Assembly: GCF_025961475.1 (NCBI RefSeq)
Contig: NZ_JAOQNS010000010.1
Coordinates: 124,001 to 188,000 of the forward strand
Reading direction: 5' to 3'
DNA: 64,000 nt
From: Rhodobium gokarnense
GTDB taxonomy: Bacteria > Pseudomonadota > Alphaproteobacteria > Rhizobiales > Rhodobiaceae
The stretch's first letter is position 1. Each line of letters starts with the position of its first letter. The translations under genes were made by a program, and so were the position numbers. Positions 1 through 64,000 of the stretch are shown piece after piece. The notes below the pieces were generated by a model, which worked only from the letters and a program-made list of their open reading frames with translations, made no database searches and was not told the origin of the DNA.

Positions 1-581
1 CGTCGACGACGACGACGGATACGGCCTTGGCCCGGCACAGCAGCGGCAGCGCGTCTGTGATTGCCCTGCGCGACTCCCGGCTCGCATTCCAGGCCAACAG
101 GATGTGCTCTCCCGTGTCGCGCCCGGATGCCGCCCAGTCGTCGGGAACGATGAGCAGCGGCACGCCGGTGTTGAACAGAATGGATTCGGCCGTTGCGCCG
201 TTCGGATAATGCGATGTTCCGGATCCGAGTATAGCCAGATCGCTGTGCAGCGCGTTGAACAATACGTGATCGGCGGTTTCCAGGTCGCCCATGACCCGGA
301 ATTCGTAGCTGAGGTCGCTCGCCCCGAGCTCTTCGTCGAACTCCTTGTGGGCCTGCTCGACCACGGCCTTCTGCTCGCCCACATATTCCTTGATGACGCC
401 GTGGATTGCCGCATTGCCGCGCACATTGGTGCTCGGAATCCTGCCGTCCCAATAGGAGGGTTGGAAGAACAGGCCGATCAGATGGGCGTCGTGGCGCAGG
501 GCGAAACGCATGGCGAAGCGCAGGCGCGCAAGGCTTTCCGGGCGCGGATCTCCGAAAACGGCTACGGTCTTGTAGGGCATC
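1..581 (-). CDS. Universal stress protein, UspA family (partial, runs off the window)
   Basis: The reverse strand stays open from an ATG at 579-581 to the window edge, giving about 193 residues with no stop. The start (MPYKTVAVFGDPRPESLARL) and a later block (LLAWNASRESRRAITDALPL) are the two recognisable halves of a tandem Usp fold. A full protein of this kind is usually about 270-290 residues, so roughly 90 residues lie outside the window. Usp proteins are cytoplasmic, often bind ATP, and accumulate under starvation or oxidative stress; the target here is unknown. The start lies two bases after the TAA of the upstream flavin reductase gene, so the two are probably one operon. Confidence 0.85.
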
Positions 582-583
582 GC

Positions 584-1273
584 TTATCCGGCTCCCTGCG
601 GCGCGCCGATGTGGTCGCCGACGCGCGTGTACTGACGATCGTGCCAGAGCAGCGGCCTGCGGTCGCCGCACGTCTCCGCCCCTATCACGGCACCGATGAA
701 CAGAATATGCGAAACGGTGGCAATTGCAGCGATGACCTCGCAGTCGAGGGCAGTCACGGCATCGACGAGCTTCTGCTGGCCCGACGGCCACTGCTGCCAT
801 GCACCGAGCTCGAAGCGCCGCTCCTGGTCGATCCGGCTGGCGAAGGCCTGGCCGATGATACCCTGATCTTCGGACAGTACGGAATACGAAAAACCGCCGC
901 TCTCGGTGACGAAATCGGCGAATGTGCTCCTGGCGTCGATGGAGACAAGGATCGTCGGCGGCGTCAGGGAGAGCGACAGCGCGGCCGTCACCGTGCGGCC
1001 CTGGCGCTCGTCGCCGAGCGTTGCCGCGACGACGCCGACGCTGGCCGCCGAGGCCGCCATGGCATCGCGAAAGCGCTGTTCGTCGACGGCGGGCCGGCGC
1101 GCCGGCCGCATGGAGACGGCGTTGACGATGTTGGAGCCCGAGGCGCCGAGGCCGGCGATGTCCGCGCACATGATGATCTGCTCCGCATCCGGTTCTGTCG
1201 GCACCTTGAGGCTGACACTTCCGGCGGGGGGCCGGGACGCGACCGCTCTTGTCGTGGCCTGCGTCACCGGCAT
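584..1273 (-). CDS. Flavin reductase-like (DIM6/NTAB, HpaC-type) FMN-binding protein
   Basis: A 229-residue protein. After an apparently disordered first 60 residues it carries the split-barrel flavin reductase core: FRDAMAASAASVGVVAATLG, then LSLTPPTILVSI, then FSYSVLSEDQ. Family members reduce free FMN or FAD with NAD(P)H and supply a partner monooxygenase, or act as stand-alone flavoproteins. No monooxygenase partner is in the window. The gene is immediately followed on the same strand by the Usp gene. The first 60 residues do not belong to the family core, so the true start could be further in, for example near the Met that begins MCADIAGLG. Function beyond flavin binding is inferred. Confidence 0.8.
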   Translation of the reverse strand: MPVTQATTRAVASRPPAGSVSLKVPTEPDAEQIIMCADIAGLGASGSNIVNAVSMRPARRPAVDEQRFRDAMAASAASVGVVAATLGDERQGRTVTAALSLSLTPPTILVSIDARSTFADFVTESGGFSYSVLSEDQGIIGQAFASRIDQERRFELGAWQQWPSGQQKLVDAVTALDCEVIAAIATVSHILFIGAVIGAETCGDRRPLLWHDRQYTRVGDHIGAPQGAG

Positions 1274-1301
1274 TGCACTTTGGAGGAGTGTGTCGGTCGT
1301 C

Positions 1302-1341
1302 AGAGCGTTTCAGGCGACTACGGAACCGCCCGAAACGCTCT
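1302..1341. repeat. Perfect 10-bp inverted repeat, hairpin between sodB and the flavin reductase gene
   Basis: AGAGCGTTTC at 1302-1311 and GAAACGCTCT at 1332-1341 are perfect complements around a 20-base loop. A TTTTT run follows on the plus strand. Both flanking genes are on the minus strand, where no T run follows, so it is a poor terminator for sodB. It resembles the short GCGTTT/AAACGC palindromes dispersed in rhizobial genomes. Confidence 0.5.
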
Positions 1342-1418
1342 AACTTTTTGTTGTAACGCGTATTCTTATCCGAGAGCCGGTCTCCACCTGTAGCGGGTCT
1401 CCGGTTCGTGAATGCGCT

Positions 1419-2021
1419 CTAGCCGAGATTGGCTGCGGCGAACTCGTAATTGGCCAGCTTGTCGAGGAAGTTGGTCACGTAGTCCGGACGGCGGTTGCGG
1501 AAGTCCAGATAGTAGCTGTGCTCCCAGACATCGAGGCCGAGCAGGGCCTTGCCGTCGGTTCCGGTGATCGGCGGAACGCCGTTCGGGGTCTTGGCGACCT
1601 TCAGGCGGTCGTCGCTGCCCTGGACGAGCCAGGCCCAGCCGGAGCCGAACTGAGAGACGGCGGCGGCCTTGAAGGCCTCCTTGAAGGCCTCGACCGAACC
1701 GAAGTCGGTGACGAGACGCTTTTCCAGGGTGTCGGGGATGCGGCCGCCGTCCGGCGACAGGGCGTTCCAGAAATGGATGTGGTTCCAGTGCTGTCCGGCA
1801 TTGTTGAAGACCGGCGCCAGGTCGTCCTTGCCGTTGACGAAGGCGACGATCTCTTCCAGCGACTTGCCCTTCAGGTCGTCGTTCTTCTCCACGAACCCGT
1901 TCAGCGCCGTCACATAGGCCTGGTGGTGCTTGCCGTGGTGGAGTTCCAGCGTCTCCTGGCACATGCCGCGCTCGGCGAGCGCGGAATAGGAGTAGGACAG
2001 GGCGGGGAGTTCGAAGGCCAT
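1419..2021 (-). CDS. sodB: Superoxide dismutase, Fe type
   Basis: A 200-residue cytoplasmic superoxide dismutase that converts superoxide to oxygen and peroxide. Both Fe/Mn-SOD domains are complete. The predicted metal ligands are H28 (in LELHHGKHH), H81 (in WNHIHFW), D164 and H168 (in DVWEHSYY). Q77, in NNAGQHW, is the N-terminal second-shell glutamine typical of iron rather than manganese enzymes; this inference follows the E. coli FeSOD pattern. The length is normal for the family. The gene is divergent from a SufR-like regulator, with operator-like repeats in the shared 99-bp gap, so it is probably controlled by that regulator. Confidence 0.95.
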   Translation of the reverse strand: MAFELPALSYSYSALAERGMCQETLELHHGKHHQAYVTALNGFVEKNDDLKGKSLEEIVAFVNGKDDLAPVFNNAGQHWNHIHFWNALSPDGGRIPDTLEKRLVTDFGSVEAFKEAFKAAAVSQFGSGWAWLVQGSDDRLKVAKTPNGVPPITGTDGKALLGLDVWEHSYYLDFRNRRPDYVTNFLDKLANYEFAAANLG

Positions 2022-2081
2022 TTCGGGGTTCCTTTTTGTTGATCGGATCGGCGGCCTTGCGTGTTTTCGACAGGCCTGCTA

Positions 2082-2144
2082 ATTTTCCAAGTGATGACTT
2101 TAAATATCGAAGCACGTAATATGTCAAGTGAAAACTTGGAAAAT
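2082..2144. promoter_or_regulatory. Operator-like inverted repeat in the sodB/regulator gap
   Basis: ATTTTCCAAGT (2082-2092) and ACTTGGAAAAT (2134-2144) are perfect 11-bp complements 41 bases apart. Each overlaps a local dyad of the form CAAGT-N4-ACTT, at 2088-2100 (CAAGTGATGACTT) and 2125-2139 (CAAGTGAAAACTTGG). The right copy lies over codons 2-7 of the regulator gene. The layout suggests two dimer sites for the neighbouring winged-helix regulator, which could repress itself and act on sodB. Binding is inferred. Confidence 0.5.
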
Positions 2145-2786
2145 GTCGGATGGTCGCCGCGCAACGCCTCGGATCGGATCCTGGCGGCGCTGAAGATGCA
2201 CGGTGCGGAGACCTCGGCGGCGCTCGGCAAGAAGCTGGGGATCACCGGCGAGGCAGCGCGCCAGCAGCTCGTGCGGCTGGCCGACCAGGGACTGGTGGAA
2301 GCGACGAGCGAGGCCAAGGGCGTCGGTCGCCCGAAGCAGCTCTGGCACCTGACGGACGCGGCCCAGTCGCGCTTTCCCGATACCCACGCGAACCTGACGA
2401 CGCAGCTCCTCAGGATCATCCGCGACCAGCTCGGCGAGGCGGCGCTCGACAGGATCATCACCATTCGCGAGGCCGAGACGCGGGCGTGCTACGAGGCGAA
2501 GCTGGCGGACAAGAGCGACCTTGCCGACCGGGTGGCCGCGCTTGCCAGGCTGCGCTCCGAAGAAGGCTACATGGCCGAATGGCGCCGGCAGGCCGACGGG
2601 TCGATCCTCTTTGCGGAGAACCATTGCCCGATCTGCATGGCGGCGACGGCCTGCCAGGGCTTCTGCCGTGCCGAGCTGGAGGTCTTCCGGGCCGTGCTCG
2701 GCCCCTCAGTGGAAATCGAGCGCGCCGAACACATCGTCAAGGGCGGGCGCCGCTGTACCTATGTGATCCGGGAAAAGGGCGCCTAA
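2121..2786 (+). CDS. SufR-like winged-helix regulator with C-terminal cysteine cluster
   Basis: 221 residues from the ATG at 2121; an upstream in-frame start at 2061 would add 20 unlikely residues. Residues about 15-75 form a winged helix (ITGEAARQQLVRLADQGLV). Near the C-terminus four cysteines, C169, C172, C178 and C182, form C-x2-C-x5-C-x3-C. This resembles the SufR-type DeoR/ArsR-like regulators that bind an Fe-S cluster. It probably senses iron, redox or superoxide through that cluster. The context supports this: it is divergent from sodB, and paired CAAGT-N4-ACTT dyads lie in the gap. It ends 28 bp from the convergent GH3 gene. The cluster and its target are predictions. Confidence 0.85.
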   Translation: MSSENLENVGWSPRNASDRILAALKMHGAETSAALGKKLGITGEAARQQLVRLADQGLVEATSEAKGVGRPKQLWHLTDAAQSRFPDTHANLTTQLLRIIRDQLGEAALDRIITIREAETRACYEAKLADKSDLADRVAALARLRSEEGYMAEWRRQADGSILFAENHCPICMAATACQGFCRAELEVFRAVLGPSVEIERAEHIVKGGRRCTYVIREKGA

Positions 2787-2814
2787 GGCGCGCCTGGCCG
2801 AACGTTCCTAACGC

Positions 2815-4950
2815 TCAGTCGAGCCGTATGGTCGCCGATTTGAGGGCCGCCGGGTCGGCGGAAAATCCCACATGCAGAATGACGTCGCCGGGCTCCACGA
2901 GCGGTTTCAGGTCGGCGCCCGGATAGGCGAAGGCATCTCGGTCCAGCCAGAAGGTGACGGCGTGGGTTTCGCCGGGCGCAAGTTCGATGCGGGCGAAGTC
3001 CTTCAATTCCAGCACGGGGCGCGCGATCCGCGCCACCGGGTCGGTGAGGAACAGGAACACCACCGCCTCGCCGGCCCTTGCGCCGTCATTGGTGACGATC
3101 GTCTCCACCTCGACCTTGTCTCCCATCGTCACCGACGGCTCCGTCAGGCTGAACGTCGTGTAGGACAGCCCGGCGCCGAACGGCAGCAGCGGCGCGTTCG
3201 GCATGTCGAGATACTGGCTGGTGTATTTGTTGCCGACGACCAGCGGCCGGCCGCCGCGTCGGGCGGCGTAGTGGATCGGCACCTGGCCCACATGTTGCGG
3301 CCAGGTCACGGCCATCCGCGCCGTCGGATTGACCCGGCCGGTCAGGATATCGGCAACGGCTGGGCCCGCCTCGGTGCCCGGAAACCAGCACATGACGACC
3401 GCGGCGGCCTTTTCGAACACTTCCGGCATGACGATCGGCCGGCCGGCAAAGAGCAGCACGATGACGGGCCTGCCGAGCGCCAGCACCTTTTCGGCGAACG
3501 CCTCCTGGCGGCCGGGCAGGTCGATGCGGGCGCGGCTGGCGGCCTCGCCGCTCATCCAGCCGGCCTCGCCGATGCACAGGACGACGTGGTCGGCCTTGCG
3601 GGCAAGGTCGAGGGCCTTTGCCGTCTCGGCCTCATCGTCGCCGTTGCCGTCGATGGTGACGCCTCTTGCATGGTCGATGGTGGTGCCGGGGAGGGCGGCC
3701 TTGAGGCCCTCAAGAACGCCGACGGCTTCCGCGCCGCGGCCGGCGCCCGCCCAGGAGCCGAGCATGTCGTCGCGCGCGTCCGTCAGCGGACCGATCAGCG
3801 CGATGCGGCCGGGGGCCTCGTCCAGCGGCAGGGCGCCGCCCTCGTTCTTCAGGAGCACCATCGATTTCGCCGCAGCCTTCCTGGCGACGGCACGGCAGCG
3901 CTTCGTCGGCGGTGCCGGCTCCGGCGTCTCGTCCTGGCAGCGCCGATAGGGATCGTCGAAGAGGCCTAGGCGGTCCTTGAAGTCGAGCACCCGCAGCACT
4001 GCGGCGTTGAGGGTCTCCATGGTGACGCGGCCGCGCGACAGCGCCTCGTCGAGGCCCTTCTCATAAGCATAGGACACCATGTCGACGTCGACGCCGGCAT
4101 TCAGTGCCAGCGCCGCGGCCTCGGCGAGATCGCCGGCAACGCCGTGCGGGATCAGCTCGCCGATCGCCCCGTAGTCGCTGATGACGAGGCCGTCGAAGCC
4201 CCATTCGCCGCGGGCCTTTCCGGTAATCAGCGCCTTGTGGGCGGTGAGCGGCAGGCCGCCGATGTCGGTGAAGGCCGGCATCAGGGCTGCAGCGCCCTCG
4301 GCGATGCCGGCCTGGAACGGCGGCAGGTAGACCTCGGCGAGTTCGCGTTCGGAGAGGTCGACCTCGGCATAGTCACGGCCGGCGCGCGAGGCGCCGTAGC
4401 CGACGAAATGCTTGACGGTGGCGACGACGCCGGAAATGGCGCGGCTGCCGTTGCGCCGGCCCTGGTAGCCGCGCACCTTGGCGCGGGCAAAGCGCATCGC
4501 CACCAGCGGATCCTCGCCGGGGCCCTCGACGCCGCGGCCCCAGCGCGGGTCGCGGGCGATGTCGAGCATCGGCGCGAAGACGAGATCGAGGCCGGCCTCT
4601 GCCGATTCCGTCGCCGCCTCGCGGGCGGTTTCCTCCCACAAAGCCGGATCGAAGGCGCCGGCCTCGGCGAGCGGCATCGGAAACACGGTGCGAAAGCCGT
4701 GGATGACGTCGAAGGCGAAGAACAGGGGAATGCCGAGCCGGGTCTCCTCCACCGCGATCTTCTGGGCGCGCCGGGCCGGGCCGCGGCCATAGAGATTGAA
4801 GATGCTGCCGACCCTGCCGGCGCGCAGCGCCCCGGTGACGTCGCCGGCGACGACGGGGCCGGTGACCGCATAGTCGGCCGAGAGCATGTTGAGCTGGCCG
4901 ATCTTCTCGGCAAGCGTCATGCGGTCGATGAGGTCGGACGGAAACGTCAT
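2815..4950 (-). CDS. bglX: Beta-glucosidase, glycoside hydrolase family 3
   Basis: 711 residues with the BglX order of a GH3 N-terminal barrel, an alpha/beta sandwich and a C-terminal fibronectin-III-like domain. The nucleophile is D259 in GLVISDYGA, and the substrate-binding KHFVGYG motif has K180 and H181. GH3 enzymes release terminal glucose from beta-glucosides. E. coli BglX has a signal peptide; this protein begins MTFPSDLIDRM and has none, so it is probably cytoplasmic. It is divergent from a BacA-like ABC protein and near a GH144-like enzyme, which suggests, but does not prove, a beta-1,2-glucan or sophorose substrate. Family assignment is secure; substrate is not. Confidence 0.92.
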   Translation of the reverse strand: MTFPSDLIDRMTLAEKIGQLNMLSADYAVTGPVVAGDVTGALRAGRVGSIFNLYGRGPARRAQKIAVEETRLGIPLFFAFDVIHGFRTVFPMPLAEAGAFDPALWEETAREAATESAEAGLDLVFAPMLDIARDPRWGRGVEGPGEDPLVAMRFARAKVRGYQGRRNGSRAISGVVATVKHFVGYGASRAGRDYAEVDLSERELAEVYLPPFQAGIAEGAAALMPAFTDIGGLPLTAHKALITGKARGEWGFDGLVISDYGAIGELIPHGVAGDLAEAAALALNAGVDVDMVSYAYEKGLDEALSRGRVTMETLNAAVLRVLDFKDRLGLFDDPYRRCQDETPEPAPPTKRCRAVARKAAAKSMVLLKNEGGALPLDEAPGRIALIGPLTDARDDMLGSWAGAGRGAEAVGVLEGLKAALPGTTIDHARGVTIDGNGDDEAETAKALDLARKADHVVLCIGEAGWMSGEAASRARIDLPGRQEAFAEKVLALGRPVIVLLFAGRPIVMPEVFEKAAAVVMCWFPGTEAGPAVADILTGRVNPTARMAVTWPQHVGQVPIHYAARRGGRPLVVGNKYTSQYLDMPNAPLLPFGAGLSYTTFSLTEPSVTMGDKVEVETIVTNDGARAGEAVVFLFLTDPVARIARPVLELKDFARIELAPGETHAVTFWLDRDAFAYPGADLKPLVEPGDVILHVGFSADPAALKSATIRLD

Positions 4951-5069
4951 GCTGGCAGGCCCTTTTTTCGGTGATCCCCGGTTCTTTTTCGATACGAGGA
5001 ACTCGCCCCCTCATAATTCATTCACCGCGCACTAGTTAAACTTCCTTCGCATCAGTGGGGTCGATTTTT

Positions 5070-6926
5070 ATGGATAACCGCGACGAGACTGGGGCGCCGC
5101 GACGGAAGGGTGTGCGGCCCCCGGTCTTTGAGGAACGGCTCAGCCGCCAGCTCCTGACGCTGGCGCGCTCGATCAACGGGACGCCCGGGCGCACCGGTCT
5201 CTACGTGCTGTGTGCGTTGATCACCGGCGTCATCATCGCGACGGCGGCCGCCCAAGTCTGGCTCAACGCCTGGAACGAGCCGTTCTACAACGCCATCGAG
5301 AAGAAGGACCTCGACGGGTTTTTCACCCAGCTCGGCGTCTTTGTCATGATCGCCGCGGTGCTCCTTCTCCTCAACGTGGCGCAGCGCTATCTCGACATGA
5401 CGATCGCGCTGAAGCTGAGGCAGATGGCCACCGGCGACCTCATTGAAAACTGGATGAGCCACAAGCGGGCGGCGCGGATCGGCCGCGCCGGGCAGATCGG
5501 CGTCAATCCGGACCAGCGCATCCACGAGGATGCCAACCACCTGACAGAGCTGACGACCTCGCTCGGCGTCGGGCTCTTACAGGCGACGCTGCTCCTTTCC
5601 AGCTTCATCGGCGTCCTCTGGGTGCTGTCGCAGGGCGTCGTCCTGAAGATGTTCGGCTACAGCTTCTCTATCCCCGGCTACATGGTCTGGGCGGCGCTGC
5701 TCTATGCGATCACCGGCTCGGCGTTCTCCTGGCTGGTCGGCCGGCGGCTCGTGAAGCTGCAGCAGACCCGCTACGCCCGCGAGGCGGACCTGCGCGTGGC
5801 GCTGGTGCAAGGCGCGGAGCATTCCGACGGCATCGTCCTCAACAATGGCGAGCGGCACAAGCGCGAGGCGCTGATCGGCGATCTCGACAAGCTGCTCGAT
5901 GTGTTGCGCCGGATCGTCATGGCGACCGTCGGGCTGACCTGGCTCACCGCCGGCTATGGCTGGGTGGCGCTTGTGTTTCCGATCATCGTCGCCGCGCCGG
6001 CCTATTTCGGCGGCTCGCTCTCCTTCGGCGAACTGATGATGGTGGTCGGCGCCTTCAACCAGGTGCAGCAGTCGCTGCGCTGGTTCGTCGACAACGCCAG
6101 CACCATCGCCGACTGGCGGGCATCGCTGCTGCGCGTCATGAATTTCCGCCAGGCGCTGATGCAGATCGACGATTTCGAGGCCGGAGCGGAACGCTTCGAG
6201 CGCGTCGAGCATCCGCAAGGCCTCTTTGCCCTCGACGACGTGGTGGTGATGAGCGCGCACCGGCGGACCCGGGCCAGCGAGGCGCATCTGACCGTCAAGC
6301 CGGGCGAGCGGGTGCTCTTCACCGGGCTTCCTGGCGCCGGCAAGGGCATCTTCTTCCTGGCCATCGGCGGCCTGTGGAACTGGGGCAGCGGGCGCATCAG
6401 CCTGCCGCCGGCCGAGGACACCGTGTTCCTGGCGCAGCGCCCGTTCGTGCCGCCGGGCTCGATCCGCACCATCCTCACCTACACCAACGGCGTCCACCCG
6501 ATGGACGACGATGACATGAAGGCGGCGCTGAAGCGGGTCGGTCTCGGCCATCTCGGCGACGCGCTCGACCGGGTCGAGCGCTGGGACCGGGAACTGACCA
6601 ACCAGGACCGGCAGTTGCTGGCGCTCGCCCGCGTCCTCCTGATGAAGCCGAAATGGGTGTTCAGCGACGGCATGATCGACATGATCCGGGAGACCCAGCC
6701 CGACCTCATCCATGCCATCTTCGACGAGGAACTTGCCGGATCGTCCCTGATCAGCATCTACAACAAGCCGATCAAGAACGCGCTCTACGACCGGCTGGTG
6801 GCGCTGACCTCCGAGGTCGAGGGCGAGGCGGCCGAGCCGGGACCGGCGACCGCGACCGACATCCGGCTTGCCGACCAAGGTGGCGCCGTGGGGCCGGAAG
6901 GCAACCCGATCCCCGATCCGGCCTGA
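5070..6926 (+). CDS. SbmA/BacA- and YddA-like ABC protein with degenerate ATPase domain
   Basis: 618 residues from the ATG at 5070; a GTG at 5055 is the alternative. The N-terminal 370 residues form a multi-span membrane domain of the SbmA/BacA type, including the WNEPFYNAIEKKD and FGELMMVVGAFNQVQQSLRW motifs. A nucleotide-binding domain follows but looks inactive. Walker A reads GLPGAGKG, with Ser/Thr replaced by Gly. The signature reads LTNQDRQ instead of LSxGEQQ. Walker B reads VFSDG, so the catalytic Glu is Gly. The H-loop His is lost (ISIYNKP), while the Q-loop Gln remains. SbmA/BacA relatives import peptides without an ATPase, so transport here may be proton-driven. Substrate unknown. 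The next gene starts 13 bp downstream. Confidence 0.85.
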   Translation: MDNRDETGAPRRKGVRPPVFEERLSRQLLTLARSINGTPGRTGLYVLCALITGVIIATAAAQVWLNAWNEPFYNAIEKKDLDGFFTQLGVFVMIAAVLLLLNVAQRYLDMTIALKLRQMATGDLIENWMSHKRAARIGRAGQIGVNPDQRIHEDANHLTELTTSLGVGLLQATLLLSSFIGVLWVLSQGVVLKMFGYSFSIPGYMVWAALLYAITGSAFSWLVGRRLVKLQQTRYAREADLRVALVQGAEHSDGIVLNNGERHKREALIGDLDKLLDVLRRIVMATVGLTWLTAGYGWVALVFPIIVAAPAYFGGSLSFGELMMVVGAFNQVQQSLRWFVDNASTIADWRASLLRVMNFRQALMQIDDFEAGAERFERVEHPQGLFALDDVVVMSAHRRTRASEAHLTVKPGERVLFTGLPGAGKGIFFLAIGGLWNWGSGRISLPPAEDTVFLAQRPFVPPGSIRTILTYTNGVHPMDDDDMKAALKRVGLGHLGDALDRVERWDRELTNQDRQLLALARVLLMKPKWVFSDGMIDMIRETQPDLIHAIFDEELAGSSLISIYNKPIKNALYDRLVALTSEVEGEAAEPGPATATDIRLADQGGAVGPEGNPIPDPA

Positions 6927-6939
6927 GGCGGAAGACCCC

Positions 6940-8187
6940 ATGAAAACAGCGCAAAAGGGCGGGCCGCTCAGCGACGCCGAACTCTTCGCCCGCGTCCAGG
7001 AGCATACCTTCCGCTGGTTCTGGGAGCGGGCGGATGCGTCGTCCGGCATGGTGCCGGACCGGACTTCGTCGCGGGGGGGCATTGTCGCCACCGGCGGCAC
7101 CGGCTTTGCCGTCATGGTGCTGATCGTCGGTGCGGAGCGCGGCTTCATTTCGCGCGAGGCGGCGCTGGAGCGGACGACGCTGATTGTCGCCACCCTGGAG
7201 CGTGCCGATCTCTACCACGGCGCCGTGCCGCACTGGCTCGATGTGCGGACCGGCAAGACCGAGCCGTTCTCGGAAAAGGACGACGGCGGCGACCTCGTGG
7301 AGACCGCGCTCCTCATGCAGGGGCTGTTGACCGCGCGCGAATATTTCGACCGCGACGAGGCGGCCGAGCGGGACCTGCGCGAGCGGATAAATGCCCTCTG
7401 GCACGCCGTCGACTGGCCGTTCTACAAGACGGCCGGCGACGATGTGCTGCTCTGGCACTGGAGCCCGAATTTCGGCTTTGCCATCGACCACGCGATCCGC
7501 GGCTGGAACGAGTGCCTGATCACCTATGTGCTCGCCGCCGCCTCGCCGACCCATCCGATCGACCCCGAACTCTACCATCGCGGCTGGGCGACGGGCCCCG
7601 TCTTCGTCAACGGCGAGACGGCCTATGGCGTGACGCTGCCGCTGGGCCCGCCGCTGGGCGGCCCTTTGTTCTTCGCCCACTATTCCTTCCTCGGCCTCGA
7701 TCCGCGCGGGCTGGTCGACCGCTATGCCGATTATTTCCAGCAAAACCGAGGGCACGTGGAGATCAACCGCGCCTATTGCATCGCCAACCCGAAGGGTTTC
7801 GCCGGCTACGGGCCGGATTGCTGGGGCCTGACGGCGAGCGACAACCATCAGGGCTATGCGGGCCACTCGCCGACCAACGATTTCGGCGTCATCACCCCGA
7901 CGGCGGCGCTTTCCAGCTTTCCCTACGCCCCTGAAGCCGCGATGGTGGCGATGCGCCATTTCCACGACGATCTGGGCGCGCGGATCTGGACCGACTGGGG
8001 TTTTGTGGATGCCTTTTCCGAGGAACACGACTGGACCTCAACCGAGCACCTCGCCATCGACCAGGGGCCGATCGTCATCATGATGGAGAACCACCGCTCC
8101 GGGCTCCTCTGGCGGCTCTTCATGCGGGCGCCGGAGGTGCGCGCCGGGCTAGACCGCCTCGGCTTTTTCCCGCCGAAGGTGGCGTGA
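6940..8187 (+). CDS. Glycoamylase-like hydrolase (GH144-like, putative endo-beta-1,2-glucanase)
   Basis: 415 residues from the ATG at 6940. The pattern HTFRWFWERAD, GFAVMVLIVGAERGFISR, YHGAVPHWLD and CWGLTASDNHQGY is that of the 'glycoamylase' alpha/alpha-barrel domain (Pfam PF10091). That domain is found in GH144 endo-beta-1,2-glucanases and in the C-terminal part of cyclic beta-1,2-glucan synthases. No signal peptide is visible, so the enzyme is probably cytoplasmic. It lies 13 bp after the ABC gene and overlaps the GH15 gene by one base, so the three are co-transcribed. Beta-1,2-glucan as substrate is a family-based inference; other beta-glucans remain possible. Confidence 0.8.
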   Translation: MKTAQKGGPLSDAELFARVQEHTFRWFWERADASSGMVPDRTSSRGGIVATGGTGFAVMVLIVGAERGFISREAALERTTLIVATLERADLYHGAVPHWLDVRTGKTEPFSEKDDGGDLVETALLMQGLLTAREYFDRDEAAERDLRERINALWHAVDWPFYKTAGDDVLLWHWSPNFGFAIDHAIRGWNECLITYVLAAASPTHPIDPELYHRGWATGPVFVNGETAYGVTLPLGPPLGGPLFFAHYSFLGLDPRGLVDRYADYFQQNRGHVEINRAYCIANPKGFAGYGPDCWGLTASDNHQGYAGHSPTNDFGVITPTAALSSFPYAPEAAMVAMRHFHDDLGARIWTDWGFVDAFSEEHDWTSTEHLAIDQGPIVIMMENHRSGLLWRLFMRAPEVRAGLDRLGFFPPKVA

Positions 8188-9575
8188 TGGCGGGGCTCGA
8201 CGCCTGGATCGACGGGGAGGAGGCGGTGGCGCGGCGGAACATGTTGGCCGCCATCTCCGCGACCCATCTCGTCCATCGCCGGCCGGCCTTCGGGCAGGTT
8301 GTCCGCCCGGCGAAGGGCTCGGTGCTCGCCTCGCCGGTTTCCGCGTACTACGACCCCGATCCGGACTATTTTTTCCATTGGCAGCGCGATACGGCGGTCA
8401 TTCTCGGCGCGCTCGTCGCCCTCATCGACGACGGAATTTTTGGGAAGGACGGTCACGAAACGATCGCTGACATCGTCCGCTTCACTCTGTCGCTCGATGC
8501 CCTCGACGGCAGGGCTATGGCCGCGGACCCTTCGTTCGGCGAGGCCGCGGCGCCGGAGGTGCGGCAATATCTGCGGTCCCGTGAGGAGCTTTCGGAGGTC
8601 CATGGCGACCGCGTGCGCATGGAGCCGCGCTTCAACCCGGACGGCACGCTCGACATCCTCGGCTGGGGCCGGCCGCAGATCGACGGCGTCGCCGCACGGG
8701 CGCTGGTGCTCCGCGACTACGGGAATCGTCATGGTTTTTCGCAGGATCTGCGCCGGCTCGTCGATGCCGATATCGATTTCACCCTGCGCCATGCCAGCAT
8801 GGAGAGCGTCGACATCTGGGAGGAGCGGCTTTGCGCCGATTACTACACCCGCTCGGTGCAGGCGGCCCTGCTCGGGAGTGCGGCACGGGATGCGGGCGAT
8901 CCTGCGCGAGCGGAGGTATTCGGGGAAGCGGCGAACCGGCTTGGAACTCTTCTCGACGCCCATTGGTCGCCGGAGCGCGCCTGCTACCGGGCGGCCGCCG
9001 GAACAGGCATTCCCGGAGACCGGGACATCGATTTCGCCGTCGTCTTCGCGGCGCTCCATAGCGGGCGCACCACCGGCCCCCATTCCATCGCCGATCCGCG
9101 CATCCAGGCGAGCTTTGCGACGCTCGCCGACATCTTCGCCGAGGACTACGCCATCAACCGCGGCCGGCCGGCACCCGCCATGGGCCGGTTTCGGGGCGAC
9201 GTCTACCAGAGCGGCGGCGCCTATTTCTTCTCGACGCTCGCCGCGGCCGAACTCTTTTATCGGCTCTCCGCGCTGGCGGCGGAGGGCGGCCTCACGGCCA
9301 CGTCTGAAAACGCCCGTTTTTTTGCGCAAACCGGCATTGAGGCGGTAATGGGCCATCGGCAGGTTTCAGACGCCCTGATCGCCCGCGGCGACGGCTTTCT
9401 CGACACGGTCAAGGCGTTCACACCCGCGGACGGCGCCCTGTCCGAACAGTTCGACCAGGACGACGGCCGCCAGACCTCGGCAAAACACCTGACCTGGAGC
9501 TATGCGGCTTTTCTCACTGCTGCTTCCGCGCGGCGGGAGGCCACGCGGTCAATCGGGCCGGCGTGCAAGGGCTAG
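8187..9575 (+). CDS. Glucoamylase-type enzyme, glycoside hydrolase family 15
   Basis: About 462 residues from the ATG at 8187, which overlaps the TGA of the previous gene; a GTG one codon earlier is possible. GH15 landmarks are YFFHWQRDTAVILGAL near the N-terminus, GWGRPQIDG, the SVDIWEER block around the expected general acid, and a C-terminal LSEQFDQDDGRQTSAKHLTW segment. GH15 enzymes release glucose from the non-reducing ends of alpha-glucans or related saccharides. There is no signal peptide. Pairing an alpha-glucosidase-type fold with GH3 and GH144-like enzymes is odd, so the pathway may act on more than one oligosaccharide or on a mixed linkage. Confidence 0.88.
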   Translation: MAGLDAWIDGEEAVARRNMLAAISATHLVHRRPAFGQVVRPAKGSVLASPVSAYYDPDPDYFFHWQRDTAVILGALVALIDDGIFGKDGHETIADIVRFTLSLDALDGRAMAADPSFGEAAAPEVRQYLRSREELSEVHGDRVRMEPRFNPDGTLDILGWGRPQIDGVAARALVLRDYGNRHGFSQDLRRLVDADIDFTLRHASMESVDIWEERLCADYYTRSVQAALLGSAARDAGDPARAEVFGEAANRLGTLLDAHWSPERACYRAAAGTGIPGDRDIDFAVVFAALHSGRTTGPHSIADPRIQASFATLADIFAEDYAINRGRPAPAMGRFRGDVYQSGGAYFFSTLAAAELFYRLSALAAEGGLTATSENARFFAQTGIEAVMGHRQVSDALIARGDGFLDTVKAFTPADGALSEQFDQDDGRQTSAKHLTWSYAAFLTAASARREATRSIGPACKG

Positions 9576-10072
9576 CGTCCAGCGCCAAGAAAACCATTTC
9601 GATGGCATTGCGAGCTTAGCGACGCAATCCGGATCGGCGGAACAGCCAAGCACTGAATGGCGCCATGCCCTCCGTCGTCATCCCGGTCGGAGCGCAGCGG
9701 AGAGCCGGGATCCATTGCCCCTCTCGACGGCGTAGCCCGGTGCGGATTTCGCACGATGCCCGGCCCGGCTCACCCTGCCGCGAGACGAAAAAAGCGACAT
9801 ACCGCGCTGACAGGGGCAATAGGCCCCGGCTCGGGGGCCGGGGTGACGACGGAGGTCTTGGCAGGCCGGAGTGACCCGTTCGCAAGGTGGGCACCCGGCA
9901 CGCCATGTGCCATCCGCTGCGCGCGACTGCCGGCTTGACCCGGTCGCCTGTGCGGCTTAAGCGATTGAAAAACAACGGCCCTATGGATTGCCGGGTCAAG
10001 CCCGGCAATGATGCCAGGTGGTGGGCTGGGTTGGAACCGTACGATGGCGGAGCGCTAGGGGACAGGCAGGGT
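9576..10072. repeat. Gene-free stretch made of small palindromic repeats
   Basis: About 500 bp without a convincing gene. It holds four palindromic units: ATTGCG/CGCAAT arms at 9607-9612 and 9623-9628; ATCCCGG/CCGGGAT arms at 9680-9686 and 9706-9712; CCCCGGC/GCCGGGG arms at 9824-9830 and 9837-9843; and ATTGCCGGG/CCCGGCAAT arms at 9987-9995 and 10001-10009. The last unit, with flanks, recurs inside dnaE2 near 39096-39128 with one mismatch over about 33 bp. The stretch looks like an accumulation of dispersed REP-like elements, and may also terminate transcription of the upstream GH operon. Confidence 0.7.
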
Positions 10073-11458
10073 GTGACCGACGATAGTGCTGAGAGCAGCC
10101 CGAGATGGACCGGTATCACCGCCCGAACTCTGTCGCGGCAGGCAGCGGCGGCGGCCGAGATGCTAAGCGACGCCGGCGCAGCGCCGGGCCGACCCGTCGC
10201 CGTCGTCACGACCTCTGCCGCCGCGATTGCGATCCTTGCCCATACCGCGCCGCTGCTGCCGGTGCCGCTGTTTCCCATCGACCCGAGCCTGCCGGACAAC
10301 GTGATTGCCGATCTCCTCGACCAGGCCGGCGTCGATCTGGTTGTTGCGGACCGGCCGTTTGCGGGTCGGACCCATATCGCGACCGCAGACGTGCTTTCTG
10401 CTCCGGCCGGCGCCGAGGTTCCCTGGCGGGCGCCGGACGGCATTGCGCTCCTGATCGCCACCAGCGGCAGTTCGGGCCGGCCCAAGGCCGTGATGCTGAC
10501 GGGAGCGGCGCTGGCCGCCGCCGCAAAGGCGAGTGAAGCCGCAACGCCGCTCGGACCCGGCGACGTCTGGCTCGCGTCCTTGCCGCTCTTTCACATCGGC
10601 GGCTTTTCGATCCTCACCCGCTCTGCCCTTGCCGGGGCGACGGCGCTGATCCATGAGCGGTTCGATGCCGAGCGGGTCATGGAATCTCTGAAGGCCGGCG
10701 GCGTCACCCATCTGTCGCTGGTGCCGGCGATGCTCTCCCGGCTATGCGATCGCGAGGCCTCACCTGCGACCTTGAAACATGTGCTCGTCGGCGGAGCGGC
10801 GCTTTCCGTCGACCTTGCCGAGCGGGCTGCCGGCCTCGGCTGGCCGATCCAGCCGACCTACGGCATGAGCGAGGCGGCGTCGCAGATCGCGACGCTGGCG
10901 AGCTTGCCGCGGCCGTGGCGCGCCGGCCATGTCGGCCCGCCGCTTCCCGGCGCCGAAGTGGCGCTCGCGGATGATGGCCGGATGAAGGTGCGTGGGGGAA
11001 TGCTGATGGCGGGGTATGCCAATCCCGGCCTCGCGCCCGGCGACGGGCTTGAGGATGGCTGGTTCGTCACCGCCGATCTCGCCGAGATCGGGCCGGACGG
11101 CATTACCGTCCTCGGCCGCGCCGACGACGTCATCGTCAGCGCCGGCAAAAAAGTGCTGCCGGCGATGGTCGAGGGGCTCGTTTCGGCGTGTCCCGGCATC
11201 GAGACGGTGGCCGTCGCCGGCCGGCCGGATGCGATCTGGGGGGAGGTCGTGGTGGCGATCTATCGGGGAACGGCATTGCCGGAAGACGTGCTTTCCTGGT
11301 GTCGGGAGAATGTGGCGAGCGCGCTGCGGCCGCGGGCGGCGCTGAAGGTCGCGGCATTTCCGGAACTCGCCAATGGCAAGCCGGACCGCTCAGCCCTCAA
11401 ACGCCTCGCCGCAAGCGACGACGTCGAGACCGAGGCCGGCACCTGCGGGAAGGACTAG
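10073..11458 (+). CDS. menE: O-succinylbenzoate-CoA ligase
   Basis: 461 residues from a GTG at 10073 preceded by a purine-rich AGGCAGG. Longer in-frame starts would only translate the intergenic repeat. It is an acyl-CoA synthetase of the ANL superfamily. The AMP-binding P-loop reads LIATSGSSGRPKAVMLT, followed by LPLFHIGGFS, PTYGMSEAA and GWFVTADLAE. MenE activates o-succinylbenzoate to its CoA ester in menaquinone synthesis. The ANL family is broad, but menC, menB, menD and menF next door make the call firm. It runs convergently into menC, and the two coding ends overlap by 69 bp on opposite strands. Confidence 0.88.
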   Translation: MTDDSAESSPRWTGITARTLSRQAAAAAEMLSDAGAAPGRPVAVVTTSAAAIAILAHTAPLLPVPLFPIDPSLPDNVIADLLDQAGVDLVVADRPFAGRTHIATADVLSAPAGAEVPWRAPDGIALLIATSGSSGRPKAVMLTGAALAAAAKASEAATPLGPGDVWLASLPLFHIGGFSILTRSALAGATALIHERFDAERVMESLKAGGVTHLSLVPAMLSRLCDREASPATLKHVLVGGAALSVDLAERAAGLGWPIQPTYGMSEAASQIATLASLPRPWRAGHVGPPLPGAEVALADDGRMKVRGGMLMAGYANPGLAPGDGLEDGWFVTADLAEIGPDGITVLGRADDVIVSAGKKVLPAMVEGLVSACPGIETVAVAGRPDAIWGEVVVAIYRGTALPEDVLSWCRENVASALRPRAALKVAAFPELANGKPDRSALKRLAASDDVETEAGTCGKD

Positions 11459-12460
11459 ACGGCCGTTTGCGATCGCCGGGCCCTCCGCCACGTCGCGCGT
11501 GAGCCAGCCGAGGGTGCCAAGGCCATGGACGGCGTTTTCGGCAAGGCTCGCGGCGAGGTGGGCGGCGGCCGTCACGCCGACGGCGGAATCGACCACCGAG
11601 GTCAGCACCAGCTCGATGCCGGCCGCGCGCGCCTTTTCGGCAAGGGCGAGGGTGGCGCGGATACCGCCGAGCCGGGCCGGTTTGACGACGAAGCGGCGGA
11701 CGGCGCCGGCCTCCAGGAGCGCATCCGGGCCAAGCACCGGCAGGGACTCGTCGGCGGCGAGCGGAAAGGGCAGGTCCGCCTGGAGCGTTGCGAGCGCGTC
11801 CGGCGTCGGCTCGGCGAGGGGCTCTTCCACGCCGTCGATGGGCCAGTCGGCGATGGCCGTCAGGAACCGTCTTGCGTCCGCCACGCACCAGGCGCGGTTG
11901 GCGTCGAGGCGAAAGGCGAGGCGCCCCTCTGCCGCCTTGATGACTTTTCGTAAGCCGGCTAATTCATTTTCAACAGTGCCGATACCGACCTTGATCTTGG
12001 CGACGGCAAAGCCGGTCTTTGCCGCCGCTTCCGCCCGTGCGGCGCAGCCGTCGTCGAGGGGGCCGAGCGCTGCGTTGATGGCGACGCTTGATGGGGCGCC
12101 GGATCGTAGGTGCCGTGTGAGCGGCACCCCTTCACGCCGCGCTTCGAGATCGAACAGCGCTGTCTCGATGGCCCAGCGCACCTCCGGCACGGGCGATAGC
12201 TCGCTGCCATCGGCGAGCAGTTCCGCCGCCTCTCGGCCCTTGAGGATTCGCGCTGCGTCGGCCAATGCTTCGAAAGCTCTTGCATGGCCGTCCGTTCCCG
12301 AACTCGGCAGCGGGGCGCAGTCGCCCCAGCCGGTGATGCCGTCCTCTCCGGTTACGGCCAAAAGCTGGCCGCGGCGCTCGTGGAGCGTCGTGCGCGCGGC
12401 CGCCCAGGGCCGCACCAGCGGCAGGGCGTAGGGGTGGACGGCGATGCCGGTGACTGTCAT
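11390..12460 (-). CDS. menC: O-succinylbenzoate synthase
   Basis: 356 residues from the ATG at 12458-12460, a member of the enolase superfamily. MenC dehydrates the cyclohexadiene intermediate (SHCHC) to o-succinylbenzoate. Key blocks are AVAKIKVGIG with the KxK acid/base lysines, FRLDANRAW (first metal Asp), DGVEEPLAEP (second, Glu), PLAADESLP (third, Asp) and VVKPARLGG (second catalytic Lys). All expected ligands appear present. Its start overlaps the menB stop by one base, so it is translated last in the menF-D-B-C operon. Confidence 0.92.
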   Translation of the reverse strand: MTVTGIAVHPYALPLVRPWAAARTTLHERRGQLLAVTGEDGITGWGDCAPLPSSGTDGHARAFEALADAARILKGREAAELLADGSELSPVPEVRWAIETALFDLEARREGVPLTRHLRSGAPSSVAINAALGPLDDGCAARAEAAAKTGFAVAKIKVGIGTVENELAGLRKVIKAAEGRLAFRLDANRAWCVADARRFLTAIADWPIDGVEEPLAEPTPDALATLQADLPFPLAADESLPVLGPDALLEAGAVRRFVVKPARLGGIRATLALAEKARAAGIELVLTSVVDSAVGVTAAAHLAASLAENAVHGLGTLGWLTRDVAEGPAIANGRLVLPAGAGLGLDVVACGEAFEG

Positions 12461-13308
12461 CAGGGCCGGCGCGGATAGCGGGTGAAGTCTGGTTTGCGCT
12501 TTTCGTTGAAGGCGTTGCGGCCTTCCTGGCCCTCGGCGGTCATGTAGTAGAGCGCGGTGGCGTTGCCGGCGAGTTCCTGGATGCCCGACAGCCCGTCCGT
12601 GTCGGCGTTGAAGCCGGCCTTGAGGACGCGCAGCGCCGTCGGCGACAGCACCAGCATCTCGCGGCACCAGGCGACGGTCTCGAGCTCCAGCTCGGCGAGC
12701 GGCACGACAGCGTTGACGAGACCCATCTCAAGTGCCTGTTTCGCGTCGTATTGCCGGCACAGGAACCAGATTTCCTTGGCCTTTTTCAGCCCGACCGTGC
12801 GCGCCATCAGGCCGGCGCCGAAGCCGCCGTCGAAGCTGCCGACGCGCGGGCCGGTCTGGCCGAAGCGGGCGTTGTCGGCGGCGATCGTCAGGTCGCAGAC
12901 GAGGTGCAGCACGTTGCCGCCGCCGATCGCCCAGCCGGCGACCATGGCGACGACCGGCATCGGCAGGGTGCGGATCATGCGCTGCAGGTCGAGGGCATTG
13001 AGGTGGTTGACGCCGGTGGTGTCCTTGTAGCCGCCGTCCTCGCCGCGGATCTTCTGGTCGCCGCCGGAGCAGAAGGCCTCGGTGCCGGAACCGCACAGGA
13101 TCACCGCGCCGACGTCCGGGTCGAGCCGGGCCTTTTGCAGCGCGACCATGATCTCTTCCAGGGTCTCCGGCCGGAATGCGTTGTGGACGTGCGGCCGGTT
13201 GATGGTGATGCGGGCGATGCCCTCAAAGGTCTCGAACAGGATGTCGGAGAAGTCGGTGCCGGGAACGGGGCGCCAGTCGAAGGTCTCGGTGCTCATGGGG
13301 GCGGTCAT
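12460..13308 (-). CDS. menB: 1,4-Dihydroxy-2-naphthoyl-CoA synthase
   Basis: 282 residues of the crotonase fold, performing the Dieckmann-type ring closure of o-succinylbenzoyl-CoA. MenB-specific features are visible: [15 protein letters not shown], the oxyanion hole around [12 protein letters not shown], and the [10 protein letters not shown] block typical of DHNA-CoA synthases rather than ordinary enoyl-CoA hydratases. A second Met four codons in (13296) is an equally plausible start. The gene lies 20 bp downstream of menD and overlaps menC by one base. Confidence 0.94.
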
Positions 13309-13328
13309 GGGGGCTTTCTCCCTTGTCG

Positions 13329-14993
13329 TTATCGGGCGGCGAAGAAGGCGCGGAAGCGGGCGAGGCTGGCCGCGCGATCGATGGGCAGGCGGATGACGCT
13401 GGCGGCGGGTCTTTTCAGCGCCGCGAGGATCCCGGCGACGGCGGCGTCGTTGGAGGTGACGGTTTCGGCCTCGATGCCGAAGGAGCGGGCGGCGCCAGCG
13501 ATGTCGAGGGTCGAGGGCGTCAGCCAGCCTTCCTGAAATTCCGGCAGCACGGTCTGCGGCAGATGGTCGAAGATGGCGCCGCCGCTATTGTCGAGGACGA
13601 GGATGGCGAGCGGCAGGTCGGCGCCGAGGGCAAGGGCGCCGAGGTCGTGCTGGAAGGCGAGGTCGCCGATAACGGCGACGGTCGGGCCGAACGCACTGGC
13701 GATGCCGAAGGCGGCCGACAGCGTGCCGTCGATGCCGCTGACGCCGCGGCTGCCGAAGAGGCGGATGCCGGAGGCGGGGCGGCCCGCGAGCCAGTCGAGG
13801 GCGCGTACCGGCAGGGAATTGGCCATGACGAGAGGCGTTGCGGCGGGCAGGGCGCGGACCAGCCGGCGCAGCACCGTTCCCTCGAAGGGGGTGTCTTCGT
13901 CGCAGGCTCGTTCCGCCGCCTCGGTGGCGGCCGCGTCGAGGGCCTGGACCTGTTCGAGCCAGTCGGCCGGTGCCGGCGGGCCGTTGAGGGCTCGGTAGAG
14001 GGCGGTGGCATCGGCGGTGAGGGTGTGGGTGGCCGTGCCTTCCGGGTCGGCGATCCGCGACGACGATCCGACGACGATCTGGGGGCGGCCGGCCGCCTTC
14101 TTCAGCCAGTCGGAGAGCGCTCGGGAGATCGGCGCGCCGCCGAGGCGCAACAGCCAGTCGGCGGGCGGTGCGTTGCGCGAAACCTGATCGGGATGGGCGA
14201 GGACGGTGGCGCCGGCGCGCGGGTCGAAACGCAGGCCCGAGAGGGCATCGGCAAAGACCGGCACTTGGAGGCGCTCGGCGAGGTCGAAGATCGCCGCCCG
14301 GCTTTCGGGGCCAAGGTCCTCCGTGCCGCAGACGATGGCGCCGCGGCCTTGGGCGATGACCTGTGACAGGGTATCGAGCGCTGCGGGCGTTGGTGCTGGC
14401 GCCGAGGTCAGGGTCTGCGCTGCGGGCGCACCGGGTTTGGGCGCAGCGATGTCGGCAGATGGCACCAGCGGCTCGCGCAGCGGCACGTTGATGTGTACGG
14501 GACCGAGGAGCGGGCCGAGGCTTTGGGCGACGGCGCGGGCGGCGAAGGGGGCGAGCCAGCCGGACTCCTCTTCGGCCGGCGGCAGTTGGTGGAAGGCGCG
14601 GGCGTGGCTGGAAAAGAGGCCGATCTGGTCCATGGTCTGGTTGGCGCCGCAGTTTTGCAGCTCCGGCGGCCGGTCGGCGGAGAGAAGGATCAGCGGCACG
14701 CGCGCCATATCGGCCTCGACAACGGCCGGCAGCCAGTTGGCGATCGCCGAGCCGGAGGTGGCGATGAGGACGACAGGCTTTTGCTCCGCCTTGGCGAGGC
14801 CGAGGGCGTGGAAGCCTGCCACCCGTTCGTCGAGGACCATGCGGCAGGCGATGGCGGGATGGCGGAGGGCCGCCAGCGTCAGCGGGGTCGAGCGCGAGCC
14901 CGGCGAGATGACGGCACGGGTGACGCCGGCGCCGGCAAGGCCGCCAATGAGCGCCGCAGCCCAGCGAAAGGTGACGTCGGCCGGATTGCTCAT
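13329..14993 (-). CDS. menD: 2-Succinyl-5-enolpyruvyl-6-hydroxy-3-cyclohexene-1-carboxylate synthase
   Basis: 554 residues from the ATG at 14991-14993. This ThDP-dependent enzyme joins isochorismate to 2-oxoglutarate-derived succinic semialdehyde. The N-terminal [11 protein letters not shown] and [14 protein letters not shown] blocks carry the ThDP-activating Glu. The C-terminal [16 protein letters not shown] and [13 protein letters not shown] hold the Mg-ThDP binding motif. Length is normal. The start overlaps the menF stop by 4 bp (ATGA), showing translational coupling. Upstream open sequence in this frame is a shadow of menF. Confidence 0.94.
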
Positions 14994-16342
14994 GGGTCGG
15001 AAAAGAGATTGAGGAGGGTGGAGAGCTTCAGGTCGGTCTCGGTCCATTCGCGCCCGGGATCGGAGCCCGCGACGATGCCGGCACCGGCCCAGAGCACGGC
15101 CGTGCGGTCCTCCACATAGGCGGAGCGCAGCACCATCGCCGCCTCGCCGTCGCCGTTGCGGTCGATCCAGCCGGCAACGCCGGTGTAGAGGCCGTCGCGG
15201 CCCTCGTTCATTTCGCCGAGCCAGTCGAGGGCGGCCTTGCGGGGGGCGCCCAGCACCGCCGGTGTCGGGTGGAGGCGCGCAACGACGTCGAGGAAGCCGG
15301 TGCCGGGCTTCAGCGTTCCGGAAATCTCCGTCCACAGGTGCTGGACCTGGCGCAGGCGCATGATGGCGGGTGCGTCCGGGCGCTCGACGGTGGCGCAGAC
15401 CTCGGCAAGGGCTTCGGAGATGGTATCGGCGACGATGGCGTGTTCCTCGCGCTCCTTCGGCGAGGCAAGCAGCTCGGCGGCGGCCATTGCATCGGCCGCC
15501 CGAGAGGCGTGGCGTCGCGTGGTGCCGGCGAGCGCGGCGCTGGAGACCCGCGATCCGCGCTTCACAGCGAGGCGCTCCGGGCTTGCCGCCACCACATGGC
15601 CGGGGCCATGGGGCAGGCAGAAGGTCGCGCAGGAAGGGTGCAGCGTCGCCAGCCGATCGGCCAGCGCCCTGGCATCGGCGCGGCCGGCAAGTCGGACCGT
15701 CAGCTTTCTCGCCAGCACCGCCTTTGCCAGCCGTCCTTCGGCGATCGCCGCGGTGGTGCGGCGGACCCTGTCGGACCAGTCGGCAAGGTCGGAGCCGGGG
15801 ATGCGGGCGGCGATCGCGGGAAGGGTTCTCTCGGTGCCACCGCCGAGAAGCGAGCGGGCGTCCTCCAGCCAGCGCAAGGCGGCGACGGGGACGGGCACGG
15901 CGCCCCTGAGGAGGCTCACGGTCAGGGTCGTGTGGCCGTCCGCGCGCCGCAGCAGCACGCGCGGCACCCAGAGTTCCGGCAGGGCCGGGTCGAGGGCAGG
16001 CGGCATGGTCCAGAAGGCGAGGGGCGGGGCGTCGATGTCGCCGAGGGCGGTCCAGGCCGCGCGATGGGCTTCGAAGGCAGCCGGCTCGGCAAGGGCGATG
16101 CGGAACGCCTCACCGGCCGCGTAAAGCGCGCAATCGCCGTCGGGCGACAGCCAGCGGCAGTCGCCGGCGGGGTGGATCGACGGCAGATCGTTCGGGAGCT
16201 CGACAGTCAGGCTGACGAGGTGGCCGGCGGGCACGGCCGCGATGGCGTCCATCGCCGCCGTAATCGCATGCTCCAGCCGCGCCAGCGGATCGGCGCGCGG
16301 GACGGGCTGGGAGGTCCGGTCGAGCAGATTCGGAACGGGCAT
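14990..16342 (-). CDS. menF: Isochorismate synthase
   Basis: 450 residues from the ATG at 16340-16342. It is a chorismate-utilising enzyme that converts chorismate to isochorismate, the committed step to menaquinone. The C-terminal half has the family blocks AASPERLAVKRGSRVSSAALAG, QHLWTEISGTLK, HPTPAVLGAPRKAAL and YTGVAGWIDRNGDGEAAMVL. An isochorismate synthase for siderophores would look similar, but linkage to menD, menB and menC decides the role. It is first in the men operon and is preceded by a palindrome-overlapped promoter-like sequence. Confidence 0.92.
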   Translation of the reverse strand: MPVPNLLDRTSQPVPRADPLARLEHAITAAMDAIAAVPAGHLVSLTVELPNDLPSIHPAGDCRWLSPDGDCALYAAGEAFRIALAEPAAFEAHRAAWTALGDIDAPPLAFWTMPPALDPALPELWVPRVLLRRADGHTTLTVSLLRGAVPVPVAALRWLEDARSLLGGGTERTLPAIAARIPGSDLADWSDRVRRTTAAIAEGRLAKAVLARKLTVRLAGRADARALADRLATLHPSCATFCLPHGPGHVVAASPERLAVKRGSRVSSAALAGTTRRHASRAADAMAAAELLASPKEREEHAIVADTISEALAEVCATVERPDAPAIMRLRQVQHLWTEISGTLKPGTGFLDVVARLHPTPAVLGAPRKAALDWLGEMNEGRDGLYTGVAGWIDRNGDGEAAMVLRSAYVEDRTAVLWAGAGIVAGSDPGREWTETDLKLSTLLNLFSDP

Positions 16343-16374
16343 GGGCGTTTCTGCGTGAAAAAAGCGTCCCAACC

Positions 16375-16417
16375 GCTTTACCCAGAAACGGGGGCAAGTG
16401 TCAAAACATGTTGACAC
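16375..16417 (-). promoter_or_regulatory. Putative menF promoter overlapped by a palindromic operator
   Basis: GTGTCAA (16398-16404) and TTGACAC (16411-16417) form a perfect 7-bp dyad with a 6-base spacer. On the minus strand its inner half supplies a consensus -35 TTGACA, followed 18 bases later by TAAAGC as a weak -10 at about 16375-16380. That lies 33 bp before the menF start. A repressor bound to the dyad would block the -35. The regulator is unknown. Confidence 0.45.
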
Positions 16418-16545
16418 ATGCGACGTGACACCTCGCGTGGCGGGTCCGGGCTTGTTCGGCCGGAACGCGCATTTTTCCTCGGTCTCAAGTGCCTGCCGGT
16501 CGAGGTTCCGGCTGCAGCCATCGATATGAGCGTCGCCCAAGACGG

Positions 16546-16576
16546 CGACGCCGCCGGGAATTGCCCGGCGGCGTCG
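16546..16576. terminator. Strong GC hairpin in the menF-oxlT gap
   Basis: A 13-bp perfect stem, with left arm 16546-16558 and right arm 16564-16576, encloses a 5-base loop (AATTG). It sits about 90 bp past the oxlT stop on the minus strand. There is no T run, so it may act as a second terminator or insulator between oxlT and the men operon. The rest of the 16343-16665 gap holds no gene that I can see. Confidence 0.45.
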
Positions 16577-16633
16577 GATTGCGATCTGGGGCCACCCATG
16601 GGGTCGGGAGGTCCGGCCAAACGGGGGGCTTAC

Positions 16634-16657
16634 GGGACGCCTCGCGAGAGGCGCCCC
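16634..16657 (-). terminator. Hairpin just downstream of the OxlT-like gene
   Basis: GGGACGCCTC (16634-16643) pairs with GAGGCGCCCC (16648-16657) with one mismatch around a GCGA tetraloop. It starts 9 bp after the oxlT stop codon on the minus strand. No clear T tract follows, so terminator function is a positional inference. Confidence 0.5.
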
Positions 16658-16665
16658 GATTTCGT

Positions 16666-18396
16666 TCACTCCACCGGGACGGCGGCGAGCTCCGGCTCGT
16701 CGTGGTGGTGGTGTTCCTTCACCGGCTTCAGGAACAAATTGGCGAAGAAGGCGACCACCAGCAATGCTGCCATGACATACATGGTCGTGTTGTAGAGGCT
16801 CGGCGTCGGATCGATCGTGCCGGCCGGCGCGATTTCCATCAGCTTGGCGATGGTCACCGTCTTGGCCGCGACGAGCTGGTCGAGCTGGGCGATCGGCGCA
16901 CCGAATTTTTCGGCAAAGGCGGCCGGGTCGACCTTGCTCGCCAGATCCTGGATGGCATTGCCCACCGACATCTGCCGCAGCGAGGTGATGGCCAGCGGCC
17001 CGAGCACGCCGGCCGTCGACCACGCCGTCAGCAGACGGCCGTGGATGCCGCCCACATGCATGGTGCCGAACATGTCGGCGAGATAGGCCGGCACGGTGGC
17101 GAAGCCGCCGCCATACATGGAGAAGATGACCATGGTCGCGGCGTAGAAGCCGATCAGGTAGATCATCGACGGGTCGGACGCCCCGGCGTCGGCGAAATAC
17201 GGGATCGACAGGTAGAGCAGGGTGCCGAGGACGAAGAAGCACATATAGGTGGCCTTGCGTCCGATATAGTCCGAGGTCGAGGCCCAGAAGAACCGCCCGA
17301 CCATATTGAAGACCGAGATCATCAAGACGTAGGTCGAGGCGAAGGCCGCGGTCACGACGAGCGGCATCGTGGTGCCGAAGATCTCCGACATCATGGTCTT
17401 GGCGACGCCGATGACGCCGATGCCCGCCGTGACGTTGAAGCACAGCATGATCCAGAGCTGCCAGAACTGCGGCGTCTTCAGCGCCTGGTCGATATGGACG
17501 TTGTTCTGGGTGATCATGCCGGAGGCGACCGGCTTCGGCTGCCAGCCTTCCGGCTTCCAGCCCTCGGCCGGGACGCGGTAGCTGAAGGCGGCGATCACCA
17601 TGACGATGAAATAGACGATGCCGAGGGTCATGAAGGTCATCGCCGCGCCGGTGTTGCCGGTGCCGATGACATAGACGCCGGCCTCGCCGCCGCCCGGAAG
17701 GTTTGCCGCCTGCTGGGCCGAGGCGATCACCACCTCGACCTTGCCGGCCGCGGTCGTTGCGAACACCCGGCCGCCCTCGACGACGGTCTCCACGGCCTCG
17801 CGGGCGCCGAGATATTCGGGCGCCTTGGCGTAGAGCGCGAGCAGCCAGCCCTTGACCGGGGCGGCGATCATGGCGCCGCCGCCGAAGCCCATGATGGCCA
17901 TGCCGGTCGCCATGCCGCGCCGGTCCGGGAACCAGCGGATCAGGGTCGAGACCGGCGAGACGTAGCCGAGGCCGAGGCCGCAGCCGCCGAGGACGCCGTA
18001 GCCGAGATAGATCAGCCAGAGCTGATGGCTCATGATCCCGAAGGAGCCGATGATGAAGCCGCCGCCCCACAGGAACGCGGCGACGACGCCGACCATGCGC
18101 GGGCCGACATCCTCAAGCCATTTGCCGGCGAAGGCCGCGGCAAGGCCGAGGAAGACGATGGCGACGGAGAAGATCCAGACCACCGAACTGAGGTTCCAGT
18201 CGTCGGCCGCAGGGGCGACGACGCCGAGTTCGCGGGTCAGGGCGGGGTTGAAGACCGACCAGGCGTAGACCGAGCCGATGCAGAGATGGATTGCGATGGA
18301 CGCCGGCGGTACGAGCCAGCGATTGAAGCCGGGCCTGGCGACGATGTGTTCCTTGCGCAGGAACCCCGGCGCGCCGCCGGAATGGGCGTTGCTCAT
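16666..18396 (-). CDS. MFS oxalate/formate antiporter-like transporter
   Basis: 576 residues from the ATG at 18394-18396, with a good GGGAGGAAAGG ribosome site. It has the 12-span major facilitator fold with OxlT-like blocks: CIGSVYAWSVFNPAL in the first helix, GYVSPVSTLIRWFPDRRGMATGMAIMGFGGGAM, and TMHVGGIHGRLLTAWSTAGVLGP. A loop of about 70 residues between helices 6 and 7 and a His-rich tail (KEHHHHDE) lengthen it beyond typical OxlT (about 420). OxlT exchanges oxalate for formate, and homologues carry formate or other monocarboxylates. Its place beside a two-component system and the formate dehydrogenase operon fits formate or oxalate uptake. Substrate not proven. Confidence 0.82.
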   Translation of the reverse strand: MSNAHSGGAPGFLRKEHIVARPGFNRWLVPPASIAIHLCIGSVYAWSVFNPALTRELGVVAPAADDWNLSSVVWIFSVAIVFLGLAAAFAGKWLEDVGPRMVGVVAAFLWGGGFIIGSFGIMSHQLWLIYLGYGVLGGCGLGLGYVSPVSTLIRWFPDRRGMATGMAIMGFGGGAMIAAPVKGWLLALYAKAPEYLGAREAVETVVEGGRVFATTAAGKVEVVIASAQQAANLPGGGEAGVYVIGTGNTGAAMTFMTLGIVYFIVMVIAAFSYRVPAEGWKPEGWQPKPVASGMITQNNVHIDQALKTPQFWQLWIMLCFNVTAGIGVIGVAKTMMSEIFGTTMPLVVTAAFASTYVLMISVFNMVGRFFWASTSDYIGRKATYMCFFVLGTLLYLSIPYFADAGASDPSMIYLIGFYAATMVIFSMYGGGFATVPAYLADMFGTMHVGGIHGRLLTAWSTAGVLGPLAITSLRQMSVGNAIQDLASKVDPAAFAEKFGAPIAQLDQLVAAKTVTIAKLMEIAPAGTIDPTPSLYNTTMYVMAALLVVAFFANLFLKPVKEHHHHDEPELAAVPVE

Positions 18397-18456
18397 GAGC
18401 CTTTCCTCCCTTTGTTGGTCGGCAGCTTCTGGCGGGCATCGGCCCGTCGGCTGCCG

Positions 18457-18649
18457 TGTGCGACAACGTGTCATTGCACGTGTGGGCGGATTCTTGGCCG
18501 GACGCAGCTTGATCTGTCAATAAAAATATATAGATAATACAATAACGTAGACGGACAAGATGGCGGAGCGTAACCGCTCTTTCGGCGTCAATTGCGACAT
18601 CTTGTCCGTCCTGCCTGCAAGATATGCGCGCAAGTGCGACATTTTGTCC
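18457..18649. promoter_or_regulatory. Upstream control region of the OxlT-like gene with repeated TGCGACATNTTGTCC motif
   Basis: TGCGACATCTTGTCC at 18593-18607 and TGCGACATTTTGTCC at 18635-18649 are direct repeats exactly 42 bp apart. An inverted copy of the first lies at 18550-18562, where GACGGACAAGATG is the perfect 13-bp complement of 18598-18610. A related dyad, TGCGACA-ACG-TGTC, sits at 18459-18472. AT-rich DNA at 18520-18548 could hold the promoter. Sites upstream of an MFS gene and next to an NtrC-type regulator suggest enhancer binding sites for that regulator. Confidence 0.5.
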
Positions 18650-18652
18650 AAA

Positions 18653-20632
18653 TCAGGCGTTTTCGCTCTGGGGCAGAAAAATTGTGAAGCGGCTGCCCTT
18701 GCCGGGTGTCGAGGCCGCCGTGATGCGTCCGCCGGCGCGCGAGACCAGCGTCTGGCTGATCGACAGGCCGAGCCCGGTGCCCTGGGCCTGCTTGGTGGTG
18801 AAGAACGGATCGAAGATGCGCTTCAGCGTGTCGGGCGGCATGCCGACGCCGGTGTCCTCCACGACGATGGCGACGCCGCCGGTGCCGTCCTCGGCGTCAC
18901 GGACCTGGAGCGTCAGCCGGCCGCCCTCCGGCATGGCGTGGACGGCGTTGAGGATCAGGTTGACGACCACCTGCTGCAGTTCGGTGCGGGCCATCAGCAC
19001 GGAGCGGCCCGAGGCGAAATCGGTCGCCGTTTCGATCTCGGCCGCCTCGGTCTGGTGGCGGGTCAGCACCAGGCAGTCCTGCACGACTTCTGCCGGCGAG
19101 ATGACGTTGGCGGCGCCGGAATATTCCGACGGTCGCGCGAACTGCAGGAGCTTGGAGACGATCGAGCCGATGCGGTAGACCTGATCGTCGATCAGGCGGA
19201 ACTCGGTCTTGACCTTGTCGGTCTCGTCGCCGAGCAGGGTGCGGGCCACTTCCAGATTGCCCTGGATGACGGCGATCGGATTGTTGATCTCGTGGGCGAC
19301 GCCGGCGGTGATCTCGCCGACGGCCGCGAGCTTTTCCGACATGATCAGCCGCTCGGTCGCCCGCTCCAGCTTGCGGTTGGTTTCCTTGAGGTCCTTGGTG
19401 CGCTCTTCGACCTTTTGATTGAGCTGGCCGGCCCAGTCGCGAAGCTGCCGGTCGCGCTCCTGGAGCTGGTCGAGAAGCCCGTCCAGATGCCCCGCCACCC
19501 GGGTGATCTCGTTGTCGCCGTCATGCACGTTGTTGCGGGCGTCGAGGTCGCCGGCCTCGACCCGGGCAATGGTCTGGGTCATGCGTTCCAGCGGCAGGAA
19601 GATGCGGCCGGCCCAGCGCAGGAAGATCGGTACCGACAGCGCGGCGATCAGCAGGAAGACCAGCGTCAGGGCCAGCACCGAGGTGGTCTTGGCCTGCTGG
19701 AACGGGGCTTCCAGGAAGCCGACATAGAGCATGCCGACGCGCTCGCCGCGGCTGTCGACGATCGGCTCGTAGCCGGAGATGTACCAGTCGTTGACGACGA
19801 AGGCGCGGTCGAGCCAGACCTTGCCCTCGCCCAGCACCCTTTCGCGCACCGCCGCGGAGACCCGGGTGCCGAGCGCGCGCACGTTCTCGAACAGGCGCAC
19901 ATTGGTGGAGACGCGCACGTCCTCCAGGAACAGCGTCGCGGTGCCCTGGCTGCCCTCCGGCAGGCTGCGCTCGCGGTAGACCAGCGCGTTGATGGTGTCG
20001 ATGAAGTCGAGGTTGCGGTTGAGGAGGAGCCCGCCGACGAGGGCGGCGCGGCGGCCGTCGGCAAGCGCCACCGGGGCGGCGGAATGGATGACCATGCCGC
20101 GGGTCTCCGCCGTGCGGTCGGTCGGGACTGCGGCCCGCGTCTCCACCAGCCGGATCGCGGCGCGCTCGGCGAGCCCCGGCGACAGGGCGTCCAATTCGGC
20201 GGGGCCAAAAATGTCGACGACGCTGCGGCGCCGGCCGGCGAGGGCGTCCTGCACCACCGGCCAGGCGCCGACGTCAAAGCCGCCGGGGCCAGAGCGGCCG
20301 GTCGTCAGGTAGAGAAAATCGAGGCCGAGGGCCCGGCGCTTCTGCTCGATGAAGGCAGCCCGCGCCGCCGTGTCGTCCAGCACCGCATGGAGCGCCACCG
20401 ACTGGGCGAGCGCGTCGAGCCGCTCGCCGGAATTCTCCAGGAGCCGACTGAGATACTGGTCGGCGATCGTCAGGTCGCCATTGACCTTGGCGATCAGGAT
20501 GTCGTCGATCTTGCCGGACCAGCGCAGCATGGTGCTGCCGAGCATCACCGGCAGGAGCACCAGCATCGGCAGCAGGGCGATGACCAGGAGCCGGACCCGG
20601 ACCGAGCGGAACACCCGCGGCAAGACGGCCAT
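18653..20632 (-). CDS. Membrane sensor histidine kinase (Cache-like sensor, HAMP, HisKA)
   Basis: 659 residues. A membrane helix at about 14-34 and another at about 318-338 flank a periplasmic domain of about 280 residues resembling the Cache sensors that bind carboxylates. A HAMP linker (to about 395) and a coiled coil (NQKVEERTKDLKETNRKLE) follow. The HisKA site is H447 in GVAHEINNP. The ATPase has N-box NLILNAVHAM, DTGVGMPP, FDPFFTTK and GTGLGLSIS. The stop is 3 bp from the regulator gene upstream, but because both lie on the minus strand the regulator is transcribed first. Neighbours suggest that it senses formate, oxalate or a similar small acid. Confidence 0.9.
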   Translation of the reverse strand: MAVLPRVFRSVRVRLLVIALLPMLVLLPVMLGSTMLRWSGKIDDILIAKVNGDLTIADQYLSRLLENSGERLDALAQSVALHAVLDDTAARAAFIEQKRRALGLDFLYLTTGRSGPGGFDVGAWPVVQDALAGRRRSVVDIFGPAELDALSPGLAERAAIRLVETRAAVPTDRTAETRGMVIHSAAPVALADGRRAALVGGLLLNRNLDFIDTINALVYRERSLPEGSQGTATLFLEDVRVSTNVRLFENVRALGTRVSAAVRERVLGEGKVWLDRAFVVNDWYISGYEPIVDSRGERVGMLYVGFLEAPFQQAKTTSVLALTLVFLLIAALSVPIFLRWAGRIFLPLERMTQTIARVEAGDLDARNNVHDGDNEITRVAGHLDGLLDQLQERDRQLRDWAGQLNQKVEERTKDLKETNRKLERATERLIMSEKLAAVGEITAGVAHEINNPIAVIQGNLEVARTLLGDETDKVKTEFRLIDDQVYRIGSIVSKLLQFARPSEYSGAANVISPAEVVQDCLVLTRHQTEAAEIETATDFASGRSVLMARTELQQVVVNLILNAVHAMPEGGRLTLQVRDAEDGTGGVAIVVEDTGVGMPPDTLKRIFDPFFTTKQAQGTGLGLSISQTLVSRAGGRITAASTPGKGSRFTIFLPQSENA

Positions 20633-20635
20633 CGC

Positions 20636-22006
20636 TCAGATGCCCCACGCCGCGCATTTCCGGTCGATGGTCTTGCGCGACACGCCGAGGCGCCGCGCCG
20701 CCTCCGACCGGTTGCCGCCGACGGCTTCCAGGGCATGCAGGATCAGGCGGCGCTCGACCTGGTCGAGGGGCTCGATCTGATCGCCGTCCTGGGACACCGG
20801 CGCCAGCGTTTCCAGCGGGAAGCGGCCGAAGATCAGCGAGCGCTCGATGAAGTTGCGCAGTTCGCGGATGTTGCCGGGCCAGTCGTAGCGCAGCATGGTC
20901 GCGCGGGCTGCGGCATCGATCTCAAGCGGCGGCAGGCCGAGCCGGGCGGCGATCTCGGTCAGGAACAGCTCGGCCAACTCGATGACGTCGGTCTCGCGCT
21001 TGGCGAGCGGTGGCATACGGATCTCCACGACGTTGATGCGGAACAGGAGGTCCTCCCGGAACCGGCCCTCGGCGACCTCCTGTTCCAGCGATTTGCTGGT
21101 GGCGAGCACGAAGCGCAGGTCGAGCTGGATGGTGCGCTCGGTCCCGACCGGCCGGACGATGCCGTCGTCGAGCACGCGCAGGAGCGCCGACTGCGCCGAG
21201 GCGTCGAGCTCGGTCACCTCGTCGAGAAACACCGTGCCGCCCTGGGCCGACGGCAGCAGCCCCTCGCGCAGCCCCTTTGCCCCCAGAAAGGCGCCGGGGA
21301 CATGGCCGAACAGCTCGATCTCGATCATGTCGGAGGGGATCGCCGCGCAGTTGATCGGCACGAACGGCATGCCGGCGCGGTTGGAGGCCGCGTGCAGGTG
21401 CCGCGCCGCAACCTCCTTGCCGGTGCCCGAGGCGCCGGTGATCAGCACGGGCGTGGTCACGTCCTTGATGCGGGAAAGCGTCTCGCGCACGGCACCGATG
21501 GCCGGCGAACTGCCGATCAACTGGTGCCGGCGGCGGCGTCCGATATCGGCGCTTTCCAATTCACGCCGCAGCAGCATGTTCTCGCGGCGAAGCTGTGCCA
21601 TCTGGATGCAGCGGCGCACCGCGTTGAGGAGCTGGTTGGAGCGGAATGGTTTTAGGACGAAGTCGGCGGCGCCGGCCCGCATCGCCTCGATCGCCGTTTC
21701 CAGGTCGGCGAAGGCGGTGACCATGATGGTGTCGGTGAAGCCGCCCTTTGAGCGCTGCTCGGCCAGCCAGTCGATGCCCTTGCGGCCGGGCATCATGTTG
21801 TCGAGGATCATGACGTCGAAATGCCGCTCGGCAAGCAGCGCGCCCGCCGCCTCGGCCTCGGCGGCTTCGGCCACGAACTGGCAGTAGGGCGCCAGCGTCT
21901 TGACGAGGAAATTGCGCATCCCCGGCTCGTCATCGACGACGAGGACGCTCGCCTGCTCCAACCTGTCGGTGAGCTGGGTCCTGGTATCGGTCCGGGTGTC
22001 CCTCAC
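20636..22006 (-). CDS. NtrC/DctD-type response regulator with altered GAFTGA loop
   Basis: 456 residues from a GTG at 22004-22006; a longer start would run into fdsD. The receiver has phosphoacceptor D69 (MILDNMMPG) and K119 in LKPF. The AAA+ domain has Walker A GASGTGKE (191-198) and Walker B TVFLDEV. A Fis-type helix-turn-helix (NRSEAARRLGVSRKTIDRK) ends the protein. The sigma-54 contact loop, normally GAFTGA, reads GAFLGA at 238-243. The Thr usually contacts sigma-54, so this regulator may activate sigma-54 polymerase poorly or act without it. It is transcribed after fdsD and directly before its partner kinase. Confidence 0.9.
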   Translation of the reverse strand: MRDTRTDTRTQLTDRLEQASVLVVDDEPGMRNFLVKTLAPYCQFVAEAAEAEAAGALLAERHFDVMILDNMMPGRKGIDWLAEQRSKGGFTDTIMVTAFADLETAIEAMRAGAADFVLKPFRSNQLLNAVRRCIQMAQLRRENMLLRRELESADIGRRRRHQLIGSSPAIGAVRETLSRIKDVTTPVLITGASGTGKEVAARHLHAASNRAGMPFVPINCAAIPSDMIEIELFGHVPGAFLGAKGLREGLLPSAQGGTVFLDEVTELDASAQSALLRVLDDGIVRPVGTERTIQLDLRFVLATSKSLEQEVAEGRFREDLLFRINVVEIRMPPLAKRETDVIELAELFLTEIAARLGLPPLEIDAAARATMLRYDWPGNIRELRNFIERSLIFGRFPLETLAPVSQDGDQIEPLDQVERRLILHALEAVGGNRSEAARRLGVSRKTIDRKCAAWGI

Positions 22007-22073
22007 TTGTACGGGTTCCTGTTTCCTCCGCCGCCATATTGGCGGAAGAGGGGACTGGATACAGCCCCTTTTC

Positions 22074-22292
22074 TCAAGCGGCGGGAACCCGCACCTTTTC
22101 CATGGCCTGAAGCACCAGCGGGTCGAGGCCCTGGCCGCCGGCATCGACATAGGCGCCAAGCTGGGAGCGCATGCGCGGCTCCCAGAAGTCGTTAATATGG
22201 GCGGCGACCTTTTCCGCCCGGTCGGCATTCGGCTGGCTGTTGAAGAAGCCGGCGATCTGGTTGGCCATGTGGACCATCTTTTCAGGCGACAT
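22074..22292 (-). CDS. fdsD: Formate dehydrogenase delta subunit
   Basis: 72 residues. The MVHMANQIAGFFNSQPN...HINDFWEPRMR pattern is diagnostic of the small FdsD subunit of soluble NAD-dependent formate dehydrogenases. It helps assembly or stability of the Mo enzyme. The ATG at 22290-22292 lies 11 bp inside the end of fdhD, as in other fds operons. The 24 residues that could be added upstream are an fdhD shadow. Confidence 0.88.
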   Translation of the reverse strand: MSPEKMVHMANQIAGFFNSQPNADRAEKVAAHINDFWEPRMRSQLGAYVDAGGQGLDPLVLQAMEKVRVPAA

Positions 22293-23118
22293 CGGGGTCT
22301 CCGTCGACAATGCGCTCCGGCGCGGCATAAAGGTCGAAGCCGCCGCCACGGGCAAAGGCGGCAAGGGTCAGGCCGGCGTCCTCGGCCAGCTTCAAGGCGC
22401 GGGCCGTCGGTGCGGAGGCGGCGATGAGCACGGGCGTCCCGGCGACGACCGTCTTCTGCACCATCTCCACCGAGACCCGGCTGGTCAGCACCACGGCGCC
22501 GGTGCCGGCATCGATGCCGGCGGTGATGAGCGCGCCGATCAGCTTGTCGAGGGCGTTGTGGCGGCCGACATCCTCGCGGGCAAGGACGATGCCCTTGCCC
22601 GGAAGCAGGAACCCGGCGGCATGGACCGCACGAGTCTGGTCGTGGAGCGGCTGCAGGTCGCGTAGCGCCTCCGTAGCCTCAGCCACTTCGGCGGCGGAAA
22701 AGACCGGGCCGCCTTCGGGCAGCACAGGGAGCGGGCGCAGGGCCTCTTCCAGGCTGTCGATGCCGCAAAGGCCGCAGCCGATCGGCCCGGTCATCGCCCG
22801 GCGGCGCGCCTTCAAGGCCTTGGAGCGGTCCGCGGCGAGCCAGAACCGGGCTTCCAGGCCGTTGTCGTGCTCCAGCACCGTCAGTTCGGCGATCTGGTCC
22901 CGCGTCTCGACGATCCCTTCGGACAGGGCAAAGCCGAGAGCAAAATCCTCGATGTCGGCCGGGGTCGCCATCAGGACGGCGTAGGTGGTGCCGTCGAAGA
23001 CCATGGCGACCGGCTCCTCGTCCGGCAGGCTGCGCATCACGCCGCGCCTTGCGGTCGGCTGCACGGCGATGCCGGGGAGGCTGCGGGCAGCATGGCTGCG
23101 GGTTGCGCGGGCTGCCAT
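22282..23118 (-). CDS. fdhD: Formate dehydrogenase accessory sulfurtransferase (FdhD/FdsC)
   Basis: 278 residues. FdhD passes sulfur from the IscS desulfurase to the molybdenum cofactor so that FdsA becomes active. The catalytic loop CGLC (in IGCGLCGID) holds the two persulfide-carrying cysteines. Other family blocks are EDFALGFALSEGIV, VGRHNALDKLIG and LTSRVSVEMVQK, and ASAPTARALKLAEDAGLTL lies near the C-terminus. It starts 4 bp after the fdsA stop and overlaps fdsD by 11 bp, so it is in the FdsC position of the operon. Confidence 0.95.
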   Translation of the reverse strand: MAARATRSHAARSLPGIAVQPTARRGVMRSLPDEEPVAMVFDGTTYAVLMATPADIEDFALGFALSEGIVETRDQIAELTVLEHDNGLEARFWLAADRSKALKARRRAMTGPIGCGLCGIDSLEEALRPLPVLPEGGPVFSAAEVAEATEALRDLQPLHDQTRAVHAAGFLLPGKGIVLAREDVGRHNALDKLIGALITAGIDAGTGAVVLTSRVSVEMVQKTVVAGTPVLIAASAPTARALKLAEDAGLTLAAFARGGGFDLYAAPERIVDGDPDVA

Positions 23119-23122
23119 TCAG

Positions 23123-26020
23123 CTACTCCGCCGCGTGGACGATGCGGCGCGCGCGTTCCGCCTGTGCCGCATAGTCCTCCTGCCAGTCGCTGGGGCCGTT
23201 GGACGGCGCGACCTGCACCGCCGTCACCTTGTATTCCGGGCAGTTGGTGGCCCAGTCGGAGAAGTCGGTGGTGACGACGTTCGCCTGGGTGTCCGGGTGG
23301 TGGAAGGTTGTGTAGACGACGCCGGGGCTGACCCGGTCGGTGATCTTGGCCTTGAGGGTCGTCTCGCCGGAGCGGGAGGCGAGCCGCACCCAGTCGCCCT
23401 CGGCAACGCCGCGCTGCTCCGCATCGTGCGGATGGATCTCCAGGACGTCCGCCTCGTGCCAGACGACATTGTCGGTGCGCCGCGTCTGGGCGCCGACATT
23501 GTACTGGGAGAGGATGCGGCCTGTCGTCAGCAGGAGCGGGAAGCGCGGGCCGGTCTTTTCGTCCGTCGCCAGATATTCGGTGACGATGAACCGCCCCTTG
23601 CCGCGGACGAACCCGTCCACATGCATCAGCGGCGTGCCCTCCGGTGTCTTGTCGTTGCAGGGCCATTGCACCGAGCCCTTTTCCTCCAGGAGGTCGTAGG
23701 TGACGCCGGCGAAGGACGGGGTCGTCGCTGCGATCTCGGCCATGATCTCGGCCGGGTGCTGGTAGGTCCAGCCGGCACCCATGGCATTCGCCAGCAACTG
23801 GGTGACCTCCCAATCGGCATAGCCGTTCTTCGGCGCCATGACCTTGCGCACGCGGTTGATGCGGCGTTCGGCGTTGGTGAAGGTGCCGTCCTTTTCCAGG
23901 AAGGTGGAGCCCGGCAGGAAGACGTGGGCGTAGTTGGCGGTTTCGTTCAGGAACAGGTCGTGGACGATGACGCACTCCATCGCCGCAAGGCCCGCCGCGA
24001 CGTGGTGGGTGTCCGGGTCTGACTGCAGGATATCCTCGCCCTGGCAGTAGAGGCCCTTGAAGGAGCCGTCGACGGCGGCGTCCAGCATGTTGGGAATGCG
24101 GAGGCCCGGCTCGGGGTCGATCTCAACGCCCCAGGCGTCCTCGAAGATTTTTCGGACCTCGGGCAGCTTGACGTGGCGGTAGCCGGGAAGCTCGTGCGGG
24201 AAGGAGCCCATGTCGCAGCTCCCTTGCACGTTGTTCTGGCCGCGCAGCGGGTTCACGCCGACGCCCTTGCGGCCGACATTGCCGGTCAGCATGGCGAGGT
24301 TGGCGATGCCCATGACGGTGGTGGAGCCCTGGCTGTGTTCCGTGACGCCGAGGCCGTAATAGATGGCGCCGTTGCCGCCGGTGGCGAACAGGCGTGCCGC
24401 GCCGCGGATTTCGGCCGCCGGCACGCCGGTCAGCGCTTCGGTCGCCTCCGGGCTGTGGCGCTCTTCGGAGACGAAGGCGGCGTAGTCCTGGAACTCGTCC
24501 CAGTCGCAGCGCTCGCGGATATAGGTCTCGTCAAAGAGGCCCTCGGTGACGATGACATGGGCGAGGGCCGTGACCACCGCGACATTGGTGCCGGGGCGGA
24601 GCGCCAGGTGGTGCGACGCCCTGATGTGCGGCGAGCGCACGAGGTCGATGCGGCGCGGATCGATGACGATCAGCCTGGCGCCCTGGCGCAGGCGCTTCTT
24701 CAGCCGCGAGGCGAAGACCGGGTGGCCGTCGGTCGGGTTGGCGCCGATGACGATGACGACGTCGGAGGCCTCGACGCTGTCGAAATCCTGGGTGCCGGCG
24801 CTGGTGCCGAAGGTCTGGCCGAGGCCGTAGCCGGTGGGCGAATGGCAGACGCGGGCGCAGGTGTCGGTGTTGTTGTTGCCGAAGACCGCGCGGGCCAGCT
24901 TCTGAACGAGGAAGGTCTCCTCGTTGGTGCAGCGGCTCGACGTGATGACGCCGATGGACTTCTGGCCGTGGCGCTCCTGGAGCTTGCGCAGTCGGGCGGC
25001 GGCAAAGCCGATAGCCTCCTGCCAGGAGACCTCGCGCCAGGGCTCGTCGATGGTGTCGCGGATCATCGGGTTGAGGATGCGGTCGCGGTGGTTGGCGTAG
25101 CCCCAGGCGAAGCGCCCCTTGACGCAGCTATGGCCGCGATTGGCCTTGCCGTCGCGATAGGGGACCATGCGGACCAGTTCGTCGCCATTGAGCTCGGCCT
25201 TGAAGGAGCAGCCGACGCCGCAATAGGCGCAGGTGGTGACGACCGCGCGCTCCGGCGTGCCGAGTTCGGCGACCGATTTTTCCTGCAGGGTCGCGGTCGG
25301 GCAGGCCTGGACGCAGGCGCCGCAACTGACGCAGTCCGACGACAGGAAGTCATCGCTGCCCATGCCCGGCGAGACCCGGCTGTCGAAGCCCTTGCCCGCG
25401 ATGGTCAGCGCGAAGGTGCCCTGCACTTCCTCGCAGGCGCGCACGCAGCGCGAGCAGACGATGCATTTGGACGGGTCGTAGGTGAAATAGGGGTTCGATT
25501 CGTCCTTGGGGATGTAGAGCGCGTTGGCCTCGCCGGAGGCCTCGCGCGGCGTGAAGTGGTTGGAAAGGCCGTTGCCATTGGCCGGCTTGTAGCGGACCTC
25601 GCGCAGGCCCACCATTCCGGCCATGTCCTGCAATTCGCAGTCATTGTTGGCGGAGCAGGTGAGGCAATCGAGCGGGTGGTCGGAGATGTAGAGCTCCATC
25701 ACCCCTTTGCGGATCTTCTTCAGCTTGTCCGTCTGGGTGCGCACGACCATGCCCTCGGCGACGGGGGTCGTACAGGACGACGGCGTGCCGCGCTTGCCCT
25801 CGATCTCCACGACGCAGAGCCGGCAGGAGCCGAAGGCCTCGATGGAGTCCGTGGCGCAGAGCTTGGGGATCTGGATGCCGCCTTCGGCGGCGGCGCGCAG
25901 CACGCTGGTGCCCTTCGGCACGGTGATCTCGAAGCCGTCGATGGTGACGGTCACCGGGGCGCCGTGCCGCTCCGGCGTGCTCATGTCGCGGTCGCTGGGG
26001 AGCATGGTCGGGTTGGTCAT
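23123..26020 (-). CDS. fdsA: NAD-dependent formate dehydrogenase alpha (catalytic Mo) subunit
   Basis: 965 residues. The N-terminal 2Fe-2S domain has cysteines at 55, 66, 69 and 83. A NuoG-like region with HPLDCLTCSANNDC and two ferredoxin-type clusters (CIVCSRCVRAC and CVSCGACVQAC) follows. The bis-MGD domain then has its own cluster (CAYCGVGC). The Mo ligand is C392, a cysteine rather than selenocysteine, next to H393 in RVCHSPTGYG. The enzyme oxidises formate to CO2 in the cytoplasm and sends electrons through FdsB to NAD+. Order G-B-A-C-D and 4-bp overlaps are standard for the family. Confidence 0.96.
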   Translation of the reverse strand: MTNPTMLPSDRDMSTPERHGAPVTVTIDGFEITVPKGTSVLRAAAEGGIQIPKLCATDSIEAFGSCRLCVVEIEGKRGTPSSCTTPVAEGMVVRTQTDKLKKIRKGVMELYISDHPLDCLTCSANNDCELQDMAGMVGLREVRYKPANGNGLSNHFTPREASGEANALYIPKDESNPYFTYDPSKCIVCSRCVRACEEVQGTFALTIAGKGFDSRVSPGMGSDDFLSSDCVSCGACVQACPTATLQEKSVAELGTPERAVVTTCAYCGVGCSFKAELNGDELVRMVPYRDGKANRGHSCVKGRFAWGYANHRDRILNPMIRDTIDEPWREVSWQEAIGFAAARLRKLQERHGQKSIGVITSSRCTNEETFLVQKLARAVFGNNNTDTCARVCHSPTGYGLGQTFGTSAGTQDFDSVEASDVVIVIGANPTDGHPVFASRLKKRLRQGARLIVIDPRRIDLVRSPHIRASHHLALRPGTNVAVVTALAHVIVTEGLFDETYIRERCDWDEFQDYAAFVSEERHSPEATEALTGVPAAEIRGAARLFATGGNGAIYYGLGVTEHSQGSTTVMGIANLAMLTGNVGRKGVGVNPLRGQNNVQGSCDMGSFPHELPGYRHVKLPEVRKIFEDAWGVEIDPEPGLRIPNMLDAAVDGSFKGLYCQGEDILQSDPDTHHVAAGLAAMECVIVHDLFLNETANYAHVFLPGSTFLEKDGTFTNAERRINRVRKVMAPKNGYADWEVTQLLANAMGAGWTYQHPAEIMAEIAATTPSFAGVTYDLLEEKGSVQWPCNDKTPEGTPLMHVDGFVRGKGRFIVTEYLATDEKTGPRFPLLLTTGRILSQYNVGAQTRRTDNVVWHEADVLEIHPHDAEQRGVAEGDWVRLASRSGETTLKAKITDRVSPGVVYTTFHHPDTQANVVTTDFSDWATNCPEYKVTAVQVAPSNGPSDWQEDYAAQAERARRIVHAAE

Positions 26021-27534
26021 TCTGCGGCCTCCCGTGCCGGTGCGAAGTCGTCTGGGAAATGGGTGAGGGCGGACATCACCGGGAACGGCGTGAAGCCGCC
26101 GAGCGCGCAGAGCGAGCCGCCGCGCATGGTCTCGCAGAGGTCGGCGAGGAGGGCCGGCGCGTCCGGGTCGCCATGGGCGATGCGGTCGATGGTCTCGACG
26201 CCCCTGACCGCGCCGATGCGGCAGGGCGTGCACTTGCCGCAGCTCTCGATGGCGCAGAACTCCATGGCGAAGCGGGCCATCTGCAGCATGTCGACCGTGT
26301 CGTCGAAGACGACGATGCCGGCATGGCCGATGAGGCCGCCCTGGCCGTCGAATTCCTCATAGCCGAAGGGCGTGTCGAATTTCTCCGGCGGCATATAGGC
26401 GCCGAGGGGGCCGCCGACCTGCACGGCCTTGACCGGCCGGCCGGAGGCGGTACCGCCGGCGATCTCGTTGACGAGTTCGCCGAGCGGCATGCCGAAGGCG
26501 GTCTCGAACAGGCCGCCATATTTGACGTTGCCGGCGATCTGGATCGGCATCGTGCCCTTGGAGCGGCCGAGGCCGAAATCGGCGTAGTGCTCGGCGCCCT
26601 TTTCAAAGATCGCCGGGATGGTGGCGAGCGACAGGAGGTTGTTGACGACGGTCGGCCGGTTGAAGAGCCCGCGATAGGCCGGCAGCGGCGGCTTTGCCCG
26701 AACGACGCCGCGCTTTCCTTCCAGGGAGTTCATCAGCGAGGTTTCCTCGCCGCAGACATAGGCGCCGGCGCCGATGCGCAGCTCCAGATCGAAGCGGCGG
26801 TCGGAGCCGAGCACGTCCGGGCCGATGAGGCCGCGCTCAAGGGCGATCCCGATGGCCTCGGCAAAGACCGCGTTGGCGTCGGGATATTCGGAGCGGCTGT
26901 AGACGTAGCCCTTGGTGGCGCCGACGCCGAGGCCGGCGATCACCATGCCCTCGATGAGGACGAAGGGATCGCCTTCCATGATCATGCGGTCGGCGAAGGT
27001 GCCGCTGTCGCCCTCGTCGGCGTTGCAGATGATGTATTTCTGGGCGCCCTTGGCGTGGAGGACCGTTTCCCACTTGATACCGGTCGGGAAACCGGCGCCG
27101 CCGCGGCCGCGCAGGCCCGAGGTCTTCACTTCCTCGACGATGTTCTCGGAGGTCATTTGAATCGCGCGCCGGAGGCCGGCGAGGCCGCCATGGGCCTCAT
27201 AATCATCGATGTTCAGCGGATCGATCAGGCCGCAGCGGGCGAAGGTGAGCCGGGTCTGGCGGGCAAAGAAGGGGATTTTCTCAACGTCACCGAGGGTCTC
27301 GAGCGTGCCATCGAAAAGGGCGGGGACGTCGTCGACGGTGAGCGGGCCGTAGCCGCGCCGGCCGTCCGCGTCCTCGATTTCGACCAGCGGCTCAAGCCAA
27401 ACCATACCGCGGGTGCCGTTGCGCACGATCTCCACGTCGAGGCCGCGGGCGTCGGCTTCTGCACGGATGGCGGCGGCGACGTCGTCGGCGCCGAGCGCCT
27501 TGGCGGCGGCGTCAAGGGGAACGTAGATCCTCAT
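26017..27534 (-). CDS. fdsB: NAD-dependent formate dehydrogenase beta (diaphorase) subunit
   Basis: 505 residues. An N-terminal thioredoxin-like 2Fe-2S-type domain of about 110 residues precedes a NuoF-like core. The FMN/NAD site is in LRGRGGAGFPTGIKW and NADEGDSGTFADRMI. EETSLMNSLEGKRG follows, and the C-terminal 4Fe-4S cluster is bound by CGKCTPCRIG plus a later Cys near GGSLCALGG. It hands formate electrons from FdsA to NAD+. It overlaps fdsA and fdsG by 4 bp each. The N-terminal domain here lacks most cluster cysteines. Confidence 0.95.
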   Translation of the reverse strand: MRIYVPLDAAAKALGADDVAAAIRAEADARGLDVEIVRNGTRGMVWLEPLVEIEDADGRRGYGPLTVDDVPALFDGTLETLGDVEKIPFFARQTRLTFARCGLIDPLNIDDYEAHGGLAGLRRAIQMTSENIVEEVKTSGLRGRGGAGFPTGIKWETVLHAKGAQKYIICNADEGDSGTFADRMIMEGDPFVLIEGMVIAGLGVGATKGYVYSRSEYPDANAVFAEAIGIALERGLIGPDVLGSDRRFDLELRIGAGAYVCGEETSLMNSLEGKRGVVRAKPPLPAYRGLFNRPTVVNNLLSLATIPAIFEKGAEHYADFGLGRSKGTMPIQIAGNVKYGGLFETAFGMPLGELVNEIAGGTASGRPVKAVQVGGPLGAYMPPEKFDTPFGYEEFDGQGGLIGHAGIVVFDDTVDMLQMARFAMEFCAIESCGKCTPCRIGAVRGVETIDRIAHGDPDAPALLADLCETMRGGSLCALGGFTPFPVMSALTHFPDDFAPAREAAE

Positions 27535-28007
27535 GCGCCGGCCTCCGAAAGGAGCTTGTCCATGCGGGCATCGTCGACGCGGCCGACGACCGTCCCGTCG
27601 ACCATCGCCGCCGGGCCGCAGGCGCACAGGCCCAGACAATAGACCGGCTCGACGGTGACGGCGCCGTTCGCCGTCGTGCCGTTCCAGTCGATGCCGAGCT
27701 TCTTCAGGGTGCGTTCGGCGATCGCCGTGCCGCCGGAGGCCTGGCAAGCCTCGGCGCGGCAGATTTTCAAGACGTGCCGGCCGGCCGGGGCGTGGCGGAA
27801 GTCGTGGTAGAAGGAGACGACGCCGTGGACCTCGGCGGCCGTCAGGTTCAGCGCATCGGCGATCAGCGGCAGCGCCATTTCCGGCACGTAGCCGTACTCC
27901 GCCTGGATGGCGTGGACGATGGGCAGCATCGGGCCTTCCAGATGAAGGCGGGCGTCGATCAAAGATCGAATGCCCTCAGCCGACGGCTGCGGGTGCTCCT
28001 CGGACAT
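27531..28007 (-). CDS. fdsG: NAD-dependent formate dehydrogenase gamma subunit
   Basis: 158 residues, a NuoE-like thioredoxin-fold 2Fe-2S protein. The cluster cysteines are in CRAEACQASGG and CLGLCACGPA. HGVVSFYHDFR is the usual family block. It pairs with FdsB in the NAD-reducing module. It is the first gene of the fdsGBACD operon, about 98 bp downstream of the LysR regulator that points the same way, and its own promoter region contains an OxyR-like ATAG-N7-CTAT box. Confidence 0.95.
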   Translation of the reverse strand: MSEEHPQPSAEGIRSLIDARLHLEGPMLPIVHAIQAEYGYVPEMALPLIADALNLTAAEVHGVVSFYHDFRHAPAGRHVLKICRAEACQASGGTAIAERTLKKLGIDWNGTTANGAVTVEPVYCLGLCACGPAAMVDGTVVGRVDDARMDKLLSEAGA

Positions 28008-28019
28008 GTTCGTCTCCCG

Positions 28020-28100
28020 ATTGTCTTTTGCGACAATTTGCCCGATCAATTATTTGAATATCAATATCTGAATTCCGTCAGTCGATAGAAAATCTCTATC
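28020..28100 (-). promoter_or_regulatory. fds operon control region with LysR-type box
   Basis: GATAGA-AAATC-TCTATC (28084-28100) contains ATAG-N7-CTAT (28085-28099), the half-site geometry of OxyR-like LysR regulators. AT-rich DNA (28045-28070) lies between it and fdsG and could hold the promoter. A smaller dyad, ATTGTC...GACAAT, occurs near 28020-28036 and includes TGCGACA, also seen upstream of the OxlT-like gene. The likely binder is the LysR protein encoded just upstream. Confidence 0.5.
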
Positions 28101-28104
28101 AACA

Positions 28105-28992
28105 TCACGCCGGATCGGCGATCGAGCGGGCCATTTTCTGCAGCGCTTCGAACACCGGCGTATAGGGTTCGTGGTGCAGGGCGATGAGGCCGACGGTCGG
28201 CACGAAGCCTCCGTCGGCGACCGGGACGAGCGCAAGGTCGCGGCCGACGGCGAGGAACCGGGCGAGGTCGGTCGGCAGGATCGTGGCAAAGCCGCCCTCG
28301 ACCACATGGCTGACCAGCACGATGGTGGAGTTGGATTCCACCAGCGCGGCGGGCGTGACGCCGGCCTCCATGAAATTGCGGTTGATGATGCGCCGGTTCT
28401 GCATGTCGGGCGTCAGGAGGCACAGCCGGACGCCGGCAAGGTCGCCCCAGGTGATGTGCCGGCGGACGGCGAGGGCATGGTCCTTCGGGCAGATGAGCAC
28501 GTAGCGCTCGCGGTAGAGCGGGGCGGCGGCGACGCGGCCAAGCGGCTCGTTGTCGAGATAGGTGATGCCGGCGTCGATATCGAGGTTTTCCAGCATCGCC
28601 AGGATGTCGATGGAGGAGCGCGACAGCACGGTGAAGCTGACATTGGGGTGGGCTTCGGTGAAGCGGGAGGTCAGCCGGGCGGCCCAGGTCAGCGCCGTCG
28701 GGATGGCGGCAAGGCGCAGATGGCCGGAGAGCCCTTCCTTGGAGAACCGCATCTCGTCGCGCAGGCGCCGTGAGTCGCCGACGATCTGGCGTGCCCAGAC
28801 GAGGGCGCGCTGGCCCTCCGGCGTCAGCCCGCCGAAGCGCGAGCCGCGCTGCACCAGCTTGACGCCGAGCTGCTCCTCAAGCTGGCGGATGCCGGCCGAC
28901 AGCGTCGGCTGGGTGATGCCGAGGCTGTGGGCGGCGCGGCCGAAATGTTGCTCCTTGGCGAGCGCGAGCAGCATTTCCAGCTTGGCGAGCAT
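28105..28992 (-). CDS. fdsR: LysR-family regulator of the formate dehydrogenase operon
   Basis: 295 residues with an N-terminal winged helix (QHFGRAAHSLGITQPTLSAGIRQLEEQLG) and a two-lobe periplasmic-binding-like effector domain. It points in the same direction as fdsGBACD and ends about 98 bp before fdsG, the position of FdsR/LysR activators in other Rhizobiales and Burkholderiales fds loci. Formate, or a metabolite, is the likely effector. Its own start is followed upstream by a dyad at 29002-29026 with CTAT and ATAG ends, so autoregulation is likely. It lacks the paired redox cysteines of OxyR. Confidence 0.85.
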   Translation of the reverse strand: MLAKLEMLLALAKEQHFGRAAHSLGITQPTLSAGIRQLEEQLGVKLVQRGSRFGGLTPEGQRALVWARQIVGDSRRLRDEMRFSKEGLSGHLRLAAIPTALTWAARLTSRFTEAHPNVSFTVLSRSSIDILAMLENLDIDAGITYLDNEPLGRVAAAPLYRERYVLICPKDHALAVRRHITWGDLAGVRLCLLTPDMQNRRIINRNFMEAGVTPAALVESNSTIVLVSHVVEGGFATILPTDLARFLAVGRDLALVPVADGGFVPTVGLIALHHEPYTPVFEALQKMARSIADPA

Positions 28993-29001
28993 AGCGGATC
29001 C

Positions 29002-29026
29002 CTATCGAAAGCATTTCGATCAATAG
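29002..29026. promoter_or_regulatory. Dyad upstream of fdsR
   Basis: ATCGAAA (29004-29010), a GCA spacer and TTTCGAT (29014-29020) form a perfect 7-bp dyad. CTAT (29002-29005) and ATAG (29023-29026) add outer symmetry. It lies 10 bp upstream of the fdsR start codon and fits an autoregulatory LysR site. Confidence 0.45.
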
Positions 29027-29058
29027 CGGAAACGAATGGGATCGGAAACGGGAGAGAG

Positions 29059-30090
29059 CTACCCCCACAGCGCCTGGAGGCCGATGGCGGCGCCGAAGAT
29101 GAGGAAGAGCAACAGGCTTTCAAAGCCGATGCGGGCGGTGCCCTCCTTCTGGCGCAACAACAGGCCGAGGAGCAGGACGCCGGTCATGACGAGGCCGACG
29201 GCGTTCCAGAAGAAGTCCGTTTTGCCGACGGCATGGTAGATGGAGCCTTCGCGGTAGCCGGCGTCGGAGATCGTCAGGAACAGGGTGTCGAAGCTGTTGC
29301 CGCCGATGATGCCGCCGACGGCAAGCTGCAGGGCGCCGCGGCGCACGGCCGCCAGCGTCGTCACCAGCTCCGGCAGGGACGTGATGACCGCCGTCATCAG
29401 CGCGCCGACGAGGGTCTCGGACAGGCCGAGCCGGTCGGAGAGTGCGACGCCGCAGCGGGCGATGGTCCAGCCGGCGCCGGCGAGGAAGACGACGAGGACA
29501 GCGAAGGTGACAATGAGGCCGACCGGGCTCTTCCTGGCGTCGTCCTCGTCCTCGGGTGTGTCCAGCCGGGTCTCGTCGGTGGAGATCGGCTGCCACATCG
29601 GGAATTCGCGCACGCGCCGCGTTGCGACGATGCCGGCGACATAGATCGCCGGGATCGCGAAGGACAGCGGATGGATGGCGAAGAGGGTGACTTCGGGCGT
29701 CGTGGAGGCCAGGAACGGGATGGCCAGCAGCACGATCAGCAGCCCGCACTGGAAGACGTTGGCCAGTTCCGCCGCCGCGTGCTCCAGGTTGGCGCGGCGA
29801 TAGACGAGGTCGGCGATGGCCAGAAAGGCGGTCTGGGCGGCGATGCCGCCGATGCCGTTGGCAAAGGCGAGCGACGCATGGCCGTTGAGCGCCGATGTCA
29901 GCGACACGACGGCGCCGGAGAGCGAGGTCGCGGCGCCCAGAAGAACGCCGCCGATCAGCGCCTCGCCGAGGCCGGTGCGGTCGGCGATGCGGTCGGCAAG
30001 GGTCGTCATGCGCAGGCCGCACAACAAAATGACCGCTGCGGCAGCGGCCATGATGGCGGCGATCGCGGGGGTGTTGAGGTCGGTCAGCAT
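29059..30090 (-). CDS. Calcium/cation antiporter (CaCA family) membrane protein
   Basis: 343 residues with about ten predicted membrane spans in two homologous halves. Each half has an alpha-repeat-like motif: GEALIGGVLLGAATSLSGAVVSLTSAL in the first and SETLVGALMTAVITSLPELVTTLAA in the second. A central acidic loop (DTPEDEDDARKS) separates them. CaCA proteins exchange Ca2+ or other cations for Na+ or H+ across the cytoplasmic membrane. The usual Glu of the first alpha repeat is not obvious, so the ion is uncertain. It is followed upstream by exoD on the same strand, 70 bp away. Confidence 0.8.
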   Translation of the reverse strand: MLTDLNTPAIAAIMAAAAAVILLCGLRMTTLADRIADRTGLGEALIGGVLLGAATSLSGAVVSLTSALNGHASLAFANGIGGIAAQTAFLAIADLVYRRANLEHAAAELANVFQCGLLIVLLAIPFLASTTPEVTLFAIHPLSFAIPAIYVAGIVATRRVREFPMWQPISTDETRLDTPEDEDDARKSPVGLIVTFAVLVVFLAGAGWTIARCGVALSDRLGLSETLVGALMTAVITSLPELVTTLAAVRRGALQLAVGGIIGGNSFDTLFLTISDAGYREGSIYHAVGKTDFFWNAVGLVMTGVLLLGLLLRQKEGTARIGFESLLLFLIFGAAIGLQALWG

Positions 30091-30160
30091 CGGTGCCTTC
30101 CGGCGTTTGCGGTTTTTTTGTCCGGTCGGCGGCTTGCACCGGCCTCCCGCGCGCTGCGGT

Positions 30161-30742
30161 TCAGGCTACCACATTGAGGGCCAGCGTCGCCGCGGCTGCG
30201 ACAAAGGCGAGCCCGGCAGCGGCCAGCAGGCCGTCGCGGACGACAAGCGCCGTTGCGAAGAATGCGACGGCCGTCACCATGATGGAGGAGGTGAAGGGAA
30301 TCACCTCCAGGAACGGCATGACCAGGCCGCAGCCGAGGCACGCCGCCTGCAATAGCGAGCGTGCCGGCGGCCGCACCAGAAGGCCGAGGCGTTCCCTGGT
30401 GTGGCGGTCGACGAACCGCGCCGGGCGCCGGAGAAATCCGATCGCCTTCTCAAGTTTGGCGCTGTCGATGCTGCGGCGCAGGAGAAAATCCGGCAGCCAC
30501 AGGCTTTCGCGGCCGATCAGCATCTGCAGGGAGACGAGGGCGATCGTCAGCCCGAAAAAGCTGGAGGCGCCCGGAACGCCGCTGAGCGGCGTGATCGCGA
30601 GCAGCGCCGGCAGCAGGATCAGGGCGCTGTGCGAGGCCGCGCCGAGGGATTCGACCGTGTCCTTGACGGACACTTCCCCCTCCGACGCGACCTCGCAGGT
30701 CCGGTCGAGCACGGCCGTGATGGAATGGGCGGCGTCGCTCAC
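30161..30742 (-). CDS. exoD: ExoD-like exopolysaccharide-associated membrane protein
   Basis: 193 residues from a GTG at 30740-30742. It has three or four membrane spans. The ALILLPALLAITPLSGVPGAS, FFGLTIALVSLQMLIGRESLWLP and MPFLEVIPFTSSIMVTAVAFF segments match the ExoD family. In Sinorhizobium, exoD mutants are alkali-sensitive and altered in exopolysaccharide and nodule invasion; the biochemical role is not known. It probably forms an operon with the CaCA gene downstream, which would link both to ion or pH stress. Confidence 0.85.
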   Translation of the reverse strand: MSDAAHSITAVLDRTCEVASEGEVSVKDTVESLGAASHSALILLPALLAITPLSGVPGASSFFGLTIALVSLQMLIGRESLWLPDFLLRRSIDSAKLEKAIGFLRRPARFVDRHTRERLGLLVRPPARSLLQAACLGCGLVMPFLEVIPFTSSIMVTAVAFFATALVVRDGLLAAAGLAFVAAAATLALNVVA

Positions 30743-30788
30743 GGCCCGCTTCCCTGCTCGGCGTTTTCCTGGCTATGCGGCGCGGCGA

Positions 30789-31043
30789 TCAGTAGTCGCA
30801 GCGGGCGCGGTAGCGGCGGCCGTAACGGTCGCGGTAGTAGCACCAGCCCGGCTCGGCGGCACGGCCGATGAGACCGCCGGCAACGGCACCGATGGCACCG
30901 CCGGCGACGGCGCCGCCCATGGTTCCACTGGTCGCGGCGCCGATCGCGGCGCCCGAGGCGCCGCCGATGACGGCACCCTGTTCGGTCGTCGTGCAGCCGG
31001 CGATCATCAGCGCGGCAAGGGCAGGCAGGATCACTTTCTTCAT
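30789..31043 (-). CDS. Small glycine-zipper lipoprotein
   Basis: 84 residues with a strong GGAGGAGCAATT ribosome site. A signal sequence ends in the lipobox LMIAGC, giving a lipidated Cys17. The middle is a Gly/Ala-rich zipper (GAVIGGASGAAIGAATSG and following) like the 17-kDa surface antigen/YmgG families, which insert in or span the outer membrane. The C-terminus is a basic, Tyr/Arg-rich tail with two cysteines (GWCYYRDRYGRRYRARCDY). Role unknown. Confidence 0.85.
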   Translation of the reverse strand: MKKVILPALAALMIAGCTTTEQGAVIGGASGAAIGAATSGTMGGAVAGGAIGAVAGGLIGRAAEPGWCYYRDRYGRRYRARCDY

Positions 31044-31138
31044 GGAATTGCTCCTCCGGTTGTCGCAAGAGCAATTCGCGGCGGCGAAAAAAGTTTCATG
31101 CCGGGTGCGATTCTTTCGCCGACAGGGTTACCGCGCGG

Positions 31139-32605
31139 TCAGTCGTTACCGTCCTTCATGCGGCGATAGCGCTCCAGCGCCCGCTTGCGGGCCGTTGCGT
31201 GGTCGACGATGGGGTGGGGGTAGTCGCGGCCGAGTTCGATGCCCGCCTCTTTCAGCTCCATCGGCTTGGCGGTCCAGGGGGCGTGGACGGCGTTGGCAGG
31301 AAGGTCCTTCAACTCCGGTACCCAGCGGCGGACATACTCCCCGTCCGGGTCGAACTTCTCGCCCTGCAGGACCGGGTTGAAGACCCGGAAATAGGGCGCG
31401 GCGTCGGCGCCGGAGCCGGCGACCCACTGCCAGCTCGCCGTATTGTTGGCGAGGTCGGCATCGACGAGGGTGTCCCAGAACCAGACTTCGCCCTCGCGCC
31501 AGTGGACGAGGAGATCCTTGACGAGAAAGGAAGCGACGATCATGCGCACGCGGTTGTGCATCCAGCCGGTCGCCCAGAGCTCGCGCATGCCGGCATCGAC
31601 GATCGGATAGCCGGTCATGCCCTGTTGCCAGGCCTTCAGGCCGCCGTCGTCGTCCTTCCATTCGAAATCGGAAAATTCCGGGCGGAGCGGCTCTTCCGGC
31701 AGGGTCGGAAAGTGAAACAGCAGGTGCCAGGAGAATTCACGCCAGGCGATCTCCGACAGAAATGTCTCGACGCCCTTCGGCGTCGGCTGGCCGGTCGCCG
31801 ACATGCCGGCGGCGATCGCCGCGTGCCAGATCTGGCGCGGGCCGACCTCGCCGAAATGGAGGTGGGGGGAAAGACGCGAGGTGCCGGCCTTTGCCGGCAG
31901 GTTCCGCTTGTCGGCATAGGCCATGACGGCCTCGTCGACGAAGGTGGCGAGGCGTTCGCGGGCTCCCTTTTCCCCCGGTGTCCAGGCTTCGCGCAGGCCG
32001 CCGGCCCAATCGGGTTTTTCGGGAAGCAGCTTCCAGTCGTCGAGGTTTTCCGTCTTGGGGAAGGCGTCGGGTGCGGGGATGCCGTCCGGTGCCGCTTCGG
32101 GTCTTTCGGGGTCGCCGAGGCCGCGCAGCGCCTTCCAGAACGGCGTGAAGACCTTGTAGGGTCCGCCGTCCTTGGTCTCGATCTCCCAGGGTTCGCAGAG
32201 GAGGGCGGCGTTGAAGCTTTTCGCCTCGATGCCGCGCTCCTTCAGGGAGGTCTTGATGGCCTCGTCGCGGCGGGTCGCCCAGGGCTCGTAGCGGCGGTTC
32301 CAGAAGACGACCTCGGCTCCGGTCTCCTTGAGTAGGTCGTCGATCGCGTCGGCTGCGTTGCCGGACCTCAGGATCAGCCGGCTGCCGCGGCCCGACAGGT
32401 CCTCGGCGAGGGCTTTCAGCGATCCGTGGAGCCACCAGCGCGAGGCGCCGCCGGGCGCGCGGTCCCCGGCATCCTCGTCATCGCGGATGAAGACCGGCAC
32501 GACGGGGCGGCCGGTGGAGACCGCAGCGGTGAGCGCCGGGTTGTCGGAAAGGCGCAGGTCGCGGCGGAACCAGAGGAGGACGGGGGCACCGGTGTCGGCG
32601 GGCAT
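31139..32605 (-). CDS. phrB: Deoxyribodipyrimidine photolyase (class I CPD photolyase)
   Basis: 488 residues. The N-terminal antenna-binding domain starts with LLWFRRDLRLSDNPAL. The C-terminal FAD domain has SRLSPHLHFGEVGPRQIW, the WREFSWHLLFHFP block, MTGYPIVDAGMRELWATGWMHNRVRM, and WFWDTLVDADLANNTASWQW near the FAD and the Trp electron chain. It repairs cyclobutane pyrimidine dimers with blue light. A cryptochrome cannot be excluded from sequence alone, but all photolyase landmarks are present. It stands alone, without obvious operon partners. Confidence 0.93.
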   Translation of the reverse strand: MPADTGAPVLLWFRRDLRLSDNPALTAAVSTGRPVVPVFIRDDEDAGDRAPGGASRWWLHGSLKALAEDLSGRGSRLILRSGNAADAIDDLLKETGAEVVFWNRRYEPWATRRDEAIKTSLKERGIEAKSFNAALLCEPWEIETKDGGPYKVFTPFWKALRGLGDPERPEAAPDGIPAPDAFPKTENLDDWKLLPEKPDWAGGLREAWTPGEKGARERLATFVDEAVMAYADKRNLPAKAGTSRLSPHLHFGEVGPRQIWHAAIAAGMSATGQPTPKGVETFLSEIAWREFSWHLLFHFPTLPEEPLRPEFSDFEWKDDDGGLKAWQQGMTGYPIVDAGMRELWATGWMHNRVRMIVASFLVKDLLVHWREGEVWFWDTLVDADLANNTASWQWVAGSGADAAPYFRVFNPVLQGEKFDPDGEYVRRWVPELKDLPANAVHAPWTAKPMELKEAGIELGRDYPHPIVDHATARKRALERYRRMKDGND

Positions 32606-32714
32606 GGATCACCTTCGAAGGGCCGGGGAGGGAAGGGCGTTGTCGTTCTTTCGCGTACGAGACGCAACGCCTGGCGGACCACCGACGGTTCCGGACGGCT
32701 GCCCCAAAAGCATA

Positions 32715-32740
32715 CGGGGCCGCGGATGTTCGCGACCCCG
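32715..32740 (-). terminator. Stem-loop terminator after the cytochrome b561 gene
   Basis: CGGGGCCGCG (32715-32724) pairs with CGCGACCCCG (32731-32740), with one G-U wobble in the minus-strand RNA and a 6-base loop. TATGCTTTTG follows on the minus strand. It lies about 28 bp past the stop of the cytochrome b561 gene. Confidence 0.65.
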
Positions 32741-32768
32741 ATCTGTGCCGGATCTCGTTGTTCTGGCG

Positions 32769-33422
32769 TCAGGCCCGCTTGGCGCCGGTCACCATCGCCC
32801 GGGCCAGGTTCTCCCGGTGGGCGTAGCTGGCAAAGAAGACGCCGGCGATGTGCAGGAGGATGAGGGCGAGCGTCAGATTGGCGGCGATCTCGTGAGTCTC
32901 CGCCCAGAACCCTTCTTCCTCGTCGCCTTCCCCGTGCTCGCGGCCCTCGCCGTATTCCTCGTGGTCTTCCCGTTCGCCGTGGACGCGTAGTCCCTGGCCC
33001 TCGGGTGCGGCGGCAACGATGCCGGCGAGCGGGCCGCGGCCTTCCTCGGCGGCAAGGCGCCCCATGCCCGACACCGCGGTGACGGCGAGGCAGAGGAGGA
33101 GGGCGACGGTCATCGCCCCGCCGGCCGGGCTGTGGCCGATGTGGCGCTCGGCCTTGCCGGAGACGAGGCCCTTCAGATAGGCGACGACGCGCCCCGGGCC
33201 GGTGACGAAGTCTGAAAACCGCGCCCGCTTCGGCCCGACGAACCCCCAGACAATGCGCAGCAGCACCGTCGCGGCGATGGCGTAGCCGGCCCAGGTGTGC
33301 AGCCATTCCGGCTCGCCCTCGGTGAGATAGGCGGTGGCGAAGGCCGCCACCAGGACCCAGTGGCCGATGCGGATGAGGGGATCCCAGACCCGGATCGTGC
33401 CGTTGCTTCCGGTCGCGGCCAT
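32769..33422 (-). CDS. Cytochrome b561-like membrane protein with acidic loop
   Basis: 217 residues with four predicted membrane spans. Candidate haem ligands include H20 (RIGHWVL), the His in EWLHTWAG, and the His residues in ETHEIAANLTLALILLHIAG. Family members are diheme cytochromes b that move electrons between the quinone pool and periplasmic partners. Between helices 3 and 4 a highly charged loop (REDHEEYGEGREHGEGDEEE) is longer than usual. It overlaps the upstream PepSY gene by one base, a common pairing. The physiological partner is unknown. Confidence 0.85.
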   Translation of the reverse strand: MAATGSNGTIRVWDPLIRIGHWVLVAAFATAYLTEGEPEWLHTWAGYAIAATVLLRIVWGFVGPKRARFSDFVTGPGRVVAYLKGLVSGKAERHIGHSPAGGAMTVALLLCLAVTAVSGMGRLAAEEGRGPLAGIVAAAPEGQGLRVHGEREDHEEYGEGREHGEGDEEEGFWAETHEIAANLTLALILLHIAGVFFASYAHRENLARAMVTGAKRA

Positions 33423-33718
33423 CAGTCGTCGTCGCCCCGGCGCTGCATCGGCTCACCGGTCATCGGGTCGAGATAGGCCTTGACGCGCATGCCGTCGGCG
33501 CTGGTCATCTCCACCTCGTAGCCGTGGCGCTCGGCTTCGATCTCGCTGACCGTGTAACCCTTCGCCTTCAGCTTTGCGGCGATAGCATCGACGCTCATCC
33601 ACTCCGCGCGCGGCGTGGACGCGGCCATCTCGTCGCCGTCGTCGGAGGCCTCGGCGCTGGCGGCCGCAAGGCCGGTGGCGGCGGCAAGGGCGAGGGGCAG
33701 AACAAACTTGCGGATCAT
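33422..33718 (-). CDS. Periplasmic PepSY-domain protein
   Basis: 98 residues. A signal peptide (LPLALAAATGLAAASAEA, cleavage about residue 24) precedes a single PepSY-type domain (AIAAKLKAKGYTVSEIEAERHGYEVEMTSA...VKAYLDPMTGE). PepSY domains are thought to bind or inhibit periplasmic partners and often accompany cytochrome b561 or sensor kinases. It is co-transcribed with the cytochrome and divergent from a second PepSY gene that leads a two-component operon. Confidence 0.85.
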   Translation of the reverse strand: MIRKFVLPLALAAATGLAAASAEASDDGDEMAASTPRAEWMSVDAIAAKLKAKGYTVSEIEAERHGYEVEMTSADGMRVKAYLDPMTGEPMQRRGDDD

Positions 33719-33800
33719 GTCGGTCTCCTTTTCATGCCGTTGCAGCGGCGGTCGTGCCGCTTCGGTGGCTCCCTTGTCGCCCAGCCGCCCTGACGGCGGG

Positions 33801-33828
33801 CTGACGCCTGCTGTCAGCTTGCTGTCAG
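33801..33828 (+). promoter_or_regulatory. Direct-repeat box for an OmpR-family regulator
   Basis: CTGTCAG occurs at 33811-33817 and again at 33822-33828, an exact 11-bp period, with a weaker CTGACGC at 33801-33807. One-turn direct repeats are typical of PhoP/OmpR-type sites. They sit 28 bp before the PepSY-RR-HK operon and in the gap shared with the divergent PepSY-cytochrome operon. Binding by the regulator at 34194 is inferred. Confidence 0.55.
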
Positions 33829-33855
33829 GTCGATGGCGGTAGAGGATGGCGGGCC

Positions 33856-34194
33856 ATGAAACGCCTGATTCCGCCCTTTCTGCTCCTTGCCGCGCTCGCC
33901 GCCGTCCCGGCCGCCATCGGTCTTCCGGCCATCGCCGACAGCGACCATCATGAGGAGCGCGACCACGACGAGGCGCGCGCCGCCCTTCGGCGCGGCGACG
34001 TGCTGCCGCTCATCCGCATCCTTGAAATCGTCGGCGACAAGCTCGGCGGGCGGGTCATCGAGGTGGAGTTCGAGCGCCGCCACGAGGGCTATGTCTACGA
34101 GCTGGAAGTGCTCGGCGAGGGCGGCCGGCTGCGCGAGGTGAAGGTCGATGCGGCGACCGGCCGGATCCTGTCGCGCGGCGGGGAGGACGACTGA
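33856..34194 (+). CDS. Periplasmic PepSY-domain protein heading a two-component operon
   Basis: 112 residues. The signal peptide runs to about residue 28 (IGLPAIADS). A His/Asp/Glu-rich linker (DHHEERDHDEARAA) precedes a PepSY domain (IRILEIVGDKLGGRVIEVEFE...LREVKVDAATGRIL). The linker could bind metal. The stop overlaps the regulator start by one base. In rhizobial feuNPQ a small periplasmic protein, FeuN, restrains the sensor kinase FeuQ; this protein could play a similar part, by analogy of position only. Confidence 0.85.
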   Translation: MKRLIPPFLLLAALAAVPAAIGLPAIADSDHHEERDHDEARAALRRGDVLPLIRILEIVGDKLGGRVIEVEFERRHEGYVYELEVLGEGGRLREVKVDAATGRILSRGGEDD

Positions 34195-34856
34195 TGCGCG
34201 CGCTCGCCGTTGAGGACGACGCGCGCATCGCGGCCGACCTGAAGGCGGCGCTGGAGGGCGCCGGCTTTCGCGTGGAGACCTGCGGCGACGGCGAGGACGC
34301 CTGGTTCCGCGGCGACACGGAGGATTACGACCTCGTCGTCCTCGACCTCGGCCTTCCCGGCATGGACGGGCTCTCCGTGCTGAAGCGCTGGCGCGCGGGC
34401 GGGCGGGAGATGCCGGTGCTGGTGCTGACGGCGCGCGGCGCCTGGAGCGAGCGGGTGGAGGGCATCGAGGCCGGCGCCGACGATTATTTGCCCAAACCCT
34501 TCCGCATGGAGGAACTCATCGCCCGGGCGCGGGCGCTGATGCGCCGTGCGGCAGGCCGCGGGAGCGCCGTCCTCAGCCTTGGCGAGATCACCGTCGACAC
34601 CAACCGGATGACCGTTTCCCGGCGCGGCGTGCCGCTGTCGCTGACGGCCCTGGAATACCGGCTCGTCGCCTATCTGATGCTGAACCGCGACCGGGTGGTG
34701 CCGGTGTCGGAACTCCTGGAACACCTTTATGGCGACGAGGACGCGCGCGAGGCGAACGCCCTTGAGGCGGTGATCGCGCGGCTGAGGCGCAAGTTCGGTG
34801 CCGGCGCGATCGGCACGCGGCGCGGCTTTGGCTATTTCCTGGAAGGCGGATCGTGA
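34194..34856 (+). CDS. OmpR-family response regulator
   Basis: 220 residues. The receiver domain has the acidic pocket VEDD, phosphoacceptor D51 (VLDLGLPGMDG), T79 (VLTA) and K101 (PKPF). The C-terminal winged helix contains LSLTALEYRLVAYLMLNRDRVVPVSELLEHLY and ends RRGFGYFLE. It overlaps the sensor kinase by 4 bp. CTGTCAG direct repeats upstream of the operon are likely binding sites. Closest recognised types are QseB, PhoP and FeuP; the signal is unknown. Confidence 0.92.
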   Translation: MRALAVEDDARIAADLKAALEGAGFRVETCGDGEDAWFRGDTEDYDLVVLDLGLPGMDGLSVLKRWRAGGREMPVLVLTARGAWSERVEGIEAGADDYLPKPFRMEELIARARALMRRAAGRGSAVLSLGEITVDTNRMTVSRRGVPLSLTALEYRLVAYLMLNRDRVVPVSELLEHLYGDEDAREANALEAVIARLRRKFGAGAIGTRRGFGYFLEGGS

Positions 34857-36238
34857 GGCGGCTGTCGCTGCGCCTGCGGCTGGCGCTTGCCGGTGCCGTC
34901 GCGGTCGTCGTGGCGCTGGCGCTTGCCGCGGCCGGGCTCGTCGCGCTCTTCGGCACCCATGTGGAGCGGCGCGCCATGGCCGAGCTTTCCGTGCAGCTCG
35001 ACCAGGTGCTTTCCGGTCTTGCGTTCCGCGACGGGGCCCTGGTCCTGGCGACGCCGCCGGCCGATCCGCGTTTTTCAAAACCCTATTCCGGGCTCTACTG
35101 GCAGATCGCCGCGGAAGGCCGACTGCTGCGGTCGCGCTCGCTCTGGGATGCCGAACTGCCACTGCCGAGTGACGATCTTGTCGACGGCCAGGTGCACCGG
35201 CATGACCTTGTCGGGCCGTCCGGCGAGACGCTGCTGACGCTGGAGCGGAGCGTGACGCTTCCGGCCCGACTCGGCGGCGGCCCGGCGCGTGCGGCCGTCG
35301 CCATGGACGCGCGCGAACTCGCCGCCGCGCAGCGGGCCTTCCTTGCCGATATTATCCCCTATCTGGCGCTGCTTGCGCTCGTGCTGATTGCGGCCGGCTG
35401 GGTCCAAATGGCGGTCGGCCTCCGGCCGCTACGCTCGCTCGGCACGCGGGTGACGGAACTGCGCTCCGGCACGGCGCGGCGGATGGGCGACGACTGGCCT
35501 CAAGAGGTCCGCCCGCTCGCCGGCGAGATCGACGCGCTGCTCGATGCCCGCGAGGCGGACCTCGCCCGGGCGCGGGCGCGGGCCGGCGACCTTGCCCACG
35601 GGCTGAAGACGCCGCTGCAGGCGCTGCTCGGCGAGGCGGCGCGGCTGCGCGCCAAGGGCGAGATCGAGGCAGCCGAGGACATCGACCAGGTGGTGCGGTC
35701 CATGCAGCGCCATGTGGAGCGCGAACTGGTGCGGGCGCGGGCGGCCGCCCATGCCTTCAAGGCGCGCGCCGATGTGGCAAGGGCCGTGGAGCGGATCGTC
35801 GCCGTGCTGCGCCGGACCCCCGACGGTGGGCGGCTCGATTGGCAGATCAATGTCGCGCCGGGGCTCGCCGTGGCGCTCGACGAAGGCGATTTTTCCGAGG
35901 CGCTCGGGGCGCTGGCGGAAAACGCTGCGCGGTTTGCGGCGAGCGTGGTGACGATTGCGGCGACGGCCGAGGGGGAAACTGTTCACATCGCGCTCCGCGA
36001 CGACGGGCCGGGAATCCCTGAGGCGCGGCTGCAGGAAATGACGGCGCGCGGCCGGCGGCTCGACGAGGCCGGCGGTGGCAGCGGTCTCGGGCTGGCCATC
36101 GCCTCGGAAATCGCCGAGGCGGCCGGCGGCGCGTTGACGCTTGCGAACAAATCGCCGGGGCTGGACGCCCGGCTCGTGCTGCCGCTTGCGGCGCCGGGCA
36201 ATCCGCCGCTCAGTGGAAATCCCGCGACTTCGGGATGA
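34853..36238 (+). CDS. Sensor histidine kinase partner of the OmpR-type regulator
   Basis: 461 residues from a GTG that overlaps the regulator stop. Membrane helices lie at about 12-34 and 167-188, with a periplasmic sensor of about 130 residues between. HAMP is followed by a HisKA motif, DLAHGLKTPLQ, with the phosphorylated His. The ATPase has ALAENAARFA, DDGPGIPE and GGSGLGLAIA. The D-L-A-H-x-L-K-T-P form and domain sizes resemble PhoQ/FeuQ-type kinases. Its 3' end overlaps the end of dnaE2 on the opposite strand by 29 bp. Confidence 0.9.
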   Translation: MRRLSLRLRLALAGAVAVVVALALAAAGLVALFGTHVERRAMAELSVQLDQVLSGLAFRDGALVLATPPADPRFSKPYSGLYWQIAAEGRLLRSRSLWDAELPLPSDDLVDGQVHRHDLVGPSGETLLTLERSVTLPARLGGGPARAAVAMDARELAAAQRAFLADIIPYLALLALVLIAAGWVQMAVGLRPLRSLGTRVTELRSGTARRMGDDWPQEVRPLAGEIDALLDAREADLARARARAGDLAHGLKTPLQALLGEAARLRAKGEIEAAEDIDQVVRSMQRHVERELVRARAAAHAFKARADVARAVERIVAVLRRTPDGGRLDWQINVAPGLAVALDEGDFSEALGALAENAARFAASVVTIAATAEGETVHIALRDDGPGIPEARLQEMTARGRRLDEAGGGSGLGLAIASEIAEAAGGALTLANKSPGLDARLVLPLAAPGNPPLSGNPATSG

Positions 36239-39200
36239 CGCGGACGTTGCGCGGGTGGCGGGCGCGGGTCGGCGGGCCGGTCGCGGCCTCGTCCTCCTGC
36301 AGAGCCAAAAGATCGGCGCTGCGATCGCGGACGGCGCTGGCGATCAGGTGGATGACGCCCTCCGAACTCTTCTGGATGCGACCTTCGACGACGGCGAGGC
36401 GGGCGCTCATCACCTCGCGGCGGAACCGCTCGAAGCGGCGCGCCCAGATGAGCGCGTTGGCGATGCCGGTCTCGTCCTCCAGCGTCATGAAGATGGCATT
36501 TCCCTTGCCCGGCCGCTGGCGGATGATGACGACGCCGGCGCAGCGCACAAAGGCGGCATCGGGGAGATCGGCAAGGCCGGCGCAGGGGGTGATTCCTTCG
36601 CCGGCGAATTTTTTCCTCAGGAACGACAGAGGGTGCGCCTTCAGGGAGAAGCGCAGCGTCTGGTAGTCGGTGACGACGTGCTCCGACATCGGCATTTCCG
36701 GCAGCAGCGTTTGCGGCTCCTCGCCGAGCTCGTGCGCCTCGGCCGCGGCGAATAGCGGCAGCGGCGCGTCGTCGGGCAGGCGCCGCACGGCCCAGAGCGC
36801 GTTCCGCCGGTCGAGCGCGATCGAGCGGAAGGCGTCGGCGTCGGCCAGCTTCTTCAGCGCACCATGGGGCAGGCGGGTGCGGCGCCACAGGGACTCGATG
36901 TCGCCGTAGCCGTCTTCTCGCCCGTCCGTCAGCGTCTTTGCCCAGTCCTCCCGGAACCCGTCGATCTGGCGAAAGCCGAGGCGGAGGGCGAGGGACCCAT
37001 CGTCGGTATCCTCCAACGTGTTGTCCCAGAAGCTGGCGTTGATGTCGGGGCCGCGCACCGTCACCCCGTGCTCGCGGGCGTCGCGGACGATCTGGGCCGG
37101 GGCGTAGAACCCCATGGGCTGGGCGTTGAGGAGGCCGCAGGCAAAGACCGCCGGGTGGTGGCATTTGATCCAGGCGGAGATGTAGACCAGCTTGGCGAAG
37201 GAGGCGGCGTGGCTTTCCGGAAAGCCGTAGTCCCCAAAACCCTTGATCTGGTTGAAGCAGCGCTCGGCGAAATCGCGCTCATAGCCGCGCCGGACCATGC
37301 CCTCGACCATCTTTGCCTCGAACGAGTGGATGGTGCCGAGGTGGCGGAAGGTGGCCATGGCGCGCCGCAATCCATTGGCCTCGTCGGGGGTGAACTCCGC
37401 CGCGACAATGGCGACCTTCATGGCCTGTTCCTGGAACAGCGGCACGCCGAGGGTGCGGCTCAGCACGTGGCGCAGTTCGTCCGGGTCGTGCGGCGGGGCG
37501 GGCGAGGGAAAATGCACCTCCTCCTCGCCGTTCCGCCGGCGCAGATAGGGGTGCACCATGTCGCCCTGGATCGGGCCGGGGCGGACGATCGCGACCTCGA
37601 TGACGAGGTCGTAGAATTTTTGAGGCTTCAGGCGCGGCAGCATGGCGATCTGGGCGCGGCTTTCGACCTGGAAGACGCCGATGGAATCGCCACTTTGCAG
37701 CATCTCGTAGACGGCCGCGTCCTTCTGCGGGATGCCGGCGAGGTCGGGATCGAGGCCGCAATGGCCGCGCATCAGGTCGAAGCATTTGCGGATGCAGGTC
37801 AGCATGCCGAGGGCCAGCACGTCGACCTTCATCAGGCCGAGGATGTCGATGTCGTCCTTGTCCCATTCGATGAAGGTGCGGTCCGCCATCGCCGCATTGC
37901 CGATCGGCACCAGCTCGTCGAGCCGGCCGCGGGTCAAGACGAAGCCGCCGACATGCTGGGAGAGGTGGCGCGGAAAGCCGAGCAGCGTTCCGGCAAGGTC
38001 GACCGCCTGCTTGATGAGCGGGTTTTCCGGGTCGAGGCCGGCCTCGCGCACCCTGAGCGCGCCCTTGCTGTCGCCCCAGCTTCCCCAGACCGTGCCGGCA
38101 AGGCGGGCGGTGACGTCTTCCGTCAGCCCGAAGACCTTGCCGACCTCGCGGATGGCGCTGCGCGGCCTGTAGCGGATGACGGTGGCGGCGATGCCGGCGC
38201 GCTCGCGGCCGTAGCGCTGGTAGATGTGCTGGATCACCTCCTCGCGCCGCTCGTGCTCGAAATCGACGTCGATGTCGGGCGGCTCCTTGCGTTCGGCGGA
38301 AATGAAGCGGGCGAACAGGAGATCGTGCTCGGCCGGGTCGACGGCGGTGATGCCGAGCACGTAGCAGACGGCGGAATTGGCGGCCGAGCCCCGGCCCTGG
38401 CAGAGGATGCCGCGGTCCTCGGCGAAGCGGACGATGTCGTGGATGGTGAGGAAATAGCGGGCGTAATCGAGGTCGGAAATCAGCTTCAACTCGTCGACAA
38501 GGAGCCTTTCGACCTTTGCCGGCACGCCGTCCGGATAGCGCCAGCGCGCGCGCTTCCAGGTCAACTCCTCCAGCCATCCCTGCGGAGTTTTGCCCGGCGG
38601 GATCATCTCCTCCGGATATTCGTAGCAAAGCTCGTCGAGGGAAAAGTCGATGCGCTCAAGCAGATGGCCGGTCTCGGCGATCGCCTCCGGCGCGTCGCGG
38701 AACAGGCGGGCCATTTCTTGGGGGTATTTCAAATGGCGCTCGGCATTGGCGGCGAGGCGCCGGCCGGCGCTCGCTAGCCTCAGTCCCTCGCGGATGCAGG
38801 TGACGACGTCCTGCAGGGGCCGCCGCTCCGGCCGGTGATAGAGCACGTCGTTGACGGCAAGGAGCGGCACGCCCGCTTCCTCGGCGAGGGTTTTCAGGCC
38901 GATGAGCCGGCGCCGGTCGTTGCCGCGATAGAGCATGGAGGCGGCAAGCCAGACGGCACCCGGCGCGGCTTCCTTTAGGCGGCTAAGGGTTTTGAAGAGG
39001 GTATCTCTCTCTACCGGTGGCTCCCCGCTCTGCGTCACCACCGGGCTTCGACCCGGTGGTCCATGCGGCGCTGCCGGATCGTTCCGAGACGCCGAATGGA
39101 TTGCCGGGTCAAGCCCGGCAATGACGCCTGAGAGAGATTGAGATGAGGGAGCAAGTATTTTGGCCGGGTGGTGTTCTGAGTCGGATTCCAACGAGCTCTC

Positions 39201-39623
39201 ACCGGGCATGACGACGAGCAAAAGATCGCCGGGGGCGGCGAGGAGGTCGTCGAGGGTGATAAGGCAGTCGCCCTTTTCCGCGCGCAGTTTGCCGAGGCTC
39301 AAAAGCCGACAGAGGGAGGCCCAGCCGGTGCGGTTCTGGGGATAGGCGAGGATTTCCGGGGTGCCGTCACAAAACACCAGCCGGCTGCCGACGGCAAGCT
39401 TGAACGAGAGCCTTGCGGATGTGCCCGCCTTTGCCTGCAGCTTCGCCTCCAGATCCTTGAAGGCGCCATGGGCGCGCACGACGCCGGCGACGCTGTTGCG
39501 GTCGGCAATGCCGATGCCGGTATGGCCGAGCCGCAGCGCCTCAATGACCAACTCCGCGGGGTGGGAGGCGCCGCGCAAAAACGAGAAATTGCTGGTCGCG
39601 GCCAGTTCGGCGTAGGCGGTCAT
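36210..39623 (-). CDS. dnaE2: Error-prone DNA polymerase DnaE2 (ImuC) with an in-frame repeat insertion
   Basis: 1137 residues from the ATG at 39621-39623, overlapping the imuB stop by 4 bp. An N-terminal PHP domain (FSFLRGASHPAELV, IGIADRN) precedes the C-family polymerase core, including CQGRGSAANSAVCYVLGIT, EPPDIDVDFEHERREEV and FGDYGFPESHAASFA. An OB fold lies near the C-terminus. DnaE2 is the catalytic polymerase of SOS mutagenesis together with ImuA and ImuB. It is about 50-60 residues longer than rhizobial relatives because residues about 150-207 (including GVIAGLDPAIHSASRN) come from an inserted palindromic repeat. The reading frame stays open, so the protein is probably still made. 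Confidence 0.93.
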   Translation of the reverse strand: MTAYAELAATSNFSFLRGASHPAELVIEALRLGHTGIGIADRNSVAGVVRAHGAFKDLEAKLQAKAGTSARLSFKLAVGSRLVFCDGTPEILAYPQNRTGWASLCRLLSLGKLRAEKGDCLITLDDLLAAPGDLLLVVMPGESSLESDSEHHPAKILAPSSQSLSGVIAGLDPAIHSASRNDPAAPHGPPGRSPVVTQSGEPPVERDTLFKTLSRLKEAAPGAVWLAASMLYRGNDRRRLIGLKTLAEEAGVPLLAVNDVLYHRPERRPLQDVVTCIREGLRLASAGRRLAANAERHLKYPQEMARLFRDAPEAIAETGHLLERIDFSLDELCYEYPEEMIPPGKTPQGWLEELTWKRARWRYPDGVPAKVERLLVDELKLISDLDYARYFLTIHDIVRFAEDRGILCQGRGSAANSAVCYVLGITAVDPAEHDLLFARFISAERKEPPDIDVDFEHERREEVIQHIYQRYGRERAGIAATVIRYRPRSAIREVGKVFGLTEDVTARLAGTVWGSWGDSKGALRVREAGLDPENPLIKQAVDLAGTLLGFPRHLSQHVGGFVLTRGRLDELVPIGNAAMADRTFIEWDKDDIDILGLMKVDVLALGMLTCIRKCFDLMRGHCGLDPDLAGIPQKDAAVYEMLQSGDSIGVFQVESRAQIAMLPRLKPQKFYDLVIEVAIVRPGPIQGDMVHPYLRRRNGEEEVHFPSPAPPHDPDELRHVLSRTLGVPLFQEQAMKVAIVAAEFTPDEANGLRRAMATFRHLGTIHSFEAKMVEGMVRRGYERDFAERCFNQIKGFGDYGFPESHAASFAKLVYISAWIKCHHPAVFACGLLNAQPMGFYAPAQIVRDAREHGVTVRGPDINASFWDNTLEDTDDGSLALRLGFRQIDGFREDWAKTLTDGREDGYGDIESLWRRTRLPHGALKKLADADAFRSIALDRRNALWAVRRLPDDAPLPLFAAAEAHELGEEPQTLLPEMPMSEHVVTDYQTLRFSLKAHPLSFLRKKFAGEGITPCAGLADLPDAAFVRCAGVVIIRQRPGKGNAIFMTLEDETGIANALIWARRFERFRREVMSARLAVVEGRIQKSSEGVIHLIASAVRDRSADLLALQEDEAATGPPTRARHPRNVRVIPKSRDFH
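39003..39138. repeat. Palindromic repeat element inserted in dnaE2
   Basis: ATCTCTCTC (39003-39011) and GAGAGAGAT (39130-39138) form perfect 9-bp terminal inverted repeats of a 136-bp unit. Inside are two more hairpins, ACCACCGGG/CCCGGTGGT and ATTGCCGGG/CCCGGCAAT. The second, with flanks (about 39096-39128), matches 9981-10013 in the menE upstream gap with one mismatch. It resembles the alphaproteobacterial small-repeat families that insert in genes while keeping an open frame. Confidence 0.75.
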
Positions 39624-41197
39624 GGGAAGATGCCGTGCAGGAACCAGCGCGGCCGCTCCGCCTCCAGGCCGTAGAGCCCCTCGCGGAACACCCAGTAGCG
39701 CCGGCCAGAATCGTCCTCGACGCGGTAGTAGTCGCGGGTCAGGCCGTCGGCGCGCCACCATTCCGCGGCGATGCGCTCCGGCCCTTCGGCGCGGGCGATG
39801 TCGTGCATGGCGCGGCGCCAGCGAAAGCGCAGGGGCGGGCCGTCCGGCACCTCGGCAAGGGTCTCGATTGGCTGGGGTGGGTCGAACAGGTGGATCGGGC
39901 GGCTTGCCGGCGGCGTCCCCCCCAGCGACGTCCAGGCAGTGCCGTCCTCGGCCGCGCCGAGGGCCGGGACGGTGCGGGCGGCAAGCTCCGGGATATGGCT
40001 GTCGACGGCAACGAAACGGCGCACCGCATCGCGGCCGAAGCGGGCGATCAGCCGGTCGATGAGATCGCTCACCTCCTGCTCGGCCGCCTCGTTGCCGTCA
40101 AGGCTCGCCTGGGGCGTTGCAGCCGGCTCGCTGGCGATGACCGCAAGGCGCATGAAATCGAAGCCGAAGCCGGGATCGAGCGGGTCGGGCAGGGCGCCGA
40201 GGCGCTCCCTGAAAAGGCGCATCAGCACGGCCGGATCGCGCTGGGGCTCGACGGTCTCAATGCCGATGCGAAAGACCCGGCCGTCGGTGCGAAAGAACGC
40301 CGCTTCGAAGCCGCGCCCGCCCTCGCCGCGGGTTTCAAGGCTCGCACAGACATGGCCGGCAAGGCTCCGGAGCGCCGCCAGCATGTCGTCCTCAAGGCCG
40401 ATGGGCTCGGCAAAGCTCCGCTCGGCCATGGTCGGCGGCATCGGCCGGCGCGGCGTGATGCACAGGTCGCGCTCGCCAAGGACGCCGGCAAGGCGGGCGA
40501 TGAGGTCGGCGCCGAAACGGGCGGCGAGCGGCGGACGCGGCCGCTCGGCAAGGGCGCCGACGGTTTTGAGGCCCGCACGCGACAGCGCCTGGACGGTCTG
40601 GGGCGCGAGATCGAGGGCAGCGGCGGGAAGGCGGAAAACGGCCTCGGGCTCGCCGCCGGCCGGGACGATTTTCTCCCGGCCGAAGCGGGCGAGGGCCCTT
40701 GCCGCCTCCGGGGTTCCGGCAATGCTTGCCCGCAAGGTGATCCCCAATGCGGTAAGGCGCTTTTTTATGTCCGCATGGAGCCGGTCCTCGCCGTTCAGGA
40801 GATGGGCGCAGCCGGTGATGTCGAGGATGAGGCCTTCGGGGGCATCGAGGGCGACCAGAGGCGTGTAGCGGTCGCAGAAATCGGCGATGCGCTCCAGGAA
40901 GGCCGCGTCGGCGGCGCGGTCCATGTCCACGACCTCAAGCTCCGGAATCCGGGCGCGGGCATCGGCGAGCGCCAGCCCCGGCGATAGGCCAAGCTTTTCG
41001 GCGCGCGCGTCACCGGCGGCAAGGCGGAGTGCGCTCTTCTCCTTTTCGATGAAGACGAGCGGGGCTCCTTTCTCACGTGCCGGTGCGGCTTTGTTGTGCC
41101 GGGAGCGGTGCCGGATGCGATCCGCGCTGAGGTAGGGAAACCACAGGGCGAGGTAGCGGCGCGCGGCGCGCGGGTTGGGTAAAGAGACACTGCCCAT
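39620..41197 (-). CDS. imuB: ImuB, Y-family-polymerase-like SOS mutagenesis protein
   Basis: 525 residues from an ATG at 41195-41197 (MGSVSLPNP), which lies inside the end of imuA; the 125-bp overlap is long and a later start near the YLALWFPYLS segment is possible. The fold is that of DinB/UmuC, but the first catalytic Asp region reads LALWFPYLSADR, lacking the DxD metal site, as in other ImuB proteins. ImuB therefore acts as a scaffold that recruits DnaE2 and the sliding clamp for lesion bypass. The order imuA-imuB-dnaE2 is standard. Confidence 0.92.
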   Translation of the reverse strand: MGSVSLPNPRAARRYLALWFPYLSADRIRHRSRHNKAAPAREKGAPLVFIEKEKSALRLAAGDARAEKLGLSPGLALADARARIPELEVVDMDRAADAAFLERIADFCDRYTPLVALDAPEGLILDITGCAHLLNGEDRLHADIKKRLTALGITLRASIAGTPEAARALARFGREKIVPAGGEPEAVFRLPAAALDLAPQTVQALSRAGLKTVGALAERPRPPLAARFGADLIARLAGVLGERDLCITPRRPMPPTMAERSFAEPIGLEDDMLAALRSLAGHVCASLETRGEGGRGFEAAFFRTDGRVFRIGIETVEPQRDPAVLMRLFRERLGALPDPLDPGFGFDFMRLAVIASEPAATPQASLDGNEAAEQEVSDLIDRLIARFGRDAVRRFVAVDSHIPELAARTVPALGAAEDGTAWTSLGGTPPASRPIHLFDPPQPIETLAEVPDGPPLRFRWRRAMHDIARAEGPERIAAEWWRADGLTRDYYRVEDDSGRRYWVFREGLYGLEAERPRWFLHGIFP

Positions 41198-41915
41198 GAT
41201 CCCACTCCAGATGCCAGCGCCGGCCGGCGGGACCGGTGCGGTGGCGCAACAGCTCGACGGTGAAGGCCGCCGCGCCGGGGGCGTTGGCGGGAAGCGGCCG
41301 GGAGGGACCGGCGGCAACGCGCCAGCGGGTCTCGGCCGCGCTCTGCTGCGGCTCGGCCTGCAGGCGCAACAGGAAGACGGTGGTGCCGGCCTCGGACGCG
41401 GCAAGCGCCAGGCGGCGGGTGGCGGTGAAGTCGAGCACCTTCGGCGCCCCCCAGGGCTCGATGACGACGGCGCCGAGCGCCGCACAGCGCGCCGCTTCCA
41501 GCCCCGCCTTGAGGACGCCGAGGGGATCCTTGGCCTCGACGAGGACAAGGTGCGCCGGATCGAGGCCGAGGCCGGCAAGGCCGGGGGCATAGAGGGTGCC
41601 GGCCTCCACAGTGACGAAGGCCTGGCGGACCCAGACGACAGCCTTGTCCGTGCCGGATTTCCCGGCCGAGGCGCTGTCGAGCACGCGCCGGGTGAGGGCG
41701 GCGGCGAAACCGGTCGCCGTGCCGGCGTCGAGAGGGCCGGCGGCAAAGACCTCGTGCAGCGCGCCGCGACCGAGTCCGCCCTCCAGAAACCGGTCGAGAT
41801 CCGCCGGGCCGAGCCCGATTTTCCCCCCGCTGTCCTGCGAACAGCCGGGGTCATGTGTCGCGTTCCGCGCGAAAGCCGACAGCTTCGCGCGCAGCCGGTC
41901 GAGTTCCGTCGGCAT
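41073..41915 (-). CDS. imuA: ImuA, RecA-like SOS mutagenesis protein
   Basis: 280 residues. ImuA proteins are distant RecA/SulA relatives that bind ImuB and are needed for damage-induced mutagenesis. Recognisable segments are GGLGRGALHEVFAAG, the AVVWVRQAFVTVEAGTLYAPGL block and AARCAALGAVVIEPWG. It is first in the operon, 22 bp after a perfect GTTC-N7-GTTC LexA box, so it is induced by DNA damage. The C-terminal Pro/Arg-rich tail overlaps the imuB start. Confidence 0.9.
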   Translation of the reverse strand: MPTELDRLRAKLSAFARNATHDPGCSQDSGGKIGLGPADLDRFLEGGLGRGALHEVFAAGPLDAGTATGFAAALTRRVLDSASAGKSGTDKAVVWVRQAFVTVEAGTLYAPGLAGLGLDPAHLVLVEAKDPLGVLKAGLEAARCAALGAVVIEPWGAPKVLDFTATRRLALAASEAGTTVFLLRLQAEPQQSAAETRWRVAAGPSRPLPANAPGAAAFTVELLRHRTGPAGRRWHLEWDHGQCLFTQPARRAPLPRPVVSLPQRGSHPAPLPAQQSRTGT

Positions 41916-41936
41916 GGCCTGCTCGTGGTTTTAAAT

Positions 41937-41951
41937 GTTCCTATTTTGTTC
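41937..41951 (-). promoter_or_regulatory. LexA (SOS) box upstream of imuA
   Basis: GTTCCTATTTTGTTC matches the alphaproteobacterial LexA consensus GTTC-N7-GTTC exactly. It lies 22 bp upstream of the imuA start codon in AT-rich DNA, where it would overlap the promoter. It predicts repression of imuA-imuB-dnaE2 until DNA damage. Confidence 0.85.
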
Positions 41952-42206
41952 TATGAAAGCACCGCCGCTGAAAGGAGTCAATGCGGCGGTGTGGGGAGGG
42001 GTATCGGTTTGGAATTCGGTGCTTTTTTGCGTCGGCGGTCTGTCCGGCCTTTCTCCTTCAATGCCCCGGCGTTTTGATACTATCAGGCGAAACGATCGAA
42101 TTTCACCGCTCTGGGCGCTTGCGGACGCGCACGTTGTGAAGCAGCCTTGTCATGTTCACGAGAATGCATGTTCTTCCGTGGGCAGTTCTTTGATTAGAGA
42201 TTTCCC

Positions 42207-42611
42207 ATGCCACTTAATTTTCACCCGAGAGCGGGTCAGATATTCATGTGTGATTTCAACGGGTTCAAAGAACCGGAGATGGTTAAAACGCGTCCCGTTA
42301 TCGTCGTATCTCCAAAACTGCCGTATCGATCGGAAATCGTTGCGATCGTTCCGATCAGCCTTACTGCGCCCAAGCACGATTATCCGTATTGCTATCGGCT
42401 TTCGAAAAACTACCATCCGCAAGAGGATGACGCGTTACCATGCTGGGCGAAAGCTGACCTCGTCTTGAATCTTGGTCTTTACCGATTGAGTGCTTTCAAA
42501 ACTGGACGACGGAAATACACCTATCCGACACTGACGCCAGACGATCTGGCGGGGGTGCGACGGGCGGTCCTGTGCGGACTGGGGCTGGATCGCATTGCCA
42601 AATCCCCCTAG
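42207..42611 (+). CDS. PemK/MazF-like toxin, apparently without antitoxin
   Basis: 134 residues. The start (PRAGQIFMCDFNG), KTRPVIVVSPKL and IVAIVPISLTAP match the PemK/MazF endoribonuclease fold; KTRPVIVVS is the usual core strand. Codons and base use are more AT-rich than in neighbours, which suggests transfer. I see no antitoxin-like gene in the 41952-42206 upstream gap or just downstream. Either it works without a partner, the antitoxin is elsewhere, or this is a non-toxic relative (a subfamily of PemK-like proteins of this length lacks adjacent antitoxins). It ends before a terminator at 42724-42755. Confidence 0.75.
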   Translation: MPLNFHPRAGQIFMCDFNGFKEPEMVKTRPVIVVSPKLPYRSEIVAIVPISLTAPKHDYPYCYRLSKNYHPQEDDALPCWAKADLVLNLGLYRLSAFKTGRRKYTYPTLTPDDLAGVRRAVLCGLGLDRIAKSP

Positions 42612-42723
42612 ACCAACTACATTACGAGTGTATCCCGGTTGTCGGGCTTTAAGACCTAGATCTCTAGGCAGGCATCCCAATGGGCAATGACACGCTCGGG
42701 AATGCCTCGATATTGTCATGTCC

Positions 42724-42756
42724 CAAAACCCCGCCCAGCGCGGGGTTTTGTGTTTT
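42724..42756 (+). terminator. Rho-independent terminator
   Basis: CAAAACCCCGC (42724-42734) pairs perfectly with GCGGGGTTTTG (42740-42750), followed by TGTTTT. The hairpin has T-rich and A-rich flanks on both sides, so it can stop transcription from both the toxin gene (plus) and trmO (minus), whose coding ends converge here. Confidence 0.85.
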
Positions 42757-42774
42757 CTGAAACGCCTTCCCGCC

Positions 42775-43242
42775 TCAAGCCTCCCAGTAACGCTGCATGA
42801 TCTCCGCCGCCCACTCCGGCTCGCGGACCGTCCCACGCGGCAAAAATCCTTTCATTACCGGTTTGATGTCGAGGATCGGCGAGCCGTCGATGGCGTCGAG
42901 GCCGCGGACCTCGACGGCAGTGCCGGAGACGGCGACGATCTCGCAGATCGAGACGCCGATGCGGTTGGGCCTGTTCTTGCCGCGCTGGGCGAAGATGCCG
43001 ACCAGGGGCCAGTCCTTGCGGCCGCGCGGATGGCGGGCGCCGGCGGTGATCTTGTCGTCCGGCACACGGTTAAAGACGAAGACGACCTCGGCGTGGGAGA
43101 AGTCGGCAAGGCCGTAGAGCGCCTCCTCGGAAAAGCGCGAGGTGTCGAGTTCCAGCCGGCAGAGGCTCCTGCCCCAGTCGTCGTCTTCCGGGACGTCGCG
43201 GCCGCCGCGTACGGTGCCGATCGGGTCTATGTCGAGTTTCAT
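42775..43242 (-). CDS. trmO: tRNA methyltransferase O-like protein (TrmO/TsaA, UPF0066)
   Basis: 155 residues, a single-domain TsaA-like beta barrel. Family motifs are IDPIGTVR at the start, DFSHAEVVFVFNRV, RKDWPLVGIFAQRGKNRPNRIGVSICEI and GLDAIDGSPILDIKPVM. TrmO uses SAM to N6-methylate t6A37 in threonine tRNA. The length lacks the second C-terminal domain of E. coli TrmO, as is usual in alphaproteobacteria. It appears monocistronic. Confidence 0.85.
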   Translation of the reverse strand: MKLDIDPIGTVRGGRDVPEDDDWGRSLCRLELDTSRFSEEALYGLADFSHAEVVFVFNRVPDDKITAGARHPRGRKDWPLVGIFAQRGKNRPNRIGVSICEIVAVSGTAVEVRGLDAIDGSPILDIKPVMKGFLPRGTVREPEWAAEIMQRYWEA

Positions 43243-43359
43243 GGCTGAAAAAATCCTTCTTACGAACGGGCATTGACCGGGGGCATAGGACCATCTGCAA
43301 CGCCTTGTCTTTCAAATCCGTCGTTCGTGCTCGATCCAGGTCGTCAATGCCCTTTGAAA

Positions 43360-44289
43360 TCAGTCCTCAATGGCGCGGGCGTCCCAGAGGCCGCGGGCGA
43401 TGGCGTCGAGCACGAAGTTCACGAGAAGCTGGCGGACGGTCTCGCGGGCATAGGTGGCGGGGCGCTCCGACAATTCGCACAGGCAGAGCGTGCGGAAAAG
43501 CTCCGGGGCGATGATCGGCCGGGCGTTCAGCCGGCCGGCCTCCAGGTGCTCGCGCATCAGGTGGCGGGTGGCGATCACGCAGCCGAGGCCGGCAAGCAGC
43601 GAGCCGGTGATCGCCTGGACCGAATTGAGATGCAGCCGGGCGCGGGCCTCCAGCTTCTTCAGCAGCGTCGCGTCGTCGACGATGGCACGGGCCGGCAGGC
43701 CCCGGCGCAACAGGATGATCGGCAGGTCCAGAAGATCGTCGAAGGCGAGCGGTGCGTCGGCCTCGCCGATGACGTCGGCCCGGCCAATGCAGACCATGCG
43801 CTCTTCCAGCAGCGGCCGGGAGCGCAGGCGCGGATCGAGCGGCGGATTGTAGACCATGGCAAGGTCGATCTCCGAGGCCATCAGCTCCATGAGCGTCGCG
43901 CCGGACAGGCTCTCCGACAAGGCAAGGCGCAGCTTCGGATAGTCGCACGCGACCTTTTCCAGGAGCGGCACGCCGATGGTCTTGACCGCGGAAAAGGCCA
44001 TGCCGACGGCGACCTCGCCGGAGATCTCCCGGCCGGCGTCGCGCACGTCGCGTTCGGCGCTGGCGATCGCGCGCAGGATCCCCCTTGCATGCTCGAACAG
44101 GCGCTCGCCGGCCGCCGTCGGCTGCATGCCGCGTGGTTTCCTGACGAAAAGCGCCGTCGCCAGTTCCTCTTCCAGATTGGCCAGGTGGTGACTGAGGGCG
44201 GAGGGCGCGATATGAAGCGCCTCGGAGGCCCGCGACAGCGACCGGGCCTCGAAGATCGCGGCGAAGTAACGGAGCTGGCGGGAGTCCAT
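43360..44289 (-). CDS. LysR-family regulator of the CoA-transferase/TRAP cluster
   Basis: 309 residues from the ATG at 44287-44289. The winged helix (ARSLSRASEALHIAPSALSHHLANLEEELA) is followed by a LysR effector domain. It is divergent from caiB, with three TTCGAA repeats in the shared gap, so it is the obvious local regulator of the CoA-transferase, lyase and TRAP genes. The effector is probably the transported acid or its CoA ester. Confidence 0.88.
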   Translation of the reverse strand: MDSRQLRYFAAIFEARSLSRASEALHIAPSALSHHLANLEEELATALFVRKPRGMQPTAAGERLFEHARGILRAIASAERDVRDAGREISGEVAVGMAFSAVKTIGVPLLEKVACDYPKLRLALSESLSGATLMELMASEIDLAMVYNPPLDPRLRSRPLLEERMVCIGRADVIGEADAPLAFDDLLDLPIILLRRGLPARAIVDDATLLKKLEARARLHLNSVQAITGSLLAGLGCVIATRHLMREHLEAGRLNARPIIAPELFRTLCLCELSERPATYARETVRQLLVNFVLDAIARGLWDARAIED

Positions 44290-44304
44290 CCTGCGTTCTA
44301 TTTT

Positions 44305-44339
44305 TTCGAATGACAATTTCGAATCAATAGAATTTCGAA
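44305..44339. promoter_or_regulatory. Triple TTCGAA motif in the LysR/caiB gap
   Basis: TTCGAA occurs at 44305-44310, 44318-44323 and 44334-44339, each with AT-rich flanks, spaced 13 and 16 bp. The cluster starts 16 bp from the LysR gene and ends 62 bp before caiB. Repeated half-sites in a divergent gap are typical of LysR operators. Confidence 0.5.
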
Positions 44340-44400
44340 CATGACCCGGCAACACTAAACTCCGCCGCTCGTAACTAAGAGCAACAAGGGCAGGGAGCCC

Positions 44401-45591
44401 ATGGAACCAGCTTTCAAACCGCTCGACGGCGTCCGCGTCGTGGAGATGAGCCACATGATTCTCGGACCGTCCTGCGGGATGTTCCTAAGCTTCCTCGGCG
44501 CCGAGGTGATCAAGGTCGAGCCGCCGGAGGGCGACAAGACCCGCGACCTTACCGGCATGGGCCGGGGCTTCTTTCCGACCTTCAACCGCGGCAAGAAGTC
44601 CGTGACGCTGGACCTGAAGTCCGATGCCGGCCGCGCCGCCCTCGACAAGCTGCTGAAGACCGCGGATGTGTTCGTCGAAAACTTCCGCGACGTCTCGCTC
44701 GCCAAGATGGGCTTTGCGCCGGAGATGCTGCGCGAGAAATATCCGCGCCTCGTCGTTGCCTCCTGCAAGGGCTTCCTGCACGGCCCCTACAAGGAGCGGA
44801 CGGCGCTCGACGAGGTCGTGCAGATGATGACCGGCATGGCCTATATGACGGGGCCGACCGGCCGGCCGCTGCGCATCGGCTCCTCAGCCAACGACATCAT
44901 GGCCGGCCTCTTCGGCGCCCTGTCGGTGCTGGCGGCCCTGTTCGAGCGCGACAAGGACGGCAAGGGCCGCGCCGTGCGCGTCGGCCTGTTCGAGAACTGC
45001 CTCCTGCTCGTCGCCCAGCACATGGTGCAGTTCGACATCGAGGGCCGCGAGGCGCCGCCGATGCCGGAGCGGGATTTCTCCTGGCCGGTCTATGACATCT
45101 TCCAGACCTCCGGCGGCCGGCAGATCTTCGTCGGTGCCGTCACCGAGGGCCAGTGGGGCATCCTCTGCCGGATCCTGAAGCTGCAGGAACTCCTCGACCA
45201 TCCCGACCTGCAATCGCGCATGGCGCAGATCGATGCCCGCGAGTGGACCGTGCCGATCTTTGCCGAGGCGATCGCCAAGCGCGACTTCGACGAGCTCGCC
45301 GCGGCCTTTGAGGAGACCGGCATCCCGTTCTCGCCGATCGCCCGGCCGGCGGAGATGTATGACGATCCGCACGTCAACCGGCCCGGCGGCCTCATCACCA
45401 CGACCATGGCCGACGGCACCACCTTCCGGGCGCCGGGGCTGCCGGTGGAAATCGACGGCCAGTCCTTCACCTGCCACGGCGAATACCTCGCCGACATCGG
45501 CGCCGACAGCACCGAGGTGCTGACGGAGCTGGGGCTCAGCGAGGCGGAGATCGCGGCCGCGCGCGGGACCTCCAAGGGGGAGGCGGCATGA
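44401..45591 (+). CDS. CaiB/BaiF family (class III) CoA-transferase
   Basis: 396 residues. Family landmarks are GVRVVEMSHMILGPSCGMFLSFLGAEVIKVEPPEGDK (in part), FNRGKKSVTLDLKSDAGR, and VFVENFRDVSLAKMGFAPEML near the expected catalytic Asp. Class III transferases move CoA between acids, for example formyl-CoA to oxalate, succinyl-CoA to glutarate or HMG. It lies in one operon with an HMG-CoA-lyase-like enzyme and a TRAP transporter, so it probably activates the imported acid. The substrate cannot be read from sequence. It overlaps the next gene by 4 bp. Confidence 0.9.
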   Translation: MEPAFKPLDGVRVVEMSHMILGPSCGMFLSFLGAEVIKVEPPEGDKTRDLTGMGRGFFPTFNRGKKSVTLDLKSDAGRAALDKLLKTADVFVENFRDVSLAKMGFAPEMLREKYPRLVVASCKGFLHGPYKERTALDEVVQMMTGMAYMTGPTGRPLRIGSSANDIMAGLFGALSVLAALFERDKDGKGRAVRVGLFENCLLLVAQHMVQFDIEGREAPPMPERDFSWPVYDIFQTSGGRQIFVGAVTEGQWGILCRILKLQELLDHPDLQSRMAQIDAREWTVPIFAEAIAKRDFDELAAAFEETGIPFSPIARPAEMYDDPHVNRPGGLITTTMADGTTFRAPGLPVEIDGQSFTCHGEYLADIGADSTEVLTELGLSEAEIAAARGTSKGEAA

Positions 45592-46532
45592 GCCGGGCGG
45601 CAGAGATTTACCCCCGGGCCGGCGTTTCCTTGCGCGAGGTCGGCTTGCGCGACGGGCTGCAACTGGTCAAGGCCTTCCCGTCGACCGCCGGCAAGACCGA
45701 ATGGATCAAGCGGGCCCATGGCGCGGGCGTGAGGCATTTCGAGGTCGGCTCGTTCCTTCCCGCCAGCCGGATGCCGCAATTCGCCGATCTCCGCGAACTC
45801 ATCGGCGTCATCGCCGGCCTTGAGGGCGCGCGCTCCGCGGCGCTCGCCCTCAACGAGCGCGGCGCGGACGATGCGATGGCCTCCGGCGTCGACGAGGTGG
45901 TCTGCGTCGTCTCGGCGACGGAGGAGCACAGCCAGGCCAATATGCGCCGCTCGCGCGAGGCGGCGATCGACCTGGTGCGTACCACGACTGAGAAGGCCGC
46001 CGACGCACCGAAGCGGCCGCTGGTGATGGCGGCGATCTCCATGGCCTTCGGCTGCTCCATCGCCGGGCCGGTCGACCCCGCCGAGGTGGTGCGGCTCGCC
46101 GGTGCCTGCTTGGACGCCGGCGCCGATATCGTCGGCGTCGCCGATACGGTCGGTTTCTGCGGCCCGAAACAGGTCGAAGAGCTGTGTACGGATATCGGCA
46201 AGCTCTGCGGCGACATCCCCTATCTGGTGCATCTGCACGACACCCGCGGCATGGGCATCGCCAATGCGGCGGCCGCCCTCAATGCCGGGGCGCGCATCCT
46301 TGACGGGTCTATCGGCGGCCTCGGCGGCTGCCCCTTTGCGCCGGGCGCCACCGGCAACGTCGTCTTCGAGGACCTCGTCTATCTGTGCGAGACGATGGGA
46401 TTTGCCACCGGCATCGACCTTGAGGCACTGTTCCCGGTACGCGAGATCCTTGCGAACGAAATGCCGAACGAGCCGCTCTACGGCGCGCTCGCCAGGGCCG
46501 GCCTTCCGGCGACGGTCTCCTACCGGCACTGA
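45588..46532 (+). CDS. Hydroxymethylglutaryl-CoA lyase family protein
   Basis: 314 residues, a DRE-TIM metallolyase. The metal and catalytic motifs are EVGLRDGLQ, VHLHDTRGMG with two His ligands, and the signature SIGGLGGCPFAPGATGNVVFED with the mobile-loop Cys. HMG-CoA lyases split HMG-CoA to acetoacetate and acetyl-CoA; paralogues act on citramalyl-CoA and similar esters. Linked to a CoA-transferase, it gives a two-step route from a free 3-hydroxy acid to central metabolites. In leucine degradation it would sit with liu genes, which are absent here. Confidence 0.88.
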   Translation: MSRAAEIYPRAGVSLREVGLRDGLQLVKAFPSTAGKTEWIKRAHGAGVRHFEVGSFLPASRMPQFADLRELIGVIAGLEGARSAALALNERGADDAMASGVDEVVCVVSATEEHSQANMRRSREAAIDLVRTTTEKAADAPKRPLVMAAISMAFGCSIAGPVDPAEVVRLAGACLDAGADIVGVADTVGFCGPKQVEELCTDIGKLCGDIPYLVHLHDTRGMGIANAAAALNAGARILDGSIGGLGGCPFAPGATGNVVFEDLVYLCETMGFATGIDLEALFPVREILANEMPNEPLYGALARAGLPATVSYRH

Positions 46533-46590
46533 CATAGCTGGCCAATCCCATCCCACCGATGCATAAGAACGACAGTCAGGGAGAGATCAT

Positions 46591-47571
46591 ATGAAGCTGT
46601 CACACATCCTCGTCGCCACCTGCATGCTCGCCGCGACATCGACCGCGACGATGGCGGCGGAGACCATGCGCTGCAGCCATCAGCTTCCGCCGGGCCACCA
46701 CATCGCCAAGGTCATCGACCGCTGGGCCGAGGAGGTCGAGAAGCAGTCGAACGGCGATATCGACGTGCAGATCTTCGGCGCCGGCAGCCTGGTCGGTGCG
46801 CGCGAGAACATCGTCGCGACCGCCAAGGGCGACGTGGAATGCGCGTTCTCGGTGAACTTCCAGTGGGGCAAGACCCTGCCGATCATGAACGTCACCATGG
46901 CGCCGTTCGCCTTCAGCGACCTCGACATCTGGCGCAAATGGCCGGAGTCGGAGGCCGCCGCGTTCCTCGACCAGAAGCTTGAGGACAAGGGCCTGAAGAA
47001 CGTCGTCTGGCTGTTCACCACCAATACCTCGGTGTTCACCTCCAACGAGCGCTTTCTCCTCAAGCCGGAAGACTTCAACGGCGTGAAGATCCGCGGCCTG
47101 GAGCCGTCCTTCAACGCCTCGCTGGAAGCGCTCGGCGCGGCGCCCAGCTCCATGTCCGGCTCCAAGGTCTACCAGGCGCTCGCCACCGGCGTCATCGATG
47201 CCGGCCTCACCGACATCGCGGCAGCCGTCTCGCGCAAATATTACGAGGTGCAGGACCACTTCGTCGTGCTGCCGGTGATCTCGGTCTATTTCCACGGCTA
47301 TGTGAACCCGAAATTCTATGACGGCCTCTCCGACGCCAACAAGGCGGCGCTGAAGGCGGCCGGCGACAAGGCGGCGGAATGGGCCATCGAGGCCTCCGTG
47401 GACGCCGCCTCCAAGGCCCCGGACGAACTGCGCGAGAAGGGTGCCGAGGTGCACATCGCCACCGAGGAAGAGATCGAGGCGCTGGAAGCGGCCATGCGGC
47501 CGGCGTTCGACGAGAACTTCGCCAACAATGACGACGCTAAGAAGCTGATCGAGCTGATCGGCAAGCTTTAG
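46591..47571 (+). CDS. dctP: TRAP transporter substrate-binding protein (DctP family)
   Basis: 326 residues with a signal peptide (LVATCMLAATSTATMAAE, cleavage near residue 23). The DctP core is complete: RCSHQLPPGHHIAKVIDRW, VQIFGAGSLVGARENI, and FNGVKIRGLEPSFNASLEALG, where the Arg that binds the substrate carboxylate is expected. It collects the substrate in the periplasm for DctQM. A clean ribosome site (AGGGAG) precedes it, 58 bp after the lyase gene. The substrate is probably a short dicarboxylate, given the enzymes encoded upstream. Confidence 0.92.
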   Translation: MKLSHILVATCMLAATSTATMAAETMRCSHQLPPGHHIAKVIDRWAEEVEKQSNGDIDVQIFGAGSLVGARENIVATAKGDVECAFSVNFQWGKTLPIMNVTMAPFAFSDLDIWRKWPESEAAAFLDQKLEDKGLKNVVWLFTTNTSVFTSNERFLLKPEDFNGVKIRGLEPSFNASLEALGAAPSSMSGSKVYQALATGVIDAGLTDIAAAVSRKYYEVQDHFVVLPVISVYFHGYVNPKFYDGLSDANKAALKAAGDKAAEWAIEASVDAASKAPDELREKGAEVHIATEEEIEALEAAMRPAFDENFANNDDAKKLIELIGKL

Positions 47572-47583
47572 ACCAGAGGCTCC

Positions 47584-48114
47584 ATGTCTCACGACGACAA
47601 AGGCGAGGGGGCGCAGGACGCCCCCTCTTTGCCGAAAGGCTTCCTGACCTGGCCGGGCCGGCTCGGCGGCATCGTCGCCTCCGCGCTGGTGCTCGCCGTC
47701 CTGGCGCTGGTCGTCTATGCGATCCTGCAGCGATACTTCCTCGATACGCCGCTGAAATGGGGCGACGAACTTTCCGGCTACCTGCTGGTTGCGCTGGTCA
47801 TGCTGGGCGCGGCGGAAACGCTGCGGCACGGCGAGCACATCGCCATCGATCTCGTCACCGGCAAGGTCGGGCCGACGTTGAAGCGGCTCCTTGCGGTTAT
47901 CGCCAATCTCGCCGTCATCGGCTTTGCCGTCGTCCTCGGCCTCAGCGCCTGGGAGTCCATCTCCTTTGCCTATGATTTCGGGTCCTATTCGCCGGGCTAT
48001 CTGGAAGTGGCGACCTGGATCCCGCAGCTTCCGATGCTGATCGGCGCCGGGCTCCTCATCCTCCTCGCCCTTGCGCTTCTCATCCGCCACATCGCCGGGA
48101 AGGACGCGGCATGA
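47584..48114 (+). CDS. dctQ: TRAP transporter small membrane subunit (DctQ)
   Basis: 176 residues with four predicted membrane helices. DctQ motifs are YAILQRYFLDTPLKWGDELSGYLLVALVMLGAAETLRHGEHIAIDL. It anchors and couples DctM in the Na+-driven carrier. It starts 12 bp after dctP and overlaps dctM by 4 bp. Confidence 0.92.
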   Translation: MSHDDKGEGAQDAPSLPKGFLTWPGRLGGIVASALVLAVLALVVYAILQRYFLDTPLKWGDELSGYLLVALVMLGAAETLRHGEHIAIDLVTGKVGPTLKRLLAVIANLAVIGFAVVLGLSAWESISFAYDFGSYSPGYLEVATWIPQLPMLIGAGLLILLALALLIRHIAGKDAA

Positions 48115-49397
48115 CCGCGGTCGTCGTCTTTGCCGGGCTGATCCTCCTGCTCCTCATCGGCATTCCGATCTTTGCCGCCCTCGGCCTGATGGCGACGGCG
48201 ATCCTCCTCATCTTCGAGGGCAACGTCTCGGCCGTCGCCGACACGGTCTTTTCCCATCTCAACAAGGACCTTCTGACCGCCATTCCTCTCTTCGTGCTGA
48301 TGGCGCAGATCATGATCCGGGCGAAGGTGATCGACGATCTCTACGAGTTCGCCCACACCGTCGTCGGCCATATCCGCGGCGGCCTCGGTGTCGCCACGGT
48401 GCTCTCCTGCACGATCTTTGCCGCGATCTCCGGCTCGTCCGTCGCCACGGCCCTTTCCATCGGCTCCACTGCAGTGCCGCAGATGAAGCGGTTCGGCTAT
48501 CCGACCCGCGATGCGCTCGGCGTCGTTGCCGCCGGCGGCACGCTCGGCATCCTCATTCCGCCGTCCGGGCCGATGATCCTCTATGCCATCGTCTCTGAGG
48601 TCTCGATCGGGGCGCTGTTCCTGGCCGGCATCATCCCGGGCGTGCTGATGGCGCTGGCCTTTTCCGTCTTCTGCGTCGTCCAGGCGACGCGGCGCGCCGG
48701 CGTCAAGGCGCCGGAAATGGCGGCGTTCTCCAAGATGGTCGCGGCGACGCGGCGCTCGATCTGGGCGCTGATGGCGCCGCCCGTCGTCATGGGCGGGATC
48801 TATTTCGGCATCTTCACCGCCTCGGAGGCTGCGGCCGCCGGCTGCGTCTATGCGCTCGCCGTTGCCGTCCTCGCCTACCGCAATTTCGGCCTTTCCGATC
48901 TCTGGGCCTCGGCCCAGCAGACCATGCGCACCTCGGTGATGGTGTTCATGATCATCGCCGGCGCGGCAATGTTCGGCCATGCCATCACCATCATCCGCCT
49001 GCCGGTCGGCGTCACGGAAATGGTCGCCAATCTCGGCCTCGGGCCGGTCGGCTTCATCGTTGCTGTGATGGGCCTCGTCTTCGTCCTCGGCATGTTCCTG
49101 GAGACGATCTCCATCATCCTGATCACCACGCCGATCCTGTTGCCGACCATGCACCAGCTCGGCATCGATCCGATCTGGTACGGGGTTCTCCTGATGATCA
49201 ATCTGGAGCTGGCGCTGATCACGCCGCCGGTCGGCATGAACCTCTTCGTCATCAAGGGCATTACCGACGCGCCGCTGTCCGACGTGGTGCGCGGCGCCGC
49301 CCCCTTCGTCGCCCTGATGATCGGCGGCCTGGCGCTGCTCATTGCCGTTCCCGAACTCGCAACCTGGTTGCCGGTGACCGCCGGCTTCGGCCGCTGA
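48111..49397 (+). CDS. dctM: TRAP transporter large permease subunit (DctM)
   Basis: 428 residues with about 12 membrane helices, the ion-coupled transport subunit. DctM landmarks are the FAAISGSSVATALSIGSTAVPQM loop, AAGGTLGILIPPSGPMILYAI, LGMFLETISIILITTPILLP and LALITPPVGMNLFVIKGI. It ends the regulator-enzyme-transporter cluster. About 300 bp of AT-richer DNA separate it from the complex-I-like operon, so the two are probably separate transcripts. Confidence 0.93.
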   Translation: MTAVVVFAGLILLLLIGIPIFAALGLMATAILLIFEGNVSAVADTVFSHLNKDLLTAIPLFVLMAQIMIRAKVIDDLYEFAHTVVGHIRGGLGVATVLSCTIFAAISGSSVATALSIGSTAVPQMKRFGYPTRDALGVVAAGGTLGILIPPSGPMILYAIVSEVSIGALFLAGIIPGVLMALAFSVFCVVQATRRAGVKAPEMAAFSKMVAATRRSIWALMAPPVVMGGIYFGIFTASEAAAAGCVYALAVAVLAYRNFGLSDLWASAQQTMRTSVMVFMIIAGAAMFGHAITIIRLPVGVTEMVANLGLGPVGFIVAVMGLVFVLGMFLETISIILITTPILLPTMHQLGIDPIWYGVLLMINLELALITPPVGMNLFVIKGITDAPLSDVVRGAAPFVALMIGGLALLIAVPELATWLPVTAGFGR

Positions 49398-49699
49398 CCG
49401 CCCCGACATAGGCCCGTGGAAACTGCGGGGATTTCCGCGGATTCGCGTCTGTACTGCTGACCTTTCTGCGGTCAATTGCCCGGGAATATAGTATCATTTC
49501 CGAATGTTATAGTTTTCTAATAAATGCTACCAAAGGCTGATCCTCGCATCGGGCGAATCGGCACCTCCTCCTGACCCCGTCTTTCCGCCGGTTTGCTGCT
49601 GCCCGAACTTTCGGATCTGCCGCCGTTCCCGCCCTCCTCTGGGCTTTCGGATCGGATGCGATGCGCGGCAAGAGGGGCTGCCTTCAGGGAGACGCTGCC
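49398..49699 (+). promoter_or_regulatory. Promoter and leader region of the mbx-like operon
   Basis: 302 bp without a gene. AT-rich DNA at about 49485-49525 includes TATAGTATCAT, a plausible -10 region, which would give a leader of roughly 190 nt. CTTTCGGATC occurs twice, at 49608-49617 and 49644-49653, 36 bp apart, as a possible regulator site. I see no FNR-type TTGAT-N4-ATCAA box. A ribosome site (CAGGGAGACG) precedes the ATG at 49700. Confidence 0.4.
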
Positions 49700-50197
49700 A
49701 TGGGCAGGGTGCGCAATTCGGCCGAGCTTTTCGCGACCCTGCTGCTGTTCTGGATCCTGTTGAACGGAACCCTGGCGCCCGGCACGCTCGCCGTCGGCGC
49801 CGCCGCGGCCATCGCCATCGTCCTCTTCTACACGGACGGGCTGTCGTTCCTGTCTCACTTCCGGCCGGTGCCGAAGTCCTTCACCGCTTCCGTCCTTTTC
49901 GTCTTCTATTTCCTCGGTGAGTTGGTCCGCTCCAACATCGCGCTTGCGCGGATCGTGCTGTCGCCGGAGCTGCCCATCAAGCCGGGCATCGTCAAGGTGC
50001 GCACCAGGCTGAAGAGCCCCATGGGCCGGCTGCTGCTCGCCAATTCCATCACGCTGACGCCGGGAACGCTCTCCGTCGAGCTCGCCGGCGAATGGCTCTA
50101 CGTGCACTGGGTGACGGTCGACGCCACCGACAATGAGGGGGCGACGGCAAAGATCGTCGCCGGCTTCGAGCGCTATCTTGAGGTCATGTATGGTTGA
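49700..50197 (+). CDS. MrpE-like subunit (MbxA position) of a complex-I-like antiporter module
   Basis: 165 residues from the ATG at 49700; an upstream ATG at 49661 lacks a ribosome site. It has two or three N-terminal membrane helices and a soluble C-terminal domain (SPMGRLLLANSITLTPGTLSVEL), the MrpE/MnhE signature. In Mrp antiporters this subunit is small and peripheral. Here it opens an operon whose members overlap by a few bases each, so subunits are made in fixed proportion. In archaeal membrane-bound hydrogenase and MBX complexes the equivalent is subunit A. Confidence 0.9.
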   Translation: MGRVRNSAELFATLLLFWILLNGTLAPGTLAVGAAAAIAIVLFYTDGLSFLSHFRPVPKSFTASVLFVFYFLGELVRSNIALARIVLSPELPIKPGIVKVRTRLKSPMGRLLLANSITLTPGTLSVELAGEWLYVHWVTVDATDNEGATAKIVAGFERYLEVMYG

Positions 50198-50450
50198 GGT
50201 CCTGATCACCGTCGCCGGTGTCATCGCCGGCGCGGCCTTCTTCCTGGCGCTGGTGCGCTTCGTCAAGGGCCCGCGCGCCGTCGACCGGGTCATCGCCTTC
50301 GACGTTCTCACCATCATCGCGATCACCGGCATGGTGCTGGTGGCGCTCGTGGAAGGCCGGGTCATCTATCTCGACGTGGCGCTGGTCTATGCGCTGCTCT
50401 CCTTCCTCGGCGTCATCGTCATCGCCCGCTACCTGGAAGGGGCGTCGTGA
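50190..50450 (+). CDS. MrpF-like subunit (MbxB position)
   Basis: 86 residues with three membrane helices. The motif FVKGPRAVDRVIAFDVLTIIAITGMVLVAL is the MrpF/MnhF core. It overlaps the MrpE-like gene by 8 bp. Part of the Na+/H+ antiporter-like arm of the complex; archaeal equivalent is subunit B. Confidence 0.92.
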   Translation: MVEVLITVAGVIAGAAFFLALVRFVKGPRAVDRVIAFDVLTIIAITGMVLVALVEGRVIYLDVALVYALLSFLGVIVIARYLEGAS

Positions 50451-50779
50451 TGCTGGATCTCCTCGGCGCCATCGTGCTCGTTGCCGGCACCGTGTTCCTG
50501 CTGCTCGGCGGGCTCGGGCTCTACCGCATGCCGGACACCTTCAACCGCATCCAGGCCGGCACCAAGACGACGACCCTCGGCACGCTCCTGACCCTTGCCG
50601 GCGTCGCCCTCCTGGAACCGGCCTGGACGTTGAAGCTGCTGCTCATCGGGCTGTTCCTGCTGTTCACCAACCCGTTGTCATCCCAGGTGCTGGCGCGGTC
50701 CGCGCACCGCACGCGCGTGGCGCAGACGCATGAGGTTCAGGTCGACCGGCTCGCCGACGATACGGGAGAGACGGCATGA
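50450..50779 (+). CDS. MrpG-like subunit (MbxC position)
   Basis: 109 residues from the ATG at 50450, which shares its A with the preceding TGA. Three membrane helices; the LGLYRMPDTFNRIQAGTKTTTLGTLL segment is the MrpG/MnhG signature. A hydrophilic tail of about 25 residues follows the last helix. Archaeal equivalent is subunit C. Confidence 0.92.
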   Translation: MLDLLGAIVLVAGTVFLLLGGLGLYRMPDTFNRIQAGTKTTTLGTLLTLAGVALLEPAWTLKLLLIGLFLLFTNPLSSQVLARSAHRTRVAQTHEVQVDRLADDTGETA

Positions 50780-51036
50780 GCGCGTTCCTGCCCGTCATGA
50801 GCGTCGTCGTCGCGCTCGCCACCATCGGGGCGGCGTTCGTTGCCATCCGCGTTGACAGCCTGCCGGTGGCGATCCTGTCGGCCGGCGCCGTCTCGCTGTT
50901 CGCCTCGGTGCTGTTCCTGATCCTTGCCGCGCCGGACGTCGCCATGACGGAAGCCGCGATTGGCAGCGGGCTCACCACCTTCCTCTTCTTCTTCGTCCTC
51001 GGACGGGTCGGCGGCGGGGAGCAGGACAATGATTAG
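50776..51036 (+). CDS. DUF4040/MbhD-like membrane subunit (MbxD position)
   Basis: 86 residues with three membrane helices. The AAPDVAMTEAAIGSGLTTFLFFFVL segment matches the DUF4040 part of MrpA/MrpB and archaeal MbhD/MbxD. In Mrp this piece is fused in MrpA; its separate form is characteristic of the hydrogenase/MBX-type arrangement. It ends in a short polar tail and overlaps the next gene by 8 bp. Confidence 0.88.
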   Translation: MSAFLPVMSVVVALATIGAAFVAIRVDSLPVAILSAGAVSLFASVLFLILAAPDVAMTEAAIGSGLTTFLFFFVLGRVGGGEQDND

Positions 51037-51733
51037 GCACGCGCTCGCCGTCATCTTCCTCATCGGCCTCGGCACCGTCTTTGCCGGCCTCATGCTCGGC
51101 TATACGCCCGATACCGAACTGAACCTGACAGCCCGCTACTACGCGGAGAACACGGCCAAGGACCTCGGCGCCGCCAACATCGTCACGGCGATCATCGTCA
51201 CCTATCGCGGGCTCGATACCCTCGGCGAAGTGACGGTGCTGTTCCTGACGGCGGCGATCGTCGCGCTGGTGCTCGCCCAGTCGCGGCATCAGCCCGGCGC
51301 GCCGCAGCGGGTGCTGCCGCCGTCCGGCGAATTGCTGCATACCGGCAGCCGGCTCTTGGTGCCGCTGATCGTGCTCTTCGGCGTCTATGTCTTCGTCAAC
51401 GGGCATCTGACGCCGGGCGGCGGCTTCCAGGGCGGCGCCATCGTCGCCTCGTCGATGCTGCTGTTGCTTTTGACCGATCCGCTGCGCCGCTTCGGCCACC
51501 GCATGATCGCGCGGGTGGAATCGCTGTCGGGGCTCACTTACGTGGCCCTCGGCGCCCTCGGCCTCGTCCTTGCCGGCGGTTTCCTCGACAACCGCATCCT
51601 GCCGCTTGGCGACTTCGGATCGCTGTTCTCGGCCGGCGCCATCCCGATCATCTATTCGCTGGTCGGCCTCAAGGTCGGGGCGGAATTCAGCTCCATGCTG
51701 GTCAATCTTTCCGAGACGGAGAAGCCGCAATGA
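51029..51733 (+). CDS. Fused MbhE-like and MrpB-like subunit (MbxF position)
   Basis: 234 residues from the ATG at 51029. The first 90 residues resemble MbhE or the MrpA C-terminus (IVTAIIVTYRGLDTLGEVTVLF). Residues about 105-225 are an MrpB/MnhB domain (FGVYVFVNGHLTPGGGFQGGAIVAS). The fusion explains why no separate E subunit is present, as I recall for archaeal mbx, which skips E. Ion-translocating membrane part of the complex; 4-bp overlap with the next gene. Confidence 0.85.
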   Translation: MIRHALAVIFLIGLGTVFAGLMLGYTPDTELNLTARYYAENTAKDLGAANIVTAIIVTYRGLDTLGEVTVLFLTAAIVALVLAQSRHQPGAPQRVLPPSGELLHTGSRLLVPLIVLFGVYVFVNGHLTPGGGFQGGAIVASSMLLLLLTDPLRRFGHRMIARVESLSGLTYVALGALGLVLAGGFLDNRILPLGDFGSLFSAGAIPIIYSLVGLKVGAEFSSMLVNLSETEKPQ

Positions 51734-52086
51734 TCCTCGTTGCCATGGCGGCCGGGTTCCTGCTGATCCTGATGGGGCTCTACGGCGCGCTGACCAACCG
51801 CAACATCCTGCGCATGATCGTCGCCTTCACCATCGCCAGCACGGGGGTGAACTTGGTGCTGGTGTCGGTCGGCTACATTGCCGGGCGCACGGCGCCGATC
51901 CTCGATGCGGCCGTGCCTGTCGCTAAGGCCGCCGAGCGGATCATCGATCCCGTGCCGCAGGCGCTCGTGCTGACGGCGATCGTCATCGGCCTCGGCATCA
52001 CCGCGTTGATGCTCGCCTACGCCTTCAAGCTCTACGAGACCAAACGCACGCTCGATATCTCCAAATTCACGGAGCTAAAAGGGTGA
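51730..52086 (+). CDS. MrpC/NuoK-like subunit (MbxG position)
   Basis: 118 residues with three membrane helices. LYGALTNRNILRMIVAFTIASTGVNLVLV and QALVLTAIVIGLGITALMLAYAFKLYE are the MrpC/MnhC/NuoK core, which carries conserved membrane acidic residues in complex I. It overlaps the fused antiporter gene by 4 bp. Confidence 0.92.
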   Translation: MILVAMAAGFLLILMGLYGALTNRNILRMIVAFTIASTGVNLVLVSVGYIAGRTAPILDAAVPVAKAAERIIDPVPQALVLTAIVIGLGITALMLAYAFKLYETKRTLDISKFTELKG

Positions 52087-55000
52087 GCCCGATCCTGATC
52101 ATCGCCATCGGCCTCGGCACCGCGTTCCTGCTGGCCTTCCTCGACAACCGGCTGCGCGCCACGGCCTACGCCATCACGCTTGCGGCGCTCGCAGTCATGA
52201 GCTGGATCGCCGCCGACTGGCTGCTCGCCCTGTCCTCCGGCGCCACCGGCCCGGTCGAAATCTTCACCGCCGGCACCAAGCCGCCCTTTGCCATCAATCT
52301 GCGCATGGGGCTCGCCGAGGCCGCGCTGACGCTGCTGATCACGGTCACCGGGCTCCTTGCGGCCGTCTTCCTGAAAGAGCCGATGATGCGGCTCGGGCGG
52401 CGCTCGATGGCGGTGCTCCTGATCGCCACCATGTCGTTCGCCGGCATCGTGCTCACCCGCGACATCTTCAATCTCTTCGTCTTCTTTGAGCTCGCCGTCA
52501 TCTCCACCGGTGGGCTGGTACTTCTCTCCGACGACGCCCGCGCGCTGTCTGCCGGCTTCAAATATCTGATCGTCTCGCAGGTGATCTCGATCCTGCTCCT
52601 TATCGGCATCATCTTCCTCTACCACGCCGGCGGATCGCTCAATATCGACGACCTCGCCGCGGCGTCCGCCGCCGGCAACTCGACGGTGCTCGTCAAGTCC
52701 GGCGCGCTCGCCTTCTTCCTGCTCTTCATTGCCCTCGTTGCCGAACTGAAGCCGTTCCCGGCGAATGGCTGGGCGCTCGATATCTACGAGTCCGCCCATC
52801 CGGCGTTCTCCGCGATCTTTTCGGCCGCCGCCGGTGCGGCGTCCCTCTATGCCGTCGACAAGGCGCTCCTCATCGGCGGGCCGGCCTGGCTGCCGGTGGC
52901 GACCGCCATCGGGCTTTCCACCTTCGTCGCCGCCAACGTTTTGGCGCTGTCCCAGACCAGCGACCGGCGGCTTCTCGGCTATTCGTCGGTGGCGCAGATC
53001 GGTCTTGTCTTCGCCGTCATCGGCCAAAAGGAACTCCTTGGCGACCAGTATCTGTTCATCGCCGGCGGTATCCTCCTTGCCCATGCCGTTGCCAAGGCCG
53101 GGCTCTACTGGCTCTCCGGCACGCTGCCGGAGCGCGCGCTGACCTCCTGGGCCGAGCTGAAGCACCATCCGGTGCTGCTCTTTGCCTTTGCCTCCTTCGT
53201 TGCCATGCTGGTCGGTCTGCCGCCGTTCCCGGGCTTCTACGCCAAGTGGCAGCTCGCCCACGCGCTCGCCGCCGACGGCCGCTACCTGGTGCTCGGGCTG
53301 ATCCTGCTCGGCGCCCTCATCGAGGCCGGCTACCTGTTCCGCTGGTTCGGCTATGCCCTGAAACGCGAGGCGCCGGCGCAGCAGGTCGACCTGTCGCTGC
53401 ACAAGATCGGTGTGGTGCTGGTCGCCGTCGCCGCCGGTTGGGGCCTCGGTTACCTCTGGGGCGACCTTTCCGGCCTCGGCAATGTGCTGACGGCGCTGCC
53501 GCTGCTCTTCGCGCTCGCCTTCCTTGCGCTGGACTGGCTGCCGGCGAAGGTCAAGAACGCGATTGCGATTGCCGGCCTCGTCGCCTGGTTTTTTGTCAGC
53601 TACCCGGACTACGACCCGCTGCGGCTCATCTTCGGCGTCATCATCCTGATCGGCGGCGCGGTCATCCTGCTGGCAAGCTTCGAGACGCACGGCCGCCGCG
53701 TCGGCTTCTATCCGTCGGCGATGCTGATGTATGCCGGGCTCGCCATGCTGATCGTCGCGCAGAACTCGTTCGCGTTCTTCGCGGCCTGGGAAATCCTCAC
53801 CCTCGGCTCCTATTTCCTGATCCTGAGGGGAAAGAAATCCGAGCCGCATGCGCTCTCCTACGTCGTCTTTTCGCTCGGCGGCGCCTTTGCGATCCTCGCC
53901 GGCTTTGCGCTCGCGGCACAGGGCGTCCAGCCCTTCGCGCTCGCAAATCTTGCGGACGTCTCGGCGACCTTTGCGCCCTACGTCTTCATCCTCCTTGCCG
54001 CCGGCTTCATGACCAAGACGGCGGCCATCGGGCTCCATATCTGGCTACCGGGCGCGCATGCCGAGGCCGAGACGGACGTCTCGCCGATGGTTTCCGGCAT
54101 CCTGTTGAAGGCCGGGCTCTACGGCTTCTTCATTCTCCTGATGACCATGGGCAAGACGGAGTTCTACGGCGTCGAACTGACCTATGTGCTGCTGTGGATC
54201 GGCGCGCTGTCGGCGCTGCTCGGCAATCTGATGGCGATCTTCCAGGAGGACGCCAAGCGGCTGCTTGCCTATTCCTCCATCGGCCAGATGGGCTATGCGC
54301 TCTTCGGCCTTGCGCTGATGAACCATCTCGGCTGGCTGATGGCGCTGATGTTCGTCATCAACCACTATGTCTACAAGTCGATGCTGTTCCTGTCCGTCGG
54401 CGGCATCGCCAAACGCACCGGCACCAAGCTGATGTACCGGATGGGCGGGCTCATCACCCTGATGCCGCTCTCCTTCATCGCCGTTCTCGTCGGCATCATC
54501 GCCATGTCCGGCGTGCCGCCGCTCTCCGGCTTCGGCGGCAGGTGGATCTTCTACAACGCCATCATGAGTTCCGACGACCGGCTGCCGATGGTCGTCATCT
54601 TCCTCTCCGGCCCGATCGCCTTCCTCTACCTCTTCCGGCTGATCCACACGATCTTCCTCGGCCAGCTCAAGGACGAGCACCGGCGCCTGAAGGAGGCTCC
54701 GTTCTGGATCATCCTGCCGCAGATGCTGTTCGTGGCTTTTCTCATCGGCTTTGCGATCTTCCCGGGCCTGGCGCTGCGCCGCGTCGATGCCTATCTCGGC
54801 ACGTTTTTCCCCAACCACGGCCTTGCCTGGGAGGGCCTGACGATCACCAGCGAGTACGGCTACTGGAGCCCGGTCTCCATCATGATCGTCGTCGCCGCCA
54901 TCTTCGTCGTGCTCCTTGCCTGGCTCGTCTTCCTCAACCACAAGGCCCAGAAGGTGAAGCAGTTCAACATCGTCTTTGCGGCGGAACGACCCTATCGCCC

Positions 55001-55226
55001 CGAAACCACCCATTTCGCCTGGAATTTCTTTGCGCCCTACCGCAAGGCGATGGGCTTTCTGACCGAGCCGCTGGTCACCCGCTTCTGGGGCGGCATCACC
55101 GGCACGCTGCACGGCACGGCGGAGCTGACCCGGCGGTTCTATACCGGTGACGGTCAGGTCTACGCCTTCCACTTCGTCGGCTTCGTCGTCATCGTCTACC
55201 TGCTCTCCATGGGGGTGCGGCCATGA
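52083..55226 (+). CDS. Fused double antiporter-like subunit (MbxH plus MbxH')
   Basis: 1047 residues from a GTG that overlaps the previous stop. Two complete MrpD/NuoN-like antiporter units lie in tandem. Unit 1 (about 1-480) has the helix-5 Glu in NLFVFFELAVIS, the helix-7 Lys in ELKPFPANGW and LLGYSSVAQIGLVFA. Unit 2 (about 530-900) has Glu in FFAAWEILTLGSYF, Lys in FMTKTAAIGLHIWLPGAHAEAETDV and LLAYSSIGQMGYALFGLAL. Each keeps the Glu/Lys pair needed for proton movement. A C-terminal membrane segment follows. Related subunits are normally about 490-510 residues, and archaeal MBX has two separate genes, so this is a fusion that fixes two pumps per complex. Confidence 0.92.
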   Translation: MSPILIIAIGLGTAFLLAFLDNRLRATAYAITLAALAVMSWIAADWLLALSSGATGPVEIFTAGTKPPFAINLRMGLAEAALTLLITVTGLLAAVFLKEPMMRLGRRSMAVLLIATMSFAGIVLTRDIFNLFVFFELAVISTGGLVLLSDDARALSAGFKYLIVSQVISILLLIGIIFLYHAGGSLNIDDLAAASAAGNSTVLVKSGALAFFLLFIALVAELKPFPANGWALDIYESAHPAFSAIFSAAAGAASLYAVDKALLIGGPAWLPVATAIGLSTFVAANVLALSQTSDRRLLGYSSVAQIGLVFAVIGQKELLGDQYLFIAGGILLAHAVAKAGLYWLSGTLPERALTSWAELKHHPVLLFAFASFVAMLVGLPPFPGFYAKWQLAHALAADGRYLVLGLILLGALIEAGYLFRWFGYALKREAPAQQVDLSLHKIGVVLVAVAAGWGLGYLWGDLSGLGNVLTALPLLFALAFLALDWLPAKVKNAIAIAGLVAWFFVSYPDYDPLRLIFGVIILIGGAVILLASFETHGRRVGFYPSAMLMYAGLAMLIVAQNSFAFFAAWEILTLGSYFLILRGKKSEPHALSYVVFSLGGAFAILAGFALAAQGVQPFALANLADVSATFAPYVFILLAAGFMTKTAAIGLHIWLPGAHAEAETDVSPMVSGILLKAGLYGFFILLMTMGKTEFYGVELTYVLLWIGALSALLGNLMAIFQEDAKRLLAYSSIGQMGYALFGLALMNHLGWLMALMFVINHYVYKSMLFLSVGGIAKRTGTKLMYRMGGLITLMPLSFIAVLVGIIAMSGVPPLSGFGGRWIFYNAIMSSDDRLPMVVIFLSGPIAFLYLFRLIHTIFLGQLKDEHRRLKEAPFWIILPQMLFVAFLIGFAIFPGLALRRVDAYLGTFFPNHGLAWEGLTITSEYGYWSPVSIMIVVAAIFVVLLAWLVFLNHKAQKVKQFNIVFAAERPYRPETTHFAWNFFAPYRKAMGFLTEPLVTRFWGGITGTLHGTAELTRRFYTGDGQVYAFHFVGFVVIVYLLSMGVRP

Positions 55227-56128
55227 CCTTCGAATGGATGAAGATCCCCTTCGCCCTCCTGACGCTCTTCATCGTCGTCAATTACGGGCTGCTCTTGACC
55301 GCCTTGATGCAGAAGATCGCGGCCCGGGTCGGCGGGCGCCACGGCATCCCGATCTACCAGAACTACATCGACCTTCTGAAGAACTACGCGCTGAGGAGCG
55401 CCATCACCCACGGCTTCATGTTCTATCTCGGCCCGGTGTTCCGGCTGACCGGCGGCGTCGGCCTGCTTCTCTTCGTGCCGATCATCTACGGCTCGCCGAT
55501 GTTCTCCAACATGTCGTTCGCCGGCGATCTGATCCTTGCGCTCTATTTCATCTTCTTCGGCTCGCTCGGCATGGCGCTCGGCGCCGGCGAGAGCGGCCAT
55601 CCCTATTCGGCGATCGGCGTCACCAGAGGCCTCTCGCAAGTCACCATGGCCGAACTGCCGCTGGCACTCGCGGTCTTTGCCGTTGCCGTTCAGTACCAGA
55701 CGCTGTCGATCACCGAGATCGTCGCGGCCCAGCAGGGCGGGTTCCTGCACTGGACGCTCTTCACCAATCCGCTGGCGGTGATCGCCGCCATGCTCTCCTT
55801 CCTCGGCTCCATGATGCGCCCGCCCTTCGACGTGGTGCTGGCGCCGCAGGAAATCCCGATCGGGCCGCCGACCGAATACCACTCGGCCTATCTGGCGCTG
55901 ATGCAGACCAACCGGGTGATCTTCCCGATCGCCAAGATCGTCATCTTCATGAACCTCTTTTTCGGCGGCGCGTCGAACTGGCCGGTCTTCTTCGTCAAGG
56001 TCTTCGCGATCTACATGGTCTCGGTGCTGGTCGGCGTCGTCTTTCCGCGCTTCCGGGTCGAGCAGTCGATCCGCTGGTTCATGGTCTGGGCCGTGCCGAT
56101 CGGCATCGCCGCCATTCTCATCGTCTGA
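55223..56128 (+). CDS. NuoH-like membrane anchor subunit (MbxM position)
   Basis: 301 residues with eight predicted membrane helices. It is homologous to NuoH/MbhM, the subunit that joins the peripheral arm to the pump arm. Family blocks are RHGIPIYQNYIDLLKNYALRS, FFGSLGMALGAGESGHPYS, MMRPPFDVVLAPQEIPIGPP and GPPTEYHSAYLAL. The acidic loop after helix 5, which passes coupling to the pumps in complex I, seems kept. It overlaps the antiporter gene by 4 bp. Confidence 0.9.
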   Translation: MTFEWMKIPFALLTLFIVVNYGLLLTALMQKIAARVGGRHGIPIYQNYIDLLKNYALRSAITHGFMFYLGPVFRLTGGVGLLLFVPIIYGSPMFSNMSFAGDLILALYFIFFGSLGMALGAGESGHPYSAIGVTRGLSQVTMAELPLALAVFAVAVQYQTLSITEIVAAQQGGFLHWTLFTNPLAVIAAMLSFLGSMMRPPFDVVLAPQEIPIGPPTEYHSAYLALMQTNRVIFPIAKIVIFMNLFFGGASNWPVFFVKVFAIYMVSVLVGVVFPRFRVEQSIRWFMVWAVPIGIAAILIV

Positions 56129-56138
56129 GGGGACAACG

Positions 56139-56840
56139 ATGGAAGCCTTCGTCAAACCGGGCGAGAAGAACCGCCTGAAGGAGCGGCCCGAGCGGCCCGC
56201 CAAGGAAGAGCTGCAGCCGCGTGTGGTGACGACGCCGGACGGCCAGGAGATCACCGTCGAGCCGCTGAAGGACTACTATTGCGAGGCGCCGCCGAAGGTC
56301 CATCCGCCGGCCTATTTCAAGATCGTTGAAGACCTCTTCAACTGGGCGCGGGCGGAATCCATCTGGATCCTCGGCTTCGGCACCGGCTGCGGGGCCATCG
56401 AGATGCGGCCGCTGATGACGCCGCGCTTCGATGCCTATCGCTACGGCATCCAGTGGCGGCCGACGCCGCGCCAGGCCAACCTCTTCGTCATCTCCGGCTA
56501 TCTCTCGGTGAAGACCCTGAAGCGCGCGATCCGCTCCTACGAGCAGATGCAGAACCCGAAATACGTCGTTGGCCTCGGCTCCTGCACCATCAATGGCGGC
56601 ATGTACTGGGACAGCTACAACACCATCAAGCGGCTCGACCGCTACCTGCCGGTCGACCTCTACATCACCGGCTGCATGCCGCGGCCGGAGGCGCTGCTCG
56701 CCGGCTTCCTGGAATTGAAGAAGATCATCAAGGCCGGCAAGGGCGAGGGCGCCAACCGCTATGCGGAGAACTTCGCCTGGTACAAGGCCAACCAGAAGCA
56801 GGTGATCCACGACTGGGACATGCCGGACTATAGCTGGTAA
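56139..56840 (+). CDS. NuoB-like Fe-S subunit with three cluster cysteines (MbxJ position)
   Basis: 233 residues with an N-terminal extension of about 60 residues. Alignment by eye with E. coli NuoB (SCCYVEM, MGACANSGGM, PGCPPRPEA) gives C84 in FGTGCGAIEM, C149 in GLGSCTINGG and C179 in TGCMPRPEA. The second Cys of the NuoB tandem pair is G85, and the CxxC of hydrogenase small subunits is also absent. This would leave one iron of the proximal 4Fe-4S cluster without a Cys ligand; C48 is the only other cysteine nearby. A three-Cys, site-differentiated cluster is the proposed catalytic site in archaeal MBS, so this substitution is likely functional, not decay. Confidence 0.88.
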   Translation: MEAFVKPGEKNRLKERPERPAKEELQPRVVTTPDGQEITVEPLKDYYCEAPPKVHPPAYFKIVEDLFNWARAESIWILGFGTGCGAIEMRPLMTPRFDAYRYGIQWRPTPRQANLFVISGYLSVKTLKRAIRSYEQMQNPKYVVGLGSCTINGGMYWDSYNTIKRLDRYLPVDLYITGCMPRPEALLAGFLELKKIIKAGKGEGANRYAENFAWYKANQKQVIHDWDMPDYSW

Positions 56841-56846
56841 CGCGCC

Positions 56847-57380
56847 ATGAAAGACCTCATCGACCGGCTGGGCACGCTTTTCACGCTCGGCGACATCACC
56901 GAAAAGCGCGACGACCTTGCCTTCGTCTCCGTCGCGCCGGACCTCCTTCGCGCCGTCATCACCCATTTGCGTGACGTGGAGGGTTTTTCTCATCTGGTGC
57001 TTTTGACCGCCGTCGACTGGATCGAGGGCGGCCGGTTCCAGCTCACCTATCTGGTCAACAACCGCACAAAGGCCTGCGATATCGGCCTTCGCGTCTTCAT
57101 CGACCGCGAGGAGGCGACGATGGCGGGCATCCACGACCTCTGGCCGACGGCGGCGACCTACCAGCGCGAACTGAAGGAGATGTTCGGCATCGACTTTCCG
57201 GGGAGCCCGCGCATCGACGAGGAGTTCATCCTGGAAGGCTGGACCGACATCCCGCCCTACCGGCGCGACTTCGACACTAAGAAATACGCCGAGGAGACCT
57301 ACTTCCATCGGCCGGGCCGGGAGACCTTCGATCCGGCGACGCACATGAAAGACAAACTCTATCCGGGCGAGGCCTCCTGA
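56847..57380 (+). CDS. NuoC-like subunit (MbxK position)
   Basis: 177 residues, the NuoC/MbhK fold. The family signature ELKEMFGIDFPGSPRIDEEFILEGWTDIPPYRRDF is intact. It packs against the NuoD- and NuoB-like subunits in the peripheral arm and carries no cofactor. It is a separate gene, not fused to the NuoD-like gene as in E. coli NuoCD. Confidence 0.92.
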   Translation: MKDLIDRLGTLFTLGDITEKRDDLAFVSVAPDLLRAVITHLRDVEGFSHLVLLTAVDWIEGGRFQLTYLVNNRTKACDIGLRVFIDREEATMAGIHDLWPTAATYQRELKEMFGIDFPGSPRIDEEFILEGWTDIPPYRRDFDTKKYAEETYFHRPGRETFDPATHMKDKLYPGEAS

Positions 57381-57381
57381 G

Positions 57382-58560
57382 ATGGCGCTTTTCGAACTCG
57401 ACCGCAGCCAATATCCGGAAACGAGAGCCGACGGCAGTCTCGACATCGACCTTACCTCCGGCAAATACCTGAAGCTCTGGCAGGGGCCGCAGCACCCCGG
57501 CATCACCGGCAATATGTCGGTGGAGCTGACCGTGTGCGGCGACGAGGTCGTCGAGGGGCGGACCCATGTGGGCTATCTGCATCGCGGCTTCGAGAAACTC
57601 ATGGAGCGGCGCACCTTCATCCAGTGCTTCCCGATCGTCTGCCGCATCTGCGTGCCGGAGCCGGACTTCAACGAATATTGCTACGCTGCGGCCGTCGAGG
57701 AACTGGCGGGCCTGGAAGTGCCGGAACGGGCGCACTGGATCCGCACGCTGATCCTGGAGATGGGCCGCATCAACAGCTACATGATGTATCTCGGCGGTCA
57801 GGCCGGCGCCTTCGGCATGGGCGTCATCGGCCAGTGGGCGACCTATGTCCGCGACCTGATGCTCGACCGGTTCGAGGAAATGACCGGGGCGCGCATCTAC
57901 CACATGTTCATCCTGCCCGGCGGCGTCCGCGACGGCCTGCCGGAAGGCTTTGCAGTGCGCATGGAGGAAACGCTTCAAGAGGTCGAACGGGCCCTGAAAG
58001 ACATCAACGACGTGATGTACTGCAATGCCGTCTTCAAGAAGCGCACGGTCGGGGTCGGCGTCATAGAGCCGGAGATGATCGAGCCCTACGGCGTCACCGG
58101 CCCGAACGCGCGGGCGGCGGGCGTTGCCAAGGACGTGCGCAAGGACCAGCCCTATCTGGTCTATCCGGAACTCGACTTCGAGCCGGTCGTCGGAAAAGTC
58201 TCCGACATCTACACGAGGGCCGACGTCCGCCGCCGCGACGTCCACGTCTCCATCGACCTGATCCGGCAGATTCTTTCAAAAATGCCGAAGGACGGGCCGG
58301 TGATGTCGAGGCTCCCGAACGTCCTCAACTGGAAGATCCCGCAAGGCGAGACCTATATCCGCGGCGAGTGCTCGCGCGGCGAATACGGCTACTATCTCGT
58401 CACCGACGGCTCCGGCTATCCGCGCCGGGTCAATGTGCGCGGGCCGTCCTACACCCACGCGATGGCCTTGCTCGAAAAGCTGATCGTCAACGCCAACATT
58501 TCCGACGTCGCCGGGCTGATGGTGTCGCTGCACACCTATCCGCCAGAAATCGAGCGCTAG
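57382..58560 (+). CDS. NuoD/hydrogenase-large-subunit-like protein with CxxC and ExxR (MbxL position)
   Basis: 392 residues, related to NuoD and [NiFe] large subunits. The N-terminal block is IVCRICVPE with C87 and C90, equivalent to the first hydrogenase CxxC; NuoD has DRLD there. The C-terminus ends PPEIER, so E389-x-x-R392 replaces the second hydrogenase CxxC. CxxC plus ExxR is the MBX/MBS pattern: no Ni-Fe site, no hydrogenase. The GPQHP motif is kept, but the quinone-binding Tyr region of NuoD is changed. The protein should form the active-site wall around the proximal cluster. Confidence 0.9.
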   Translation: MALFELDRSQYPETRADGSLDIDLTSGKYLKLWQGPQHPGITGNMSVELTVCGDEVVEGRTHVGYLHRGFEKLMERRTFIQCFPIVCRICVPEPDFNEYCYAAAVEELAGLEVPERAHWIRTLILEMGRINSYMMYLGGQAGAFGMGVIGQWATYVRDLMLDRFEEMTGARIYHMFILPGGVRDGLPEGFAVRMEETLQEVERALKDINDVMYCNAVFKKRTVGVGVIEPEMIEPYGVTGPNARAAGVAKDVRKDQPYLVYPELDFEPVVGKVSDIYTRADVRRRDVHVSIDLIRQILSKMPKDGPVMSRLPNVLNWKIPQGETYIRGECSRGEYGYYLVTDGSGYPRRVNVRGPSYTHAMALLEKLIVNANISDVAGLMVSLHTYPPEIER

Positions 58561-58571
58561 GGGAGGGCAAC

Positions 58572-60371
58572 ATGACCGTTCAGGACGTCCTTTCCCCCTT
58601 CACCGCCTGGAAGAACCTCTTTCGCGATCCGGTCACCGTGCGCGATCCCCTGACCGAGCGGCCGGGGGCGGCGCGCTATCGCGGCTTTCACAAGAACGAC
58701 GTTGCGGAGTGCATCGGCTGCGGCACCTGCGAGGCGATCTGCCAGAACGCGGCCATCGACATGGTGCCGGTCGAGGGCATCGAGACGAAAGAGGGCGATT
58801 CCGGCCTCAGGCCGCAGATCGACTATGGCCGCTGCTGCTGGTGCGCGCTCTGTGTCGACGTCTGCATGACCGGCTCGCTGACCATGTCGAACGAATATAC
58901 CTGGATCGACAGCGACCCGGACGCGTTCCGCTTCGTCCCGGGCGTGGACCACAAGTCCTGGGACGACGCAGACCTCGGTTATCACCGGCCGGACGGCCAT
59001 CGGCTGACGCCGCCGGAGCGCATCGTCATGCGCGAGATGGACCCGGAGCGGCGGATCGGGAACTTCGAGGAGATCGTCGACGGCTATTCGGTAGATGAGG
59101 CACGGGCGGAGGCGGAGCGCTGCGTCGCCTGCGGGCTCTGCGTTGCCACCTGCCCGGCGCACATGTCGATCCCGGACTATATCGCCACCATCCGCGAGGG
59201 CGACTACGAGGCGGGGCTGAAGCTTCTTTACGAGACCAACCCGTTCAGCCAGGTCTGCGGCCGGGTCTGCACCCACAAATGCGAGACCGTCTGCGCCGTC
59301 CACCACGAGGGCGATCCGATCGCCATCCGCTGGCTGAAGCGCCACGTCACCGACCACGTCGACCGCGACCGCTTTGTGGACATCATCGGCCGGCCGGCGG
59401 GCGAGACCGGCCACAAGGTGGCCATCGTCGGCGCCGGCCCGGCGGGGCTCACGGCGGCCTTCGACCTTGCCCGCATGGGTCATGCGGTCACCGTCTTCGA
59501 AGCGCGCAAGCACCCCGGCGGCATGACCCGCTACGGCATCCCGGAATACCGGCTGCCCTATGACGCGCTCGATGCCGATGTGGATGTGATCCGGGCGATG
59601 GGCGTTACGATCGAATGCGACACGCCGATCGGCGACAAGGTCACGATGGCGACGCTTGAAAAGGACTTCGACACGGTGCTCGTCGCCATCGGCCTCCATC
59701 TCGGCCGTTCGACCCGCATTCCGGGCTCCGACCGTCCGAAGGTCGCCAAGGCCGTCGACCTCCTGCGCGCCATCACCGACGGCGAGACCATCGACGTGCC
59801 GAAGACCGCCGTCGTCATCGGCGGCGGCAACGTCGCCATGGACATCGCCCGCAGCCTCGCCCGGCTGCAGAAGCAGACCTATGGCGAAGTCGGCATGACG
59901 GTGACGGCGCTGGAGGACTTTTCGCACTTCCTCGCCGATCCGGAGGAGGTGAAGGAATCCTTCGAAGAGGGGATCGAGATTTTTGACGCCCGCGGCCCGC
60001 AAGAGGTGCTGGTCGACGAGGCCGGCAACGTCACGGGCCTGAAGACCTGGAAGGTCGTTTCCATCTTCGACGACAAGGGCCGCTTCGCACCGACCTATGA
60101 CGAGGGCGACGAGCGCATCCACGCTGGCGAGATGGTGATCGAGGCCATCGGCCAGGCGGCGGACGTCGCGCTCCTCGGCGAAGACCTCACCGAAAAGCTG
60201 GAATGGAACCGCGGCCGCATCGCCGTCGATGCCGACGGGCGGACCTCCGAGCCGTGGCTGTGGGCCGCCGGCGACTGCGTCAACGGCCCGGACGTCGTCC
60301 ACGCCGTTGCCGACGGCCACCGGGTGGCGGCGAGCATGGATGCGGTCCTCAAGGCAAAGGAGCTGTCGTGA
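58572..60371 (+). CDS. Fused NuoI-like ferredoxin and NfnL/GltD-type NAD(P)H-FAD oxidoreductase (MbxN position)
   Basis: 599 residues. Residues about 40-105 are a two-cluster NuoI/MbxN-like domain: C47-x2-C50-x2-C53-x3-C57 and C88-x2-C91-x2-C94-x3-C98. From about 160 on, it is a GltD/NfnL-type protein: one CxxCxxCxxxC (184, 187, 190, 194) and a CxxxCxxxCxxxC set (229, 233, 237, 241), then an FAD site GAGPAG (287-292), a pyridine nucleotide site GGGNVAMD (417-424) and the C-terminal FAD end AAGDCVNGPDVVHAVADGHR. Electrons from NAD(P)H could pass through flavin and up to four clusters to the NuoB-like subunit. The donor could be NADPH or NADH; the residues do not decide. Confidence 0.88.
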   Translation: MTVQDVLSPFTAWKNLFRDPVTVRDPLTERPGAARYRGFHKNDVAECIGCGTCEAICQNAAIDMVPVEGIETKEGDSGLRPQIDYGRCCWCALCVDVCMTGSLTMSNEYTWIDSDPDAFRFVPGVDHKSWDDADLGYHRPDGHRLTPPERIVMREMDPERRIGNFEEIVDGYSVDEARAEAERCVACGLCVATCPAHMSIPDYIATIREGDYEAGLKLLYETNPFSQVCGRVCTHKCETVCAVHHEGDPIAIRWLKRHVTDHVDRDRFVDIIGRPAGETGHKVAIVGAGPAGLTAAFDLARMGHAVTVFEARKHPGGMTRYGIPEYRLPYDALDADVDVIRAMGVTIECDTPIGDKVTMATLEKDFDTVLVAIGLHLGRSTRIPGSDRPKVAKAVDLLRAITDGETIDVPKTAVVIGGGNVAMDIARSLARLQKQTYGEVGMTVTALEDFSHFLADPEEVKESFEEGIEIFDARGPQEVLVDEAGNVTGLKTWKVVSIFDDKGRFAPTYDEGDERIHAGEMVIEAIGQAADVALLGEDLTEKLEWNRGRIAVDADGRTSEPWLWAAGDCVNGPDVVHAVADGHRVAASMDAVLKAKELS

Positions 60372-60868
60372 TGCCGGAAGGACGCGGCTACCAGCGGCTG
60401 AAGCCGCTCACCAACCTCAAGGACATCCTCGACGTGGCGACGGAGTTCGAGCGCACGGCGCGGGATTTCTACAAGGACCTCGTTCCGAAGGTCTCCAAGA
60501 ACATCCGCTATCTGGTGGAGGAACTGGCCGAAGAGGAGCAGGAGCATTTTGATCTCTTTGCGGACCTCGCCAAACGCGACGACCTCGGCGACCTCGTCAG
60601 GCAAGAGATCGAGCGGCCGGCGAGCGACCGGAAATTCTCCGACTGCGTGCACCTTCCCGACCTCGGCGAGAAGCCGGACGACCAGGCGGTGCTGCAATAC
60701 GCGCTCATGCGCGAGCATGCGGCGATGGAGCAGTACACGGTGCTGGCGGACCGCACGCCGCCGGGGCCGGTGCACGACCTTTTCCGGTTCCTCGCCAACG
60801 AAGAGACCAAGCACAAGAACGAGCTTGAGGCGATCTATTACGAGATCGTCCACAGCGGCGGGGTGTGA
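60371..60868 (+). CDS. Rubrerythrin-like diiron ferritin-family protein
   Basis: About 165 residues, with the ATG sharing its A with the previous stop. Four-helix ferritin fold with two ExxH-type ligand pairs: EEEQEH in helix 2 and EETKH near the C-terminus, plus helix Glu residues in EFERTARDFY and REHAAMEQY. No rubredoxin domain is visible. Such proteins bind a diiron centre and remove peroxide or oxygen, or act as accessory proteins. As the last gene of the operon it may protect the cluster-rich complex from oxygen, which is an inference from position. Confidence 0.82.
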   Translation: MPEGRGYQRLKPLTNLKDILDVATEFERTARDFYKDLVPKVSKNIRYLVEELAEEEQEHFDLFADLAKRDDLGDLVRQEIERPASDRKFSDCVHLPDLGEKPDDQAVLQYALMREHAAMEQYTVLADRTPPGPVHDLFRFLANEETKHKNELEAIYYEIVHSGGV

Positions 60869-60877
60869 GCCGAAGCC

Positions 60878-61819
60878 TCAGATATCCCCGAGCGCGTCGT
60901 GGAGGTCCTCGACCTCTTCCAGATGCTTCCGCGCCTTGCCGCCGAGCGCCTCGCCGACCTGTGTGACGAGGTAATTCAACAGGCTGATGCCGGCGGCGTA
61001 GGAATCGAACATGCCGGCGCCGCGGTTCTGGCAGCGCAGCGTGATGTCGGCCGGCAGTTCCGTGCCGGGTGCCGTCTTGTCGGTGATCAGGACGGTCGGG
61101 ATACCGCGCGCCGATAGCAGCGCCAGGATGCCGGAGAGCATGCGCGGCCAGCGCCGGAACCCGACCACCAGCACCAGATCGTTTTTGCCGATGCCGGCCA
61201 TGTCCTCGGCGAGGTCGAAGGCCTGGCTCGGCATCTGGCGGATGCCGCCGCGCACGTTGAGGAGGAGCCCGCGGGCGTAGTGGGCGAGGGCGAAGCTGTT
61301 CCTGAACCCGACGACCCAGACCGTTTGCGCCGTCGCCAGCCGTTCCACGGCGGCGGCGATGTCGGCCTCTGACAAGAAGGAGCGGGTGGCGCTCAGATTG
61401 TCGATGTCGCGTTGGAAATGGTCGGCGAGCGCCGAGGCCGGTTCCGGGCGCGCTTCCGGCTCCTTCGCGGCGTGGCTGTCGTCGTAGAGCGGAGAGCCCC
61501 AGTGCGGCGTCTCGCGGGCCTCGATGCGGGCCGCTTCGTAGCTGTCGTAGCCGAGCCGGCGAAAGAAGCGCGCCGCGGTCGCCTTGGAAACGTCCGCCAT
61601 GCGGGCGAGCTCGGCGGCGGAATAGCTGGCAAAGCTGCCGCGGCATTCCAGCACGGCGTCGGCGAGGCGCTTCTGGGTGTCGGGCAGCTCCGAATAGACG
61701 TCGAAGATGCGGTAGTCGATGCGCCGCGGCGGGCCGACGTCTCTGTTTTCCTGTGCCCGTGAGGGGCCCTCTGAAACCATCGTTTCTTTTGCCTTTGACT
61801 CATGGAACGTTTGCGTCAT
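60878..61819 (-). CDS. RpiR-family regulator with SIS domain
   Basis: About 313 residues from an ATG at 61817-61819 (MTQTFHESK); a later start at 61780 (MVSEGPS) is also possible. The RpiR-type N-terminal helix-turn-helix (SAAELARMADVSKATAARFFRRLGY) precedes a SIS sugar/phosphate-binding domain (VWVVGFRNSFALAHYARGLLLN, KNDLVLVVGFRRWPRM). It converges with the mbx-like operon 9 bp from its end but is divergent from the carbamoylase, which is its likelier target. An RpiR effector is usually a sugar phosphate; here it could be an amino acid derivative. Confidence 0.85.
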   Translation of the reverse strand: MTQTFHESKAKETMVSEGPSRAQENRDVGPPRRIDYRIFDVYSELPDTQKRLADAVLECRGSFASYSAAELARMADVSKATAARFFRRLGYDSYEAARIEARETPHWGSPLYDDSHAAKEPEARPEPASALADHFQRDIDNLSATRSFLSEADIAAAVERLATAQTVWVVGFRNSFALAHYARGLLLNVRGGIRQMPSQAFDLAEDMAGIGKNDLVLVVGFRRWPRMLSGILALLSARGIPTVLITDKTAPGTELPADITLRCQNRGAGMFDSYAAGISLLNYLVTQVGEALGGKARKHLEEVEDLHDALGDI

Positions 61820-61837
61820 ACAGTGCCCAAACGATGA

Positions 61838-61866
61838 GCGCAATTTAATCTGTCTATAAATTGTGC
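61838..61866. promoter_or_regulatory. Dyad in the RpiR/carbamoylase gap
   Basis: GCGCAATTTA (61838-61847) and TAAATTGTGC (61857-61866) form a 10-bp dyad with one mismatch and a 9-base spacer. It lies between the divergent genes, about 27 bp before the carbamoylase start and 19 bp before the RpiR start. It is a likely RpiR operator. Confidence 0.5.
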
Positions 61867-61893
61867 ACCAGCAATCACAGCCGGGGTTGAAGC

Positions 61894-62886
61894 TTGTCGA
61901 GGATCGTCCGCGTCGCCGCCGCCCAGATGGGCCCGGTCTCCAAGAATGACGCAAAGCAGAAGACGGTCGCAAGGATGGTCGCGCTGATGCGCGAGGCCCA
62001 CGCCCTCGGCGCCGACCTCGTCGTCTTCCCGGAACTGGCGCTGACCGCCTTCTTCACCAAGTGGTACATCGCCGACGAGGCGGAGCTGGAAGCCACCTAT
62101 TTCGAGACGGAGATGCCGGGCGACGTCACGCGGCCGCTGTTTGAGACGGCTGCGCAACTCGGCATCGGCTTCCACCTCGGCTATGCCGAGATCGCCCATG
62201 AGGGTGGCCGCAAACGGCGCTACAACACGGCGATCGTCGTCGACCGCACCGGCCGCATCGTCCACAAATACCGCAAGGTGCACCTGCCGGGCCACGAGGA
62301 CTACCGGCCGGACTACCCGATCCAGGACCTTGAGAAGATGTATTTCGAGGTCGGCGACAAGGGGTTCCGCGCCTTCCGCCACGAGGGCGGCGTCTTCGGC
62401 GTCATCATCTGCAACGACCGGCGCTGGCCGGAGAGCTACCGCGTGCTCGGCCTGCAGGGCGCGGAGATGATCCTGTGCGGCTACAACACCTGCGTTCATA
62501 ATCCGATGGCGCCGGAGCACGACCATCTCGCCAATTTCCACAATCACCTGCCGATGCAGGCCGGCGCCTACCAGAACGGGACCTGGGTCGTCGGCGTTGC
62601 CAAGGCCGGCATCGAGGACGGCTGGGCAATGGTCGGCCAGAGCGCGATCATCTCGCCGACCGGCGAGGTCGTCGCCATGTGTTCCACCGACGGCGACGAG
62701 ATCGCCTTTAGCCGCTGCGACCTCGACCTGACGCGGCGATCCAAGACCGCCGTCTTCGATTTCGCCCGCCACCGGCGGCCCGAACACTATGCGCTGATCA
62801 CATCCACGGCCGGTGCCGTTGAGCCTCCGGACCCGGAGCCGGCGCCTGCCAACGAGAACCGGCCGCTGACGAAGCCGGACCTTTAA
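61894..62886 (+). CDS. hyuC: N-carbamoyl-D-amino-acid hydrolase (nitrilase superfamily)
   Basis: 330 residues from a TTG start with a purine-rich leader. The nitrilase catalytic triad is E47 (VFPELAL), K128 (YRKVHLPG) and C173 (IICNDRRWPE); the ICNDRRWPE form is that of N-carbamoyl-D-amino acid amidohydrolases. It hydrolyses N-carbamoyl amino acids to amino acid, CO2 and ammonia, the last step of hydantoin or carbamoyl amino acid use. An amino acid ABC transporter follows, 58 bp downstream. A hydantoinase gene is not in the window, so the substrate may be a free carbamoyl compound. Confidence 0.9.
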   Translation: MSRIVRVAAAQMGPVSKNDAKQKTVARMVALMREAHALGADLVVFPELALTAFFTKWYIADEAELEATYFETEMPGDVTRPLFETAAQLGIGFHLGYAEIAHEGGRKRRYNTAIVVDRTGRIVHKYRKVHLPGHEDYRPDYPIQDLEKMYFEVGDKGFRAFRHEGGVFGVIICNDRRWPESYRVLGLQGAEMILCGYNTCVHNPMAPEHDHLANFHNHLPMQAGAYQNGTWVVGVAKAGIEDGWAMVGQSAIISPTGEVVAMCSTDGDEIAFSRCDLDLTRRSKTAVFDFARHRRPEHYALITSTAGAVEPPDPEPAPANENRPLTKPDL

Positions 62887-62944
62887 GACCGGAGGACCGA
62901 GCCGGTCCTCTTATCGCCGAACGAACCACAGGAGAACCATCCGG

Positions 62945-63697
62945 ATGCTGAAGAACCTTCTATCCCGCTCCCGTACCGCCCTTGCCGCGGCCGCGCTTTC
63001 CGCGACGATGATCGGCGGCGCTGCGGCGGCCGACATCTCGGTCGCCACCGACACCGCCTTCGTGCCGTTCGAGTTCAGCAAGGACGGCGAATATGTCGGC
63101 TTCGACATCGACATGATCGACGAGCTGACCAAGCGCATCGGCATCACCTACGAGCTGAAGCCGATGGACTTCAACGGCATCATCCCGGCGCTGCAGACCG
63201 GCAATATCGACATGGCGATCGCCGGCATGACCATCAAGGCGGAGCGCGAGAAGGCGATCGACTTCTCCCACCCCTACTACAACACCTCGGTGCTGATGAT
63301 GGTCCGCTCCGAGACCAACGACATCAACGCGCCGGAAGACATGAAGGGCAAGATCGTTGCCGTGAAGACCGGCACCACAAGCGTCGACATCGCCAAGAAG
63401 TTCGGCGCCGGCGAGATCAAGCAGTTCCCGAACATCGACGGCGCCTATCTGGAGGTCCGGTCCGGCAATGCCGACGTCACCCTCTACGACGCCCCGAACA
63501 TCCTCTACTACATCAAGACCGCCGGCGGCGACGCCATGAAGGCGGTCGGGCCGGAGATGGAAGCCCAGACCTACGGCATGGCGTTCCCGGCCGGCAGCGA
63601 GCTGCGCGAGAAGTTCAACATCGCGCTCCTGGAGATCATCGAGGACGGCACCTACGCCACGATCTACAAGAAGTGGTTCGGCAAGGACCCTTCGTAA
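62945..63697 (+). CDS. Amino acid ABC transporter substrate-binding protein (GlnH-like)
   Basis: 250 residues. A signal peptide (cleavage at about 28, GAAAADIS) precedes a family-3 periplasmic binding protein. DTAFVPFEFSKDGEYVGFDIDMIDELTKRIG is the classic N-terminal block, with TGNIDMAIAGMTIKAEREKAIDFSHPYY later. It collects a polar amino acid or a derivative for the permease downstream. A strong terminator directly after it suggests extra expression of this protein. It is in a cluster with the carbamoylase. Confidence 0.93.
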   Translation: MLKNLLSRSRTALAAAALSATMIGGAAAADISVATDTAFVPFEFSKDGEYVGFDIDMIDELTKRIGITYELKPMDFNGIIPALQTGNIDMAIAGMTIKAEREKAIDFSHPYYNTSVLMMVRSETNDINAPEDMKGKIVAVKTGTTSVDIAKKFGAGEIKQFPNIDGAYLEVRSGNADVTLYDAPNILYYIKTAGGDAMKAVGPEMEAQTYGMAFPAGSELREKFNIALLEIIEDGTYATIYKKWFGKDPS

Positions 63698-63708
63698 GGT
63701 AGCCTCGA

Positions 63709-63742
63709 CCGGCGGCGGTCCTTGCCGCCGCCGGCCTTTTTT
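63709..63742 (+). terminator. Rho-independent terminator (attenuator) after the binding-protein gene
   Basis: CCGGCGGCGG (63709-63718) pairs perfectly with CCGCCGCCGG (63725-63734) across a TCCTTG loop and is followed by CCTTTTTT. It lies 12 bp after the binding-protein stop, before the permease, so most transcripts end here and the binding protein is made in excess. Confidence 0.88.
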
Positions 63743-63864
63743 GGCCGCGCGTCCCAGAAGGGTCCCGGCCCGACGCCCTGACCCGATACCCACCGGCCGG
63801 CCCGGCGCTAGCCTCCCCTTGCGGCGCCCCGCGCGGTCCGATGCTCCTTTCCGGCGAGGTGCCG

Positions 63865-64000
63865 ATGGATTTCCAGTTCGACGTTGTCGTTGACTCGATC
63901 CCCGTCCTGATGGAGGGGCTGGCGCTGACGCTGCAGATCACCTTCCTCGGGCTGATCGGCGGCATCGCGCTCGGCGTGCTTGCCGGCCTTGCCAGGGTCT
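63865..64000 (+). CDS. Amino acid ABC transporter permease (partial, runs off the window)
   Basis: Open from an ATG at 63865 to the window end, at least 45 residues; an earlier ATG at 63841 is possible. The sequence begins MDFQFDVVVDSIPVLMEGL and enters the first helix (TLQITFLGLIGGIALGVLAG), the GlnP/HisM-type permease start. The rest of the transporter should follow outside the window. Confidence 0.85.
   Translation, partial: MDFQFDVVVDSIPVLMEGLALTLQITFLGLIGGIALGVLAGLARV

Follow-up and report, generated by a model that had tools for sequence, protein, structure and literature searches.

A thirteen-gene MBX/MBS-type complex of Rhodobium gokarnense with a fused NAD(P)H flavoprotein, a candidate NADH:sulfane-sulfur oxidoreductase

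Which enzyme is encoded by a run of genes in Rhodobium gokarnense whose products resemble subunits of complex I and of Mrp antiporters, and what would it do there? The window, that is, the whole stretch of 64,000 nucleotides that was analysed, contains 13 tightly packed genes at 49700-60868 on the + strand. All of them were present, and Pfam named each of the 13 products above cut-off, with some of the queries beginning a few codons upstream of the starts listed below. The junctions are, in order, overlaps of 8, 4, 4, 8, 4, 4 and 4 bp, gaps of 10, 6, 1 and 11 bp, and a final overlap of 1 bp; a promoter scan upstream of the operon found nothing. The operon holds a full Mrp-type membrane arm together with the subunit set of MBX/MBS complexes, and its relatives carry the same set of neighbours, in agreement with the sequence-only reading, which had proposed a 13-gene MBX/MBS-like complex. 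The region 49700-60868 encodes a complete MBX/MBS-type complex. A chance assembly of the operon was rejected, because the same gene set recurs across phyla. The genes are:

49700..50197, + strand: mbxA-like (MnhE/MrpE), 165 aa; ATG at 49700; PF01899 MNHE, E 7.8e-40
50190..50450, + strand: mbxB-like (MnhF), 86 aa; PF04066 (MrpF), E 2.8e-17
50447..50779, + strand: mbxC-like (MnhG), 110 aa, GTG start; PF03334, E 5.4e-24
50776..51036, + strand: mbxD-like (MbhD), 86 aa; PF13244 MbhD, E 8.8e-16
51029..51733, + strand: MbsE-like (MbhE + MnhB), 234 aa; PF20501 MbhE, E 4.6e-9, and PF04039 MnhB, E 1.6e-23
51730..52086, + strand: mbxG-like (MnhC/NuoK), 118 aa; PF00420 (Oxidored_q2), E 1.2e-21
52083..55226, + strand: fused double antiporter H-H', 1047 aa, GTG start; two Proton_antipo_M stretches
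55223..56128, + strand: mbxM-like (NuoH), 301 aa; PF00146 (NADHdh), E 1.8e-45
56139..56840, + strand: mbxJ-like (NuoB), 233 aa, three proximal-cluster cysteines C84, C149 and C179; Oxidored_q6, PDB match, tree
56847..57380, + strand: mbxK-like (NuoC), 177 aa; PF00329 (Complex1_30kDa), E 9.3e-25
57382..58560, + strand: mbxL-like (NuoD), 392 aa, lacks the quinone His/Tyr and a NiFe site; Complex1_49kDa, PDB match, tree, residues
58572..60371, + strand: MbxN-NfnL fusion, 599 aa, NuoI-like domain (two [4Fe-4S]) followed by Fer4_20 and FAD/NAD(H) domains; Fer4_7, Fer4_20 and Pyr_redox_2
60371..60868, + strand: diiron rubrerythrin/erythrin-like protein, 165 aa; PF02915 (Rubrerythrin), E 7.3e-12

The genes had earlier been described as following the Pyrococcus order with two fusions. 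The joining of MbhE and MnhB is not new, since Pyrococcus MbsE already combines MbhE-like TMH1-2 with MnhB-like TMH3-6 (PMC7684303), whereas the H-H' fusion stands and a fusion of N with a flavoprotein has to be added. What is new relative to Pyrococcus is thus the fused antiporters, an NfnL/DsrL-like flavoprotein fused to the ferredoxin subunit, and a diiron protein ending the operon. The N-terminal half of the antiporter fusion matches 6u8y_H and the C-terminal half 6u8y_X (MbsH'); residues E136, K223, K338, K388, E570, K645, H761 and K765 are identical in 59/59 sequences, the window included, and at the positions aligned with MbsH K250 and MbsH' H336 the window has no like residue.

The kinship of the complex was examined in its L and J subunits. 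Among PDB entries, 6u8y was the best match to L, to J and to the N-terminal part of N. L scored 328 bits with 6u8y_L, while the top-scoring complex I chain reached 217 and 6cfw_L of MBH 136; J scored 222 bits with 6u8y_J and 137 with its top-scoring complex I chain. Branching of the subunits inside complex I or the hydrogenases had been named beforehand as the outcome that would speak against the MBX/MBS assignment. In trees with a single MBS reference, its sequence taken from PDB alignments, the window's subunits instead grouped with P. furiosus MBS, apart from complex I and hydrogenases, with starred support of 100/100 for L and 100/97 for J. The positions equivalent to the quinone residues H38 and Y87 of Nqo4, read off the L-subunit PDB alignment, hold T or E, and V, in 85/85 sequences. 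One of the two patterns used in the scan itself asked for T/E at the first position, but the 35 sequences that do not fit this pattern also have T there. The adjacent CysCys of the complex I proximal cluster is not kept in the window's J. Complex I, already dismissed in the sequence-only reading, was rejected on the trees and these residues. A group 4 [NiFe] hydrogenase, also dismissed in the sequence-only reading, was rejected on the trees and the missing NiFe ligands: of the four ligand cysteines only the first L1 position (C90) is kept, and the C-terminal end of the window's L is HTYPPEIER. Motifs of the RxCGxC and DPCxxC type, which hold the four NiFe-ligand cysteines, were seen in L023, L037 and L050. 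Group-4-like subunits without NiFe ligands place the window's complex within Ehr, a broad umbrella of such hydrogenase-related complexes that also includes MBX (PMC6349859). In alignment to 6u8y_J, the three cluster cysteines of J were present in 73/73 sequences, the window included, and an invariant fourth was absent. For MBS, catalysis has been proposed to take place at the open iron of the three-Cys cluster, whereas C25, C85 and C385 are described as dispensable (PMC7684303).

The last redox subunit had been read as NuoI-like, which is right for one part of it; the whole protein is a 599-aa fusion of NuoI and an NfnL-like flavoprotein. Residues 6-113 match 6u8y_N (80 bits), and residues about 149-596 match NfnL-type and related chains, 4ylf_B being the best at 240 bits; against NF010590/PRK13984 the protein scored 887 bits, under the cut-off of 946. 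In the AlphaFold model (mean pLDDT 80) the flavoprotein part was mostly above 85 and residues 1-140 mostly below 60. The NuoI-like domain, which goes with the ferredoxin-donor trait of MBX, is retained and is joined to an NAD(P)H module in one protein; the NAD(P)H input suggested earlier is supported in this respect. The window's N has TALE as its NAD motif, without YRR, and DsrL kinetics provide the precedent for YRR as the mark of NADP(H) (PMC7596348); the motif thus predicts NADH rather than NADPH as the cofactor. The N fusion was found in 66/69 loci by a strict test, or 68 if two longer-ORF loci are counted. We know of no measured activity for any member with this fusion.

The diiron gene follows the complex in 17/19 Pseudomonadota loci, and with the query used it was not found in 15/15 Bacteroidota and 6/6 Cloacimonadota loci. 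In six loci, which belong to other groups, a second ferritin-like family takes its place. Residues E27, E55, H59, E115, E145 and H148 are among the invariant columns of 16 sequences; by the rubrerythrin pattern, these E/H residues are presumably iron ligands. The AlphaFold model consists of four long helices (mean pLDDT 84). The protein probably guards the complex against O2 or peroxide.

A scan for relatives gave 565 at a loose E of 1e-3, possibly including non-MBX proteins, and the best 80 of them were examined; these come from nine named phyla, and around their L gene they show the same kinds of neighbouring genes. Where L lies 9 kb or further into the locus (46 relatives), 43 hold the eleven genes up to and including L, the exceptions being L079, L089 and L109. 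The frequency of the complex in the genomes drawn was 2/385 in the class at E below 1e-100 and 6/398 in Pseudomonadota, the window's genome counted in both, and 2/138 around a Bacteroidota genome, which is itself one of the two. The complex had been called unexpected in such a bacterium, which was not supported, given the nine phyla and the Mrp-Mbx complex of the Riftia symbiont and mbx of T. maritima already in print. In a literature search covering mostly papers outside subscription, we found no prior description of an NADH-linked MBX in an alphaproteobacterium.

The host carries soxB and an rdsr cluster, and elsewhere a separate ordinary NuoD. DsrA was over cut-off in 20/24 carriers searched, compared with 52/398 genomes in the Pseudomonadota draw, and SoxB in 18/24, compared with 60/398; RuBisCO was present in 17/24. 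Within the 398-genome draw, DsrA occurred in 6/6 carriers (Fisher p 3.8e-6, or 2.9e-5 leaving out the window's genome) and SoxB in 3/6, being missing in the other three, and 46 genomes had DsrA and no complex. Outside Pseudomonadota, DsrA was found in 0/22 carriers tested, in a search whose controls gave no match either. We therefore rejected rDsr as an obligate partner and regard the complex as independent of Dsr; together with the 46 genomes this indicates that the association with sulfur genes reflects a common niche and, in part, common descent. The flanks within 6 kb were compared for 17 loci, namely L054, the window's own and those of Pseudomonadota carriers; clusters found there occurred in at most two loci, except one response regulator-like and one ABC ATPase-like, and the neighbouring genes, not being common between loci, give no support to a sulfur role.

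Our best reading, which we consider probable, is a reversible ion-translocating NADH:sulfane-sulfur oxidoreductase of MBX/MBS type, of which the substrate, the direction and the ion are inferred, as is the role of the diiron protein. NADH would bind the NfnL-like half of N, and electrons would pass from FAD through [4Fe-4S] clusters to the proximal cluster of J. As this cluster has only three Cys ligands, it would present an open iron to the hydrophobic L/J/M chamber, where S-S bonds of polysulfide or persulfide would be cleaved or, in the reverse reaction, formed; subunit M would couple this chemistry to the Mrp module and the antiporter fusion, which would move H+ and probably Na+. In the host it would mainly use NADH to reduce sulfane sulfur, stored or bound to a carrier, under a shortage of oxidant, and could run backwards at high sulfide, as the SoxB and rDsr genes imply that the reaction may go in either direction. 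Several points count against this reading. NADH is a weaker donor than ferredoxin, and by standard potentials no more than some 1-2 ions would be moved per 2 electrons; the window's antiporter fusion has no counterpart of MbsH K250 and MbsH' H336; and a 2013 paper argued that sulfur reduction is not the task of a loosely similar cluster found in a different bacterium (PMC4053972).

The same enzyme could work mainly in reverse, with the ion gradient pushing sulfide or persulfide electrons onto NAD+ to supply CO2 fixation, a tentative and rather unlikely reading. To our knowledge, MBS is known only in the reducing direction, which counts against it, as does the NAD type being the rule in Bacteroidota too (15/16 with a motif call), where those tested lack DsrA. 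It draws on the frequency of RuBisCO and DsrA among carriers, on the NAD-type motif, since DsrL proteins of this type are associated with sulfur oxidation (PMC7596348), and on the Mrp-Mbx genes of the Riftia symbiont being co-expression network neighbours of the rTCA cycle (PMC11636981). We consider improbable an ion-pumping ferredoxin:NAD+ oxidoreductase with an Rnf-like role, in which ferredoxin would dock at the NuoI-like domain and NAD+ at the flavoprotein, the chamber being sulfur-free. A ferredoxin:NAD(P) role was the earlier view of Pyrococcus Mbx. Some papers name Mbx a ferredoxin:NADP oxidoreductase (PMC4596419, PMC6349859), and the N fusion does link a ferredoxin-type domain to an NAD(P) domain, but the conserved three-Cys cluster and the L/M chamber would then be left without a task, and reduction of sulfane sulfur by the Pyrococcus enzyme has been demonstrated (PMC7684303).

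Overall architecture and common ancestry could also suggest that the complex is an NADH:quinone oxidoreductase akin to complex I in which another module takes up NADH, and the ordinary NuoD indicates that quinone reduction is part of the host's life; however, with both quinone-head residues missing throughout, L and J outside the complex I clade and CysCys not kept, this is very improbable. That the complex mainly feeds electrons to the diiron protein for defence against peroxide or O2 is most unlikely: the gene is its regular neighbour in Pseudomonadota, and PRK12775, a weak match, unites GltD-like and ferritin domains in one protein, but the gene was not found in the Bacteroidota and Cloacimonadota loci, even if six loci of other groups have the second family there.

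Work on MBS has treated it as an ancient hyperthermophile enzyme; bacteria with Sox/rDsr genes are now seen to have a conserved form of it that includes its own NADH module. The complex is a concrete candidate for the reductase that uses NADH on stored sulfur under anoxia, and for a cheap source of NADH in sulfur autotrophs. In sulfur-oxidising autotrophs it might conceivably, though we doubt it, act as a gradient-driven sulfide/persulfide:NAD+ oxidoreductase beside the cytoplasmic rDsr pathway; if so, it would offer a short quinone-free uphill route to NADH, at one or two ions per pair compared with full reversal of complex I. Since carriers include isolates (Thiothrix caldifontis DSM 21228, two Celeribacter and Tropicimonas isoalkanivorans DSM 19548), both roles are accessible in culture.

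Among known systems, P. furiosus MBS/MBX (PDB 6u8y) shares subunits A, B, C, D, E, G, H, H', M, J, K, L and N, presumably in the same gene order, as well as the three-Cys proximal cluster, the lack of quinone residues and of a NiFe site, and the L and J clades. The window's complex differs in its fused H-H', the NAD(P)H flavoprotein added on N and the terminal diiron gene, and in having G at the position of MbsJ C25 and Y at that of MbsL C385. In the genome of Thermotoga maritima, too, a protein of the N-fusion family scored over cut-off, and we infer that its gene lies within the mbx operon; there mbxA rose 4.36-fold with S0, and ferredoxin was the predicted donor (PMC9431562). No DsrA or SoxB match was found in that genome at the limits used. 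The Riftia symbiont is a gammaproteobacterium. Its 'putative Mrp-Mbx complex', likened to ours by the published description only, has a sulfur-oxidising host as well (PMC11636981). DsrL resembles the window N as an NfnL/GltD-like flavoprotein with an extra ferredoxin domain and in the logic of the YRR motif, and has a role in sulfur metabolism (PMC7596348), as the window complex may have. DsrL is, however, the partner of DsrAB and carries its ferredoxin domain C-terminally, whereas that of the window N is N-terminal and its gene lies outside a dsr operon; with PRK12771 the window's N scored 404 bits and the host's DsrL-like protein 714, and with PRK13984 they scored 887 and 229 bits, respectively. 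With respiratory complex I (NuoA-N), finally, the complex shares common ancestry and the logic of the membrane arm, but its operon has no NuoEFG genes, it lacks the quinone residues, and it forms a separate clade.

The thirteen genes form an operon whose products, by Pfam, are a Mrp-type membrane arm, a double antiporter, NuoH-, NuoB-, NuoC- and NuoD-like subunits, a fusion of ferredoxin and flavoprotein, and a rubrerythrin-like protein. The layout is as follows:

49700-60868, + strand: 13-gene operon, genes nearly without intergenic bases
Upstream of the operon: TRAP transporter
Downstream of the operon, opposite strand: RpiR-type regulator

An ordinary NuoD is also encoded in the host genome (G000:C11), so the MBX-like complex is an additional one. 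Elsewhere in the window (18656-26233), genes for a sigma-54-type response regulator and a sensor kinase adjoin one for a molybdopterin protein that resembles formate dehydrogenase and has Fe-S regions of the NuoG type.

The NuoD-like subunit L scored 328 bits against its counterpart in the sulfane reductase MBS of P. furiosus (6u8y_L), compared with 217 for the best complex I chain and 136 for the hydrogenase MBH; the NuoB-like subunit J scored 222 bits against 6u8y_J versus 137 for the best complex I chain. A maximum-likelihood tree of L was calculated with 50 rows (34 MBX, MBS, 12 complex I and three hydrogenases, the complex I and hydrogenase labels being assigned from sequence motifs). The 34 MBX rows and MBS lay together on one side of a 100/100 branch, the 12 complex I rows were set apart (99/98), and the three hydrogenases formed a third group. 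The J tree (33 rows) was in agreement (100/97). The sequence-only reading had held that the complex is not complex I, and this separation stands in both markers, notwithstanding the long branches flagged by the tree program for MBS, the hydrogenases and L045, the locus of a genus mate.

Exactly three cysteines of J were invariant in 73/73 sequences, and no fourth invariant cysteine was found in J or L in the alignment of these 73. In the accessible part of the MBS study, a three-ligand proximal cluster is proposed as the S-S cleavage site, and MbsJ C25 and MbsL C85/C385 are described as replaceable without loss (PMC7684303). Compared with MBS, the window has G at the position of MbsJ C25, C90 at that of MbsL C85 and Y386 at that of MbsL C385. 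The position of the complex I quinone residue H38 is T in 83 and E in 2 of 85 sequences, T/E being itself part of one of the two scan patterns used to collect relatives; it is T in all 35 sequences outside that pattern. At the Y87 position V occurs in 85/85. We also noticed that in MbxL (57382-58560) cysteine occupies position 330 alone in 44/83 sequences, position 386 (MbsL C385) alone in 30/83, neither in 9/83 and both in 0/83. Many Pseudomonadota rows have Cys at all of 52, 82, 87, 90, 100 and 330, including a C87-R-I-C90 stretch located where MbsL has C85 adjoining the proximal cluster; C87 and C90 are both present in 44/85.

Electron input was approached through subunit N (599 aa), of which residues 6-113 match MbsN (80 bits) and residues ~149-596 match NfnL-type and related chains. 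The whole protein scored 887 bits against the NCBI family PRK13984/NF010590 ('putative oxidoreductase', with no more specific name), slightly below the cut-off of 946; among 14 control genomes only Thermotoga maritima had a match, and this match exceeded the cut-off. The NAD(P) site has YRR-type residues in 28/78 sequences and an acidic LE motif in 50/78, the window N being of the LE type (E453, numbered from five codons upstream of its ATG). A quick N tree of 39 rows, with the motif columns kept in, separated the two types by a single branch. For DsrL, the available part of the source states that YRR accompanies strict NADP(H) use and that NAD(H) is preferred without it (PMC7596348). With this precedent, the window N is predicted to use NADH, since it has the LE motif without YRR. 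Four Pseudomonadota loci (L089, L108, L119, L129), one of them in a Thiosymbion symbiont and another in a Methylococcales MAG, have the YRR (NADP) type and not the NAD type.

Judged by homology, sulfane sulfur would receive electrons from NADH while ions are exported. The redox potentials are -270 mV for S0/HS- and -280 to -320 mV for NADH. The yield computed from these values is 19 to 38 kJ per two electrons for sulfide between 1 mM and 10 uM, equal to 1.1 to 2.2 ions at 180 mV. By the same values, a modest gradient could drive electrons from sulfide to NAD+ when sulfide is high. That this putative reverse direction is the main role seems unlikely to us. Concerning the 'Mrp-Mbx' genes of the Riftia symbiont, the accessible part of the published work reports network neighbours common to rTCA and not to the Calvin cycle, the direction not being established there (PMC11636981). 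With moderate confidence, we favour a putative reversible NADH:sulfane-sulfur oxidoreductase.

The host carries SoxB (858 bits; the one sox gene covered by the search), DsrA (596 bits) and RuBisCO. Its dsr cluster contained, by NCBIfam, dsrA, B, E, F, H, C, M, K and O (DsrM below cut-off; J and P outside the search), and a PRK12771 protein there is taken as a putative DsrL on account of its family and its position. Of the 24 carriers in the search, 20 had DsrA, 18 SoxB and 17 RuBisCO above the respective cut-off; this set leaves out seven further Pseudomonadota-titled carriers and probably holds 23 distinct genomes, as G443 and G787 (locus L062) have identical DsrA coordinates. DsrA over cut-off was absent in three Roseobacteraceae carriers, which have SoxB, neither gene reached cut-off in one MAG carrier (L054), and DsrA was found in 0/22 carriers tested from other phyla. 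In the draw of 398 Pseudomonadota genomes, apparently one and the same for all these counts, DsrA was over cut-off in 52 and SoxB in 60; the carriers had DsrA in 6/6 and SoxB in 3/6. The association of DsrA with the complex gave a Fisher p of 3.8e-6 (2.9e-5 without the window's genome), values that are optimistic given relatedness. Against a strict link, 46 DsrA genomes of this draw are without the complex, and the carriers without DsrA mentioned above count in the same direction.

The scan for relatives, with one genome per species (84,980 species), counted 565 at E 1e-3, a loose count that may include other NuoD-like proteins. The best 80 of the 565 are 56-85 percent identical to the window L and belong, by title, to Pseudomonadota (21), Bacteroidota (19), Spirochaetota (14), Cloacimonadota (11), Fidelibacterota (Neomarinimicrobiota; 4), Chlorobiota (3), Calditrichota (2), Myxococcota (1) and Acidobacteriota (1), with no phylum named for 4. 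All eleven genes up to L were present in 43/46 loci whose sequence reaches 9 kb or more ahead of L. Under strict criteria the N fusion was present in 66/69 loci with 2 kb after L; two more, L080 and L112, have longer ORFs, and in L131 it is split. The complex was scarce in the drawn samples, occurring in 2/385 genomes drawn from the class and 6/398 from the phylum (window's genome counted in both), in 2/138 drawn around a Bacteroidota genome (centre counted), and in 4/41 nearest genomes (window's included). Classes were intermingled in the L tree, which points to horizontal transfer, the inner support being weak. The genus mate G001 and the genome G384 have members of a second bacterial clade, which branches deeply and is 44-49 percent identical. 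In the G001 locus (L045) the antiporters are unfused, the diiron gene is present and L is 44 percent identical to the window's; close to this locus is a gene that falls into one cluster with the DctM of the window.

Two neighbouring genes recurred at the relatives' loci. A Crp/Fnr-type regulator, its representative cysteine-rich at the N terminus, was near the operon in 16 loci (L079, L094, L096-L100, L103, L109, L115-L118 and three more), with 12/18 ORFs within 400 bp; the 13 loci named here were by title Bacteroidota-type or Chlorobi, with the regulator on the opposite strand. A dihydroorotate dehydrogenase-like gene followed N in 12 loci, within 400 bp in 11.

The diiron protein was modelled as a four-helix bundle, and its gene comes next in 17/19 Pseudomonadota loci but in 21/63 overall. 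A second ferritin-like family, whose representative in L075 matches rubrerythrin, stands directly after N in L054, L069, L074, L075, L077 and L084; a diiron partner may therefore have been acquired on more than one occasion.

In the fused antiporter, MbsH is the match of the N half and MbsH' that of the C half. Residues E136, K223, K338, K388, E570, K645, H761 and K765 are identical in 59/59 sequences, whereas MbsH K250 and MbsH' H336 are without like residues at the aligned window positions. In the parts of the literature available to our search, we found no statement that the bacterial complex has its own NAD(P)H module, and no description of NAD and NADP types of that module or of the nesting of the complex within dsrA carriers of the Pseudomonadota draw. 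Complexes of this kind as such have been described before, and publications also report them from other bacteria.
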